From Sphagnum magellanicum (taxonomy: Eukaryota > Streptophyta > Sphagnopsida > Sphagnales > Sphagnaceae): a DNA stretch of 64,000 nt. Below the pieces are notes generated by a model that was given only the letters and a program-made list of their open reading frames with translations, was not told where the DNA came from and made no database searches. Positions 1-64,000 of the stretch are shown one piece after another (position 1 is the stretch's first letter; every line of letters begins with the position of its first letter). A program made the position numbers and the translations under genes. The stretch is taken from assembly GCA_021904315.1 (NCBI GenBank), contig CM038911.1, forward strand, positions 19,937,390 to 20,001,389, read 5' to 3'.

Positions 1-49
1 TATTTGACTCTTGAAAAACGCAGGGCATCGAGTTTCTTTATGCTGGTGT

Positions 50-1775
50 CAAAAAAGTCATGTACCTGAACCCCCCTATCCCCCTATCACAAGAAGCATG
101 CTAGAAAATGGGAGGGGAGGTACACCAGAAAGAACACCTACCTTAGAAGAACCTTCACCATTAGTAAAGGCTCGCCTTGAAATAGATGACTCATGCATGC
201 GCCCATTGCAATGTCATTGTAAAAGGCAGGCAAAACCAAAAGAGGACCTCTGGAGCCCTTTGTTATCCAAGCCGCGTCAGCACAAAGATGAAAAAGATTG
301 TTGACTTGTTCATGTTTAAATGGGTCACCCTTGAAATTTGGAAAAAGTTATTTTTAGCACCAAGAAATCTTCATGCCCAAGTAGGCAGAAACCTGTGGCA
401 TGTGGAGAGTAACCCAGGCATCTTTATTTGCATCAACCCTTTTTATTTACTGGTCAAATTTTTTCAAAAAGAAAATTTTAAAATTGAAATTGAATATTTT
501 TTCAGGGTTTCAATCGCCAGAAGTGAGAAAATCGCCCGATTTCTGAGTTTGGTTTTCCATATGTAGCCAAAACTATGGAAGGATAACTAAATATTTTGGT
601 CTTCATATTTGGAACATTTTGTCATTTACTGCATTTTTTGGAGAAAATTCACCATTTTTGAAAAAATTGAAAGAATTCACCATTTTTTGTGTGTTCATTG
701 GAAGCACAACAGGAGACCCACTTTTCTCTGCTGACATGTGCAGTTGCAGGCTGTGTGCATCATCGAGCAATGACCTAGTGCATCCATTTTGTAAAGGCTA
801 AAAACTTTACTGATCATAACAAGGGGTCTATAACACTGTGCCCTTGCCATTTGCATTAAAAACTACCTTAATGCAAAAGAAGAATTATGAAAACTCAAAT
901 ATTTCACCATGCCAAAATTATAATCTTCAAAAATCCTCTAAAAGAAACCAAAATCCTTCAAGATAATATAACTCTATAACTAATCTCAAGTTTGAACACA
1001 AGCCAAAATATCATCTTTCAAAAATCTTCAAATAAAAATTGACCTATTACCTAGGAGGCCAAAATCCCTTAAGCTGCTATACTCTATAATGTATCTAAAC
1101 ACAATATCCTTGCCTTGGTAGGCAAGGCCAACAAAAATTTCAAGTCTAGGCCTAGCACCTACACATGCAAAACTTTGAGGTTTGCATGTGCCATGACTTT
1201 ATGGGAAACAAATTATGAACAATGTTTCCCAGTAGGTGTAATCAAGGGAGAAAAGGTTGGACAAATTGATATAATTTATGTAAGAGGAAAGTTCAGACAA
1301 AGTAATCTGGGAAACTCTAACTGGCCTCAATTTTCTCTGCTGACACACACATGGTGGGCACCAGTCCATCAACGATGGACCACTTGCCTCCATTTTCTAA
1401 ACGCCAAATATTTGAGTGATCAGAGGAAGTTCCGTGTCCAGCACGCACGCATAACTTTATTAAAGACTTCCAATCTTGAACAGCGTGAAATCACACAACC
1501 ACAAGAGAAAAAGTCAGCAAAGTATCCACTTGCAATAATATATTCCAGAGTAAAGTTCTGAGTAGGTACTACGGAAAACTTTAACCAGCCTCAATTGTCT
1601 TTGCTGCCACATGGCGTGCACCATCCTAGAGGGACCAGTTGCATCGTTTTTCTCAACCTCTTCATAACTACCTTCGAAGTTGTTCATGGGTCTACCCTAA
1701 GTGCAGGGAATCCCATGGACCAGTTCACCCTTGGCTCAGATTTGCATCCAGATGATCACTTGCATCCTTTCTTCA
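50..1775 (+). repeat. Copy A of a three-copy dispersed repeat segment
   Basis: This stretch matches two other places in the window along most of its length: about 20,940-22,668 (copy B) and about 31,920-33,640 (copy C). Shared landmarks are the aagaagcatg/aagcctg stretch followed by aggggaggtac near 100-125, the cagaaacctgtggca stretch near 390, and the ccttgccttggtaggcaagg hairpin at 1,108-1,127. Bases 1 to about 50 do not match the other copies, so the left edge of the homology is probably inside the window. The short open frames here contain no recognisable protein domain and are interrupted differently in each copy, so I read the segment as non-coding repeat DNA. It lies directly upstream of TPR-kinase copy A. 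Confidence 0.75.
825..1127 (-). repeat. Inverted-repeat arm (right arm) in copy A
   Basis: This is the same sequence as the right arms of copies B (21,702-22,010) and C (about 32,690-32,991). It is the reverse complement of the left arm seen at 19,650-19,955 in B. The matching left arm for copy A is not in the window. The arm ends at a perfect hairpin, ccttgcc-ttggta-ggcaagg. Confidence 0.65.
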
Positions 1776-2421
1776 AAAACCAGAAGTTCTTCACCGGTCT
1801 AGCATAAATGGAAGGAATCCAAGAAATTACTTCTCCCTTGGCTTGGATTTGCATCAAGGTGCTTGCTCCAAATTTCTATCAAGGTTGGTTCATTTGTTCC
1901 CCTATTGCCAGCATCACATGCTTTTAGAGGGCTTGATGGCTCAATGCAACAAGAAGAGTATTCATCATCCAATTGCCAAATGTAAGTGCATCTCACATAC
2001 CATCATGTTTTTATGATCAACCCTAGTATGTCTAAAACTTTGGTTCCATGTCCTTTAAAACAATAACAATACCATGCATATTCCTAGATGCATAATGGCT
2101 CAAATTTGCATAAAGGTTTATCAATTATGATTCTCTATTCGGGTGGGTAACTTGATCCTCTTCTTTGCAATAGTCCTCGCATGCATTTCATTGGGCTAGC
2201 AACTAATGTGAAAGGACAACAAGAATTATCAAGGTCATTCAAGTGCCACCTTTTGTGCAATTTCCCAAAACTTGTAAGTATGTGCCTCACATTCTGACAT
2301 CTATCATCTTAAACTCAATATGTCTTGTAATGTCAAAACTAAGTTTGTGTTTTTATTGAATGGTATGAAGGTTGTAATGAATGCAATTTGTTTCAAAGTT
2401 CAAGTATTGAATAATTAAAAC
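1776..2421 (+). promoter_or_regulatory. Leader region of TPR-kinase copy A with possible 5' non-coding exons
   Basis: This stretch is nearly identical to 33,640-34,286 in front of copy C and has no counterpart in copy B. It holds two GTAAGT donor-like sites, at about 1,981 and 2,275. Each is followed by similar sequence (a ctcacat stretch, then an atgtctaaaac / atgtcttgtaatgtcaaaac stretch) and preceded by similar sequence (caacaagaa ... cattcaa/catccaa ... tgcca). This looks like a tandemly duplicated exon-intron unit. A possible acceptor (tttcaaag) lies near 2,396-2,400, just upstream of an ATG at 2,422. No long reading frame crosses these sites, so an untranslated spliced leader is the simplest reading. 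This is inference without transcript support. Confidence 0.35.
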
Positions 2422-2509
2422 ATGAACGCAACATTCCTAGGTTTCAAATGGGGTTATATTAAATAGTTTTACAACAATGAAAAGTCATGAATTTTGTTCA
2501 AAAGCATAT

Positions 2510-5500
2510 TGGATGATTATCAAAGAGCTTTGCAAGACATTGACAACGTTCATGTTCTTGATTCCAACAATGCAATCATTTTGCAAAGTCGTGAAATGTC
2601 AAAAAGGTGTTAGATGATTATTAAGGAGCCTTGCAAGACCATAACAACATTGATGTTCTTGAATCAAACAATGCAATCATTTTTGCAAAGGGGTGGAGAT
2701 GTCAAAAGGATGTTGAGTGATTATCAAGGAGCCTTAAAGGACCTTAGCAAGGTTGATTTTCTTGAACCAAACAATGCATTCACTTTGAAAAGCCGTGGAG
2801 ATGTTAAAAAGATGTTGGAAGACTTTGACAAAATTAATTTTTCTTGAACCAAACAATGCATTCACTTTGCAAAACCATGGAAATGTCAAACAGAAATTGA
2901 AGGACTATTCAGGAACCTTGTAGGACCTTAACAAGGCTAATGTTCTTGAACCAAACGATGCATTCACTTTGCAAAGTTGTGGAGATGTCAAAAACATGTT
3001 GGAGGATTTTCAAGGAGCCTTGGAGGACCTTGATAAGGTCAATGTTCTTGAACCAAGCAACACATTCACTTTGAAAATCCATGGAGATGTGAAAAGGATG
3101 TTGGAGGACTATCAAGCCTTGGAGGGCCTTGAGAAGGCTGATGTTCTTGAACCAAACCATGCATTCACTTTGCGAAGTTGTGGAAATGTCAAAAAGATGT
3201 TGGAGGATTTTCAAGGAGCCTTGGAGGACCTTGACAAGGTTGATGTTCTTGAACCAAGCAACGCATTCATTTTGCGAATCCGTGTAGATGTCAAAAAGAT
3301 GTTGGAGGGTTTTCAAGAAGCCTTGAAAGACCTTAACAATGTTGATGTTCTTGAACCAAACAATGCATTCATTTTGCGAATTCGTGAAAATCTCAAAATG
3401 ATGTTGGAGGATTTTCAAGGAGCCTTGAAAGACCTTGACAAGGCTCATGTTTTTGAACTAAACAATGCATTCACTTTGCGAATCCGTGGAAATGTGAAAA
3501 AGATGTTGAAGGACTATCAAGGAGCCTTAAGAGACCTTGACAAAGCTAATGTTATTGAACCAAATGACGTATTCACTTTGAAATGCCGTGGAAATGTCAA
3601 AAGGATGTTGGAGGACTATCAAGGAGCCTTGAAGGACCTTGACAAGGCTCATGTTCTTGAACCAAATGATGTATTCACTTTGAAATGGCGTGGAAATGTC
3701 AAAGGGATGTTGAAGGACTATCAAGGAGCCTTGAAGGACCTTGACAGGGCTGATGTTCTTGAACCAAACAATGCATTCATTTTGCGAAGCCGTGGAGATG
3801 TCAAAAGGATTTTGAAAGACTATCAAGGAGCCTTGGAGGACCTTGACAAGGTTGATGTTCTTCAACCAAACGATGCATTCACTTTGGGAATGCGTGGAGA
3901 TGTCAAACGAATGTTGAAGGACTATCAAGGAGCTTTAGAGGACCTTGACAAGGCTAATGTTCTTGAACCAAACAATGCATTCACTTTGCGAAACTGTGGA
4001 GATGCCAAAAGGATGTTGGAGGACTATCAAGGAGCCTTGAAGGACCTTGACAAGGCTGATGTTCTTGAACCAAACAATGCATTCATTTTGCGAAACCGTG
4101 GGGATGTCAAAAAGATTTTGAAGGACTATCAAGGAGCCTTCGAGGACCTTGACAAGGCTGATGTTCTTGAACCAAACGATGCATTCACTTTGGGAATCCG
4201 TGGAGACATCAAACGAATGTTGGAGGACTATCAAGGAGCCTTGAAGGACCTTGACAAGGCTGATGTTCTTCAACCAAACGATGCATTCACTTTGCGAAGG
4301 CGTGGAGATGTCAAACGAATGTTGAAGGACTATCAAGGAGCTTTGGAGGACCTTCACAAAGCTGATGTTCTTGAACCAAACCATGCATTCATTTTGCAAA
4401 ATCGTGGAGATGTCAAAAGGATGTTAGACGACTATCAAGGAGCCTTGGAAGACCTTGACAAGGCTAATGTTCTTCAACCAAACGATGCATTCACTTTGCA
4501 AAGGCGTGGAGATGTCAAACGAATGTTGAAGGATTATCAAGGGGCTTTGGAGGACCTTGACAAGGCTGATGTTCTTGAACCAAACAATGCATTCACTTTG
4601 CAAAATCGTGGAGATGTCAAAAGGATGTTGGAGGACTATCAAGGAGGCTTGGAAGACCTTGACAAGACTAATGTTCTTCAACCAAACAATGCATTCACTT
4701 TGCAAAGGCGTACAGATGTCAAACGAATGTTGAAGGACTATCAAGGAGCTTTGGAGGACCTTAACAAGGCTGATGTTCTTGAACCAAACAATGCATTCAC
4801 TTTGAATAGGCGTGGAAGTGTCAAAGGGGTTTTGAAGGACTATCAAGGAGCTTTGAAGGACCTTGACAAGGCTGATATTTTTGAACCAAACGATACATTC
4901 ACTTTGGCAATCCGTGGAAATGTCAAAGTGAATTTGAGGGACTATCAAGGAGCTTTGGAAGACCTTAACAAGGCTGATGTTCTTGAACCAAACAATGCAT
5001 TCACTTTGCAAACCCGTGGAGATGCCAAAAAGATGTTGGAGGACTATCCAGGAGCCTTGAAGGACCTTGACAAGGCTGATGTTCTTCAACCAAACGATGC
5101 ATTCACTTTGTGAAGGCGTGGAGATGTCAAACGAATGTTGAAGGACTATCAAGGAGCTTTGGAGGACCTTAACAAGGCTGATGTTCTTGAACCAAACCAT
5201 GCATTCACTTTGAAAAACCGTGGAGAAGTCAAACAAATGTTGGAGGACTATCAAGGAGTCTTGAAGGACCTTGACAAGGTTGATGTTCTTCAACCAAACG
5301 ATGCATTCACTTTGCGAAGGCGTGGAGATGTCAAACGAATGTTGGAGGACTATCAAGGAGCTTTGGAGGACCTTAACAAGGCTGATGTTCTTGAACCAAA
5401 CAATGCATTCACTTTGGGAATCCGTGGAGATGCCAAAAAGATGTTAGAGGACTATCAAGGAGCCTTGAAGGACCTTGACAAGGTTGATATTCTTCAACCA

Positions 5501-6028
5501 AACGATGCATTCACTTTGCGAAGGCGTGGAGATGTCAAACGAATGTTGGAGGACTATCAAGGAGCTTTGAAGGACCTTAACAAGGCTGATGTTCTTGAAC
5601 CAAACAATGCATTCACATTGGGAATCCGTGGAGATGCCAAAAAGATGTTGGAGGACTATCAAGGAGCCTTGAAGGACCTTGACAAGGCTGATGTTCTTCA
5701 ACCAAATGATGCATTCACTTTGCGAAGGCGTGGAGATGTCAAACGAATGTTGGAGGACCATCAAGGAGCTTTGGAGGACCTTAACAAGGCTGATGTTCTT
5801 GAACCAAACAATGCATTCACTTTGCAAACCCGTGGAGATGCCAAAAAAATGTTGGAGGACTATCAAGGAGCCTTGAAGGACCTTGACAAGGCTGATGTTC
5901 TTCAACCAAACGATGCATTCACTTTGCGAAGGCGTGGAGATGTCAAACGAATGTTGGAGGACTATCGAGGAGCTTTGGAGGACCTTAACAAAGCTGATGT
6001 TCTTGAACCAAACGATGCATTCACTTTA
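2510..6028 (+). repeat. 102-bp tandem array encoding TPR units (copy A)
   Basis: Each 102-bp unit encodes one 34-residue helix-turn-helix TPR. From 2,972 to 6,028 there are 1,019 codons, which is 30 units with one codon missing in the unit near 3,110 (QALEGL instead of QGALEGL). A few decayed units lie upstream. From about 4,250 onward, units ending LQPNDAF and LEPNNAF alternate, so the true repeat there is a 204-bp dimer. The array also opens long frames on the minus strand; these are by-products of the repeat. Confidence 0.9.
5111..5113 (+). other. Premature TGA in copy A
   Basis: The unit junction reads ACT TTG TGA AGG CGT GGA. Many other units in this gene read ACT TTG CGA AGG CGT GGA. 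One C-to-T change at a CpG gives the stop, as expected from deamination of methylated cytosine. The frame continues open after it to the kinase domain, which shows that the lesion is recent compared with the decay of the first units. Confidence 0.9.
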
Positions 6029-7867
6029 ATAATTCATGCCTACACAAATTGGAGTTTGAATAATTATCAAATCACATTGGAAACTATGGAAAAGGTTCAT
6101 GTTCTTGATCCAAATAATCATTTGATATTACAAACTCAAAATTGGTTGAAATGGATGTTGACTGAATACCAACCTATGATAGAGTCCTTGCAATGCAATT
6201 CGAGTATTCCATTTTTCGCATATGATGAACTGAATTTTGGGAAACTTTTGGGGAAAGGATTATTTGGAGAAGTGTACGAAAGTCATTGGAAAGACATAAA
6301 GATTGCAGTTAAAGTTTTAAATTGGAGTGGCTTTTACAATGAAGGTGCAAAAAAATCTTTCACATCAGAAATGTGCACTTTGAGGTTAATTCAACATATC
6401 AATTTGGTTCGACTTTTGGGCTATTGCATTCAAGGGCCAGACCACATGTTGGTGTATGAATACATGTCAAATAAATCTCTTGATAAATGGCTCTTTCGTG
6501 ACAAGCTTTTGAATTGGAACAAACGAGTGTCCATAATTATAGGAGTTGCTCACGGATTGGCATACTTACATCACACATGTAATCCAACCATTATTCATCT
6601 TGACATCAAACCAAGAAACATCCTTTTGGATAAGGATTACACCCCAAAATTGGTCGATTTTGGGTTGGCCAAAATTTTAAAAGGCAGCAATGAAAATGAG
6701 GTATGTGCCTTCCCATTTTTTTCTTTGATTAATTATATGCATACACATTATATCTACACAAATATTGATTCAAGTTTTGAAACTTTTGTGACTAAAAATA
6801 AATTCAAAAATAAATTAAGGCTTCCTATTGGTATTATGCTACCTTTAATGTGGATTTTATGAATTTCAACATGTATATTATATTATGCAAAACCCATTGA
6901 AATAATCCAATTATGTTATTTTCCAAATTAAAATTCAGGATATTACACTAGCTTCAACTTCCACACCAAGATCATTCGAATATATGGCACCAGAAATTCT
7001 ACCAGAATCAAAACACAGACATGTGTCGCCAAAGTGTGATGTGTATAGTTTTGGAGTATTATTGATCGAACTTGTGAATGGATCACGATTCACTTTGGAT
7101 AGGGGTAAAATTCGCGAATTTATCCAATGGGCACAAAAAATTCATGTGGAAGAAGATGGATTTCAACAAAATTTCAATGTTATATTCAAAAATTCAATTA
7201 TGGGGTTTAACAACAATGAAGCCAAATTAATTTTGCAAATTTCCTTTAAATGCATCCAGGTAATCTTCCTACCAAATTTTTTATGTTTATCATTCAATTT
7301 GTGGTCATGTTAATTTCAAAAACCTAAAATTGTGGGTTAATGGAATACTTAAAACAATTTGAAATGAATAAAATTGGATTATTCAATAAACATGTAAAAC
7401 TTCCTAAAAAGGTTTATACATGTAAATGGTACATTCAAGAAAGCACATTTGATTTAGAATTTTTTTAAACCATTTTCATGTTTGATATATATATAATCAA
7501 CAAATATCTTATTTTCAATGTCAATAAAATGATGTTGAATAAAGGCATAGGTTGCTTTCAACATTTGTTTGTGAAGGATATGTTCCAATCTTGTCATTGA
7601 ATATTGAAACATGAACATATGGTCCCATTTATTGGAGCATGTTTTGTCATAGTTTGATTGCAATGTATAACAATTAATTAATAAACATCTAACTTTCATG
7701 ACATTTGTTTCTTATAGGAAGACCCAAAGAAAAGACCAGGAATGCAAGAAATTTTGCAAATGTTGGAAGAATTGAATGGAAAGAAAGACATACAATTTAC
7801 CAAATCAATCCAAGACTATTTCAACATATTATCAAAAAGATTTGGATCCAATTTCAAGAGGACATGA

Positions 7868-10800
7868 TTCGTATATTTATTATATGATTAAATTATATTC
7901 ATATACCATATACCATAATCAACTATATACCATGAAATCCATATAAAATCCATACAAAATCTTGTTATCAAGGGGTGAAAGTCCATGAGTTCACTTTACA
8001 AATCCATAAACTTTTTAGTTTTGCAAATTATGCATAAAAGATACCTACATCATAGTAATGGTTTTTTTTTGTCAATTTTGTGATGTTGCTCAAGTGGCAA
8101 TTGTCCATAAATATATTAATCAATTTTAACAATGGGCAACATTATGTTAAAAGTATCCCCAAGAACCATAGGACCAAATAGTTCAAGACTCCCTAGCCAC
8201 ATGGCACAAAACATATTATTTGAAATCCTATTGGTCAAGTTTTGAAATTGAAAATCCACAAGTTAGGGTTCATTTCCTCTACCTTTTAATGTTGGACTTT
8301 TTCTATTGTGTGCACTATTTTTGTTGTTTTTCACTTAGATGTAGTTTGTGCATTTGCTTGTTCACGCACAAGGTTCAAGCATTTGTGTTGTAATTCCTTC
8401 AACAATATAGTGCCTTGAGCATGTGTTGAACATTTTGTTCGAATTCCCCACCACTAAAACATAAAGTTTGTGTGCCTACTTGCTCTTGCTTCAAACTTTC
8501 ATTGTTCACATTGGATTTGGATAATCCATGGTTAGTTTTCAATGCCCATTTCAAAATCTTCAAAGCTTGTTAGATTTGTTTGTGCATTGTTGAGTTTAAG
8601 GTTTGTTTTGGGATTTGTTGAAAGCTGATGGATACTTACAATGAATGTAATCTAGTTTGTAGCACATTATTAGAGGCCTTTTGAATGATAATGATAATGT
8701 TAAAAAGCCTAATAACAAGGATGTGGTGATTGAAGAAATTAACGGGTTTTTCATATCAAAGATAATAAACAATATGCTAAAACATGGCATATATTACTTC
8801 ACATTTTATCGTGTCTCTCATAATGTAGGTCACATATTACTACATAGATATGTAATGAAATCAAATTTGTGGTTCATGCCACTAGTAATAATTATGGTCA
8901 TAATACTTCATGCCATTAATTGTGTGACTTTTATTACTACAATTGGAAAATATAATTAAATATTAGGTATTTATTGATTTATGACATGGAAACATGTATT
9001 TAAAATATAATAAAACCACTTTGACAATCTAACTACCTATTGATTAACATGATTTATCAACCTTGCCTATTTTTAAACCTTAAACAACTTAGGCTAGCTT
9101 ATAAAACTGGGCTAGCTAAAACAAATAGTTTAAGTTCAAGTAGCTTAAAAGTTTAGATAGGTCGATATGCATATATAAGTAAATATGCCTAAGTAAGTAG
9201 GTAAGTAGGATCCTTTTTTATTGGCTCATCACAAGTAATACTTGCATTTTGAATATAATTAGTGCATGTATTGGTGGCATCTCGTTGTTAAACTTGTTAC
9301 AAGATCCTTGTTCTTTCATCAACATTCATGTCTTCTCTTCATCATCAACGTCAGGTTATAAGGCCTTTATGGAGATGGCAATGTCATTTCACGTGCATCA
9401 TTGATGTTCTTAAAAAACCATTCGACATATGATGGCATGTTTTGCTTGTCCACCTTGCTACATGTTGTTAGGTCTTGCACCAATGCATTTATATTTTTAT
9501 TGTATACAAGCACAAATGTTTCATGTGCATCATTTTTTGGGTCCAAATTATTTTCCAACCATTTCTTTCAGCTTGTGTTGTTCAACACTTTTCTTTTTTC
9601 ACTATGCAATCCCAACAAATAATCACATTGTCTTTGAAACGAAATTATGTATTTTTGGTTAGTTGATTTCATTGACCACAAATTATCTTCAAGAGGTTGT
9701 CACAAGTTGTTCAAAAAGTATGGAATAAAAATCTATATCATTGTCTCGTAAATCTTATAGTCTTGAAACCCATTTCATGTTGCCTAATATCCCACTTGTA
9801 CTTTCAAGTCTACATCTACCTTCAACAGATTTCTTTATTGCACAAGCGAGTATAAATCCAAGTCTACAAGAGTTTGACAAGACTATGATGCATTCCCTCT
9901 AAACATCTTTGGAAATGAACGAAATGACTTGCAATAATATCATTCCATTGGAAACTTGCAATAATCGAATTATAGTGGTGACAAATATTACAAGTTGTGC
10001 TAGTTCATTATATACTTCCAACTTTCACAGTTGTTATAATTGTTATAATGTCATTCCTCATAACAACTCCAATAATTAATAGTTTGATTTAAACTAAATT
10101 CCAATAATGTCATATTGTTCAAAAAATATCAAACTCATTACCACCTCATTTATTCCATAACATCAAAACCATGTTGAATGTTGGAACCAAATGTGTTTAA
10201 GTAAATTTATTTTTTGCTACAACATTATGATAGATTTATTGCATGTCAAAACCTAATGGTTGTTGTGGACAACCAATGTTTGGATAATGTCACTTCTAAG
10301 AAGTTCATGTAACAATTTGATTTGTTTATGAGATTTCATCTAGTGAAAAAGACGCATGTTTTTTTAATGGTACTATATAGTGGTCTTAAATCACCTCCAC
10401 TATAGGGTCCTTTAAACCCCCTAAACTACAAAATCCTATTGTTAATCTAAATAATTTCCTAACAAGATAATATGTGTCAACAAAATTGCTATTGGGAGTT
10501 GTGACGAATTTGATCATAATAGCTTTTGACCATTAGATTTTTTGATTTTATTCGTGTCACGTTCTATTCAAAACAAGTTCCTACATGTGATGACATGTGT
10601 CAAGCTTTACAAATGAAATCTATATGTCAATTAGATTTATTTCTTAGCTAGTTACTAAAGTATGTTTTCACAACAATTTCGTTGAAGTGTAATTGTTTAA
10701 TGTTTTCTGAAAGGTTTGTGGCGTAAGGGTGAATTATTATCTTTTCTATTGTTTCCTCGTCATTCAAACATACTTTAAGATAAACAAATTTTTCTTCAAT

Positions 10801-12769
10801 AATGCAAGTAATTTCAAGACTCCACATGTACATTATAACATGGCTTATACTTAAAATATTTGCATCTGTTAAGGAATATTCAAATAGCTCATTGATGTGG
10901 TGATATCTTGGGACATGTTAGAAAATATTCAATCCACATCATGTGAGCATGTCAAAGGATATTCCCTTGGACATTAAATATGGAGTATTTTTCCTAGTTC
11001 GATTTCATGCTCACATGTTCACTAAATATCATTCTTGTCATTTTGATTGGTTGTACTCGTAATTAAATGGGGAACTTGTTATATTGACCGGTCAAAAGTG
11101 CCATCGCAAGCTTGGTTAAAAAGACCACTTAATTACATTGGACAATCTTTAAAACAATTTGTCCAAAAAGACTAGATGGTCTTTTTTATGGTTCTCATTT
11201 TTGTGTTACCAAATTTTCCAATCAATTAAATGTTGATTTGTTGTAATGATTATTGTAGGATGCATCATTTGAAAGTTCAAAAGAAAAGTGGTGAAATGGC
11301 TTAGAATATCTTGCAACAAGCCTATGGATGCACCGGGTACATGTCTTAATCTTAATAGTGATGTGCCCATTAATGATGAAGTGGACTTGGGGATTCAAAT
11401 GATAGGTGTTCTTAATGATGCATGGCAAGCATGTGAAGTAGCCATGGACAAATATTTACAAAAGGCATAAATGTCAATTGGGAAGATTTATTTAATTTTT
11501 TTGATGAGATGGAACATGGGGCCCAAGGGGCTTGCATTGTGACACAAATGAGGATGTACCAAACCCAATAGACAATCCACATTTTTAAAAAGTTGGTGGC
11601 ATAATCATAGGTTTATTTATATGAAGGTTGTAACTTAGTAGGTTGATAGATATGTTGATGTCATTAAACACTTGTAAAACACATCAATGCACATTATAAT
11701 GTGTAATATTTTGTTTTATGTTGTTGACTATGAAACTATTAGGAAATTTCAAAATTGACAAAAAAACATTGGGTTTGGGTTATAAAGAGTTTATAAGACC
11801 CACCTTGGTTATTTAATTTTAGAAAAATATGTTCACCCAAGTTTAAAGTGTTGGGTCTCACACATTTTAGACATGTTGGTATTCAAAGGTGGCTTCCACA
11901 TACTTATTTTCAAACTTAAATTTTTTATTTTTAAACATTGGAAAAATACACAAAATGTGGAAAAGTGAAAAAAATGCAAAATTTTATGTCCATCATTCTT
12001 CTTGTTCAAATGAACTTTCAAACTCTTCTAACTCATTTTCAAAATTATGTTTTAAAATAAGTATTGGGCAAAATTTAAAACTTTGATGCTAGTGTTTTTT
12101 TTAAAGGACAAGGTTTCAAGTGGTTGGTTCTCAACCTAACGAGAATTAGTGAATGTGTTTCAAGCATGGTTTGTTCCTATAATTCTATTATGATTTTTAA
12201 TAGCATTTTCAATGGATTTTTGTTTTAATGGGCAATGCCAATCATGGGGTGATGTTTCAAATCCAAGAAGCTTTGTGTTGCAAGAATTTTTTGTTGCCTA
12301 GATAAAACAAAACTCTAGGTTTTTTTTTAAAATGTTGCATAATATGGCATTATTGTTTCAACCACCCATTTGTTAAACATTAGAAAAAAGTGCCCCTTTT
12401 TAACCAAAAAGTTTTTTACTACATGTCATTTTCAACTATGTTGCAATTACAAAAAAATAAAAATTAAACAAATTAATAATGATTGTCAATGAGTTTATTT
12501 GCCTATTGATTTGGCAAATAATTGGAAACAACCTTTGACTAGGTGGACACCTCCATAATATTATTGGCATCAACAAACCTACCAATTGATTTACTTTTTA
12601 AATGTCAACTAGGAAAAATAATATCACTAAATGTCATGGCATTAATACCAAAATGAGTTGCAATACATTCACTCACCCAAATCACTATGGGACCTTAAAA
12701 ACGAAATGAGTTCATTTCACTTTAATCAATTTCTTTTCATGTGTTTGCTTTAAATACCCTAGGTTATTA
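7868..12769. other. AT-rich intergenic DNA, no gene seen
   Basis: Homology with copy C continues only to about 7,895, which marks the edge of the duplicated block. The rest is AT-rich with short open frames of 60-100 codons that have no recognisable domain, no consistent coding bias and no clear splice context. A degenerate run of gctta/agcta motifs lies near 9,070-9,210. I see no RNA gene here. Confidence 0.6.
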
Positions 12770-12955
12770 TACATTAAGTTACACTCTAGGTTATTCTTGA
12801 CTATTTGAAGTTATTTTACTTAAGGCTACTTAAGGCTATTATAAGTTATTTTAAACTATTTTTTACTATTCTAGGCTATTCCACCTTTGATTATTCTAAG
12901 TTATTTTCAACTATTTTTTGTTATTTTAAGTTATTAAAGTTATTCCACCCAAAAA
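12770..12955. repeat. Degenerate short tandem tract (AGTTATTTT/ACTATT type)
   Basis: Variants of aagttatttt, actatttttt and aggctattcc recur every 10-25 bases across this stretch with no fixed period. It is a low-complexity degenerate microsatellite and has no coding signal. Confidence 0.6.
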
Positions 12956-13769
12956 TGGTTATTCAGGGTGCCATGTTAGGGGCGTAGGTGTGTAATTTAA
13001 AGTGTGGAGCTTTTTATGCACCCCACAAATTAAAGTGCACCCAAAAGTTTTTCCAATTTGTTCAACACTTTTTTTAATATGGCCCCATGCACATTTATGA
13101 CACCCATTCTAACATGTGGCGCCTATGTGGTGCTTACATGGCACTCACGTGTGTCAACGTAACATATGTGACAATATTTTTCCATGTTGGAGAACATATG
13201 TTTTCAAATGGGAACCCAAATTTTAAGGTTTTGGGAACATATGTTCACATCTTTGGCGGTAAGACGATAGGGAATTATGAGTATTTCATTTACCCAAATT
13301 CATTAGGTTATTAGTGTAATTAAATAAAAATTTACTAATATGCAACTTATATGGTTTAAATGAAAAATGACTAGTTGATTAAAACATTTTTAGTGAAATT
13401 ATTTTTAATTGTTTTGGACAATCACATGTTGCATTAAATAATTTATAGTTAAATTTTTTTTAACATGTATATTATGAGGTCCCAAGTTGGTATGACATGG
13501 ACTAAAATGCCACATCATCATACAACTTCTTTTCTTTTCAAGTTGTGGAGTCATAAATCAAATCTTTTTCAAATAATGTCGTGACAAATATACATGCCAC
13601 ATGAATTTTTTTTAAAAAAAATACATATCTATCTTTATATACATATATCGAGTTTTGTCAACAACTGTTTTTGCATCATTCACTACCACCATATGTACGT
13701 TTGTATACTACATTTGTACATGATGAATCAATGTATATACACTATATACATTAATGTACACATCCATTA
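12956..13769. other. Intergenic, nothing recognised
   Basis: AT-rich sequence with isolated short frames. A candidate frame at 13,087-13,314 has no recognisable motif. The stretch ends at the tRNA-like element on the minus strand. Confidence 0.5.
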
Positions 13770-13832
13770 AGGTTTGAGCCAAAAACCTCATGGAGATGCA
13801 CCAAGATCTTAACCACCAAATCACTTCATGGG
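13757..13832 (-). mobile_element. tRNA-like sequence, probable SINE head or relic
   Basis: On the minus strand an A-box-like stretch (tttggtggttaagatcttgg, 13,820-13,801) is followed about 30 bases later by a B-box-like ggctcaaacc (13,780-13,771). The order and spacing fit an internal RNA polymerase III promoter of tRNA origin. The flanks do not close an acceptor stem and I see no proper anticodon arm, so a tRNA-derived SINE or tRNA relic is more likely than a working tRNA gene. Confidence 0.4.
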
Positions 13833-13839
13833 TTTTAAG

Positions 13840-14940
13840 GTTTAGGGTAACCTCCAAAGCAAGTCCAAGGGTCACCATTCTTTGTGAGTGAAAGGTCATG
13901 TAAAAGTTGATTAAAATTTGAATGATTTTTTGCACAATTGCGCCCATTTGTGCAATTAAATTTGCATAGTTTGTAAATGCTTTGAACAACAACCTTTTGT
14001 GCTACTCTACAAGTGTAGGATCTTGTTAGAATAGCTTGCATGGCTAAATTGTAAAGTTTAAACCAATTTTTAAAAAAATATAATTTCAAGTGTGAAGGCT
14101 TTAGCGCACCTTTATTGCAACATGATTTGAAACACTAATAAATCATGTTTATTAGTCCATAATGGTGCACTACTCACATTATGTTTACAATGCAATGTTT
14201 CTTTCAAATTATTCATGTAGTTGATATTTTCCAAACATGTTACAATTTGCAAAACCTTTAATAAAATTTCAAGGCCCAAATTATGTTACATTTTCTGAAA
14301 CCTTTAACTAATTTTGAGGGTTGATTTAAGTTATTCAAACCAATATAACCATTGATTAATTTTGCAAGCTTTGTCATTTTTATTGGAATTTTGACTTATC
14401 ATTAATCACTAGAAGGAATAAATGTCTTTTGTAACAAAAAAAACAATGATTAGAAATCTTCAATGACTTTATGAATGACTATTATAAGCATACAATATAT
14501 AACTTTGAATCCTACCTGGAAAAATAAATAAACATAAATGAATTTGTTTTGTCACTAATGGATGATATTATTACATATGGTCACTATTAGAATTCATGGT
14601 TTTACAAAAGTTCAAGTTGACTAACAAATCTTTTTTGATTAGTGGACATGTACATTTGACTATAGGCCCAAGGCTTGAATAACATGTGTATTTTTAACTG
14701 GTAAACTTGACTAAAGTGACTTATTTGATTATATGTCAAATTGAACATCTAATCAAGTTGGACAAAAAGATGACTGCCTTGTTCAAAATGACCAATGGGT
14801 TTTAATCAATTTAAAAATGCAATCAAGTTGGATGAAACAAAATGACATCCTTAGTCAATATGGATAATGGTGTTATAATCAAATGGGACATCCTATGTTA
14901 CTTGATTAGTCAAGATAACTACTGACTAAGCTAGGCAATA
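13840..14940. other. Intergenic, nothing recognised
   Basis: AT-rich sequence. Near 14,630-14,940, phrases such as gactaa, aatcaagttggac and aatgacc recur in a loose, degenerate way. No supported gene. Confidence 0.5.
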
Positions 14941-14944
14941 GCTT

Positions 14945-15420
14945 GGGCCTACCTACATACCTACCCACCTACCATCTTATAAACCTACCTACTTCTTACT
15001 TCCCACCTACCATCCTAAATACCTACCCACCTACCCACCTCATACTTCCCATCTACCATCCCATGTCCTAATTACCCCCCAACCTACTTACCTACATACC
15101 TACCTACTTCCTACTTCCCACTTACCATCCTATATATTAATTACCCACAACCTACTCACCTACATACCTATTTCCTCTTTTTTCCCACCTACCATCCTAC
15201 ATCTTTGCCTACCTACCTACTTCATATTTCCCACCTAACATCATACAACCCTACCCGCCTACCTTCTATTTCCCACCTACCATTTGAAATTTCTACTTAC
15301 CTACCCACTTACCTACCTAATTACCTATCTCCTATGGACTATAAGCTATTTACTTACTTACATTTTTACCTACCAAGCATCATGCAACCTACTTACTAAC
15401 TACTTAACATTTTTACTTAC
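14945..15420. repeat. Degenerate TACC/CTAC tandem tract
   Basis: The stretch consists of tacctacc, cccacctaccat and ctacttcc variants repeated over about 475 bp. A loose higher-order unit (cttcccacctaccatcctaaa/taa) of roughly 60-80 bp is visible between 14,990 and 15,250. It is microsatellite-derived, and the open frames inside it are artefacts of the repeat. It abuts the tRNA-like element at about 15,434. Confidence 0.75.
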
Positions 15421-15433
15421 CTACACAATTAAT

Positions 15434-15575
15434 GATGTGAAATAATAAATGAAATAAAAAACTTGACAAGTTTTGTCAATTTTGGAAGGTGTAGTCCATT
15501 TGTAAGGACTTGGGCTATCATTGGGGAAGTGAGGGGTTCAATTTTCTAATACTTGTAACTTATATACATGTTTAA
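15434..15575 (+). mobile_element. tRNA-like SINE candidate, copy 1
   Basis: An A-box-like tagtccatttgtaagg (15,492-15,507) and a B-box-like ggttcaattt (15,535-15,544) are spaced as in tRNA genes. The element resembles 29,123-29,260: both begin with atgtgaaata...aaaaactt, then a T-rich stretch, then gtagtc(c/t)att-gtaaggactt. Two dispersed copies with internal pol III-type boxes suggest a SINE family. Target-site duplications were not identified. Confidence 0.45.
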
Positions 15576-16420
15576 ATGGTTAAAATAAGTAAGGTATGTT
15601 AAGTTAAGAATGCTAGATAAACTAAGTTAAGTTAAGTAGGTTAGGTTAGGCTAAATTACCACCTACTTGTTTTTTTATGACCTACTTGAACCTATATACA
15701 AGGTTTACCTACCTACACCAAAAAAAAATGAATCCAAGAAAAAATTTGGGTAAAACTTTGACTAGTCAAATGGTCCATTATCCAGTAATCAAAATGACCA
15801 ATCAAATAGTTTGATAGTCTCCTAGTAAAAAAGACCCACTATTAAAAATTTTATCATTTGCAACTATTGTTTGCGACTACTTTTTAGTCGTAAGCAACAT
15901 TTGCGACTAAAATTCTTGTAGTAACAAACAAGTTGAACACAATAACTAGTCACATGTAGCATATGAAGTTTTTTTCGTCAAATATGTATTTAGTTGTCAT
16001 ATACATCTATACATAAACAACTTTACAATTGCAATTGCAACTATTTTGGTAACAAATGGTGTCTTGCCATGGGGGTCCATAGATAACTACTTTTTGCACA
16101 CACATGATGATGCCACATGGAAGATTATTGGCCAACGATAATGAGTTCAACAAATAAACCAAACAAGGTGTTTTTGTGACTAAAATTAGGCGATTGCATA
16201 CAACACATAATCCATGGCCCATCGATCACCACTTGTCCACTTGCAAATATTCGATTTTGGTTTAAGGTTGATGAGAAAGATTCACCATCCAACAGCCTCA
16301 AATGTGCCATGTGTCATCTAGCAATATAGTCATGGGATTGATTTAGGGTTAGGTCATGGAACCAATGTAGTTATAAATGGAACTATTGGTTTATAGTCAA
16401 TTTTGACAAATCATCAATGA
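15576..16420. other. Intergenic, nothing recognised
   Basis: Contains a short aagttaggtt/aagtaggtt-type run (about 15,585-15,660) and the stretch gcgactac...gtcgtaag...gcgactaa near 15,870-15,910. No gene is supported. Confidence 0.5.
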
Positions 16421-16810
16421 TTAATGCCACACCATGTGTATGGCCATTTTGATGTTAATTAAGGTTAGGGGTTGGTGATAGCCATGTTGTTTCATTCCAT
16501 GTGTCAACAATGTGTGTCTAGTTGATCTATTTTTAAGGTTTGGATTTGGTGCATTTTACTTACAACTACAACTAGGGGTATGTAGTTGCAAATGATGGCA
16601 TATTGACCGACCCACAAGACACCATGTGTAAGTTAATTTTCAAATTAATTAGGGTTAGGGTTTGGCAACAACCATGTTGTCAACTACCACATGTCAAGTA
16701 GGGGTGACTTCATATTGAATGGTTTTATGTTTGCCATGTGTATGGTAGGATTTAATTACTTATGTGAAAATTAAGGTTAAGGTTGCGTGATTAGGGTTAC
16801 ACCAAGTCAG
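16421..16810. repeat. Degenerate direct repeats with ttagggttaggg cores
   Basis: Three related segments start near 16,425, 16,615 and 16,725. Each has accatgtgta(t/a)g, then ttaattaaggttaggg or a variant, then gccatgttgt/accatgttgtcaac and catgtgtca. The period is roughly 110-190 bp with heavy divergence. The short TTAGGG runs are only two units long, so this is not a telomere tract. Confidence 0.4.
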
Positions 16811-17049
16811 TTGTTTTTGCAACCAGGAGTAGGGTAGTTGCAACAATTATTAATCCATTTACCTACCACAGTAGGGCTTGTAAGATTTTCTGAACTTAAG
16901 TTTTTAGCTTGAGGTCCTCCACAACTTCACTGACTCAAAATTTCCAAAATCTGACATTTTACATGACTCCTAAGCATGTTTGTGAGGGCTGGTCCATTTT
17001 TTGGAGTGGGACAATTTTGATCAAATATCAATTAAGGGTTAAAGAATGA

Positions 17050-18335
17050 GGAAAATATTGGAAAGTGCTGGGTGATAGGTACATGTTCAGTGATGGGCAG
17101 TTCTACCCTACTTGCATTTTGTTCCCTGAAAAGGAGTTTGAATATAGATGGTCCCCCTTTGTCTAGCTTTGTTCCCGGCCATAAGGGTTCCCTTTAAAGG
17201 CAGATTGCTTCCTTTTTCACATGCTTTAAATTATGAGTAGTTGCAAACAAGCATCAAGCCATTCTCCTTGTGGTCAGGGTTTATGTGTCGGGTAACATGG
17301 AAAGAGCAGGGTGTTCCCAAAAGAAGTGGCCACATGAGGCCAAGCCAAGGGCCGCTTCTTTTGCGAATGCCCCCACTCTGAGGGTGTTGCCAGGGAAACC
17401 ACTGGCAGATTTTTTTGTTTTCACTTTTCCCCCATACCCACTGGGCATCATGGAAGAAAAAGAACAATCAGAGACCCTGCATTATGGATAATGAAACACC
17501 CGCCGAATGGGAGGAACAAGCTTTTCATTTTTGTAAAGCACTCCTTGATTATTTTAGTGTAAAGGGAGGTACCCTTATTTTTGGTAGTAAGATCCCATCC
17601 CAGAGAGAGGGTTCTTACCTCCATACAGAGGGTATTATGTATAGGAGAAGGGCCTGAGTACAAGCCCTTCCCCATTTGAGATCTGTGCCCGAGGCCAGTA
17701 GGCCGAGGAAACCCCTTGAAAATCACGGAAGGCCTTGTACTCAGGTCCTTCCTGCGTAAAGCAGAGCTGGGATTTGTTCACTTTTTAGAAATAGTGAAAG
17801 GCTGGCTGGTACCTTCCACCATAGAAGATCCAGCTTGCTGAAAACAGGTTCCTTCAGGCAGGTAAGGGAGCTGAAAATACAAAGGAAAAATCCAGGCAAT
17901 AAAGTTATCCGTAAACTTAGGAAAAGACGGCACCGGAACCCCCTGTTTGACATGGGGAATGAGATTTCAAAAAATAGGCCAAAAAAAGTGCACTGGGCTT
18001 CAACGAGGCATGAATCTCAGTTTAGCATCAAATTTGGTGCTAAACTAAGTTTGCTCTGTCCTTTCTTTTCCTGAACGCCTTCAACCAATCACTGCTCCTG
18101 ATATGTGCACTGTAGCTATAAATATTCTCGCACTTCGTGCATTTAATCCTGGGTCTCAGTATTTCATACCCTTATTTAATAAAATTTCATGACTTTGTGG
18201 ACAAAAGCCAGGAGGGGATGAAGCGTTCAAATGAGGGGTTCAACTCAGGCCCAACAGGGCACGACTTTACGGATAACTCTAATGCTTTAGGTACTAACGA
18301 GCCGGCACTGGGTGCCAGTTATAGCTTCCAGTAAG
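17050..18335. repeat. GC-richer dispersed repeat, part matched in inverse at 56.1-56.35 kb
   Basis: This stretch is clearly richer in G and C than its surroundings. The part at 17,655-17,905 (cagagctgggattt, ggtaccttccac, cagcttgctgaaaacagg, agggagctgaaaatacaaag) matches the reverse complement of 56,133-56,355. Imperfect inverted repeats such as ggaaggccttg...caggtccttcc (about 17,727) and the perfect agtttagca...tgctaaact (18,017-18,044) are present. A TATAAATA-like box at 18,117 and an AATAAA at about 18,178 are consistent with a transposon end or solo LTR, but I could not define boundaries. Confidence 0.5.
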
Positions 18336-19649
18336 CTGAAAGGCCTGTATGTTTGTTGGGTCATATGAGTGTGTAAGTTCGTCTAAGTGTTTCCTTCAAC
18401 CCATTCCAGAAATTTAGTGCCCAATAACATGTTTGATGAGATATAGCAGCTAGAACTAGTTGTAGTTGGACTGTTGTGGTGGCGCAGTTATAAATCCAAG
18501 TTGCAGACATATATATAAACTCTTGCATGAAATTAATTTGCCAAAAAAAAGAGCTTGCTGTTTTGTATGAGTGCGATATAATAATTACCATTCTGGACAA
18601 CAGCATATATCATCAGCAATTATTTGAATCATTGCTGAGACCCGCAGACATATACATGCAGGAATGATTAAAGAGATTGATCAAGATTGAAGTTTAGATC
18701 CATTGCTGACTCCGGCACTTGACCCAATGTTGTAATAACTTGTAACATATTTCATACTGCATGTACACTAAAATTTTCATTCGTTTGTGAGTGAAGATGC
18801 CAGTTTCATGAATTACAAGCTTGCTATGAATTGTAAATAGTCTCAAATTGCTGCATGCTTATTCTCAAAATGATACTTTGGATGCAAAAGCTGTGTCGCC
18901 AGCATTTGTTGATTCACATAGCAGCTCTATACATATAATTTATGTGTGTGTGTATATATATATATGTTTACAGTTATTAGGATTTTTTAATAATATTTTT
19001 AGATGTGGTTCCTTCTCAACTAATTCTTACTCCCCCCCTCTTGCTTCATACAAATGGTTCTTTAACATAAAATTTCATTTTTAGAATATTTGTATTAATT
19101 CTATGATTTTTAATGGAAAAAAATTTGATTATAAGTCTTGAGGGTACTATTCCAATGACCAACATGGAAAACAAAACTTCTTACTGTAAAATTGAATACA
19201 TATATGATCATAAGGTCTCCATTATATGAACCTTGAAATTTGACTAGTCCTCTAAGTCCACTTCAATCTCAATCAATTCAATTCAATTTTTGGAACTTGA
19301 CTTACAATGAACCCTAGAATCATGGGGTCAATTTTTTATCACAAAAATAATAATTTTTAAATTAAAAATAGTGTCTTCTTAAATTTAAACATGGTCTTTA
19401 AATCGGAGGTGCATATTATTAGCCTTAAACTTATGTCCTGAGATTAAGAACTGGAACCAGAGGCAAATTTTTTAACCTAATCAGAATTCCTGCCGCCCAA
19501 GCCTAGAATAAACCAATCAATCAACTCTGGGACTGGCTCCAAATGGCTATTTAATGCTTGACGCACCTTGCTATATATATCCTGGAAGACACCTTCCATG
19601 TTGATACTTTTGTTCATTTGTTGAATGATAGAAAAAAAAGCTTTGTTAG
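18336..19649. other. Intergenic, with short TG/TA microsatellite
   Basis: A (tg)n(ta)n tract lies at about 18,942-18,965. The rest is AT-rich with no convincing gene, ending at the left arm of the inverted-repeat element. Confidence 0.5.
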
Positions 19650-22010
19650 CCTGGTAGGCAAGGATATTCTGTTTAGATTCATTATAGAGTATATTAGCTT
19701 AAGGGATTTTGGCCCCTAGATAATAGGTCTATTTATATATGAGGATTTTTGAGAGATGATATTTTGGCTTGTGTTGAAACTTGAGATTAGTTATAGAGTT
19801 ATAATATCTTGAAGGATTTGGGTTTCTTTTAGAGGATTTTTTTGAAGATTATAATTTTTGCATGGTGAAATATCTGAGTTTCCATAATTCTTCTTCTGCC
19901 TTAAGATACTTTTTAATGTAAATGGTAAGGCCACAGTGTGACACACCCCTTGTTAACCCCTTAATTGACGTTTGATGAAAACAGTCCCAACTGGGACGAC
20001 CCTGGTCATGCAATCACATAACTGCCCCAAAGTCATGTACAATGTTGGAATTTTGAATTTTTGACTTGTTAGAGAGTTGTCAGGAATTTCTACCCTGACA
20101 ACTCTCTATGAAGTTGAGTGTTTGAACTTTAGAAGAAAAGAAATTTGGGTGAGAAATGGAAAATGCCCACCAATCAAAGTGCAATTCTACTAATTACCTA
20201 CAACTTCAACATGTTCATGCTTTTTGAAAATTTGATCAAGCTATCGTCCTTCATTGATGATAAAAATTCTAAGGTTGGTTAGACAAAAGGCATCCATACT
20301 GAAAAAAGCCATTGGCAAACTGGGAGCCGTAACTAGCACCCAGTGCTGGCTCCCAGGCATAATGGACTAAATGTGCTACTTAGGTAGGTCTTAAAGTAAC
20401 TAGGTAGGTCTTAACATAGTCCAGGTGAATAAGAGAAGGCAGAATCTGCCACTGTGGCCGTTTTTGGAAAAACATCAATGCCTGAAAACGTGCAGAATCG
20501 GCAGGTTCAGTCCATTATGTTTGTCATAATGTCCTCTGAAGGCCCTGGTGTCAGGTCAGTACACCCAGACGTCGGGCTCCGCCCTCAATTCCAGGGCGTA
20601 CTGCCCTGATACCAGGGCCTTCCCCTACACTGAAACTGCCCGTCTTTCAGCAGAGGAAATATTCTGTCCAGTGAGCTGCCCTGCAAGTACAGCTGAAAAA
20701 TATATACCGCTGCTTTCCGGCTGCTTTCCGATTACTTGTTTGTGACCATTGATTTTTTCTAGTTTCATTAGGATACATCCCGTGGGGAAACCCCATTGAG
20801 TCAAGTGATCAAATTGTGCAAAACTTTATTAAGACAAAGCACCCAAAAGAGGGGGAAAACAAGGAACAAAAGGAAAGCACTCCTGTCCAGGCCATAAAAC
20901 AAAAATGGTCAACAAGGTGGGCAAGTGAGAGGAGTGGGAAAAAGTCACATAGTCGACCCACTATCATAAGAAGCCTGTTAGACAAGGAGAGGGGAGGTAT
21001 ACTATAAAAAAAAACACCTAGCTTAGAAGAACCCTCCCCAGTAATAATGGCTTGTCACATTAAAGTAGTTGCAGCATACACCTGCTATGACGTCACTAAC
21101 ACCCTCTGTCTATAAAAAGCATGCAAAATCCAAACTGGAAGACCTCTGGACCCTTTGCTACCAAGCTATGTTTGCACAATGATGGACGGCTTGTTGATGT
21201 TTGAATAGGTCACCCTTGAGATTTGGAGAAAGTTAGTTTTGGCACCAAGAAATCCTCATGCCCAATTAGGCAGAAACCTGTGGCATGTGGAGAGTAACTG
21301 AGGCATCTTTATTTGCATCAACCCTTTTTTTTTATTGCCCAAAATTTTCCAAAAATAATTTTTAAAAATTGAAATTGAATTATTTTTCAGGGTTTCAATC
21401 ACCAGAAGTGAGAAAATCGCCTGATTTCTGAGTTTGGATTTTCGTATGTAGCCAAAACTAGGGAAGGATAACTAAATATTTTGGTTTTCTTATTTGGAAC
21501 ATTTTGTCACTTTTTGCATTTTTTGGAGAAAATTCACCATTTTTGAAAAAATTGAAAGAATTCACCAATTTTTGTGTGTTTATTGGAAGCACAACAGCAG
21601 ACCCACATTTCTCTGCTGACATGTGCAGTTGCAGGCTGTGTTCATCATGAAGCAACGACCTAGTGCATCCATTTTGTAAAGGCTAAAAACTTTACTGATC
21701 ATAACAAGGGGTCTGTCACACTGTGCCCTTGCCATTTACATTAAAAAGTATCTTTATGCAAAAGAAGAATTATGAAAACTCAAATATTTCACCATGCTAA
21801 AATTATAATCTTCAAAAATCCTCTAAAAGAAACCAAAATCTTTCAAGATATTATAAGTTTATAACTAATCTCAAGTTTCAACACAAGCCAAAATATCATC
21901 TTTCAAAAATCTTCATATAAAAATAGACCTATTACCCAGGAGGCCAAAATCCCTTAAGCTGCTATAATCTCTAATGAATCTAAGCACAATATCCTTGCCT
22001 TGGTAGGCAA
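19650..22010. mobile_element. 2.36-kb sequence with about 305-bp inverted-repeat ends (copy B)
   Basis: The left end (19,650-19,955) and right end (21,702-22,010) are inverted copies of each other with only scattered differences. Reading inward, both start at a cctggtaggcaagg / ccttggtaggcaagg edge and end at acaaggggt / accccttgtta. The interior has no transposase-like frame. It contains GC-rich hairpins (20,540-20,620) and a gggagcc...ggctccc hairpin near 20,325. Copy C (from 30,778) has a left arm lacking its outer part, and copy A has only the right arm in view. A non-autonomous DNA transposon with long terminal inverted repeats or a foldback element fits best. No clear target-site duplication was seen, and homology with A and C continues past the right end. 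Confidence 0.55.
20540..20620. repeat. GC-rich hairpin inside copy B
   Basis: Two 23-base arms, 20,540-20,562 and 20,598-20,620, pair with 21 of 23 matches around a 35-base loop. In copy C the equivalent arms (from 31,533 and up to 31,610) keep a perfect 14-bp stem, aggccctggtgtca. Although the loop sequence differs between copies, the outer stem is kept, which argues for selection or for repeated local inversion. Confidence 0.6.
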
Positions 22011-22668
22011 GGGCAACAAAAATTTCAAGTCTAGGCCTAGCACCTACACATGTGAAAGTTTGAGGTTTGCATGTGCCATGACTTTATGGGAAACAAATTA
22101 TTTACAATGTTTCCCAGTAGGTGTAATCGAGGGAGAAAAAGTTGGACAAATTGATATAATCTATGTAAAAGGAAAGTTCAGACAAAGTACTCTGGCAAAC
22201 TCTAACACGCCTCAATTTTCTCTGCTGACACACACATGGTGGGGCACCAGTCCATCAATGATGGACCACTTGTCTCCATTTTCTAAACGCCAAATATTTG
22301 AGTGATCAGAGGAAGTTCCGTGTCCAGGACGCACGCATAACTTTATTAAAGACTTTCAATCTTGAACAGCGTGAAAGCACACAACAACCGGAGAAAAAGT
22401 CAGTAAAGTATGGACTTGACATAATATATTCCACAGTAAAGTTCTGAGTAGGTACTACTGAAAACTTTCACCAGGCTCAATTGTCTTTGCTGCCACACAG
22501 CGTGCACCATCCGAGAAGGACCAGTGGCATCCTTATTCTCAACCTCTCTTCATAACCACCTTAAGTTGTTTCATGGGTCTGCCCTAAATGCACGGAATCC
22601 CACGGACCAGTTCACCCTTGGCTCATATTTGCATCTAGATGATCCCTTGCATCCTTTCTTCAAAAACC
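22011..22668 (+). repeat. Continuation of copy B homology beyond the inverted-repeat end
   Basis: This part matches 1,128-1,770 and 32,992-33,635 (for example the caagtctaggcctagcac and gggaaacaaattat stretches). Homology stops abruptly after ttcttcaaaaacca at about 22,668, whereas copies A and C continue into the TPR-kinase leader. The repeat unit is therefore either larger than the inverted-repeat element, or B is a truncated copy of the gene-associated block. Confidence 0.65.
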
Positions 22669-25600
22669 AATTATACCTATCTCCACAAATTTATTTGGCC
22701 CATCCATCCAAACAATGACACAGATACCTAAATGCCATGAAAGTTGGGAAGCCAAAAATCAAAGTTGTGTATGGGAAGGCACAAATCCAAGAGAATACAT
22801 GGGTTGGGAAACTCTACAAAGAGTTTTTACCAATACTCAATTGGGCTGACCTTTCAAATTATGTTAGCAGAGGAATTACAAATCTTAATGTGATCATGGA
22901 TTAAAAAGTGACTTATGAAACAATGAAATAAAATACATGTGTAATTGATTTCATTATGAGTCTAGATGTTTACATACGAACAATTTAATGTACAAAACTT
23001 AAATTATACATGTATTGATGGTATTTGAAGTGGCCCATGAGTCCAAGCCAAAGGAATGTTTTCATTCATAGCCCAAGCTAGACTTCAAATTGTTACCATG
23101 CTTTCATGTATGGTTGTTTTGGATGTAGTATACCCTTATATAAAAGTACAAGTTTCAATTATAGGCTTAATGTTCCCCCAAAAAAGTTCCCAATGACCTT
23201 TAGCCCTTAGATGGGATCAAGAAGGGGGAAAGGGGTGGGGATATACATTTGCAAGCATGCTATCAACAAACAACAACTGATAATTGCTAGCATCAAAGCA
23301 ACATCAATTTTGAACACCATTAAGGATGAACAATTTACCCAACATTCACTATGCACCCTATGACTAAATAGGTGTGTATTATGTCTAAATTTATTGTGAT
23401 TTTTTTTTTGTTGTCTCATGGGAAATCCATTGCACAATGAAAGGGAATGTTGTTCAAACTTTAAATAAGGCTAGCGAAGCATTAGCATTCTTCCCATTGG
23501 CCATGCAGGGATGGTGCATTTTATCCATCTTGGTGATGGGAGAATTAAATCGCCTTCTTGATCACCCATTAGGCCCCACTTGGAATAAGGAAATGTGCCG
23601 TAATGGGACAAAACTATGCATCTTGGGCTCTTATGGGCCCATGTGGGATAGATAACATTTTGTTTAAATAGGGGGAAAGTTACAGATGAAAGCACTTGTG
23701 CAAGGCAAATATCACCTTTTCCAAAATATGTCAAATCCTTATGTCTTAGAGTAACATTTTCTTAATATTGTGGCTGGATAATTTATTTTCATTTTGCTAG
23801 ATCTGAATCCCAAGGTCAAATATCACCCATGTATTATTTGGTGGACTGAATAAACATGTTTTATAAGTTGGATATTAAAAAGAAGGAAAATAATAAAATA
23901 ATAATAGAGAATAACTAAAAAATTAGATAGACCCCTAATCCCTAGACCCTTACCATAATATCCATATCCAAATAGGTTTTGTTTATTTGGATCTGGACAT
24001 GGATCTTATGAACATGACATCCAAGGAACATTATATTAGTTGGATATTAGCAAAAATGATATCCAACTATATGAAAATTATAATTATTGATCCATGATAT
24101 TTGAATTTTTCAAATAGCCACCCAACACCCAATGCACCCATTGAGTTTAGTATATGGTTGTTGGTTTCTATAGTAGTAGGATGCTTACTATTCAAAGGCC
24201 TAAACCATATTTCCTCAGAAGGGGAGTCCTGATTAAATTTACATCTCTCCAAATAATGGATTTCAAAATAAAATGCATTTATGATAGCTACAATTAACGA
24301 GCATGCAAATCACACTATGAAGCACATGACAAGGCACAATTTATGAATGTTTAAATAATCAATTTTGAATATGTTTTAGAAGTGTTCCAAGTATGAACAA
24401 ACTACCAAATAACACGAACTGCGAGAGCTTGAAAGATTTCCAAAAGCTTTTACTTCATGGATTAAAAAGTTTGAGGTCTAAGATGGATAATACCGAAACA
24501 AGTTTCAAAGTAAAAGTGGGGGAACAACATGTGGATTCCCAATCCGACTGAAAAAAAATGAAAATGGATGAAGGTTTGCAAAATTTTGAAGTGCAAACAA
24601 AAGTTGAAAACAAGGGAACATCATTGGTAGCCCAACTCACCTACAAGGAAATTTATAGCAATTGTTCAATGGTCAATAATCCAATTTGCCATGACCTTAA
24701 TTCATTCCTTGGGAAAACTACAAAACAGGCCAAAAACATTGTAGGTATGTTGTAAACAGTGTTAGATTGTAATGTGCGGCATGCTTGTCTCACCACAATG
24801 AATTTAGTTTCTTGATTTTGTAGGTGCCAAACATGGTTAGAACTATGGGTCCTGCACCATTGCAATATGATTGGTATCAAACAAGAGCTCTAGTGGTGGT
24901 TTGTGTTTTTGCAAAGGCACTAGATGAAAATGATTTGAAAGTGCACATTGATGAGTAAAATGTATTCCTTGTTTACATCTTTTTCCTTTGTTGTTATTGG
25001 GTGATTTTGCAATTGCCAAAATGTGGTAATGCTAGTATGTTACAACACACCACATACAATGTCAATTGCAATAAAATCTTCCAAAGACAAGTTGCATGTA
25101 GTTTTTGTGTGGGTTTTTATGGGAGCTCATCATCATATGTGCTAACTGGGATATTGAAAACGGATGTTGGTAGTTGGGTGTTGTCAACCTCAAAGAGGAA
25201 TGGCCATGCATGTTGGGGTTATGTTTATTTGGGAAAATAAACAATCAACTTGGGTTAGCAATGCCTTTTACATTACATTGGTAGGATCTATGTCTTGGAT
25301 ATTTTATGGCCATTATGTTCATTAACTTGGAATGTATGTCTGCAAATCATTCCAGTAAAGTGTCAATATATATTGTTTGAAACTAAAGTGGAGATTGAAC
25401 TTGTGAAGGTATAGACCATTCCTTGGATCCAACTTGAAGTCAACAAAGTAAAATCAAAAGTCAAGCTTGAGGTAGGTTTGTCTATTCAAGCATGCCCTTT
25501 GTTAGGTTATGCCATCTGGTTGTGTGAGCTCTATTGGGGTCATGGTTCTAACAATAGGTGATCTAAATCTAATTTGGGTTGTTCTTGGGTCGACTTGACA

Positions 25601-27864
25601 ACCATATCACCAACCACTCCAACAAGCTATTACAATCCCAAATGTAAGAAGCCAAATGCACACATTCTATATTAGTTTAGAAACTCGAATAAGTAGTCTT
25701 GAGCACAAGTTGATTGCAATATATGCCAAATTCAATGAGGTTCGCCAAATTGTTTATGAACCTAAACAAGCAAACAATAAAGATGTTGGGATTTCATATT
25801 TGGGTACAAAAATTACAGACCCCGATCATCTAACATTAATGATACTATCTTCTGGCACACTTGAATTGGTAATGTGACCTACTCATCATGGTTGAACAAC
25901 TAAACAAGAATCGTGTATTTGCCCAAAGCCTAAACCACCATCACAATAAATAATTATAAACACATTGTTCTTCAAATATGTAGATAAAAAATTTAGTCCA
26001 AAATTGCCAACAACTTCGGATCGGGATGATAAGAAATTGGTGAGATCTGGACCTACTTGTGGACTTGGTTTTGAAGGAGCATGCAAGAATGATCATAATC
26101 ACTTGAACAACATTCAAGTGTTGAATGATTCATTCTTGGACATGCATGCTCAAGCTCAATCCAAAAATACACTGGACATTTTATTTTGAACTAAAGTGCA
26201 CAATGAAAAGTTCATTGATACACCAATATGTGAATTTGGTTTTCAAGTTCACAATTAAACACTATTTGACACAAAATTATTACAACTAGAGTTGGTGCAC
26301 AACAATTCCATTATTTGCACTCAACCCATTGACACCCAAAAGATCGACTTTTGGAGTGGGTGATAGTTAGCCATGTAGAAAATACTAATCTCAATTTGAC
26401 ACCAAATTCTTTAGTATTGGGGTCACTAATACCCAATTATTCACCCAAGTAGTGGACAAGTAACATGTATTGTTTTTACCCATATGCTCATGGGAATTAT
26501 GTTTATACCTAAATGTTTTTTTTCTTCTAACATACAAAATAAAGGTATAAACTTTTGACTTGGTGGCAACATAGATGCCCATGTTTGTGTGGACAAATTA
26601 GAATGCAAGTTCTTTTGATGCAAAAACTATTGGTTGTCAAGCTAGTTCTTTGTGTTTAATTGGTTTATAACTTTTGTGTTTATTGAGATTCTAATTACCA
26701 TGGCTTGAAGGATGTAGGCCATGATGCATGAGTTGCTAGATATTAAAGACATTGTGTGGATTTGATTTGATTGCCAAAAATGACCATAACTATACAAGCT
26801 TGTCAACTATTTGATCTAGTATTGAGGGGCTTCTAATGCTAGTGAAAGGTGAAGGTTGATATTGAACAATGGACAACTAAGTGCTCTGATTAACATGGCC
26901 TGATAATTTTGGTGTTTTGTTTTGTGTCATAATCCATTGACATGAAATTTTGCTAGAATTAATTTTTATTGAAGTAGACCACTAATAACTATATTCAATG
27001 ACAATGGGTTGTTTACATACTTGAAAAATACCCTAGTATAAATAATTTAATTATCATTCAAATGTGTTTGAACATGTCCAATCATGTAGTTGTTCCACAT
27101 GACCTTTCAAACCCAAATCCATAAAAGCAATTCAATTATGAAATGGCCATTGGCACCTCCTTTTACAAATAAATTAAATACCATTTTAGCCCCTGCATCA
27201 AGGATTACGATTTATAGATGTTACCACAAAAAATGGGTAGGGGCTCTAGTTGGAATGGGGTGAAAATCTATATGGCACAATGACATTGTTGCTCATAAAT
27301 AAACAATATGAATAACAACATGCAATGATGACGAGCATGGAAATGAAATTGCCAATTTAGAACTTAAAAATTTACCATGGATTAAAAATAAAATGCTTAT
27401 AATTCAATTGGTAGGAAATAATATGCATCAAAGGTCTACAACTTAACATTACCCACTACTAAAATTCTAGGTTTTTCAAACTATGCACAATGACTAAAAA
27501 ATTATTTTTGATCAATAACATGTATGTTTTGATTGGAGGCCAAAATACTAAATGACATGGGTATGTTTTGACTAATCAATTTGATTATGATGACTAATTT
27601 AACCATATGTCAAATAACCACGCAATCAAATTTGACCCCAAAAAAATCATCTCAATCAAAAGGATTATGTTTTAATCAATAAGGCCAATTACAAAGGGTC
27701 AAATAAACAAATATAATCAAAATAACTATTAATTTAGTAAAAAAAACCAACCCACCTACCTATCAACATATATTGTTTCACCCACCCAACTACTTGCATG
27801 GTTACCTACTTACATTTCAAATCACCTTCTTGTAACCCATTTTGCCATAAAGTTTATTTGCTAG
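22669..27864. other. AT-rich intergenic DNA, no gene recognised
   Basis: This 5.2-kb stretch contains several short frames (for example 24,558-24,755, 25,656-25,877 and 25,965-26,189) with no recognisable domain and no plausible exon chain. Some could be worn fragments of old genes or retroelements, but I cannot name any. Runs such as aatcaa/gaccaa near 27,560-27,740 are low complexity. Confidence 0.5.
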
Positions 27865-29098
27865 GTTTAACCAATTTTAGCCAATCATTTAAGCCAAATT
27901 TAACCATTTTATTTTATATTAAATTTGACCATTAAAATTAATTAGTAAGATTTAACCATTAAATATAATTTTAAAATTTAGCCATTATATTTAATCATTA
28001 AATAATTTTAGCTACTTAATTTATATTAATTAGCTGATCATTTAATCATTATATAGGTTTAACCATTAGAGTTAATCATCAATTAAATAAAAATTGGTCC
28101 TAAATTTAACCATTGAATTTAATCATTAAATAAATTTAGCCATAAATTATAATTGTTGAATTTAGTTGTTAAATAGGTTTAGTCACTAAATTTAATTATT
28201 GAATTTAATCATTAATTAAATTTAAACATTAAGTTCTACCATTAGAGTTAATCATTAAATATATTTTGTCATTAAGTTTAATTATTGAAATTAATTATTA
28301 AAAAAGTTTATCCATTGAATTGAATCATTAAATAAGTTTAGCCATTAAATGTGCCATTGAATTTTTTTATTATATAGGTTCAGCTATTAAGTTTAGTCAT
28401 TGTATTTAGCCATTAAGTTTAGCCATTGGATTTAATCATTAAATAGGTTCAGCCATTAATTTTAACCATTGGATTTAATCAATAAATTGGTTTAACTATT
28501 ATATTTAATTGTGAAATAGGTTTAATCATTAAGTTTAACCATTAGATATGGTCATTAAATAGGTTTAGCCATTAAGTTTAGCCATTGGATTTAGTCATTA
28601 AATAGGTTTAACCATTGAATTTAATCCTTAAATAGGTTTGGCCATTAAGTTTAGCCATTACATTTAATCAATAAATATGTTTAGCTATTAAATTTAGCCA
28701 TTGGATTTAATTGTTAAATAGGTTTAACCATTAAGTTTAGCCATTGCATTTAATCATTAAATAGGTTTAGCCATTACATTTAGTCATTGAATTTAATCCT
28801 TAAATAGGTTTAGCCATTAAATTTAGTCATTGTATCTAGTCGTTAAGTAATTTTAGCCATTGGATTTAGTCGATAAATAAGTTTTAAAATGAAGTTTAGC
28901 CATTATATTTAGTTGTTCAATAGGTTTAGCCATTAAGTTTAACCATTTGATTTAATCATTAAATAAATGTAACCATTAGGTTAGGTTTTTAATTTAGTCA
29001 TTAAATAGGTTTAGTCATTAAATTTAGCCATTGAATTTAATCATTAAAGAAGTTTAACCATTAAGTTTAATCATTGAATTTCGTCATTAGATTTAGCT
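27865..29098. repeat. Degenerate minisatellite of TTAGCCATT/TTAATCATT units
   Basis: About 1.2 kb is built from motifs like tttagccattaagtttagcc, attggatttaatcattaaat and aggtttagccatt, alternating to give a loose unit of about 20 bases and a higher unit of about 40. Units differ from each other by many substitutions, so the array is old. It ends just before the tRNA-like element at 29,123. Confidence 0.85.
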
Positions 29099-29122
29099 AA
29101 CTACTTTCTTGCACTTTTATAA

Positions 29123-29260
29123 CATGTGAAATAAAAAACTTAAATTTTTTTTGACATCTTTTGATGATGTAGTCTATTGGTAAGGACTTGGTTTGATATG
29201 GTGAAAGTGAAAGGTTTAAACTTAAAAATTTCGGACTATAAAAACTCCAACATGTTGGAG
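29123..29260 (+). mobile_element. tRNA-like SINE candidate, copy 2
   Basis: Resembles 15,434-15,575. An A-box-like tagtctattggtaagg lies at 29,170-29,185 and a B-box-like ggtttaaact at 29,213-29,222. The shared 5' portion (atgtgaaataaaaaactt) makes common descent likely. As with copy 1, a degenerate tandem array lies immediately upstream. Confidence 0.45.
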
Positions 29261-30777
29261 TCCTCAACCCAACTTGCAACATCCACCACCATTGCAAACT
29301 TATCTAAAGAACAATAGATTTCCCATGCTACTTTGCTTCGCATGTAAGTGGTCAGGATTAATGCGGCCATGCAACAATTTTGAATCTAAGAAAACACTTG
29401 TCTCTAAATTTTGTTGCACAGATAAGGTTTTCCTTTCAGTTATTCACATGTAGTTTGAGGTGGTTGATTGTTCCAAGTTGTGTGCTTGATGGCAAGAGAT
29501 GTTTTGATATCTATTTACAACCCTAGTTGGATCATAAACCATAAATGAAAAAAAAATCCTATCTAAATCAAAGTGAATAAAAATGGGGGAGTGATTATGT
29601 GTTTATACCCACTTTCCATCTTCAACATGGTTTTAGAAGCATTTGCACAAGGTCGAATGGGTGTCCATGTATTATGCGATTTTGTTGTAAGACAAGTATC
29701 CAACAGTTATGTGTATGCAATGTTTCGTCTTGGTCGCTAGATCCAGCTGCAATTGTAAAACTTGTTGGGTTGTTTTACATTGGGCTAATCTTTTCCTATA
29801 TGTGTGACATGCTTGAACCTTTTTCTACCACACGTTGTGCAAGTGTAGGTGTTCAACCTAATTAGTAGCTAGACAAGCAACCTAGTCAGAACATAATGGT
29901 GCCTCCAACTATCCCAACATTTAGAAATAGTGGGAATATTGGTGCAAAACAGCTTGCGAACATGGGTAATGAACATTCTCTTGCAGTGTTGTTTGGATCC
30001 CAAAGTAAGGTTGACACATCTAGCACCAAGGAGGACTTTGATCCACCATGGATGAGCTCGAGGCAAGTTGTCGGCGTGCAAGGGGGGGTACAATTACATC
30101 GTCTATAGTAAAACAGTGATCCAGGCCACATGCCAAGCAGTTGAATAACACAACTTCAACTATGAGTATTCTTCCCAGAGTTCACAACCTGTTTGGAATG
30201 TGAGATGTTAGGGGTTGTAGTTGCTGAAATCCCCCAGTGAAGGGTAACACGAAACTTCGTTGCCAAGACCACTTGACTTGTTGTGGGAGGTCGCTAAGGA
30301 CATATCCATGTAGATCTTACTGACATGTGAGTTATTTATTTCAATCTACCCTGTGTTTTTGTGTAGCTGGGTCGACCAAGGTTGAAAGGTTCATTAGGTA
30401 TAATAGGTAAGTGCAGCAGCTTGCATTAAACTCCCTACCTTTGGTAACCTTTGGTAGTCGTTGTGAGGGCACCCTAATTATGCATCAAGAAACAAAGCAT
30501 TGGTTGAGCACATGTTAATGACTGCCACAATGCACCCCAAAGAGCTTAAACAAGCATGTTAATAAATCACCTAATTCTTGTATGGTATGGGCTAGTAGAC
30601 CCAGGCTCAAAGCTAATGGGTGAGTGTGTGGGTTGATTAGATTGCTCATGACTTCTACTCCTCCCCACCCATGGATGTTAGATGTTTGGTATGATTATTC
30701 AACTTGACTATATTTGTAGCCCCCAATAAATATGAAATAAGCGTAGGGTTTGTGACCCAAGTTGGGTCCTTAGAATA
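29261..30777. other. Intergenic, nothing recognised
   Basis: Mixed-composition sequence with short frames (for example 29,599-29,865 and 29,896-30,108) that show no known motif. It ends where homology to copy B begins, inside what would be the left inverted-repeat arm. Confidence 0.5.
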
Positions 30778-33640
30778 TTTTGGCTTGTGTTGAAACTTGA
30801 GATTAGTTATAGAGTTATAATATCTTGAAGAATTTGGGTTTCTTTTAGAGGATTTTTTCAAGATTATATTTTTGCATGGTGAAATATCTGAGTTTCCATA
30901 ATTTTTCTTTTGCATTAAGATACTTTTTAATGTAAATGGCAAGGCCACAGTGTGACACATCCCTTGTTAACCCCTTAATTGAAGTTTGGTCAAAACAGTC
31001 CCAACTGGGATGACCCTGGTCATGCAATCACATAACTCCCCAAAGTCAGGTAAAATGTTGGAATTTTGAAATTTTGACTTGTGAGAGAGTTGTCAGGAAT
31101 TTCTTGAAGTTGAGTGTTTGAACTTCAGAAGAAAAGAAATTTGGGTGAGAAAGAGAAAATGCCCAATAAAAGTGCAATTCTACTAATTAGCTACAAGTTC
31201 AAAATGTTCATCCTTTTTGAAAATTTGATCAAGCTATCATCCTTCATTGATGATAAAAATTCTAAGGTTGGTTAGACAAAAGGCATCCATCCTGTAAAAA
31301 GCCATTGGCAAACTGGGAGCCATAACCAGCACCCAATGCTGGCTCCCAGGCATAATGGGCTAAATGTGCTGCTTAGGTAGGCCTTAAAGTAACTAGGTAG
31401 GTCTTAACATAGTCCAGGTAGGTAAGAGAAGGCACAATCTGCCACTGTGACCGTTTTCTGAAAAACATCAATGACCGAAAACGTGCAGAATCGGCAGGTT
31501 CAGTCCATTATATCTGTCATAATGTCCTCTGAAGGCCCTGGTGTCAGGGCAGTATACCCAGACCTCGGGCTCCGCCCTCAATTCCAAGGCCTTCCATGAC
31601 ACCAGGGCCTTCCACTACACTGGATCCGCCCGTCTTTCAGCAGAGGAAATATTCTGTCTAGTGAGCTGCCCTGCAAGTACAGCTATGAAATATGTACCGC
31701 TGATTTTTGATTACTTGTTTGTGACCATGGAATCTTTCTAGTTTCGTTAGGATACGTCCCTTGGGGAAACCTTAATTGAGTCAAGTGATCAAACCGTGTC
31801 GAACTTTATTAAGAGAAAGCACCAGAAAGAGGGGGAAAACAAGGAACAAACAGAAAGGACCCATGTCTGAGCCAGAAAACAAAAATGGTCAACAAGGTGG
31901 GCAAGCAAGAGGAGTGAGAAAAAGTCACATAGTCGACCCCAATATCATAAGAAGCATGTTAAAAAACAAGAGGGGAGGTACACTAGAAAAAACACCTAGC
32001 CTAGAAGAACCCTCGCCAGTTATAATGGCTTGTCACATTAAAATAGTTGCAGCATACACCTGCTGCGACGTCACTAACACCCTCTGTCTATGAAAAGCAT
32101 GCAAAATTGAAAGTGGAAGACCTCTGGAACCCTTTGCTACCCAAGCCATGTTTGCACGATGATGGATGGCTTGTTGATGTTTGAATAGGTCACCCTAGAG
32201 ATTTGGAAAAAGTTAGTTTTAGCACCAAGAAATCCTCATGCCCAATTAGGCAGAAACCTGTGGCACGTGGAGAGTAACTGAGGCATCTTTATTTGCATTA
32301 ACCCTTTTTTTTACTGCCCAATTTTTTCCAAAAAGAATTTAAAATTTTTGAAATTGAATTATTTTTCAGGGTTTCAATCACCAGAAGTGAGAAAATCGCC
32401 CGATTTTTGAGTTTGGTTTTTGATATGTAGCCAAAACTATGGAAGGATAACTAAATATTTTGGTTTTCATATTTGGAACATTTTGTCACTTTTTGCATTT
32501 TTTGGAGAAAAATCACTATTTTTGAAAAAATTGAAAGAATTCACCAATTTTTGTGTGTTTATTGGAAGCACAACAGTAGACCCACTTTTCTCTGGTGACA
32601 TGTGCAGTTGCATGCTGTGTGCATCATCAAGCAATGACCTAGTGCATCCATTTTGTAAAGGCTAAAAACTTTACTGATCATAACAAGGGGTCTGTCACAC
32701 TGTGCCCTTGCCATTTACATTAAAAAGTATCTTAATGCAAAAGAAGAATTATGAAAACTCAAATATTTCTCCATGCAAAAATTATAATCTTCAGAAATCC
32801 TCTAAAAGAAACCAAAATCCTTCAAGATAATATAACTCTATAACTAATCTCAAGTTTCAACACAAGCCAAAATATCATCTTTCAAAAATCTTCATATAAA
32901 AATAGACCTATTACCCAGGAGGCCAAAATCCCTTAAGCTGCTAAACTCTCTAATGAATCTAAGCACAATATCCTTGCCTTGGTAGGCAAGGCCAACAAAA
33001 ATTTCAAGTCTAGGCCTAGCACCTACGCATGTGAAAGTTTGAGGTTTGCATGTGCCATGACTTTATGGGAAACGAATTATGAACAATGTTTCCCGGTAGG
33101 TGTAATCAAGGGAGAAAAAGTTGGACAAATTGATATAATTCATGTAAGAGGAAAGTTCAGACAAAGTACTCTAGGAAACTCTACCTGGCCTCAATTTTCT
33201 CTGCTGACACACACATGGTGGGCACCAGTCCATCAATGATGGACCGCTTGCCTCCATTTTCTAAACGCCAAACATTTGAGTGATCAGAGGAAGTTCCGTG
33301 TCCAGGACGCACGCATAACTTTATTAAAGACTTCCAATCTTGGACAGCGTGAAAGCACACAACAACCAGAGAAAAAGTCAGCAAAGTATCCACTTGCAAT
33401 AATATATTCCAGAGTAAAGTTCTGAGTAGGTACTACAAAAAACTTTAACCAGCCTCAATTGTCTTTGCTGCCACATGGCGTGTACCATCCTAGAAGGACC
33501 AGTTGCATCCTTTTTCTCAACCTCTTCATAGCCACCTTCGACGTTGTTCATGGGTCTACCCTAAGTGCAGGGAATCCCATGGACCAGTTCACCCTTGGCT
33601 CAGATTTGCATCTAGATGATCCCTTGCATCCTTTCTTCAA
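30778..33640 (+). repeat. Copy C of the three-copy repeat segment
   Basis: Matches copy B from 19,765 onward and copy A from about 50 onward. Its left inverted-repeat arm (30,778-30,965) lacks the outer ~110 bases. The right arm is at about 32,690-32,991. The interior carries the conserved hairpins near 31,310-31,345 and 31,533-31,610. It leads directly into the leader of TPR-kinase copy C, as in copy A. Confidence 0.75.
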
Positions 33641-34286
33641 AAACCAGAAGTTCTTCACCGGTCTAGCATAAATGGAAGGAATCCAAGAAATTACTTCTCC
33701 CTTGGCTTGGATTTGCATCAAGGTGCTTGCTCCAAATTTCTATCAAGGTTGGTTCATTTGTTCCCCTATTGCCAGCATCACATGCGTTTAGAGGGCTTGA
33801 TGGCTCAATGCAACAAGAAGAGTATTCATCATCCAATTTCCAAATGTAAGTGCATCTCACATACCATCATGTTTTTATGATCAACCCTAGTATGTCTAAA
33901 ACTTTGGTTCCATGTCCTTTAAAACAATAACAATAACATGCATATTCCTAGATGCATAATGGCTGGAATTTGCTTAAAGGTTCATTTACTATGATTTTAT
34001 ATTCAAGTGGGTTAACTTGATCCTCTTCTTTGCAACAGTCCTCGCATGCATTTCATCGGGCTAGCAACTAATGTGAAAGGACAACAAGAATTATCAAGCT
34101 CATTCAAGTGCCACCTTTTGTGCAATTTCTCAAAACTTGTAAGTATGTGCCTCACATTCTAACATCTATCATCTTGAACTCAATATGTCTTGTAATGTCA
34201 AAACTAAGTTTGTGTTTTTAATTAATGGTATGAAGGTTGTAATGAATGCAATTTGTTTCAGAGTTCAAGTAGTGAATAATTAAAAC
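33641..34286 (+). promoter_or_regulatory. Leader region of TPR-kinase copy C with possible 5' non-coding exons
   Basis: Nearly identical to the leader of copy A. GTAAGT donor-like sites occur at about 33,846 and 34,140 with related flanks, and an acceptor-like tttcagag lies near 34,257-34,264. An ATG follows at 34,287, opening a frame with 30-odd non-TPR residues (including FLGFKWGYIKKFHPT) before decayed TPR units. This may be the ancestral start. Confidence 0.35.
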
Positions 34287-34882
34287 ATGAACACAACATT
34301 CCTAGGTTTCAAATGGGGTTATATTAAAAAGTTTCATCCAACTATTTCAAATAGTTTTACAACAATGAAAAGTCATGAATTTCGTTCAAAAGCATATTGG
34401 ATGATTATCAAAGAGCTTTGCAAGACATTGACAACGCTCATGTTCTTGATTCCAACAACGCAATCACTTTGCAAAGTCGTGAAATGTTAAAAAGGTGTTA
34501 GATGATTATTAAGGAACCTTGCAAGACCATAACAACATTGATGTTCTTGAATCAAACAATGCAATCATTTTTGCAAAGGGGTGGAGATGTCAAAAGGATG
34601 TTGAATGATTATCAAGGAACCTTGAAGGACCTTAGCAAGGCTAATTTTCTTGAACCAAACAATGCATTCACTTTGCAAAGCCGTGGAGATGTCAAAAAAA
34701 TGTTGGAAGACTTTGACAAAACTAATTTTCTTGAACCAAACAATGCATTCACTTTGCAAAGTTGTGGAAATGTCAAACAGAAATTGAAGGACTATCCAGG
34801 AACCTTGTAGGACATTGACAAGGCTAATGTTCTTGAACCAAACGATGCATTCACTTTGCGAAGTTGTGGAGATGTCAAAAAC
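34287..34882 (+). pseudogene. Decayed N-terminal TPR units of the copy C gene
   Basis: TPR-coding sequence is visible but cannot be read in one frame. An extra T at about 34,384 (gttcaaaag), a one-base loss at about 34,481 (cgtgaaatg), TAA for CAA near 34,511, an extra T near 34,569 and TAG for AAG at 34,808-34,810 interrupt it. One unit also lacks about 12 codons (EDFDKTNF). All five interruptions are also present in copy A, so they arose before the block was duplicated. Confidence 0.7.
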
Positions 34883-37800
34883 ATGTTGGGGGATTTTCAA
34901 GGAGCCTTGGAGGACCTTCACAAGGTTGATGTTCTTGAACCAAACAACGCATTCACTTTGCGAATCCATGGAGATGTGAAAAGGATGTTGGAGGATTATC
35001 AAGCCTTGGAGGGCCTTGACAAGGCTGATGTTCTTGAACCAAACAATGCATTCACTTTGCGAAGTTGTGGAGATGTCAAAAAGATGTTGGAGGATTTTCA
35101 AGGAGCCTTGCAGGACCTTGACAAGGTTAATGTTCTTGAACCAAGCAACACATTCACTTTGCGAATCTGTGTAGATGTCAAAAAGATGTTAGAGGGTTTT
35201 CAAGGAGCCTTGAAAGACCTTGACAACGTTGATGTTCTTGAACCAAACGATGCATTCATTTTGCGAATCCGTGAAAATGTCAAAATGATGTTGGAGGATT
35301 TTCAAGGAGCCTTGAAAGACCTTGACAAGGTTGATGTTTTTGAACCAAGTAATGCATTCATTTTGCGAATCCGTGGAAATGTGAAAAAGATGTTGAAGGA
35401 TTATCAAGGAGCCTTGAAAGACCTTGACAAAGCTCATGTTATTGAACCAAATGATGTATTCACTTTGAAATGCCGTGGAAATGTCAAAGGGATGTTGGAG
35501 GATTATCAAGGAGCCTTGAAGGACCTTGACAAGGCTGATGTTCTTGGACCAAATGATGTATTCACTTTGAAATGGCGTGGAAATGTCAAAGGGATGTTGG
35601 AGGACTATCAAGGAGCCTTGAAGGACCTTGACAAGGCTGATGTTCTTGGACCAAATGATGCATTCACTTTACGAAGCCGTGGAGATGTCAAAAGGATTTT
35701 GAAGGATTATCAAGGAGCCTTGAAGGACCTTGACAAGGCTGATGTTCTTGAACCAAACAATGCATTCACTTTGCAAACGCGTGGAGATGTCAAACGGATG
35801 TTAAACGACTTTCAAGGAGCCTTGGAGGATCTTGACAATGCTGATGTTCTTGAACCAAACAATGCATTCACTTTGCAAAAGCGTGGAGATGTCAAACGAA
35901 TGTTGAACGATTTTCAAGGAGCCTTGGAGGACCTTAACAAGGCTGATGTCCTTGAACCAAACAATGCATTCACATTAAAATGGCATGGAAATGTCAAACG
36001 AATGTTGAAGGACTTTCAAGGAGCCTTGGAGGACCTTAACAAGGCTGATGTTCTTGAACTAAACAATGCATTCACTTTGCAAAAGCGTGGAGATGTCAAA
36101 CGAATGTTGAACGACTATCAAGGAGCCTTGGAGGACCTTAACAAGGCTGATGTTCTTAAACCAAACGATGCATTCACTTTGCAACGGCGTGGAAATGTCA
36201 AAGGAATGTTGAACGACTTTCAAGGAGCCTTGGAGGACATTAACAAGGCTAATGTTCTTAAACCAAACGATGCATTCACTTTGCAATGGCGTGGAGATGT
36301 CAAAGGAATGTTGAACGACTTTCAAGGAGCCTTGGAGGACCTTAACAAGGCTGATGTTCTTAAACCAAACGATGCATTCACTTTGCAACGACGTGGAAAT
36401 GTCAAAAAGATGTTGGAGGATTATCAAGGAGCGTTGAAGGACCTTAACAAGGCTGATGTTCTTGAACCAAATAATGCATTCACTTTGAAACGGCGTGGAA
36501 ATGTCAAAAGGATGTTGGAGGATTATCAAGGAGCGTTGAAGGACCTTAACAAGGCTGATGTTCTTGAACCAAACAATGCATTCACTTTGCAAATGCGTGG
36601 AGATGTCAAACGAATGTTGAACGACTCTCAAGGAGCCTTGGAGGACCTTAACAAGGCTGATGTTCTTCAACCAAACGATGCATTCACTTTGCAACGACGT
36701 GGAAATGTCAAAAAGATGTTGGAGGATTATCAAGGAGCGTTGAAGGACCTTAACAAGGCTGATGTTCTTGAACCAAATAATGCATTCACTTTGAAACGGC
36801 GTGGAAATGTCAAAAGGATGTTGGAGGATTATCCAGGAGCGTTGAAGGACCTTAACAAGGCTGATGTTCTTGAACCAAACAATGCATTCACTTTGCAAAT
36901 GCGTGGAGATGTCAAACGGATGTTGAACGACTCTCAAGGAGCCTTGGAGGACCTTAACAAGGCTGATGTTCTTCAACCAAACGATGCATTCACTTTGCAA
37001 ACGCGTGGAGATGTCAAAGGAATGTTGAACGACTTTCAAGGAGCCTTCGAGGACCTTAACAAGGCTGATGTTCTTAAACCAAACGATGCATTCACTTTGC
37101 AACGACGTGGAAATGTCAAAAGGATGTTGGAGGATTATCAAGGAGCGTTGAAGGACCTTAACAAGGCTGATGTTCTTGAACCAAATAATGCATTCACTTT
37201 GAGACGGCGTGGAAATGTCAAAAGGATGTTGGAGGATTATCAAGGAGCGTTGAAGGACCTTAACAAGGCTGATGTTCTTGAACCAAACAATGCATTCACT
37301 TTGCAAATGCGTGGAGATGTCAAACGAATGTTGAACGACTTTCAAGGAGCCTTGAAGGACCTTGACAAGGCTGATGTTCTTGAACCAAACAATGTATACA
37401 TTTTGCTAACACGTGTAGATGTCAAAGGAATGTTGAACGACTTTCAAGGAGCCTTGGAGGACCTTAACAAGGCTGATGTTCTTAAACCAAACGATGCATT
37501 CATTTTGCAACGACGTGGATATGTCAAAAAGATGTTAGAGGATTATCAAGGAGTGTTGAAGGACCTTAACAAGGCTGATGTTCTTGAACCAAACAATGCA
37601 TTCACTTTGCAAATGCGTGGAGATGTCAAACGAATGTTGAACGACTTTCAAGGAGCCTTGAAGGACCTTGACAAGGCTGATGTTCTTGAACCAAACAATG
37701 TATACATTTTGCTAACACGTGTAGATGTCAAAGGAATGTTGAACGACTTTCAAGGAGCCTTGGAGGACCTTAACAAGGCTGATGTTCTTAAACCAAACGA

Positions 37801-39547
37801 TGCATTCATTTTGCAACGACGTGGATATGTCAAAAAGATGTTGGAGGATTATCAAGGAGCGTTGAAGGACCTTAACAAGGTTGATGTTCTTGAACCAAAT
37901 AATGCATTCACTTTGAGATGGCGTGGAAATGTCAAAAGGATGTTGGAGGATTATCAAGGAGCGTTGAAGGACCTTAACAAGGCTGATGTTCTTGAGCCAA
38001 ACAATGCATTCACTTTGCAAATGCGTGAAGATGTCAAACGAATGTTGAATGACTTTCAAGGAACCTTCATGGACTTTGACAATGCTGATGTTCTTGAACC
38101 AAACAATGTATACATTTTGCAAACACATGGAGATGTTAAACGAATGTTGAACGACTTTCAAGGAACCTTGGAGGACCTTAACAAGGCTGATGTTTTTGAA
38201 CCAAACAATGCATTCACTTTGCAAAAGCGTGGATATGTCAAACGAATGTTGAACGACTCTCAAGGAGCCTTGGAGGACCTTAACAAGGCTGATGTTCTTC
38301 AACCAAATGATGCATTCACTTTGCAAACGCGTGGAGATGTCAAAGGAATGTTGAACGACTTTCAAGGAGCCTTGAAGGACCTTAACAAGGTTGATGTTCT
38401 TAAACCAAACGATGCATTCACTTTGCAACGGCGTGGAAATGTCAAAAGGATGTTGGAGGACTATCGAGGAGCCTTGAAGGACCTTAACAAGGCTGATGTT
38501 CTTGAACCAAACAATGCATTCACTTTGCGAATGCGTGGAGGTGTCAAAGGAATGTTGAACGACTTTGAAGGAGCCTTGAAGGACCTTGACAAGGCTAATG
38601 TTCTTGAACCAAACAATGCATACATTTTACAAACACGTGGAGATGTCAAACGAATGTTGAACGACTTGCAAGGAACCTTGGAGGACCTTAACAAGGCTGA
38701 TGTTTTTGAACCAAACAATGCATTCACTTTGCAACGGCGTGGAAATGTCAAAAGGATGTTGGAGGACTATCAAGGAGCCTTGAAGGACCTTAACAAGGCT
38801 GATGTTCTTGAACCAAACAATGCACTCACTTTGCGAACGCGTGGAGATGTCAAAAGAATGTTGAACGACTTTGAAGGAGCCTTGAAGGACCTTGACAAGG
38901 CTAATGTTCTTGAACCAAACAATGTATACATTTTGCAAACACGTGGAGATGTCAAACGAATGTTGAACGACTTGCAAGGAACCTTGGAGGACCTTAACAA
39001 GGCTGATGTTTTTGAACCAAACAATGCATTCACTTTGAAAAAGCGTGGAGATGTCAAACGAATGTTGAACGACTCTCAAGGAGCCTTGGAGGACCTTAAC
39101 AAGGCGGATGTTCTTCAACCAAACGATGCATTCACTTTGCAAACGCGTGGAGATGTCAAAGGAATGTTGAATGACTTTCAAGGAGCCTTGAAGGACCTTA
39201 ACAAGGCTGATGTTCTTCAACCAAACGATGCATTCACTTTGCAACGACGTGGAAATGTCAAAAGGATGTTGGAGGACTATCAAGGAGCCTTGAAGGACCT
39301 TGACAAGGCTAATGTTCTTGAACCAAACAATGCATCCACTTTGCAAAAGCGTGGAGATGTCAAACGAATGTTGAACGACTGTCAAGGAGCCTTGGAAGAC
39401 CTTAACGAGGCTGATGTTCTTGAACCAAACAATGCATTCACTTTGCAAACGCGTGGAGATGTCAAACGAATGTTGAAGGACTGTCAAGGAGCTTTGGAGG
39501 ACCTTGACAAGGCTGATGTTCTTAAACCAAATGATGCATTCACTTTA
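34859..39547 (+). repeat. 102-bp tandem array encoding 46 TPR units (copy C)
   Basis: The span is 1,563 codons, which is 46 units minus one codon (the same short QALEGL unit as in copy A). Higher-order blocks of three units (306 bp) are duplicated head to tail: 36,386-36,691 with 36,692-36,997, and 37,304-37,609 with 37,610-37,915. Within a pair only a few bases differ, much less than between neighbouring units, so these are recent unequal-exchange or slippage events. Confidence 0.92.
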
Positions 39548-41387
39548 ATAAGTCATGCCTACACAAATTGGAGTTTGAATAATTATCAAATCGCATTGGA
39601 GACTATGGAAAAGGTTCATGTTCTTGAACCAAATAATCATTTGATATTACAAACTCAAAATTGGTTGAAATGGATGTTGATTGAATACCAACCTATGATA
39701 GAGTCCTTGCAATGCAATTCGAGTATTCAAATTTTCACTTATGATGAACTGAACTTTGGGAAACTTTTAGGGAAAGGATTATTTGGAGAAGTGTATGAAA
39801 GTCGTTGGAAAGGCATAAAGATTGCAATTAAAGTTTTAAATTGGAGTGGCTTTTACAATGAAGGTGCAAAAAAGTCTTTCGCATCAGAAATGTGCACTTT
39901 GAGGTTAATTCAACATATCAATTTGGTTCGACTTTTGGGCTATTGTATTCAAGGGTCAGACCACATCTTGGTGTATGAATACATGTCAAATAAATCTCTT
40001 GATAAATGGCTCTCCCATGACAAGCTTTTGAATTGGAACAAACGAGTGTCCATAATTATAGGAGTTGCTCACGGATTGGCATATTTACATCACACATGTA
40101 ATCCAACCATTATTCATCTTGACATCAAACCAGGAAACATCCTTTTGGATAAGGATTACACCCCAAAATTGGCCGATTTTGGGTTGGCCAAAATTCTAAA
40201 AGGCAGCAATGAAAATGAGGTATGCGCCTTCCCATTTTTTTCTTTGATTAATTATGTGCATACACATTATATCTACACAAATATTGATTCAAGTTTTGAA
40301 ACTTTTGTGATTGAAAATAAATTAAAAAATAAATTAAGGTTTCCTATTGGTGTTGTGTTACCTTTAATGTGGATTTTATGAATTTCAACATGTATATTCT
40401 ATGATGCAAAACCCACTGAAATAATCCAATTATGTTGTTTTCCAAATTAAAATTCAGAATATTACACTGGCTTCAACTTCCACACCAGGATCATTTGGAT
40501 ATATGGCACCAGAGATTCTACCAGAATCAAAACACAGACATGTGTCGCCAAAGTGTGATGTGTATAGCTTTGGAGTATTATTGATCGAACTTGTGAATGG
40601 ATCACGATTCACTAAGGATAGGGGTAAAATTCGCAAATTTATCCAATGGGCACGAAAGATTCATGTGGAAGAAGATGGATTTCAACAAAATTTCAATGTT
40701 ATATTCAAAAATTCAATTGTGGGGTTTAACAACAATGAAGCCAAATTAATTTTGCAAATTTCCTTTAAATGCATCCAGGTAATCTTCCTACCAAATTTTT
40801 TATGTTTATCATTCAACTTGTGGTCATGTTAATTTCAAAAACCTAAAATTGTGGGTTAATGGAATACTTAAAACAATTTGAAATGAATAAAATTGGATTA
40901 TTCAATAAACATGTAAAACTTCCTAAAAAGGTTTATACATGTAAATGGTACATTCAAGAAACCACATTTCATTTAGAATTCTTTTAAACCATTTTCATGT
41001 TTGATATATATAGTCAACAAATATCCTATTTTCAATGTCAATAAAATGAAGTTGTTGAATAAAGACATAGGTTGCTTTCAACATTTGTTTGTGAAGGATA
41101 TGTTCCAATCTTGTCATTGAATATTGAAACATGAACATATGGTCCCATTTATTGGAACATGTTTTTTCATAGTTTGATTGCAATGTATAGGAATTAAATA
41201 ATAAACATATAACTTTCATGACATTTGTTTCTTACAGGAGGACCCAAATAAAAGACCAGGAATGCAAGAAATTTTGCAAATGTTGGAAGAATTGGACGGA
41301 AAGAAAGACATACAATTTACCAAATCAATCCAAGACCATTTCAACATATTATTAAAAAGATTTCAATCCAATTTCAAGATGACATGA
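34883..41387 (+). CDS. TPR-array protein kinase, copy C (46 TPR units, non-RD kinase)
   Basis: Predicted 1,935-residue protein from three exons: 34,883-40,219, 40,458-40,778 and 41,238-41,387 (TGA), all joined in phase 0 at GT-AG sites. The start is the first in-frame ATG after the TAG at 34,808; the open frame begins slightly earlier, and a spliced upstream start is possible. The array from 34,859 to 39,547 is exactly 46 units (45 of 34 residues, one of 33). Each keeps the TPR positions Gly8, Ala20, Ala27 and Pro32 (RGDVKRM...GALKDL..A.VLEP). Two divergent units follow (NNYQIALETMEKVHVLEPNN). The kinase (roughly residues 1,620-1,925) has GKGLFGEVY, the IAIK lysine, a helix-C glutamate (SEMCTLRL), HLDIKPGN, DFG and GYMAPE. 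HLD in place of HRD makes it a non-RD kinase. No signal peptide or membrane segment is seen, so it is probably cytoplasmic. TPRs bind partner proteins, so a scaffolded signalling kinase is inferred; the substrate is unknown. Confidence 0.75.
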
Positions 41388-42030
41388 TTTGTATATTTAT
41401 TATATGATTAAATTCAACACATATACTAAATGTAACATGTGTCCATTTTTGTATTGTAACCTTTTGTAAATGTGGAAAGATGTTCAAATAAGGGGTGTAT
41501 TCACAATTGGGGTACCAAAATGAAACGACTTATTTTTAAAGGACTATAAATGACAACTTTGGATTTTTGTTTATCTCATGTTATTGTAATTGTAGTGGAT
41601 TGTTGTATGTTAATAGGTAAAATGATGTCTTGTTAAATTAACACAAACATTTAAAAATAATTTGGATATTATGTAAATGTCATTTTGAGTCCTTTAAACT
41701 AATTATATCAAATGTCTAAATTGCATTAAAAAAAAGTAATGAAAGAAAATATATAGAATCATACAATTGAATTCAAACTTTTTCTATAATAAAAACATGT
41801 CCCTTTTTATGATAGCACATGTTTATTGGGTCATTAGAAAAAAATTGTCATTTTGCAATTGTTGTATGCAAATGAATTTTAGTTGCATGCAACGCATGTA
41901 ACTATTGGACCCCATAGTTGTTTAAAACAAGTTGCACATAGCTAATAAGTGCATATGACAAATGTGAACAATATACATGGTATGAATTTATATTTTATAC
42001 ATATGTATTATTCTATAGAGGGTTACCCAT
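41388..42030. other. 3' flank of copy C and intergenic DNA
   Basis: Homology to copy A ends near 41,416. The remainder is AT-rich without a gene. A transcript end for the kinase gene probably lies here, but no strong polyadenylation signal stands out. Confidence 0.5.
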
Positions 42031-42300
42031 GGTGACACATGACATTTGAACCTTATTTCAATATTCATCATTATTAATAAATAAATAATATCTTAGCCAT
42101 CCAATAAAATGTGAATGGATTTGAAATGTGTTCATTTGGGGAAGCCAATTATATGATGACATGTGGCATTTAAACATGATTTCAATATTCATCATTATTA
42201 ATAAATAAATAATATATTAGCCATCCAATAAAATGTGAATAATTTTTTGACATGTGTCCATTTTATGAAGGCTAATTATATGGTGACACGTGGCAATTAA
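42031..42300. repeat. About 125-bp tandem duplication
   Basis: Two units (about 42,031-42,153 and 42,154-42,280) share long stretches such as atttcaatattcatcattat and agccatccaataaaatgtga. A third, partial unit starts at about 42,281 (tggtgacacgtggca). There is no coding signal. Confidence 0.75.
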
Positions 42301-42324
42301 AAAAAAACCCAGTGATTATTATTT

Positions 42325-42435
42325 TTAATTAATTAGGTAGGTAGGCCGTAAGTAGGTAGGGAAGAAGGTTGGTAAGTCATAGGTAAATCATAAATAGGTA
42401 GGATGTAAGGTTAAAATAACTAGGTAGGTTTAAAA
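42325..42435. repeat. GTAGG/TAGGTAGG degenerate tract
   Basis: Variants of aggtaggt, gtaagtaggtaggg and ctaggtaggtt run across this stretch. They are the complementary strand type of the TACC tract at 14.9-15.4 kb. Confidence 0.6.
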
Positions 42436-42659
42436 TAATCCAATTTTATGTTTGGGTTTAACCTTTAGCCTTTAGAATTGAGCCTCTTTCATTGGCCCAT
42501 CCCAAATGGCATTTGGTATTTGCTTTGTGAACAAAACAAATGAATTTAGTCATATAATGTGCACACTTGGAATCCAAGGCAAAAAATATGGGATAAAAAA
42601 GTTTATTGCAAGTGCAACCAATGTTATTGCAACCTACATGCAAACACTACATGTTACCT

Positions 42660-43240
42660 ATGCCATACTAACTTAGTTTACCTACTAGCTTACTAGCCAT
42701 AAAGATATTATAATTATAATTAATAATGTAATGAAAATGAAAACTATTGAAAAAAAAACATATTAACAACTAATGATGATAATAAATAATAATAATATAT
42801 AATATTCAGTACTAACATTAATTTAAATCACTAATAATAATAAATTATAATAAATTATATGCTAACTAATGTAATCTCCTACCCATAGGTATACTATTGT
42901 AGAATTATAATAATATTTATTATAGAATAATAATAACAACAACAACAAATGATAATAATAACAATAATAATTTTGGATATTCACTATTAATGTTAATTTT
43001 AATATTTATCAATAATTAGTAATAACATAATAAAATTTAAATAAAATTTATTGAAGAATAAAAATGATATTATTATTAAAAATGAGAAGAATAATAAATT
43101 TGAAATATTAATCATTCAATAATAATAATCTTCAAGAGTAATTAATAATATCAAAAATTATAACTTTAATTATATATATTTGAGAACTATATATGATTAG
43201 ATATGATGATTAATAATATTATTATATAATTACTTTGGAC
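42660..43240. repeat. Very AT-rich low-complexity tract (AATAAT type)
   Basis: Dense aataataat, ataattat and aaattataa runs with almost no G or C. No gene is seen. It may behave as a scaffold-attachment or fragile AT tract, but this is speculation. Confidence 0.6.
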
Positions 43241-43500
43241 AAATTAACCATGTTTAAATTAAATTTGGCTAAATTAGTTAAAGTTAATTTAGGCATGGTT
43301 AGTCTAGCCAAAGTTAATTTAACCATAATTAGTTTAGCCAAAATAAGTTTAGGTTTGGTTAGTTTAACTTCATAATTAGTCGATCCATAGTTAGTTTAGT
43401 CAAGGCATAACTTAGGTTTAATTTTGATTAATGTGAATTTAATTTAAGTTTAACCAATGTTTTGTTTTGGATAACATTAGTTAGCATGGTTTAGCTTTAA
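43240..43500. repeat. Degenerate TTTAGCCAAA/TTAGTTTA repeats
   Basis: Motifs such as gttagtttagccaaa and aagttaatttaggc recur with spacing near 20-30 bases. They resemble the TTTAGCC units at 27.9-29.1 kb and may have the same origin. Confidence 0.5.
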
Positions 43501-44689
43501 TACTAAAGGCATAAAATTATTATACATAGCTTAAGTAAATATATTGAATATATTAATGTAAGATATATAATAGTTTAAACCATGATTTTTATAACATGTG
43601 TTCAATTTGTACATTATTAGTTACATTATTAGTTGCACACATAATTGTACAACCCAAAAATTATATAATACCAATTTTATAATTGCAAACACAACCAATT
43701 TAATTGCAAACAACATCTAGTTACACACAATCATATGATGACAAATTGCAAATGACAAGATTTCTATTAGTGATTGAACTTGATAAAAAATCAAATCATA
43801 CAATTTTTTTTAAAATCTTGAAATTAAAAAAACAAATTAAAAAACAAAAGACTCATTTTTAAAACCATTTGAAAAAAATAAAATTATGTTTAATGAATTC
43901 AAAATGTTTAACTTTAGATGTGCAAAATTTGATTCCACTCCAACACTTGTTCAAATTTCAAACAAAAAAATTCCCTTACTAGATCTAAAACTTCACATCG
44001 AAATACATATTGTTATGGAACATGTCTCATCTCATCTAGATAGATGCCTTTCTATAGATGGTAATGTTCATGCATTGTATGCACACATAATACTCAAGAT
44101 GTCACTCACGCATTCAGTCAAGTTGGAGCAAAAATTATATGCCCAAATCATCTAGAGCCTAAATAGATCCAAATAGAGCACATAAAAGGTCGCCCCAAAA
44201 CCTCTACTTCGATATACGTCCGTTGTTATGACATTCAACTTAGCCATCTGGGTCAGAAGTATATTTTACCCGCACCCGGGTATCACATTCGAACTTCAAA
44301 TCCTTCCCTCCCTTTGTGAGATCCGAGTCTCACGCAGCATTTTTGGGTTGATGGGTTTTTCGATTTCAGCTTCTCGCAGGGTTTTGCATTTATGGGTCTT
44401 TGGATTTCATATTCTTGCAACGGTTTCAAGGAATTTCTCTTTGTTGGGGTCGATTTCTCCCTTAATGAATTGCGACATTCTCTCTCTGTGTCTCTGTAGA
44501 TGATTCATGTGAAACCTTTTTTTTGTTTCCAATGGGTGCTCCTGTGTTTCTCGTTTCGATGGTAGTGTCTTCTTTTCTCGTTGGAGGAGGAGTTTTGAAG
44601 CGCTTGACGGCTGGGACGACGACGCCGCGAGCCGCGTTTTGGTGCTGCTGGTTTGCGAGAACTACGCAGACCTATTACTGAGTCTGGTG
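43500..44689 (+). promoter_or_regulatory. Intergenic DNA and putative promoter/5' leader of the FANCM gene
   Basis: Composition changes from AT-rich to mixed at about 44,160, consistent with the approach to a gene. The stretch 44,480-44,689 is comparatively GC-rich (gacgacgccgcgagccgcg) and is probably 5' untranslated. I see no unambiguous TATA box or other regulatory site. Confidence 0.4.
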
Positions 44690-47600
44690 ATGGCATCAGA
44701 ATATGAGGACGATGGTGTAAGCCTGTTCGCTACCTATGTTTCCTATGTTTGTTGTTTTGTGGTTTTTCTAGGCAGAAGGTTGTATACCAGCTATATCTTA
44801 GGTCAAGGAGACTCCAATTGTACATGAGGGTTTAGGGTTTATGAGCGATAAGCAAATTCGGGATGCGAGATTCTTGAATGGAGATCTATTCAGGTTGTGT
44901 CTGCGAAGGAGGATGGAATAGTCCATGGAAGACATATAGCTGGACTGATCAGTTACCTCTATGTGATGAGCTACCCTAAACCCTATAACTTCTGAGCTGA
45001 AGAAGTCGAAAATCCCTTCTCAGTACTGTCTCTCTGAAGCCCGGTAGGGTTGCAAACATGTGTGCAACCTTGTGATATTGGCAACTGTGCCATTGCAACC
45101 TTGCAAAGGGGCTGAATTCTAAGGGTTTAGGGTTCCATGATTTTGAGCTCATAAAAATCATTGAAGCAGTCTTTGGCTGCATCAGCATTGCTAATGTGAG
45201 ATCAGTCAAGATTGCTCAACTTTTTCTCTTCTGTATGCAGTTTTATTCCTGCCAGTTCATGGTGTGGAATCAGATGGGCATTATCCTTGTCTAACCGGCA
45301 TTGCACATCAATTTTACTCCTAAATTCACCCTTGTGGCTAACATGGAATGAGCCTGTAGCTTCAGTGTCTGCTTAATCACAATCTGTGGGATCAAATAGG
45401 TTTGATCAACCCAGGAGAGTGAGGTGCTTGCGAACACTAATGGAAGAAATTGTGCAGGATTTCGACTGGGAAGCAGCTGTTGCAGAGATTGACAAGGCCT
45501 GTGACAAAAGCCAACAAAGCAAAGCAACTAACAAGTATTGTCAAAAAACTCTTGATGCTTTTCTGAAGTTGAGTCAACCAAGACCACTTGTGCAAGAGAG
45601 TATCCATATTGATGGTGGAGAAGGTGGGAAAAGAAAAGAAAATGTTGCTGATTCGGACCCTAGTGCTTTCACAACATGGGTTTATCCAGGTTAGTGCAAT
45701 GTAAAAGTCAACAGAGGTTTCCTCATCCTCATGGAAACTTCTTCAGTCTAGCAGTCTGTGATTGCATCTCAGTTTAGCAGTCACAGGTTTCCCCACAGTC
45801 TAGCTGCTGTGATTGCATCTCAGAGTTGGGTATACAACAGTTCTCTTGAATATCAGACTAGCCATTCATGTTGATTGTCTCCAGGAGGCGATTGTTACTT
45901 ATCTGAGAGGGTTGTCTGGGTGGTGTTCCTTTTCTCCCCTCTCTTGAGGCTCTGAGTGCTTAATCCATTTTATACACTTTCTCTGATCTGATTGTTGTCC
46001 ACTGCCTCTGCACTGTGATCATGTCCTTTGTATTTGATGTCTGTGTTTCTGTTTTGAGCAGCCAATATTCCTTGTCGCCAGTACCAATTATCCATTACCA
46101 AGACAGCACTATTTACCAACACCATTGTGGCTCTGCCAACTGGTCTTGGCAAAACACTCATTGCTGCTGTTGTCATGTACAACTACTTCAGATGGTTTCC
46201 AACGGGTATACATCTTGATGACTTTCACTCAAGGCTCAATGCTATGTTTGATCTTTGAAAAATGCAATGTAGAGTAGTGGTGGCAAGGGTTTTTACTTCT
46301 TCCTTGGAGTTACGCATATTGATTGATCGAGTTTTCTCTCATGGGTCATACTTGCTATGTTTTTTTCACTTGCAGGAAAGATTGTCTTCACAGCACCATC
46401 AAGGCCTTTGGTGGTGCAACAGATTGAAGCTTGCCATAATGTCATGGGAATCCCTCAGGTAACTGTCTTCTACCTCTTGTGTCTTTCTCTCATTTGTTGC
46501 TCTTACCCTTGCCATCAAGTTCTCAATTGTTCATTGGCTATTGAAAGATAACCCAAATGTGTTTCCATCTGGCTGCAGGAATTTACAATTGACATGACAG
46601 GCCAGATGAGCCCACCACAAAGGGCAGAGCACTGGCAAAGTCTAAGAATATTTTTTGTCACTCCGCAAGTCTTGGAGAAGGACATCCAGTCTGGTATGTT
46701 CAGCAACTCACTATTTCTTTTATACATCTACTGCTGGAGGTTGACCAGGAATGTGATAGCAACTGTCAAAGAACACAATTGTGTTTGACTGAAAGGAAAA
46801 TGGCAGGAATTTGTCCAATGAAGGAGATTGTGTGCTTGGTGGTTGATGAAGCCCATCGAGCAACTGGCAATTACTCATACTGTGTGGTCATTCGTGAGGT
46901 GCATTCCTCAGAACCTCCACTTTTTTTTTTCCATTGTGTAAATGAGAATGTCAGCTGCTGATAGTTTTTGCAGCCTAGTTCACAAAGTGGAAGATTCTGC
47001 TTTTCCCTTTCACAAAGAGATGACTTCTCACACGTACAGTTGTGCTCAGGCAGTGTCTCAGCAGTTACTAGTGGAACCCAAAGTATTCCTGAGATGGATG
47101 TCAGAATGCAGGGGGAAAGAGGAGACCTGAGTGATTGATTTTATAATGCTCTTACTGTGCAGCTTTTGGCAGCCAATGTACAGCTGCGGATACTGGCATT
47201 AACAGCTACTCCTGGCTGTAAGTTCCTCAACAGTTCTCAGTCAAAATGATCAAATCAACAAGTTGGTACAAACTCAGCTGAAGGCTACTGTTTCCTTGGT
47301 TCTCATTCAGGATAGCAGTGAGAATTTATGACCTACTTTGTGCAGCAAAACAAGCTACCGTTCAAGCAGTTCTTGACAATCTCCAAATTTCATGTTTGGA
47401 GTACCGAGATGAGAATGATCTTGATGTGTGCCAGTACACACATCATCGGGAACTGGAGCTCATCCAGGTGACAGAAGTTGCCTTTGCTGACCTGTGATGT
47501 AATCGGGCTTTACGTGACTCTCATAACTATTCCCTTTAGTCTCAGGGCTTTGAGATTCATTTGCTCTTGGCTTCATCTTTTGTTCTACAGGCTCTATTCT

Positions 47601-50600
47601 CTGCCCCCAATAGGCAACACCATCAATCAGTGCATTCCAGCATTTGCAGTCATCACCAAGAATAGGTTGCATACAGTTCTGTGTTTAGCAGGAGTCATCT
47701 ATTTGGCACTGGAAACTGGCTAAAACTTGCTCGTTCAGGGTATTCTTTGACCATCCATCATGACTTCATAAGCTTAAATTGCTCCTTGTGTTCAGAGGTC
47801 CTATGGCACGTGTGCTGTCTATTGAGTGTAATACAGATTCATCAGATGCCCAAGTTGGGGGGCTTATATTCCTAGTGTGGTGTGACAAGGTCCCCATGAA
47901 TGCTGAATCAAATAAAATCAAGGATACGTTTGTGGAGATTCTTATACCATTGATTGGCAAGCTCTGTGATCTGGGTGTTTTCTACACCAGAGATCTTGCA
48001 AGGGTAATGCGGCTTGCACTCTTTTTCACCTCCCAGCAACCCACATGGATAATGTTATCATGGCCTTTTCTGTGTGTTCAGTGGTAGACATTTTACTCAC
48101 ACTGATGCCTGGTGCAATTTAGTTGGAAATGCTTACCCATTGTGGGTTGATGTCAAACTATGCAGATTTCTCCATATGAGTTAATCATGGCAAGAGATAA
48201 GTTTCGGCAGGCCCCTCCAGATTCACTACATCAAGGCCAGTACCGAGAAGTGGAGTGTGGGTTTGGTGGAGCAATTACTCTTTGTCATATTCTTAAACTA
48301 CTTCATAGTCATGGTATCAGACCTGCTCTTGAAATGCTGCTGACCAAATTGCATCAAGGGTATGTATATTACCCATTTTTGTCTAACTGATTTGGGGCCC
48401 CAGTCCATACCTTACTGTAAATAGCTTTCCTTTTTCAGAAGCCAAGTGATTCTCAGTGATGCTAATATAACATAGGTTTATCAGGGCACCCTACTGTGAT
48501 TTATGGAAAAATTATTTCTTCACAGATGTGTGACTATTTTCAGCTCCTGGAATTATGTAGATGAAGCTTTGGCATGATGGCCAGTATGGGAGGTAGATTG
48601 CAAAGTCTCATACAAGCACCTTGTTATTCAGATCACTGAGACAACTGGGCAAGAACAACAGACTGCAAAAGGTCAAGGATATGATGCAGGAAAGTGTAGG
48701 TCACGGAGCTCCAAGCCCCAAGCTAGTGAAGATGGAGGAGATCATTCTCTCACATTTCAGTTAGTTATACTTCTTTCTGGCCCTGATATGGTTATATTTG
48801 TGCCTTAGACCTACTTTCCAGGGCTATGGATTCCGATGGTCAATAGATCTGCAGGCAGCATCCTGTCAAGATTCATGATGACTCCCTTTGCAACTATGAA
48901 TATATCCATTTCTTGGGCCCAAAGGTTTTGACTGGAGCATACCACTGTTTTAAGCAAAGAGTTGCCAGATAAAGGCCTTCAGAAAAAAACTAGGAAGCTT
49001 TGAGCATTTGTGCTTACATGGGAGTATGGGACTAATTTTGGCTTTTGGCTTTTGCTTGAAAACAGGTCAACACAATCCTTTGGAAACACGGGTTATCATT
49101 TTCACCAACTTCAGGGAAAGTGTGAAGTAATATTTTGCAACCTTGTCTATTTGAGATTGCTTTTCTGTATGGTTAAACGTGGTTATGCTGGACTGCCACA
49201 TTGTGTAACATGGAGGGTGGTTACTGCACTGAAACATCATTCTTCTACAGGGACATCTTGGAAACCCTCAACAAAATTCAGCATGTTGTCAAAGCAACAG
49301 AGTTTATTGGGCAGACCTCTGGTGAGTACAGGGCCTACATGTAGATACATGTTTTGAAGGAATGGAAAAAAAAAACCAGTTAAGATTGATGAGCAAAATG
49401 CTTTGTTCTGGTGTGCCTTCTGCTGGTGTGTAGATGGGAAATTTTGGAAGGAAGGGATTTACTTGGGAATAGGGCTATACTCCTTAGCTGCTGAAGACTG
49501 CATGAAGGAAAATTTGCAGGTCAAATCTGTACTGTTTGTGATCATGAGATCTCTGAAGATGAGCTTATCTCAATTGACCTAGTTCTCAAACACACATCTA
49601 AGTTCACCTAGAATGCTTTCATTTCAAGTCTTAAGTCAATGGGTGTGTTGATGGAGGGCTGATTTAGTGTTTTCTGATAACCATACTTGAATTGCTGCAG
49701 GAAAATCCTCAAAAGGCCAAACCCAGAAAATGCAACAAGCTGTCCTTCAGGTTTAGTGGCTCGAGGCGATTCATCTTGTCTTGGGAATGTGCTTGTCATG
49801 CAGATATTCCAGTCAACATGCAAATCCAGTTTGAATACTTCTATCATTAGGTATTGGAAACAAGGGGTGGGAATGAAGATTGAGAGAAGATACAAAGAAA
49901 TGGCGCATGTGACAATCAACTGATCTAAATGTGGGGTCTGTGTTGGACAGAAATTCCGTGCTGGTGGTTACAACACAATAGTGGCCACATCCATAGCTGA
50001 GGAAGGTTTGGATATCATGGAAGTGGACTTGGTCATATGCTTTGATGCAAATGTCTCCCCTATTCGTATGATTCAGCGCATGGGACGCACTGGACGGAAG
50101 CGGGATGGACGAGTTGATATCCTACTTTTTGATGTAACAAGAGGTTCATGCTTTTCTGTGTTCTGGTAAGGTGTGTTGCTCTCAGTAAACAAGTAAGTGT
50201 GTGACCTTGACAGATTTCTGGCACTTGTTTTGGCTACTGAGGGGGCTGAGACACAAGGGTACCAGAAGAAGCAGGCAAAGAACAAAACCCTGATTAAGTA
50301 CATGCAACATGGGGGTGTAAATACCTTCACATTTCATCCAAGCCCCCGGATGGTACTTTCTTCTGTACTCATTTGCTGCTAACCACTTTGATGGTTCTCC
50401 AGTAATGGTCTAAAACCTTCATATAACTCCTTCCTTTGGCAGTTGTATGAATTTTGAATTGCCTGTTTGCGGCTGCAGGTACCACATGCATACAAACCAG
50501 AAGTTCAGATGTTGGAGATGTCAATCAAAAGTTTTGTACCTCGTGGCCGAAAGTTGAGAACAGAAACTGCTTCTTGTTTGGACCCAGGGGTTGATGAGCC

Positions 50601-53600
50601 AACTGAGGAAGAGCATGCATTACTGCAAAAATATGCACAGCCTCCTGGTGAAATGCCATGGAAACCTTCTCTCATTGCTTTTCCCAGCTTCCAGCTGCTT
50701 CCTACACCAATCTACACTGTCAAGCATTCTGTTCGTACAGTGTCCATGCTCATTGATGTTCTTCAAGGTCTCCAGGAACCTGCTTTCCACTGTACCTCCA
50801 AGGTTATACCCTTCAGCAACTCTGAGCTTTATCTTCTGTTGCTTGCAAATTGGTATCTGAGCTTCAAGGCTTCTCTTCAGTCAATTCTCTTCCTCATTGG
50901 GTATGTGATTCCACTCTGTTCATAGCTTGTGGAAGGGCTGTACGCAGATTTCAACTTCAGGCAACTGTCTGCTCTCACCAGAAGGCAACACTGCTGGTGT
51001 ATTGTCAGTAATAGGTATGAGTTGTTCTTGTTACTTTGCAAAGTTAGTGCTGGGCTGTATTTGTGCCCTATCTTGACAATCCCGTTGACATTTATGTGGC
51101 TTACGAGTCCACTCCTGTATGCTGAAGTTTCTGTGTAATTTTTCTGTTTGTGGTCTTCTTAATTTGAGATTGGTGTACAGATGGAGACTCTGCAGATCAA
51201 ACAAAGGTGACTACCAATGAAAAGGCTGGCTGGGATGAGGTGTATTCACCAGTAGATAATCCCATGGAAGTCGTTTCACCGAAGTTTGACAATGTGGATT
51301 TTCACCAATCAAATCAAGGACTGTCAGGAGATGTTGCAGGGTTGTTGGGTGTTACCTCAATTGTTGCCTCGGACTTAGAGATCAACAACAAGGACGCTCA
51401 CAGTCCTATGCCACTTACCTCAGGTGCTTCCTCCTCTCACATGTTCCTGTGTTCCTTTTGCGACACTTCTGTCACAGTTTGGTGTTTCTGTTTCATCTTC
51501 TGGGTTACTATAGTTGTTGAGATTTGCAAGGATCTTCACTGAAGAAAACAAGGTATAATGCATAAGTGCCAACTCTCTACTGGAGCCCATGTGTTCCAAA
51601 TGGGAGAGAGTACAGGAAATGGCAGCAAAGATGGCAATGGCACTTCAATACATGGCTTGGATTTCATGAAGACTAGACAAGTGATATGCAAGATGGTTGC
51701 TGGGAATGCTGCAGGTCAGAAGTCTGAGTCAGAAGGAAATGTAGGAGATGAAATGTTGGGTTTCTCCACATCTCAACCTCTAGCATCCTTGAGAGGGACC
51801 CCAAGCTTGATCAGGTCACACAGGTTTCTGTTCCATACAGAGATTGTATACATGAATGCTGCAGGTCGGTTAGTGATTGCATCACCTCCAAAATGGCTGC
51901 CGCTTGTTGAAGTGCTGACCAGCTCTTGCATTCATCAAGAAGGGACTAAGGTGTCCTTGTCACATACATCACCAAATCTGCAGGCCACCAAAGCTAAGTC
52001 AATTAAGTGTGAAGAGTACAAAGCCTTTGTAGAAGTTGATCGTCTCAGGGAACGCAACACACCCAATGATTGTGCAACTGCAACAAATTTCCAAGTGCCT
52101 GAGAAGCTTTTTGGAGGCATTGAGTGCAGGAAGATGGATCTAGAAAGTCCTCAGTTTACAAAACCATGCAGTTCTCCTTCGAAGATGACTATTCAACCAT
52201 CAGTGAACTTCATTGCATCCACACCTGAGGTCAAGCCTCCTCCATCTGCTACTGCTTATCATGTGACATTTGTTGCAGAAACACCCAATCCACACGGTAG
52301 ACTCAATAGTTCGCCACTGCCATGTATTGCTTCTCGGTTCACTCCCTTCCCCTCCCCAATATTAGAAACTCCTGTCGTATCAAAGACACACCATATGTCA
52401 CTTGCTTCTCCAAAACATATGTCACCTCTTCTGTTTTCAAGCCCATCCCCTGAGCAGCTTATGACACCTGCAGTTTTGAAAAAGAGTCCACAGTGTTCAG
52501 CAAACCTCATGACCTTTGGTGCAACAGGAGTGGGAGGCAGTTTGGAAAATTGTAAGGCTGTTGAAAATGGCTACTTGCCAGGTTCTTCTGCTGTACCTGA
52601 AACTGGTCCATTCAAGTCCAAATCACTTGAGACATTGGACACTGGATCTTCAGGAAGGACCATTGCACGTAGCATGGGAGGATCTCAGATCACCAATCCC
52701 CAATTATTGCCTGATCTGCCAGATGGTGAACAGAAGTTGTTGATATTATCTCAACAACAAAGACAGCCAAATGTTTCCCATGTATCTCAGTGCCAGCTTC
52801 AAGGCCATGGAACATCTGGAGAGATGGGTGAACCTGAAAGCTCAAAACATGGGATTGAACACAGTAATGAAATCAGCAATGATGAGGGAGGAGTAGAGAG
52901 CACTGGGGTGCTGGCCTCAATGCCAAGACCACGAAGAAGGTTCAAGCGCCTCAAGAAGGCCTGCAAGTTAATGATTCCCACTCCTCCAGAGCCACAAAAC
53001 AATAAACAGAATCTTTGGTGTTCTGGTGGTCAAGAGCATGCCAGAGTGCGAAAGACAACAATGAATTTTGGTATGCCTTTTCACTGACTCTGTCATTGTA
53101 TGCAAGAAAAACTTCCACTATGTGGATTCCTCTACGATTCTAATGGGCAAATTTTCAAGTAAGCTTCTTTCACGTTGTTAGAATTTAGGGTTCAGGGTTT
53201 AAACTATAGCTCACAACCAGCCTTTTGATTACTGTATGTGGTACTCATATGGGTACTACTGTGTGCAGGAAAAGACCAGAGGAAGTTAGCAGTTCGAAGT
53301 TTTATTGATGAGGAAGCAGAGTACGTCATTTTATTATTATGTTATATTCAATGGCAATGGTTTGGGTGTGCAAGATTTCTACCTTATACAAGCTCTGCTC
53401 CTTTTGACAGGATTACATGGAGCACATAATAAGTTCATACTAACTCAGTGTCATTTTGTGGTGCTTTCCTTGTGAAGAGTGTCATCTGATGAAGACATAT
53501 CGACAGATGAAGATGACAGTGTTGAGGCCAATGGATCACTTGAGGGCTTCATTGATCCCTCACATTCTCAGCACCTCCAGTCTGGTTCAGTTGACATGAT

Positions 53601-54345
53601 GGCCATCTACCGGTGTGTCTATTGCTCCTAAAGAGAGTTGGGGCTCTCTCTATCGGTCACCCAGAATTGTAGATGTGGCAACGTATTCCTAGGATTAGTA
53701 CTTGATTTGTGCATTCATCTTTCCTTTCCACTATGACTGATAAAATCACGGTAGAAGGCTCATTAGGCCAGGTAATTTGGTATCCCTTGTGTTCTAATTG
53801 GACTTATTTGGCTGTCTGCTTGTCCTTACAGGCGGTCCCTTTTAACTCAGTCACCAATGGAACAGTGGCAACGCTTTCTTCCTGCACAATCTAATACACC
53901 ATCTGGGTCAATCCCTGGAACAACTGTTTCCTCGGGGACTGGAGGTTCTGACTCAAAGCAGACAATTGAGCTGAATTCTGCCTCAAGGTCTTCCAGTTGT
54001 CCTACCCCTTCCTTTGCAGGTGTCGGTGTTAGTAGTGGTCTTGTTTCAAGCAGTCAGCACACATCCCTTTGTGATGAAAACAGAGCCAACATTGCAAAGA
54101 TAGTAGGTGTAGCATCAGTTACTGATACAGCAAGTGTGCAACAAATGGAGCAAAAGACCAAAAGGAAGAAGCTTGGGTTGAGGAAACGAAAACTGAGTTT
54201 TCAACTTCCAGTAGAAGAAGATGATGATGATGTTTTTGCAGGTGTTGATCTTGATGCTTTAGAGCAGGAAGCAGTTTTCCAGGCTCGAACCAGAGCCACA
54301 CAACTTGACTCAATGCCATCTTTTGACCTAGGAATAGATAGCTAA
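44690..54345 (+). CDS. FANCM: FANCM-type DNA helicase/translocase
   Basis: My model has 23 coding exons: 44690-44716, 45458-45689, 46062-46205, 46376-46458, 46579-46693, 46807-46898, 47163-47217, 47346-47467, 47890-48003, 48166-48359, 48632-48759, 49066-49126, 49251-49321, 49701-49750, 49951-50133, 50242-50352, 50479-50802, 50926-51007, 51181-51423, 51553-53070, 53269-53320, 53478-53612 and 53832-54345. They sum to 4,650 nt (1,549 residues), with every phase consistent. Motifs: PTGLGKT (Walker A, 112-118), DEAH (214-217), [29 protein letters not shown] and QRMGRTGR (538-545). The product should remodel branched DNA, stabilise stalled forks and, as known for Arabidopsis FANCM, limit meiotic crossovers in the nucleus. 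The N-terminus (MASEYEDDG then [12 protein letters not shown]) resembles the plant family. The C-terminus has DEEAEVSSDE and MMAIYRRSLL, conserved in FANCM, but no ERCC4 nuclease-like domain. An alternative start is the ATG at 45,440. The least certain junction is 50,133/50,242. Confidence 0.93.
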
Positions 54346-56060
54346 CATCCCCTTAGTGTATGGCTTGCAAGAATGGTTTGTGGATTGCCTGGTGAAATGA
54401 GAATCACTAGACAAGTTTCTGCCATTTGTTCTACCTTACAAGTCTATGCATTGGCTGTTGCTCATTTGGATTTGAAATGACAGAAACGTGTGGAACTAGG
54501 AGCATCTCCAGCAGTGTTCCGAATGTGACCTTACAAAAACATCTCTCACATTCAAGTTTAGTTATATGCTTTTTTCCAATCCCACCCATAATAGCGGGAG
54601 CAGCAATAAGATAATATATATTACCACTTCTCTGGCAGGTGTAAGGCCTTGCTGTACATTTTATCAGCCTCAGCAAATTGTGCAAAAATGTTGCACCAAA
54701 TCTAGCATGTTTTGACTTTTCTTCACCCAATTTCAATTTGCAGGGTCACATACTGGGCACAGATCGGGTTGCTATAAAGGTTCTCAACTCTGGGAAATCA
54801 CAAATGCTGTCCTGAACTCTAAACACTACATGCTGATCAACCCTACATCCATCTTTCTCTAGAAAAGTCTGTTGAGAGGAAACATTCTCTCTTATTTTAT
54901 ATACTTGTTGGGAGATCAGAATGCTGCACTTGTATTTCAGCACTGAATTCACTTTGTTGAATTCAGCACTGTAGAATTTCTGAGATCTATGTTGGAAATG
55001 TTTTTCCTTAATACTGTCTCTCATGAAGTTCCATCCTTGAGAAAAACCCCCTCAAAAACTAGCTTTCTTGTGAACAGGAGGAAGACTATCATCATATTGT
55101 GATGCTACACAACACATGGACTGCTGCAACTTTTGGGTAAAAAATCCTCTTTTTTCCCATCTTTGAAGATCTCTCCAGCAATTCTTTGGCTTTATAAAAC
55201 AATGTTGCTGGTGTCTTGCTGGTGGTGTATAGATATGAGCTTTATGTCATGAATGTTGTATGATCAAAGATAGATAGGACTTGTGAATCCTCCTCATTGC
55301 AAAGATGTGCCAACAAGAAGCATTCCTGGGGATTGAATGTCATGGATTGTTGTTGCCAGTTAAGAAGTCTCTGAGTTCTGAAGATGTCAATTTCTTTTCT
55401 GGATGGTTCCTATGTGCATGCATGATACCCTCTTGATCCATGTATGCTGTGATGCAAATTGGCATCATGATTGATTGTTTGTCACCAGGAGTTTTGGAAT
55501 CTGTTTTGCATTTTATCTTCTTGCATGATTAGCTAATGCAGAATTATCAAGATTTCCAAGAAGATTTTATGGAATTGCTGTGAGTAAAAATAGTTGAACA
55601 CTTTTTTTTTTCCCTCCCACCATGTTTATGAGGAAACAAACATGAAGAAAACATGATCAAAAAAAGGTTTCACATCAATTCCACCAAACAGAGCTTCACA
55701 CAAAATATGTGAAGGTTTGAACTAGTGATGCTGTGATATATAGGGTGGGGCTGGATACAAGTTGGGTTATGTACCGTGGTCGGTCAAAACTCAAAACCCT
55801 ATCCACCCGGTATAAAATTTGGCCATACATTAGACATACCATGATTCCTTTAACATTCTCCATTCATGCTACCAATGTAAACATTTATATGTAAAAGCTT
55901 TTGCCAAAATTTGAAGTTTAGTTTGGTAGACCTCCTCAACAACAATTTCCTGCTCCTAGATATTTCTCATAATTTGCTTGGAGGCAGGGGAGGTTTGTTG
56001 GAAGCTGATTTGTAACATTCATATGAATGCATACGAGCCATCCTTATAATACTGCACCTA
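54346..56060. other. 3' flank of FANCM and intergenic DNA
   Basis: Probably includes the FANCM 3' untranslated region at its start. I see no further gene. Isolated short frames have no recognisable domain, and a few T-rich stretches resemble intron 3' ends without usable exons beside them. Confidence 0.5.
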
Positions 56061-56132
56061 AGTTTTTATGAAGGGTCAGGCACTGTTTGGTTCAAGGGGC
56101 CGAAGGCATTGATAGCAGGGCTTCCCCTTATA

Positions 56133-56355
56133 CGTAAGGCACTGCCTGGAATTTTCCTTTGTATTTTCAGCTCCCTTACCTACCTGAAGAAACCTGTTTT
56201 CGGCAAGATGGATCTTCTGCAGTGGAAGGTACCAGCTGGCCTGTCACTATTTCTGAAAAAATCCCAGCTCTGCTTTATGTAGGAAAAGGACCTGAGTACC
56301 AGCCTTAGGCACAGATCTCAAATCATGGAAGGGCCTGCATTCAGGCCCTTCTCCT
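56133..56355 (-). repeat. Inverted copy of the 17.66-17.9 kb repeat
   Basis: Reverse-complement match to 17,655-17,905, including tttgtattttcagctccctt, gaaacctgttttc and aatcccagctctgctttat. At its end lies a perfect 10-bp stem with 4-base loop, gaagggcctg-catt-caggcccttc (56,328-56,351). It probably belongs to a dispersed mobile-element family. Confidence 0.65.
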
Positions 56356-56984
56356 ATACCTAAAGCTTTTTAATCTTGGAAGCAACTAGCATTCATATTT
56401 GGGCTACGACAATTTTTACCTATGTTTGGGTATGTATAATTGAGGTTTAAGGTTTAATGTTTAATAATGCATTTGTTCTGAGGAGAGAATTTGAGAATTG
56501 CTGTCGGTGTTTTCCTCTTAAATGTTGCAGCTCTCCTTATCAATGCATATCATATCTTTACCTTGAACTCAGCTCAAGCTGGTTTGTATTCTATCAATTA
56601 TGACTATTAGTCTGTCTCCATTTAACCAAGGCTCACAAAAGGGGTTCAAAATCCTTTCTGCTGCTAAAAATTGCTGTAAAATGTATATGATTTTATAATT
56701 TTTGAACCTACCTACATAGCATGGTTTTCTTTTTTCTTTCAATTTTGTGGTGTAGCCAAACTGGCAATCATGCGCAAATTTGGCTATAGACCAGATATGA
56801 AAGTAGAAATTGTTTAAGAATTATTTTATACTTTGGCCACCTGCTGGTAAAAGATCCTTTGTATGTGTCAAAATCATAATTTTCAGGTCGAAAAATTCAA
56901 ATATTTGCAGGGCAAAAAAAAAGAAAAAAAACACTGCTACCTAGGTGCACATAATGGACCAGCTGGACTGAAATATCTAGTATT
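56356..56984. other. Intergenic, nothing recognised
   Basis: AT-rich sequence between the inverted repeat copy and the palindromic motif cluster. No gene or RNA is seen. Confidence 0.45.
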
Positions 56985-57545
56985 GAGACTAATACAGCCT
57001 GGGTATGAAGCTGGTATTACCTCATGTACATACCCGGCAGGTACTAGTAGTACAAGGTTGGTATTACTTCAGGTCATACCAGTCTGGTCAGTTGTGTGAT
57101 ATCATGACTAATATCAGTCTACACTATTTATACCAAGGTTGCAGCCTTGTATTCACCCAACACTAATTTGAAGGTTGAACTAGAGTTAGTCTTTGTATAC
57201 AGGCTCTGCACCTGGTTATCAACACTGGTATCAAGGACTCTACCAGTCTGGTATGAGCTGAGGCAATACAAACCTCATACCTATAACCAGCCTGGTAGGG
57301 ACTTGAATCAGGTAATACCAGCCTTGTACCCGTTTTATACCAGTCTCAATACCTGGTGTACACCTGCTTCATACCAGCCAAATATCAATCTTACACCCAA
57401 TTGGTATTACCTCAAGTACCTACCAGACTGGTATTGGTATAAGACTGGTATATTGCCTGAGCTCATACCAGACTGATCTTGGAATTTGATACCATTGTTC
57501 ATACCAATGTTGATACCCATCAACGACCCTATATACCAGACCATG
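56985..57545. repeat. Cluster of palindromic ATACCAG-n-CTGGTAT motifs
   Basis: Full or half copies of a palindrome close to ATACCAGNCTGGTAT occur near 57,077, 57,232, 57,287, 57,337, 57,370, 57,419, 57,466 and 57,533, with gtattacctca and cataccag phrases between them. The array is degenerate with no exact period. It ends about 110 bases upstream of the PDH E1 beta start codon, so it overlaps the likely promoter. Either a palindromic minisatellite or a set of binding sites is possible. Confidence 0.55.
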
Positions 57546-57657
57546 TGAGAACTGAGCACCAGCATAGAGTGGAAGGGACAGACGAAGTCTTCTTTCTTAG
57601 CAGCGTCCCGAGGCCTCCTACAGGCCCTTCCTTGTTTCCATCGCAGAAGAGCACAAG

Positions 57658-60600
57658 ATGGCAGCAGCAGCAGCATCACAAGCAGTAGCAGCGATGGCCT
57701 CTGTGGCAGGGATAGCGGTCTCTCTGGCATCCTCATCTTCTTCTCAGGTTGCTCGTTTGCAGCTGACGACACCTGCTGCACCTTCTTCGTTTGGTAAAAG
57801 ACCTCTCAACAAGAACTAACTGCATCTGTTCTTCACATGCAAGTTTGGTCCATTCTGTATAGTTTCTTCGCCTGTTGGACCTACTTGCATGTAACCGTTG
57901 TTGTTGTGATGTTGTTTATTTCTTTGTTTGGTTCATGGCGTGAATCCAGAAGTTCATTCTGCATTGTTTGTTTTTTGTGGCTTTATAGTTTTTTTAGCAG
58001 CAAAGCACAACTTGACTGGCTTTGAAACCCTTTAAACCCTTGAAACTTGGAAAAAGGAATGAAATCTTCCAGTGATAAGGTCTGAGGCATTCGCACTTGA
58101 TAGGGATCTATTATGCTTCATAGTTTCAGATCTGACTTCGTAGAATTTGCAATTTCTTGACGGTTTCTGCTGCACGTCCACAAAGTAGGCAATGGTTTCT
58201 TCAAAGTGTTTCAGTTGACTTTTACCTTGGCGTTGCTATCTGTTTTCTTTTAATCATTTTCCAAAGTTTTTTTGTTGAACAATGTCGCCCCCTTGATTGT
58301 GCATTTCAGGGATTGGAAGGTGTCGCCTTCTAACAAGATCTTCAGCCACTAGTGACTTTGGCAGCACTGCTCCCAAGAAGCATGCTGTGTCAAAAGTTGC
58401 AACCAATGCCGTTGCGGTGAGTACAGCCTAAGAGTTTTGATCGTGAAAGAATGTTGAGATATGCTGTGTTCTGTGGTCTGGCCATTTCCACGATCAAAGA
58501 ATTGTACCCAGAAAGTACATCGCCTGCTGAAAAGTTGCTACTGGACTGATGCAATGAGTTCTTTATGAAACCCTAGCAAATTAGTTAGGGTCATAAGGTC
58601 ATGTGGGGTAGCTGCTTTTCTTGTAGTATTGCTGAATAGTGTGTCCATGGCTCTTTTTGAGGTTTGGAACTTCAAGAACTGTTTCTATCTTGAGAGACTG
58701 TAGATTTTGTGGGCCTGGGGTGAGTCAGGCATGCTGCTCTCCTCTTCTCATGGGCTTGCATGTTTGGTGATGTGGATGCAGACAAAGGAAGCAGGCACGA
58801 GCTCTGCAACCACAACTGGAGGGTAAGTTTAATATCAAAGCCCTGCCAGAATGCTGTGTGATTCTTATTAGTCTAGGAACTGTGTATTATCATGGCACAC
58901 CTTAACTTTCAAGACAGAGTGATTCCAGTTATCATTCAGTCTATGTTTCTTGATTGAGTGCTAGCCAACATCACATTGAATCTTCCGTTTGCTTCTGGAA
59001 ATGTGAAGGAAACTCATGATGCAGAGTCTGTAGAATTGTTTGCCCTAAGTTTTGAGCAGCCTATTGTGCACTTTTGTAAACCCCACTTTCAGGGGCTGAT
59101 GAAGTCAGTCGGGATTAATGGCAGCTATCATGAAGGTGATAGTTCAATATTTGTGAGTGACACTCACAAGGTTATGAGTTATGACCATACTCATTCTTGT
59201 TGTCATTGGTTCTGTTTGGCTAGAACGGACACAAGATTCATTCAGTCCACCCTCCATGTTTTCTGTGGAATTTCTATCCACAATCAAATTGAAATATAGC
59301 AGAGTCACTTGGGTTTTAGATTTTCACCAGCTGCTGCCAACTTCTTGCTCTATCTTTCATCTGAGGATCTTTGTCAGTAGGAATTACGGTCATAGGAGTC
59401 AAATGATGTGGTTGGTTTCCTTGGAATCTTCCCATCTGCAGGAGGCAATGCATGGCTCTTGAGGTTCAAGTTTGTGTGATTGCATTTGTGTCACATCCTA
59501 TGCTCTGCTACTACAGATTTTCTTAAGGTGTAGTCAACTCTGACAACTATGGGCCTGCTCTGTTATACTTTAGCCATGAGCTGCTGCTGTTTGAGGCGCT
59601 TCGTGAGGGACTGGAAGAGGAACTGGACAGAGACCCCACTGTATGCGTCATTGGTGAGGATGTTGGCCACTATGGTGGCTCTTACAAGGTCACTAAGGGT
59701 TTTGCAGAAAAGTTTGGGGACTGGAGACTTCTAGATACACCTATTTGTGAGAACTCTTTTACTGGCATGGCCATTGGAGCTGCTATGACAGGTCTACGGC
59801 CGGTTATTGAAGGTATGAACATGGGCTTTCTGCTTCTGGCCTACAACCAGATTGCAAACAACTGTGGCATGCTTCATTACACATCAGGAGGCCAATTTAC
59901 AATCCCTGTGGTTATCAGGGGACCTGGAGGGGTGGGCAGGCAATTGGGTGCTGAACACTCTCAGCGCCTAGAGTCTTACTTCCAATCTGTACCTGGGCTA
60001 CAAATGGTTGCCTGTTCAACTCCATACAATGCCAAGGGGCTGATGAAGGCTGCTATACGCAGTGAAAACCCTGTGATTTTGTTTGAACATGTGCTGTTGT
60101 ACAATTTGAAGGAGAAAATTCCTGATGAGGAATACATATGCTGCCTGGAGGAGGCTGAGCTCGTTCGGCCTGGGGAGGACATTACCATCCTGACATATTC
60201 CCGGATGCGTTACCATGTTACCCAGGTGTCATTGAGTCTCTGGCTTTGCACTTTATACTGTTGCTAATGCAGTAATATCTGCTGTAGCTTGATGAGATTC
60301 AGGATTATAGAATAGCGCACTACAGTATAAACTGAACAATTCAAAATATAGGCAATCATTTCTGACTCAGCTATGCACATGTACTAGTCCTTTGTGTAAA
60401 AATCTTGTATCACTTGAAATGCTGAAATTATTTTCCACTTGCAGGCTGCCAAGACCCTGGTGAACAAGGGATATGACCCAGAGATCATTGATATCCGTTC
60501 GTTGAAGCCATTTGACATGTATACGATAGGCCAGTCAGTGAAGAAGACACACCGAGTTCTGATCGTGGAGGAGTGCATGCGAACAGGAGGCATTGGGGCC

Positions 60601-60771
60601 AGTCTAAGAGCCGCAATTATGGAGAACTTTTTTGATGAATTGGATGCCCCCATTGGTTGTCTCTCATCACAGGATGTACCAACCCCCTATTCTGGTCCTT
60701 TGGAGGAGCTGACCGTAGTTCAACCTCCCCAGATTGTTGCAGCTGTGGAACAGCTTTGCATGAGAGGATGA
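57658..60771 (+). CDS. Pyruvate dehydrogenase E1 component beta subunit, plastid
   Basis: Five exons, 57658-57793, 58310-58416, 58782-58822, 59574-60225 and 60445-60771 (TGA), give 420 residues with all phases matching. The first ~90 residues are rich in Ala, Ser and Thr with basic residues and few acidic ones ([18 protein letters not shown]...), typical of a chloroplast transit peptide. The mature part from about residue 95 ([20 protein letters not shown]) is highly conserved and closest to plant plastid E1 beta rather than mitochondrial E1 beta. It includes [55 protein letters not shown] and [13 protein letters not shown]. With E1 alpha it forms the thiamine-diphosphate enzyme that decarboxylates pyruvate and feeds acetyl-CoA to fatty acid synthesis in the stroma. 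The beta subunit contributes to the cofactor site and the heterotetramer interface. Usual family length is about 400 residues, so the gene is complete. Confidence 0.96.
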
Positions 60772-61620
60772 TACAAAAAACAGATGCCTGATGAGAATAA
60801 TGTTTTAGTATAAGTCTCAGGGCACTCAGGTACTCTCTCCACTGCACTAAAGATTTGAAAGACCATCTAAGAAGAGGACAGACTGCCTTTTCATGCATAT
60901 CTGTGCCATTACTTGTGTAAGTGTTGTTCAGTGCGGGGGAACCTTTATTGACTTGGTGTCCAGAAGTATTGTTAGGTCCACACCATTTTGCATCAGCAGC
61001 CACTTTTGTTGCAAGAGTTTTCCTGGGTCAGGTTTAGTAGATATCTAGCTCATCTACCAACTTCCACATTTTTACCATTGAGCAACAGACCCCAGTTACA
61101 GAAAATTGCAGCACCTGTGATCTGGATTTGGCTTTAGTTGCCTACTTGTGCTGTCTGTTTGAGGCAATGGTTTTCTGTAGTCCAGAGACTTTTAATGTAT
61201 TGAGCGAAATGGCACAGGCTTTGGACAGAGGGTTTGTACTGCAAAAAAGCCTTAAACTGGTTTGTATGGACACTGGGATGTTTGGGGACAGATACTAATG
61301 CCCGTATAAGCTTTGTTGGGTTTTGGGGGGGGGTGCCGGGTTGTGTGTTTGTGGTGTGTGGGGTTCACTGTTGTCTCTTTCATGGGGGTTTTCTTTTCCA
61401 TGCAGCTTGTATCTCAAAGTCAGCATGTTCACTAAACTTCTGTAGCTTGTTAAAATAATCAATGGAGATCAAAGACCAACTGACTGCCCTCTGGGGAGGA
61501 AGAATAGTGACAGGACATATGTTCCAAGAAGTGGAGGACAACATGTAAGATCTGTAACCAACCTTTGAAATGAAGATATATGACTTGTAAACCATTTCCC
61601 AAATCTATCCTAAATATGTA
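60772..61620 (+). other. Probable 3' untranslated and flanking region of the PDH gene
   Basis: The sequence stays mixed in composition for about 800 bases after the stop, then becomes AT-rich. A nine-G run lies at 61,325-61,333, inside a G/T-rich stretch extending to about 61,362. No further coding exon is seen. Confidence 0.45.
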
Positions 61621-64000
61621 TACCTACACAAAAGGCTTCTAGTGATACTTAGTGTAGCTTTACAATGGACTACCAAATTCACTATGGTTTGCTTTTGAAG
61701 GTATACTACTTTTTTGATTGATGTGTTGTGGTTTTACTTCTTCACAGAATTTTGGCATTTACACTCGAATCTTTTGAACAGTAAAATCAATGTTCACAAT
61801 TGCCTATGCTTCTTACTTCAAACTTGAAAATGAAAATATCATCATGCATACAATCAAAGGTTTCAAGGGTTGCAATGCCTGACATGAGTATTTCTTTATG
61901 AAGATCAAATTAACACGAGTTTTTGGAAATGGCGTTTGTTCCTAAAATGCTCACTAAGGTCACCATTTGAAATGCAAAAAAACTTTTTTGTGTTAAGACT
62001 TAAAACCTTGAACATGAATTATATTACAAATTGATGGTAATTGGTGAAAATTTAAAACAAACTTAACATTATAAATCATATTATACCAATATGGTATGGC
62101 TTAGAACACAATGAAAGAGGTTAGACATTTAAGATAGAAATCCATGGCACAAAAAGAACATGACACACCATGCACCATGATTAAACTTAAGGTGGCTGGC
62201 ATATGTTGTAATGAAAGTCGGGAGATGAACTTAAAGGCGTTGGCATTAGGTTCCTAGGAGATTGATTCAAGATAATAGATGAAGGTGATTTTGTTAAATA
62301 GGGCTTGGTAAAAACATTTCAAGTTTGTGGTAGTAGATGTTGAAAGGGTCAATTGTCCACTGTATTATTGATATTCGGGTAGGATACTTTTGAGAATGAG
62401 TATAGTTTAGCAAATGAGAATAAAATTAATTAATGTTGTTCATGTGACATTAAGTGTGTAGATTAAAATAGGTACTTGAAATAGTAATATTATTGATGGA
62501 AATTTCCATCTAGTTAATCATTAATAAAACATCATTATCTTGGGTTTTGAAAAAGTAGAACACAATTGAGTGTTTCATTACTGTTAGAATATGATATTGT
62601 TTTTGTTGATCTAGTGTCATGTTATCCCTTGTTTTTGACCAAATATTTCTAAAATTCATAACTAATTATTCATTTACTAAACTTCAAATTGAAAATAGTC
62701 AATAAATAAAGATACAAGACACATATACAACATTAAAAAAATTCATAGGTTTATAAATCAGGCATTTAAATTCATTCCTACAAAGGTCATTTTTGGCATG
62801 ACTACCTTATACCTTTCAAATTTGGGATTATTGTGAATCCAAGGAATTACAAAGCCATGACAAGTACAACTAAAGTGAGTGTGAAGATTTAAGGTTTTGT
62901 TTGCCAATCAAGTCTTTATCTATATACATGGAACGCAAGAAATTAACACAGCATTGACATGTTTTTTTACAATGAGTAATGAGGAAAGAAATGTTGCATA
63001 GTACTACTCACTCATCACATGCCAACCAATCTCCCTTTTTGCTCACCATCCCTTCCCAATTTTTCTTTGTCCACTCCTTTTCAATGTCCCCAATCCCAAA
63101 GCATATATCATAGTCCCTTAATGGTTTTTTCACAAATTATATTATTTTTAAAATGCTAAAATTTTCAAAAAAAAAATTCTTGAAAAAAAATTTGTGTGAA
63201 GAAAAATGAAAAATATTTTAGAATATGTTTAAATATAATTTTCAAAATTAAATGATTAAGTAATTTGTGTTGAAATTACACCTATATTGTGGTATATAAA
63301 TGATTTCACCATAGAAGAAGACACATCCACATTTCTTGGCTTTGGTGTTTCTTCTTATTTTTTGAAACATCAAAATTTCATCTTGTTTTCCTGACCACTA
63401 AAACATTATTTGAAATGAACTAATGCCTTTTGTGTAGCATCTTACATCTTAATAAATAATCACCCTACATACATTCCACATGCAAACTTGCATCCCTTCA
63501 CCCCTTTTAGGACTTCTAAACATTTTATCTTCACACCACCCTCATCATGACAAGCACATTCATTGTTTCCAACATATACAACTAAATACATTAGATCCAT
63601 TTTTAAAAAATTAAATTTCATATATGAATACAAGGGAATGACATTGTCCATAGTCTACCAAAATCAAAGGTCAATTGCATACAGACCACATCTGTATTGA
63701 CCTAAACCAAAACCTTATCCATCTCTATGACCCCTCTCCTATCCACATGTTGCTAATTGTTACCAATGAAACATCAACATTTTGATCGCTTCAATAAGAA
63801 TGCATTGCACATTTTTACGTGCCAAACCCATAGTCTTTTTTACTTGTTCCCTTATCACCCAATAAAATAATGGTCATTAATTAATGACTTGGTTAACATT
63901 AATTTTTCAACCAAACCCATAGCCTCCTTTAATTGTTCCCATGTGAATACATCATATTTAACATGCACTTGCCCAGTTTGATTACATTCATACATATTCT
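61621..64000. other. AT-rich intergenic DNA to the window end
   Basis: No gene, RNA or structured repeat could be supported. The short minus-strand frame at 63,460-63,651 has no recognised motif. Confidence 0.5.

Follow-up and report, generated by a model that had tools for sequence, protein, structure and literature searches.

A gene on the forward strand of the window, i.e. the whole 64,000-nucleotide stretch of peat-moss DNA analysed here, joins 46 near-identical TPR units to a further, divergent one and to an RLK/Pelle-type kinase spread over three exons. It belongs to a set of no fewer than 47 related loci, not all of them complete, which lie on 17 contigs of the 438,994,042-bp genome. 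Among its paralogues the arrays differ in length, the variation between units is concentrated at the helix-A contact positions, and the kinase has evolved under purifying selection. It is tentatively proposed, with a little less than even confidence, that these loci represent a lineage-expanded family of cytosolic RLK/Pelle-type non-RD recognition kinases, the sensor of which would be a very long, homogenised TPR superhelix.

The focal frame, running from ATG 34883 to the stop codon ending at 41387, predicts a product of 1,935 residues (Table 1). The program TRF found a period of 102 with 47.3 copies, 87% matches and 0% indels at 34728-39546, and the unit scan placed 47 units from 34847 onwards, their spacings being 34 aa in 45 cases and 33 aa in one. 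The 47th unit is the divergent TPR, so that 46 near-uniform ones remain (4.69 kb); both approaches thus bear out the 46 tandem units with a single codon of length variation described in an earlier note on this DNA, the uniformity being incomplete in that the units vary at some positions. With its tandem 34-aa units fitting the TPR profiles, the array qualifies as that of a TPR repeat protein (Pfam, exon 1: TPR_2, E=2.6e-87; TPR_1, E=4.8e-76). Pkinase was matched on the same exon (E=7e-30) and also on exon 2. The stop-free run extends over 1,779 codons from ATG 34883 to the exon end, and the kinase exhibits the motifs GKGLFGEVY, AIK, SEM, HLDIKPGN, DFG and APE, i.e. the complete catalytic set of G-loop, AIK lysine, alpha-C glutamate, HxD aspartate, DFG and APE. 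The in-frame fusion to a kinase with the main catalytic motifs, likewise claimed earlier, therefore stands on the open frame, the Pfam matches and the motifs. In a direct alignment, the HRD of BRI1 corresponds to HLD in the focal kinase, the arginine being replaced by leucine (i.e. non-RD); HLD is present in all 16 open kinases of the family, one of which (L023) has NFG in place of DFG.

No membrane helix was found in the 1,935-aa product, the top 19-residue hydropathy being 1.06 with the N-terminus as predicted. The lack of a hydrophobic segment rules out that the TPRs form the ectodomain of a membrane receptor, and the product, its N-terminus being putative, is a receptor-like cytoplasmic kinase in the sense of having no transmembrane segment. 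The divergent TPR capping the array is present in nine of the 12 loci in which the array end was read and missing in L015, L016 and L018. Both AlphaFold models are of low confidence (mean pLDDT 55.8 and 41.4): the former, of 12 units alone, gave a strand/helix pattern with strands instead of paired helices, while in the latter the last two uniform units are helical, with block means of ~74-83. Open reading frames of up to 428 aa on the minus strand across the array were taken as by-products of the repeats.

Table 1. Features of the focal locus and of the second copy (WB) in the window
Feature	Position	Strand	Basis
5' leader, family-conserved in blocks; promoter and/or untranslated exons	33048..34384	+	blockwise matches
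Decayed TPR units with frameshifts, in-frame TAG 34808-34810	34388..34810	+	5' of open array
46 near-uniform TPR units, all of 34 aa save one of 33 aa	34847..39535	+	TRF, unit scan, Pfam
Putative start codon, first in-frame ATG of open array, in unit 1	34883..34885	+	inferred
Divergent capping TPR (AYTNWSLNNYQ...)	39536..39637	+	array-end reading
Linker (HLILQTQNWLKWMLIEYQPMIESL...)	39638..39724	+	
Exon-1 portion of kinase, from G-loop to past DFG, in frame with array	39725..40219	+	Pfam, BRI1 alignment
Intron 1 (GTAT...TCAG)	40220..40457	+	
Kinase exon 2 (YMAPE ... DVYSFG ...)	40458..40778	+	Pfam
Intron 2 (GTAA...ACAG)	40779..41237	+	
Kinase exon 3 and stop codon (41385-41387)	41238..41387	+	
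WB TPR array, frame broken by stop ending at 5113	2960..6118	+	
WB kinase exons 6206-6700, 6939-7259, 7718-7867; open	6206..7867	+	

Concerning the 5' region, the focal frame opens past the in-frame TAG, and ATG 34883, within unit 1, was confirmed as its first in-frame ATG. The true start codon is nevertheless unproven because the units at 34388-34810 are decayed, with frameshifts and stops; a similar early break of the array is found also in WB, L009, L010 and L011. The segment 34001-34390 has at least 40 main matches including itself (40 of 59 candidates having been scored) at 71-100% identity, and leader blocks were matched in 17 of the 20 family loci compared as well as in WB, with none in L020, L022 and L026; a conserved start codon or reading frame was not seen in the leader in the family alignment of 11 copies. 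Two upstream solutions were dropped. The ATG of a start at 34365 (ACAACAATG) is kept in four of the nine aligned copies with letters there, and splicing a putative 5' coding exon (ca. 34041-34138) in frame to CAG 34259-34261 leads into a stop (SSSSE*), this CAG being kept in two of 11 aligned copies and replaced by CAA in the other nine.

The number of at least 47 loci is the union of three genome searches and as such a lower bound; 41 of them match the first kinase exon. It rules out a one-off fusion and corrects the treatment of the gene as a single case in the earlier note, the best reading of the sequence matches being that the gene family has expanded within this peat-moss genome. Among 22 loci examined, the three kinase exons are open with GT-AG introns in 16 and broken in six, and eight possess long open arrays of 47, 54, 47, 36, 34, 25, 23 and 19 units, in which the spacing is 34 aa throughout with a single 33-aa exception. 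The copy number is thus variable among the relatives, as had been supposed, and it differs even between close paralogues, i.e. 34 vs 25 units at a kinase dS of 0.022 and 54 vs 47 units at 0.030. An assembly artefact, raised earlier as a possible source of the array length, is unlikely because the 439-Mb S. divinum assembly, to which this DNA probably belongs, is reported to rest on ~70x PacBio long reads with a contig N50 of 17.5 Mb (PMC9946827, excerpt) and the same architecture recurs at other loci.

Across the 16 open copies, the kinase is, as judged by the codon model, under purifying selection, with an omega of 0.600 (lnL -4232.77); fixing omega=1 yielded lnL -4247.34 at best among the kappa values tried, i.e. 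a drop in log-likelihood of over 14 units. This dN/dS check of the family kinase exons bears on the non-functional relic that the earlier note had kept as an alternative: it speaks, together with the stop-free focal frame, against a relic in the case of the focal copy, whereas the relic description suits WB, the sister copy 33.5 kb apart, which looks decayed, its array being interrupted by a stop and its kinase changes including G137R, A150V, G176R and G179E (alignment numbering). A decaying birth-and-death family, in which most copies—possibly the focal one too—would be recent pseudogenes kept open by homogenisation and youth, is unlikely. It would account for the WB array stop and the three WB glycine replacements, for the six loci with broken kinase exons and for the decayed units 5' of the focal frame; the omega of 0.6 is moreover moderate, the focal branch carries eight synonymous and 11 nonsynonymous kinase changes, and dN/intron K reaches 0.94 between the focal copy and WB. 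Measured against the introns, constraint on the kinase appears weaker, this ratio spanning 0.29-2.31 in 17 listed pairs, exceeding 1 in two. Decay is opposed, however, by the 1,779 focal codons without any stop, where 4.4-11 would be expected under neutrality at 0.02-0.05 substitutions/site, by the spacing that stays even across the eight long arrays, by the poorer fit of omega=1 to the 16 open kinases and by the retained catalytic residues of the focal copy.

The residue variability of the units was averaged over nine arrays, eight of which had been picked for their long open frames. Helix-A contact positions 2, 5, 6, 9, 12 and 13, known from HOP co-crystals (PMC1261162, excerpt), are the six most variable ones among helix-A positions 1-14 (exact P=1/3003). 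The enrichment was P=0.0088 for the classical seven groove positions and P=0.0006 for a set of eight, to which position 6—also a listed crystal contact—had been added once its variability was known. It should be noted that, according to the same excerpt, the groove is variable across TPRs in general. At codon positions 1 and 2 of residues 5, 6, 9, 12 and 15, chosen post hoc from the data, diversity exceeds that of fourfold sites 3.2- to 45-fold in eight arrays, the ninth (L019) showing no excess with a ratio of 1.0; fourfold-site pi is 0.005-0.122 in eight arrays and 0.287 in L019. Between young unit pairs, the nonsynonymous to synonymous changes amount to 131:21 in the groove and 221:81 at the other positions (Fisher P=0.002), with a similar per-codon number of synonymous changes in both (2.6 vs 3.1). 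The ratio outside the groove is near neutral, and single units therefore seem weakly constrained.

Codon tests of the same contrast were mixed. The partitioned codon model, covering five of the nine arrays, gave groove vs remaining omega values of 0.97 vs 1.26 (focal array), 1.45 vs 1.00 (L009), 2.45 vs 3.70 (L010), 4.05 vs 0.86 (L013) and 1.56 vs 1.18 (L016). Pairwise NG86 omega over the seven groove positions exceeds 1 in six of nine arrays; it is low in the focal array (0.33), L019 (0.48) and WB (0.42) because inferred synonymous change is also high there. Positive selection on the array units is thus suggested but unproven.

That the variable positions arose as mutational hot spots, or were left over from a few founder unit types propagated by conversion, with no selection for recognition, is very unlikely. 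The focal array does contain blocks of recurring unit types, synonymous change is raised, too, at codons 6 and 12, and the partitioned omega is mixed; founders should, however, have marked fourfold sites equally, which the low pi contradicts everywhere except L019, and the synonymous changes of young pairs are no more frequent per codon in the groove. The family could, on the other hand, consist of constitutive scaffold kinases, the array being a multivalent platform for one conserved partner, its unit number tuning valency and its residue variation reflecting drift. This is rather unlikely: long single-module arrays suit multivalency, close paralogues differ in array length and amino-acid change outside the groove of young units is near neutral, but drift would hardly pick just the six crystal-contact positions while fourfold sites stay low in eight of nine arrays, and a single partner does not require so many loci (47 or more, on 17 contigs). 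The tuning of partner valency by repeat number, advanced in the earlier note, finds no support as stated; the variation of the ligand-contact face is more telling and points to recognition.

In the favoured reading, i.e. that of recognition kinases, unequal exchange and gene conversion among the 102-bp units would keep the units alike and shift their number, while changes would pile up on the concave ligand-contact residues. The genes would presumably be expressed, and partners—plausibly peptides or proteins, microbial or the plant's own—would bind along the superhelical array; their binding could trigger phosphorylation signalling by clustering the kinases or setting them free, an activation modelled on the repeat domains of immune receptors, presumably in an immune role. 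Variation among the modules peaks at the sites through which TPRs contact their partners, which would be expected of a fast-evolving recognition family. If this is true, a keystone carbon-storing genus holds a large recognition-kinase repertoire created by module homogenisation and groove diversification, and provides a plant test of whether changes in repeat number and groove yield new recognition specificities; the family is also a source of unusually long natural TPR arrays close to the consensus.

With regard to known systems, the kinase domain is, by its sequence matches, nearest to the RLK/IRAK kinases, which places it in RLK/Pelle. The closest solved relatives are BRI1 (E=8.6e-32), BAK1, CERK1 and SYMRK, the IRAKs scoring lower, and nearly all of the best 60 of 2,345 PDB matches are plant RLK/RLCK, CTR1 or IRAK. 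The domain is alike in the plant RLK/Pelle proteins (the four named above and the animal IRAK4), but here the TPR array replaces the ectodomain N-terminally, the predicted product is without a transmembrane helix, and HLD stands for the HRD of BRI1. BUB1 and MPS1 also combine an N-terminal TPR part with a C-terminal kinase; their TPRs are few and degenerate, and they are mitotic kinases of other groups. A receptor-like cytoplasmic kinase with TPRs is shared with the brassinosteroid-signalling kinases (BSKs), those from Arabidopsis having the kinase first, followed by two or three C-terminal TPRs (PMC6429265, excerpt); given the reverse order, with 47 TPRs, BSK membership was rejected. Bacterial and archaeal genomes, when scanned, yielded nine pattern matches, none of them a relative. 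No description of the TPR-array plus kinase architecture was found in the literature searched, subscription papers and supplements lying outside it, and the excerpts of PMC11289646 and PMC4759884 contain nothing on a TPR-kinase fusion. Human proteins with 19 and 28 TPRs have been named as examples (PMC11514114, excerpt). Since highly alike ANK, TPR and WD repeats account for just 0.4% in green plants (PMC4986451, excerpt), a TPR-kinase family numbering dozens of genes would stand out.

Kinase or TPR modules are also shared with the resistance-gene-like genes of Physcomitrella, i.e. the moss kinase-NBS-LRR genes and the TIR-NBS genes with C-terminal TPRs (PMC3991678, excerpt), but no NBS was matched in focal exons 1 and 2. 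As neither NB-ARC nor NACHT is among the Pfam matches of these two exons, NLR membership was rejected as well. The fungal NLRs with TPR, ANK or WD repeats combine highly alike repeats, changing repeat numbers and variable concave TPR positions (PMC4986451, excerpt). The same triad—alike units, changing number, variable concave face—is, by comparison, the pattern seen here, albeit with mixed codon tests and with length differences read between paralogues of one genome; the moss arrays comprise 19-54 units as against 2 to above 14 TPRs in the Podospora loci covered by that excerpt. The differences from the fungal proteins lie in the kinase output, the N-terminal position of the repeats and the lack of an NB-ARC or NACHT match in the two exons. 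It is conceivable, although somewhat doubtful, that peat mosses have evolved, separately from NLRs, a sizeable set of recognition kinases in the cytosol, the partner being read by a homogenised superhelix of as many as 54 TPR units with a hypervariable groove and the signal being given by the attached non-RD kinase—a TPR counterpart of the fungal NLR strategy with the kinase replacing the nucleotide switch.

The focal gene, extending from a putative start at the ATG at 34883 to the stop at 41387, joins a long TPR array to a kinase. TRF found, at 34728–39546, a 102-bp unit in 47.3 copies with 87% matches and 0% indels, and the unit scan delimited 47 units spaced by 34 residues in 45 cases and by 33 in one, the last unit being a divergent TPR. 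The 46 near-uniform units varying in length by one codon, as described in the earlier note, are thus borne out, as is their in-frame fusion to the kinase, since the open frame runs uninterrupted from the array through the linker into the kinase, the first part of which ends at 40219, and Pfam recognizes both TPR and Pkinase domains. Two further exons, with GT-AG introns, complete the kinase, and no membrane helix was found in the predicted product of 1,935 residues. The closest solved kinases among the matches listed are BRI1, BAK1, CERK1 and SYMRK, the IRAKs being lower; the focal kinase is a non-RD one, because HLD replaces the HRD present in BRI1. Membership in the RLK/Pelle kinases, of a form devoid of a membrane helix, is supported. 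Both structure models were of low confidence, the first being without paired helices.

Coordinates of the features in the window
Feature	Position	Strand	Remark
Second copy, array	2960–6118		stop ending at 5113
Second copy, kinase	6206–7867		harsh residue changes
AT-rich minisatellite-like arrays	27896–29096		periods including 13, 30, 43 and 86 (TTTAGCCATTAAA type)
Leader segment	34001–34390
Decayed TPR units	34388–34810		frameshifts and a stop (TAG, 34808–34810)
Focal kinase exon 2	40458–40778	+	GT-AG introns flanking
Focal kinase exon 3	41238–41387	+	completes kinase; GT-AG intron before
509-aa open frame	51558–53087		no Pfam match; in a G+C-richer block, ~44–62 kb

The TAG closing the decayed units precedes the focal open frame, the likeliest start codon being the first in-frame ATG, inside the open array. 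The erosion of the arrays at the 5' side is likely old, because a comparable early break occurs in the second window copy and in three loci elsewhere in the genome (L009, L010 and L011). A leader of ~1.3 kb, conserved block-wise, is present in 17 of the 20 fetched loci; no conserved start codon or reading frame was seen in its aligned family copies, and it could represent a promoter or untranslated exons common to the family. The leader segment has at least 40 main matches in the genome, itself included (identity 71–100%); its copies at the at least 39 other places share 71–94% identity with one another. The two window copies, ~33.5 kb apart, belong to a tandem segmental duplication (85–7906 and ~31943–41426), 85–6027 matching 31943–37914 at 90% and 2498–7906 matching 35994–41426 at 88%; the left, interrupted copy probably represents either a pseudogene or a gene of reduced length.

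Three merged searches of the genome (438,994,042 bases, 31 contigs) revealed at least 47 related loci, including incomplete ones, distributed over 17 contigs, with at least 41 matching the first kinase exon; these counts are lower bounds, the best 40 of 59–76 candidates having been scored per search. An S. divinum assembly of 439 Mb, from ~70x PacBio long reads, with a contig N50 of 17.5 Mb and 20 chromosomes, is described in PMC9946827. At least 11 family loci lie on one contig, eight of them inside ~4.2–5.3 Mb, a clustering typical of birth-and-death families. Twenty loci of ~10 kb and three short ones were fetched, and the former were analysed together with both window copies (n = 22). All three kinase exons are open in 16 of the 22, one of which (L023) carries NFG instead of DFG. 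A long open array was measured in eight, with 47 (focal), 54, 47, 36, 34, 25, 23 and 19 units; L011 has a 978-aa frame continuing into the kinase, and several further arrays are interrupted. The longest array measured, that of L009 (positions 2341–8676 of that locus), lies in a single 2,112-aa open frame leading into the kinase. Unit-by-unit alignment of close paralogues implies gains and losses along the array, L016 and L018 having 34 and 25 units at a kinase dS of 0.022, and L009 and L010 having 54 and 47 at 0.030.

The earlier note named a relic as the alternative to a functional gene. The dN/dS check on the kinase exons gave, for the 16 open copies, an omega of 0.600 (kappa 3.77, lnL −4232.77), and neutrality fits clearly worse, the highest lnL at omega = 1 over the kappa values tried being −4247.34; the choice of copies for openness biases such tests towards constraint. 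The pairwise NG86 estimates agree (median 0.50, 120 pairs). In all but one of the 17 listed kinase pairs the introns diverge less than the synonymous sites do, perhaps owing to conversion or constraint, and dN over intron divergence, 0.29–2.31 and above 1 in two of these pairs, reaches such high values for this reason. Between L015 and L017 intron divergence is 0.015 against a kinase dS of 0.091, suggesting gene conversion between paralogues. The focal and second-copy kinase branches, with 8 synonymous and 11 nonsynonymous and with 6 and 13 changes, respectively, offer too few for a firm statement. Focal exon 1 has no stop in 1,779 codons, 4.4, 8.8 and 11.0 being expected at 0.02, 0.04 and 0.05 neutral substitutions per site; this supports function, short of proof, since homogenisation of the units could purge some stops.

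Among the 34 unit positions, 5, 6, 9, 12 and 15 stand out in entropy and in pairwise change. In TPRs at large, positions 2, 5, 9, 12, 13, 33 and 34, on the concave face, are the most variable, and the contacts in HOP co-crystals involve positions 2, 5, 6, 9, 12 and 13 (PMC1261162). In the mean of nine arrays, no other helix-A position varies as much as any of these six contact positions (exact P = 1/3003). The classical seven, set beforehand, gave P = 0.0088, and the eight-position groove set, with position 6 added once it was seen to vary, P = 0.0006. With fourfold sites of the same units as the neutral yardstick, the ratio for the five outstanding positions was 6.8 in the focal array, 8.7 in L009, 45 in L010, 3.2 in L013, 8.9 in L015, 12.2 in L016, 10.6 in L018 and 4.2 in the second window copy, the exception being L019 (1.0). 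Among young within-gene unit pairs, N:S was 131:21 at groove positions (neutral expectation 3.2–4.1) and 221:81 in the rest of the unit (neutral expectation 2.2–2.6), which differ at Fisher P = 0.002, evolution outside the groove being nearly neutral. For paired units of close paralogues (58 of 92 pairs, identity ≥93%) the values were 87:10 and 120:47 (P = 0.0006), driven mainly by L009/L010. Against this stand the partitioned codon models, mixed over the five arrays for which they were run, with groove versus rest omega of 0.97 versus 1.26 in the focal array and 1.45 versus 1.00, 2.45 versus 3.70, 4.05 versus 0.86 and 1.56 versus 1.18 in the others; the NG86 groove omega exceeds 1 in six of nine arrays, the focal array, at 0.33, being among the exceptions. 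We read these results as greater change in contact residues than in the other residue classes, with diversifying selection on them likely, albeit not proven, and single units of such a long array as individually dispensable.

The ingredients, namely TPR domains, RLK/Pelle kinases and repeat diversification, are already known separately; for a fusion in this order, an array of this length, a family of this size or their occurrence in a moss, no description appeared among the open papers listed by searches aimed at them. Because the repeats of fungal NLRs share the pattern and innate immunity is the main association of non-RD kinases (PMC3085482; PMC4759884), we propose the family as a cytosolic recognition kinase, receptor-like by its anatomy, in which the array would bind a ligand and the kinase, presumably upon activation, would report the binding in a putative immune role. 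Membership in the BSKs is ruled out by domain order and that in the NLRs by domain content (Pfam, exons 1 and 2). The moss arrays resemble those of fungal NLRs in that the repeats are much alike, turn over as units and diversify on the concave face, a combination seen there in TPR, ANK and WD repeats, the positively selected sites of the TPRs being on the concave side (PMC4986451).
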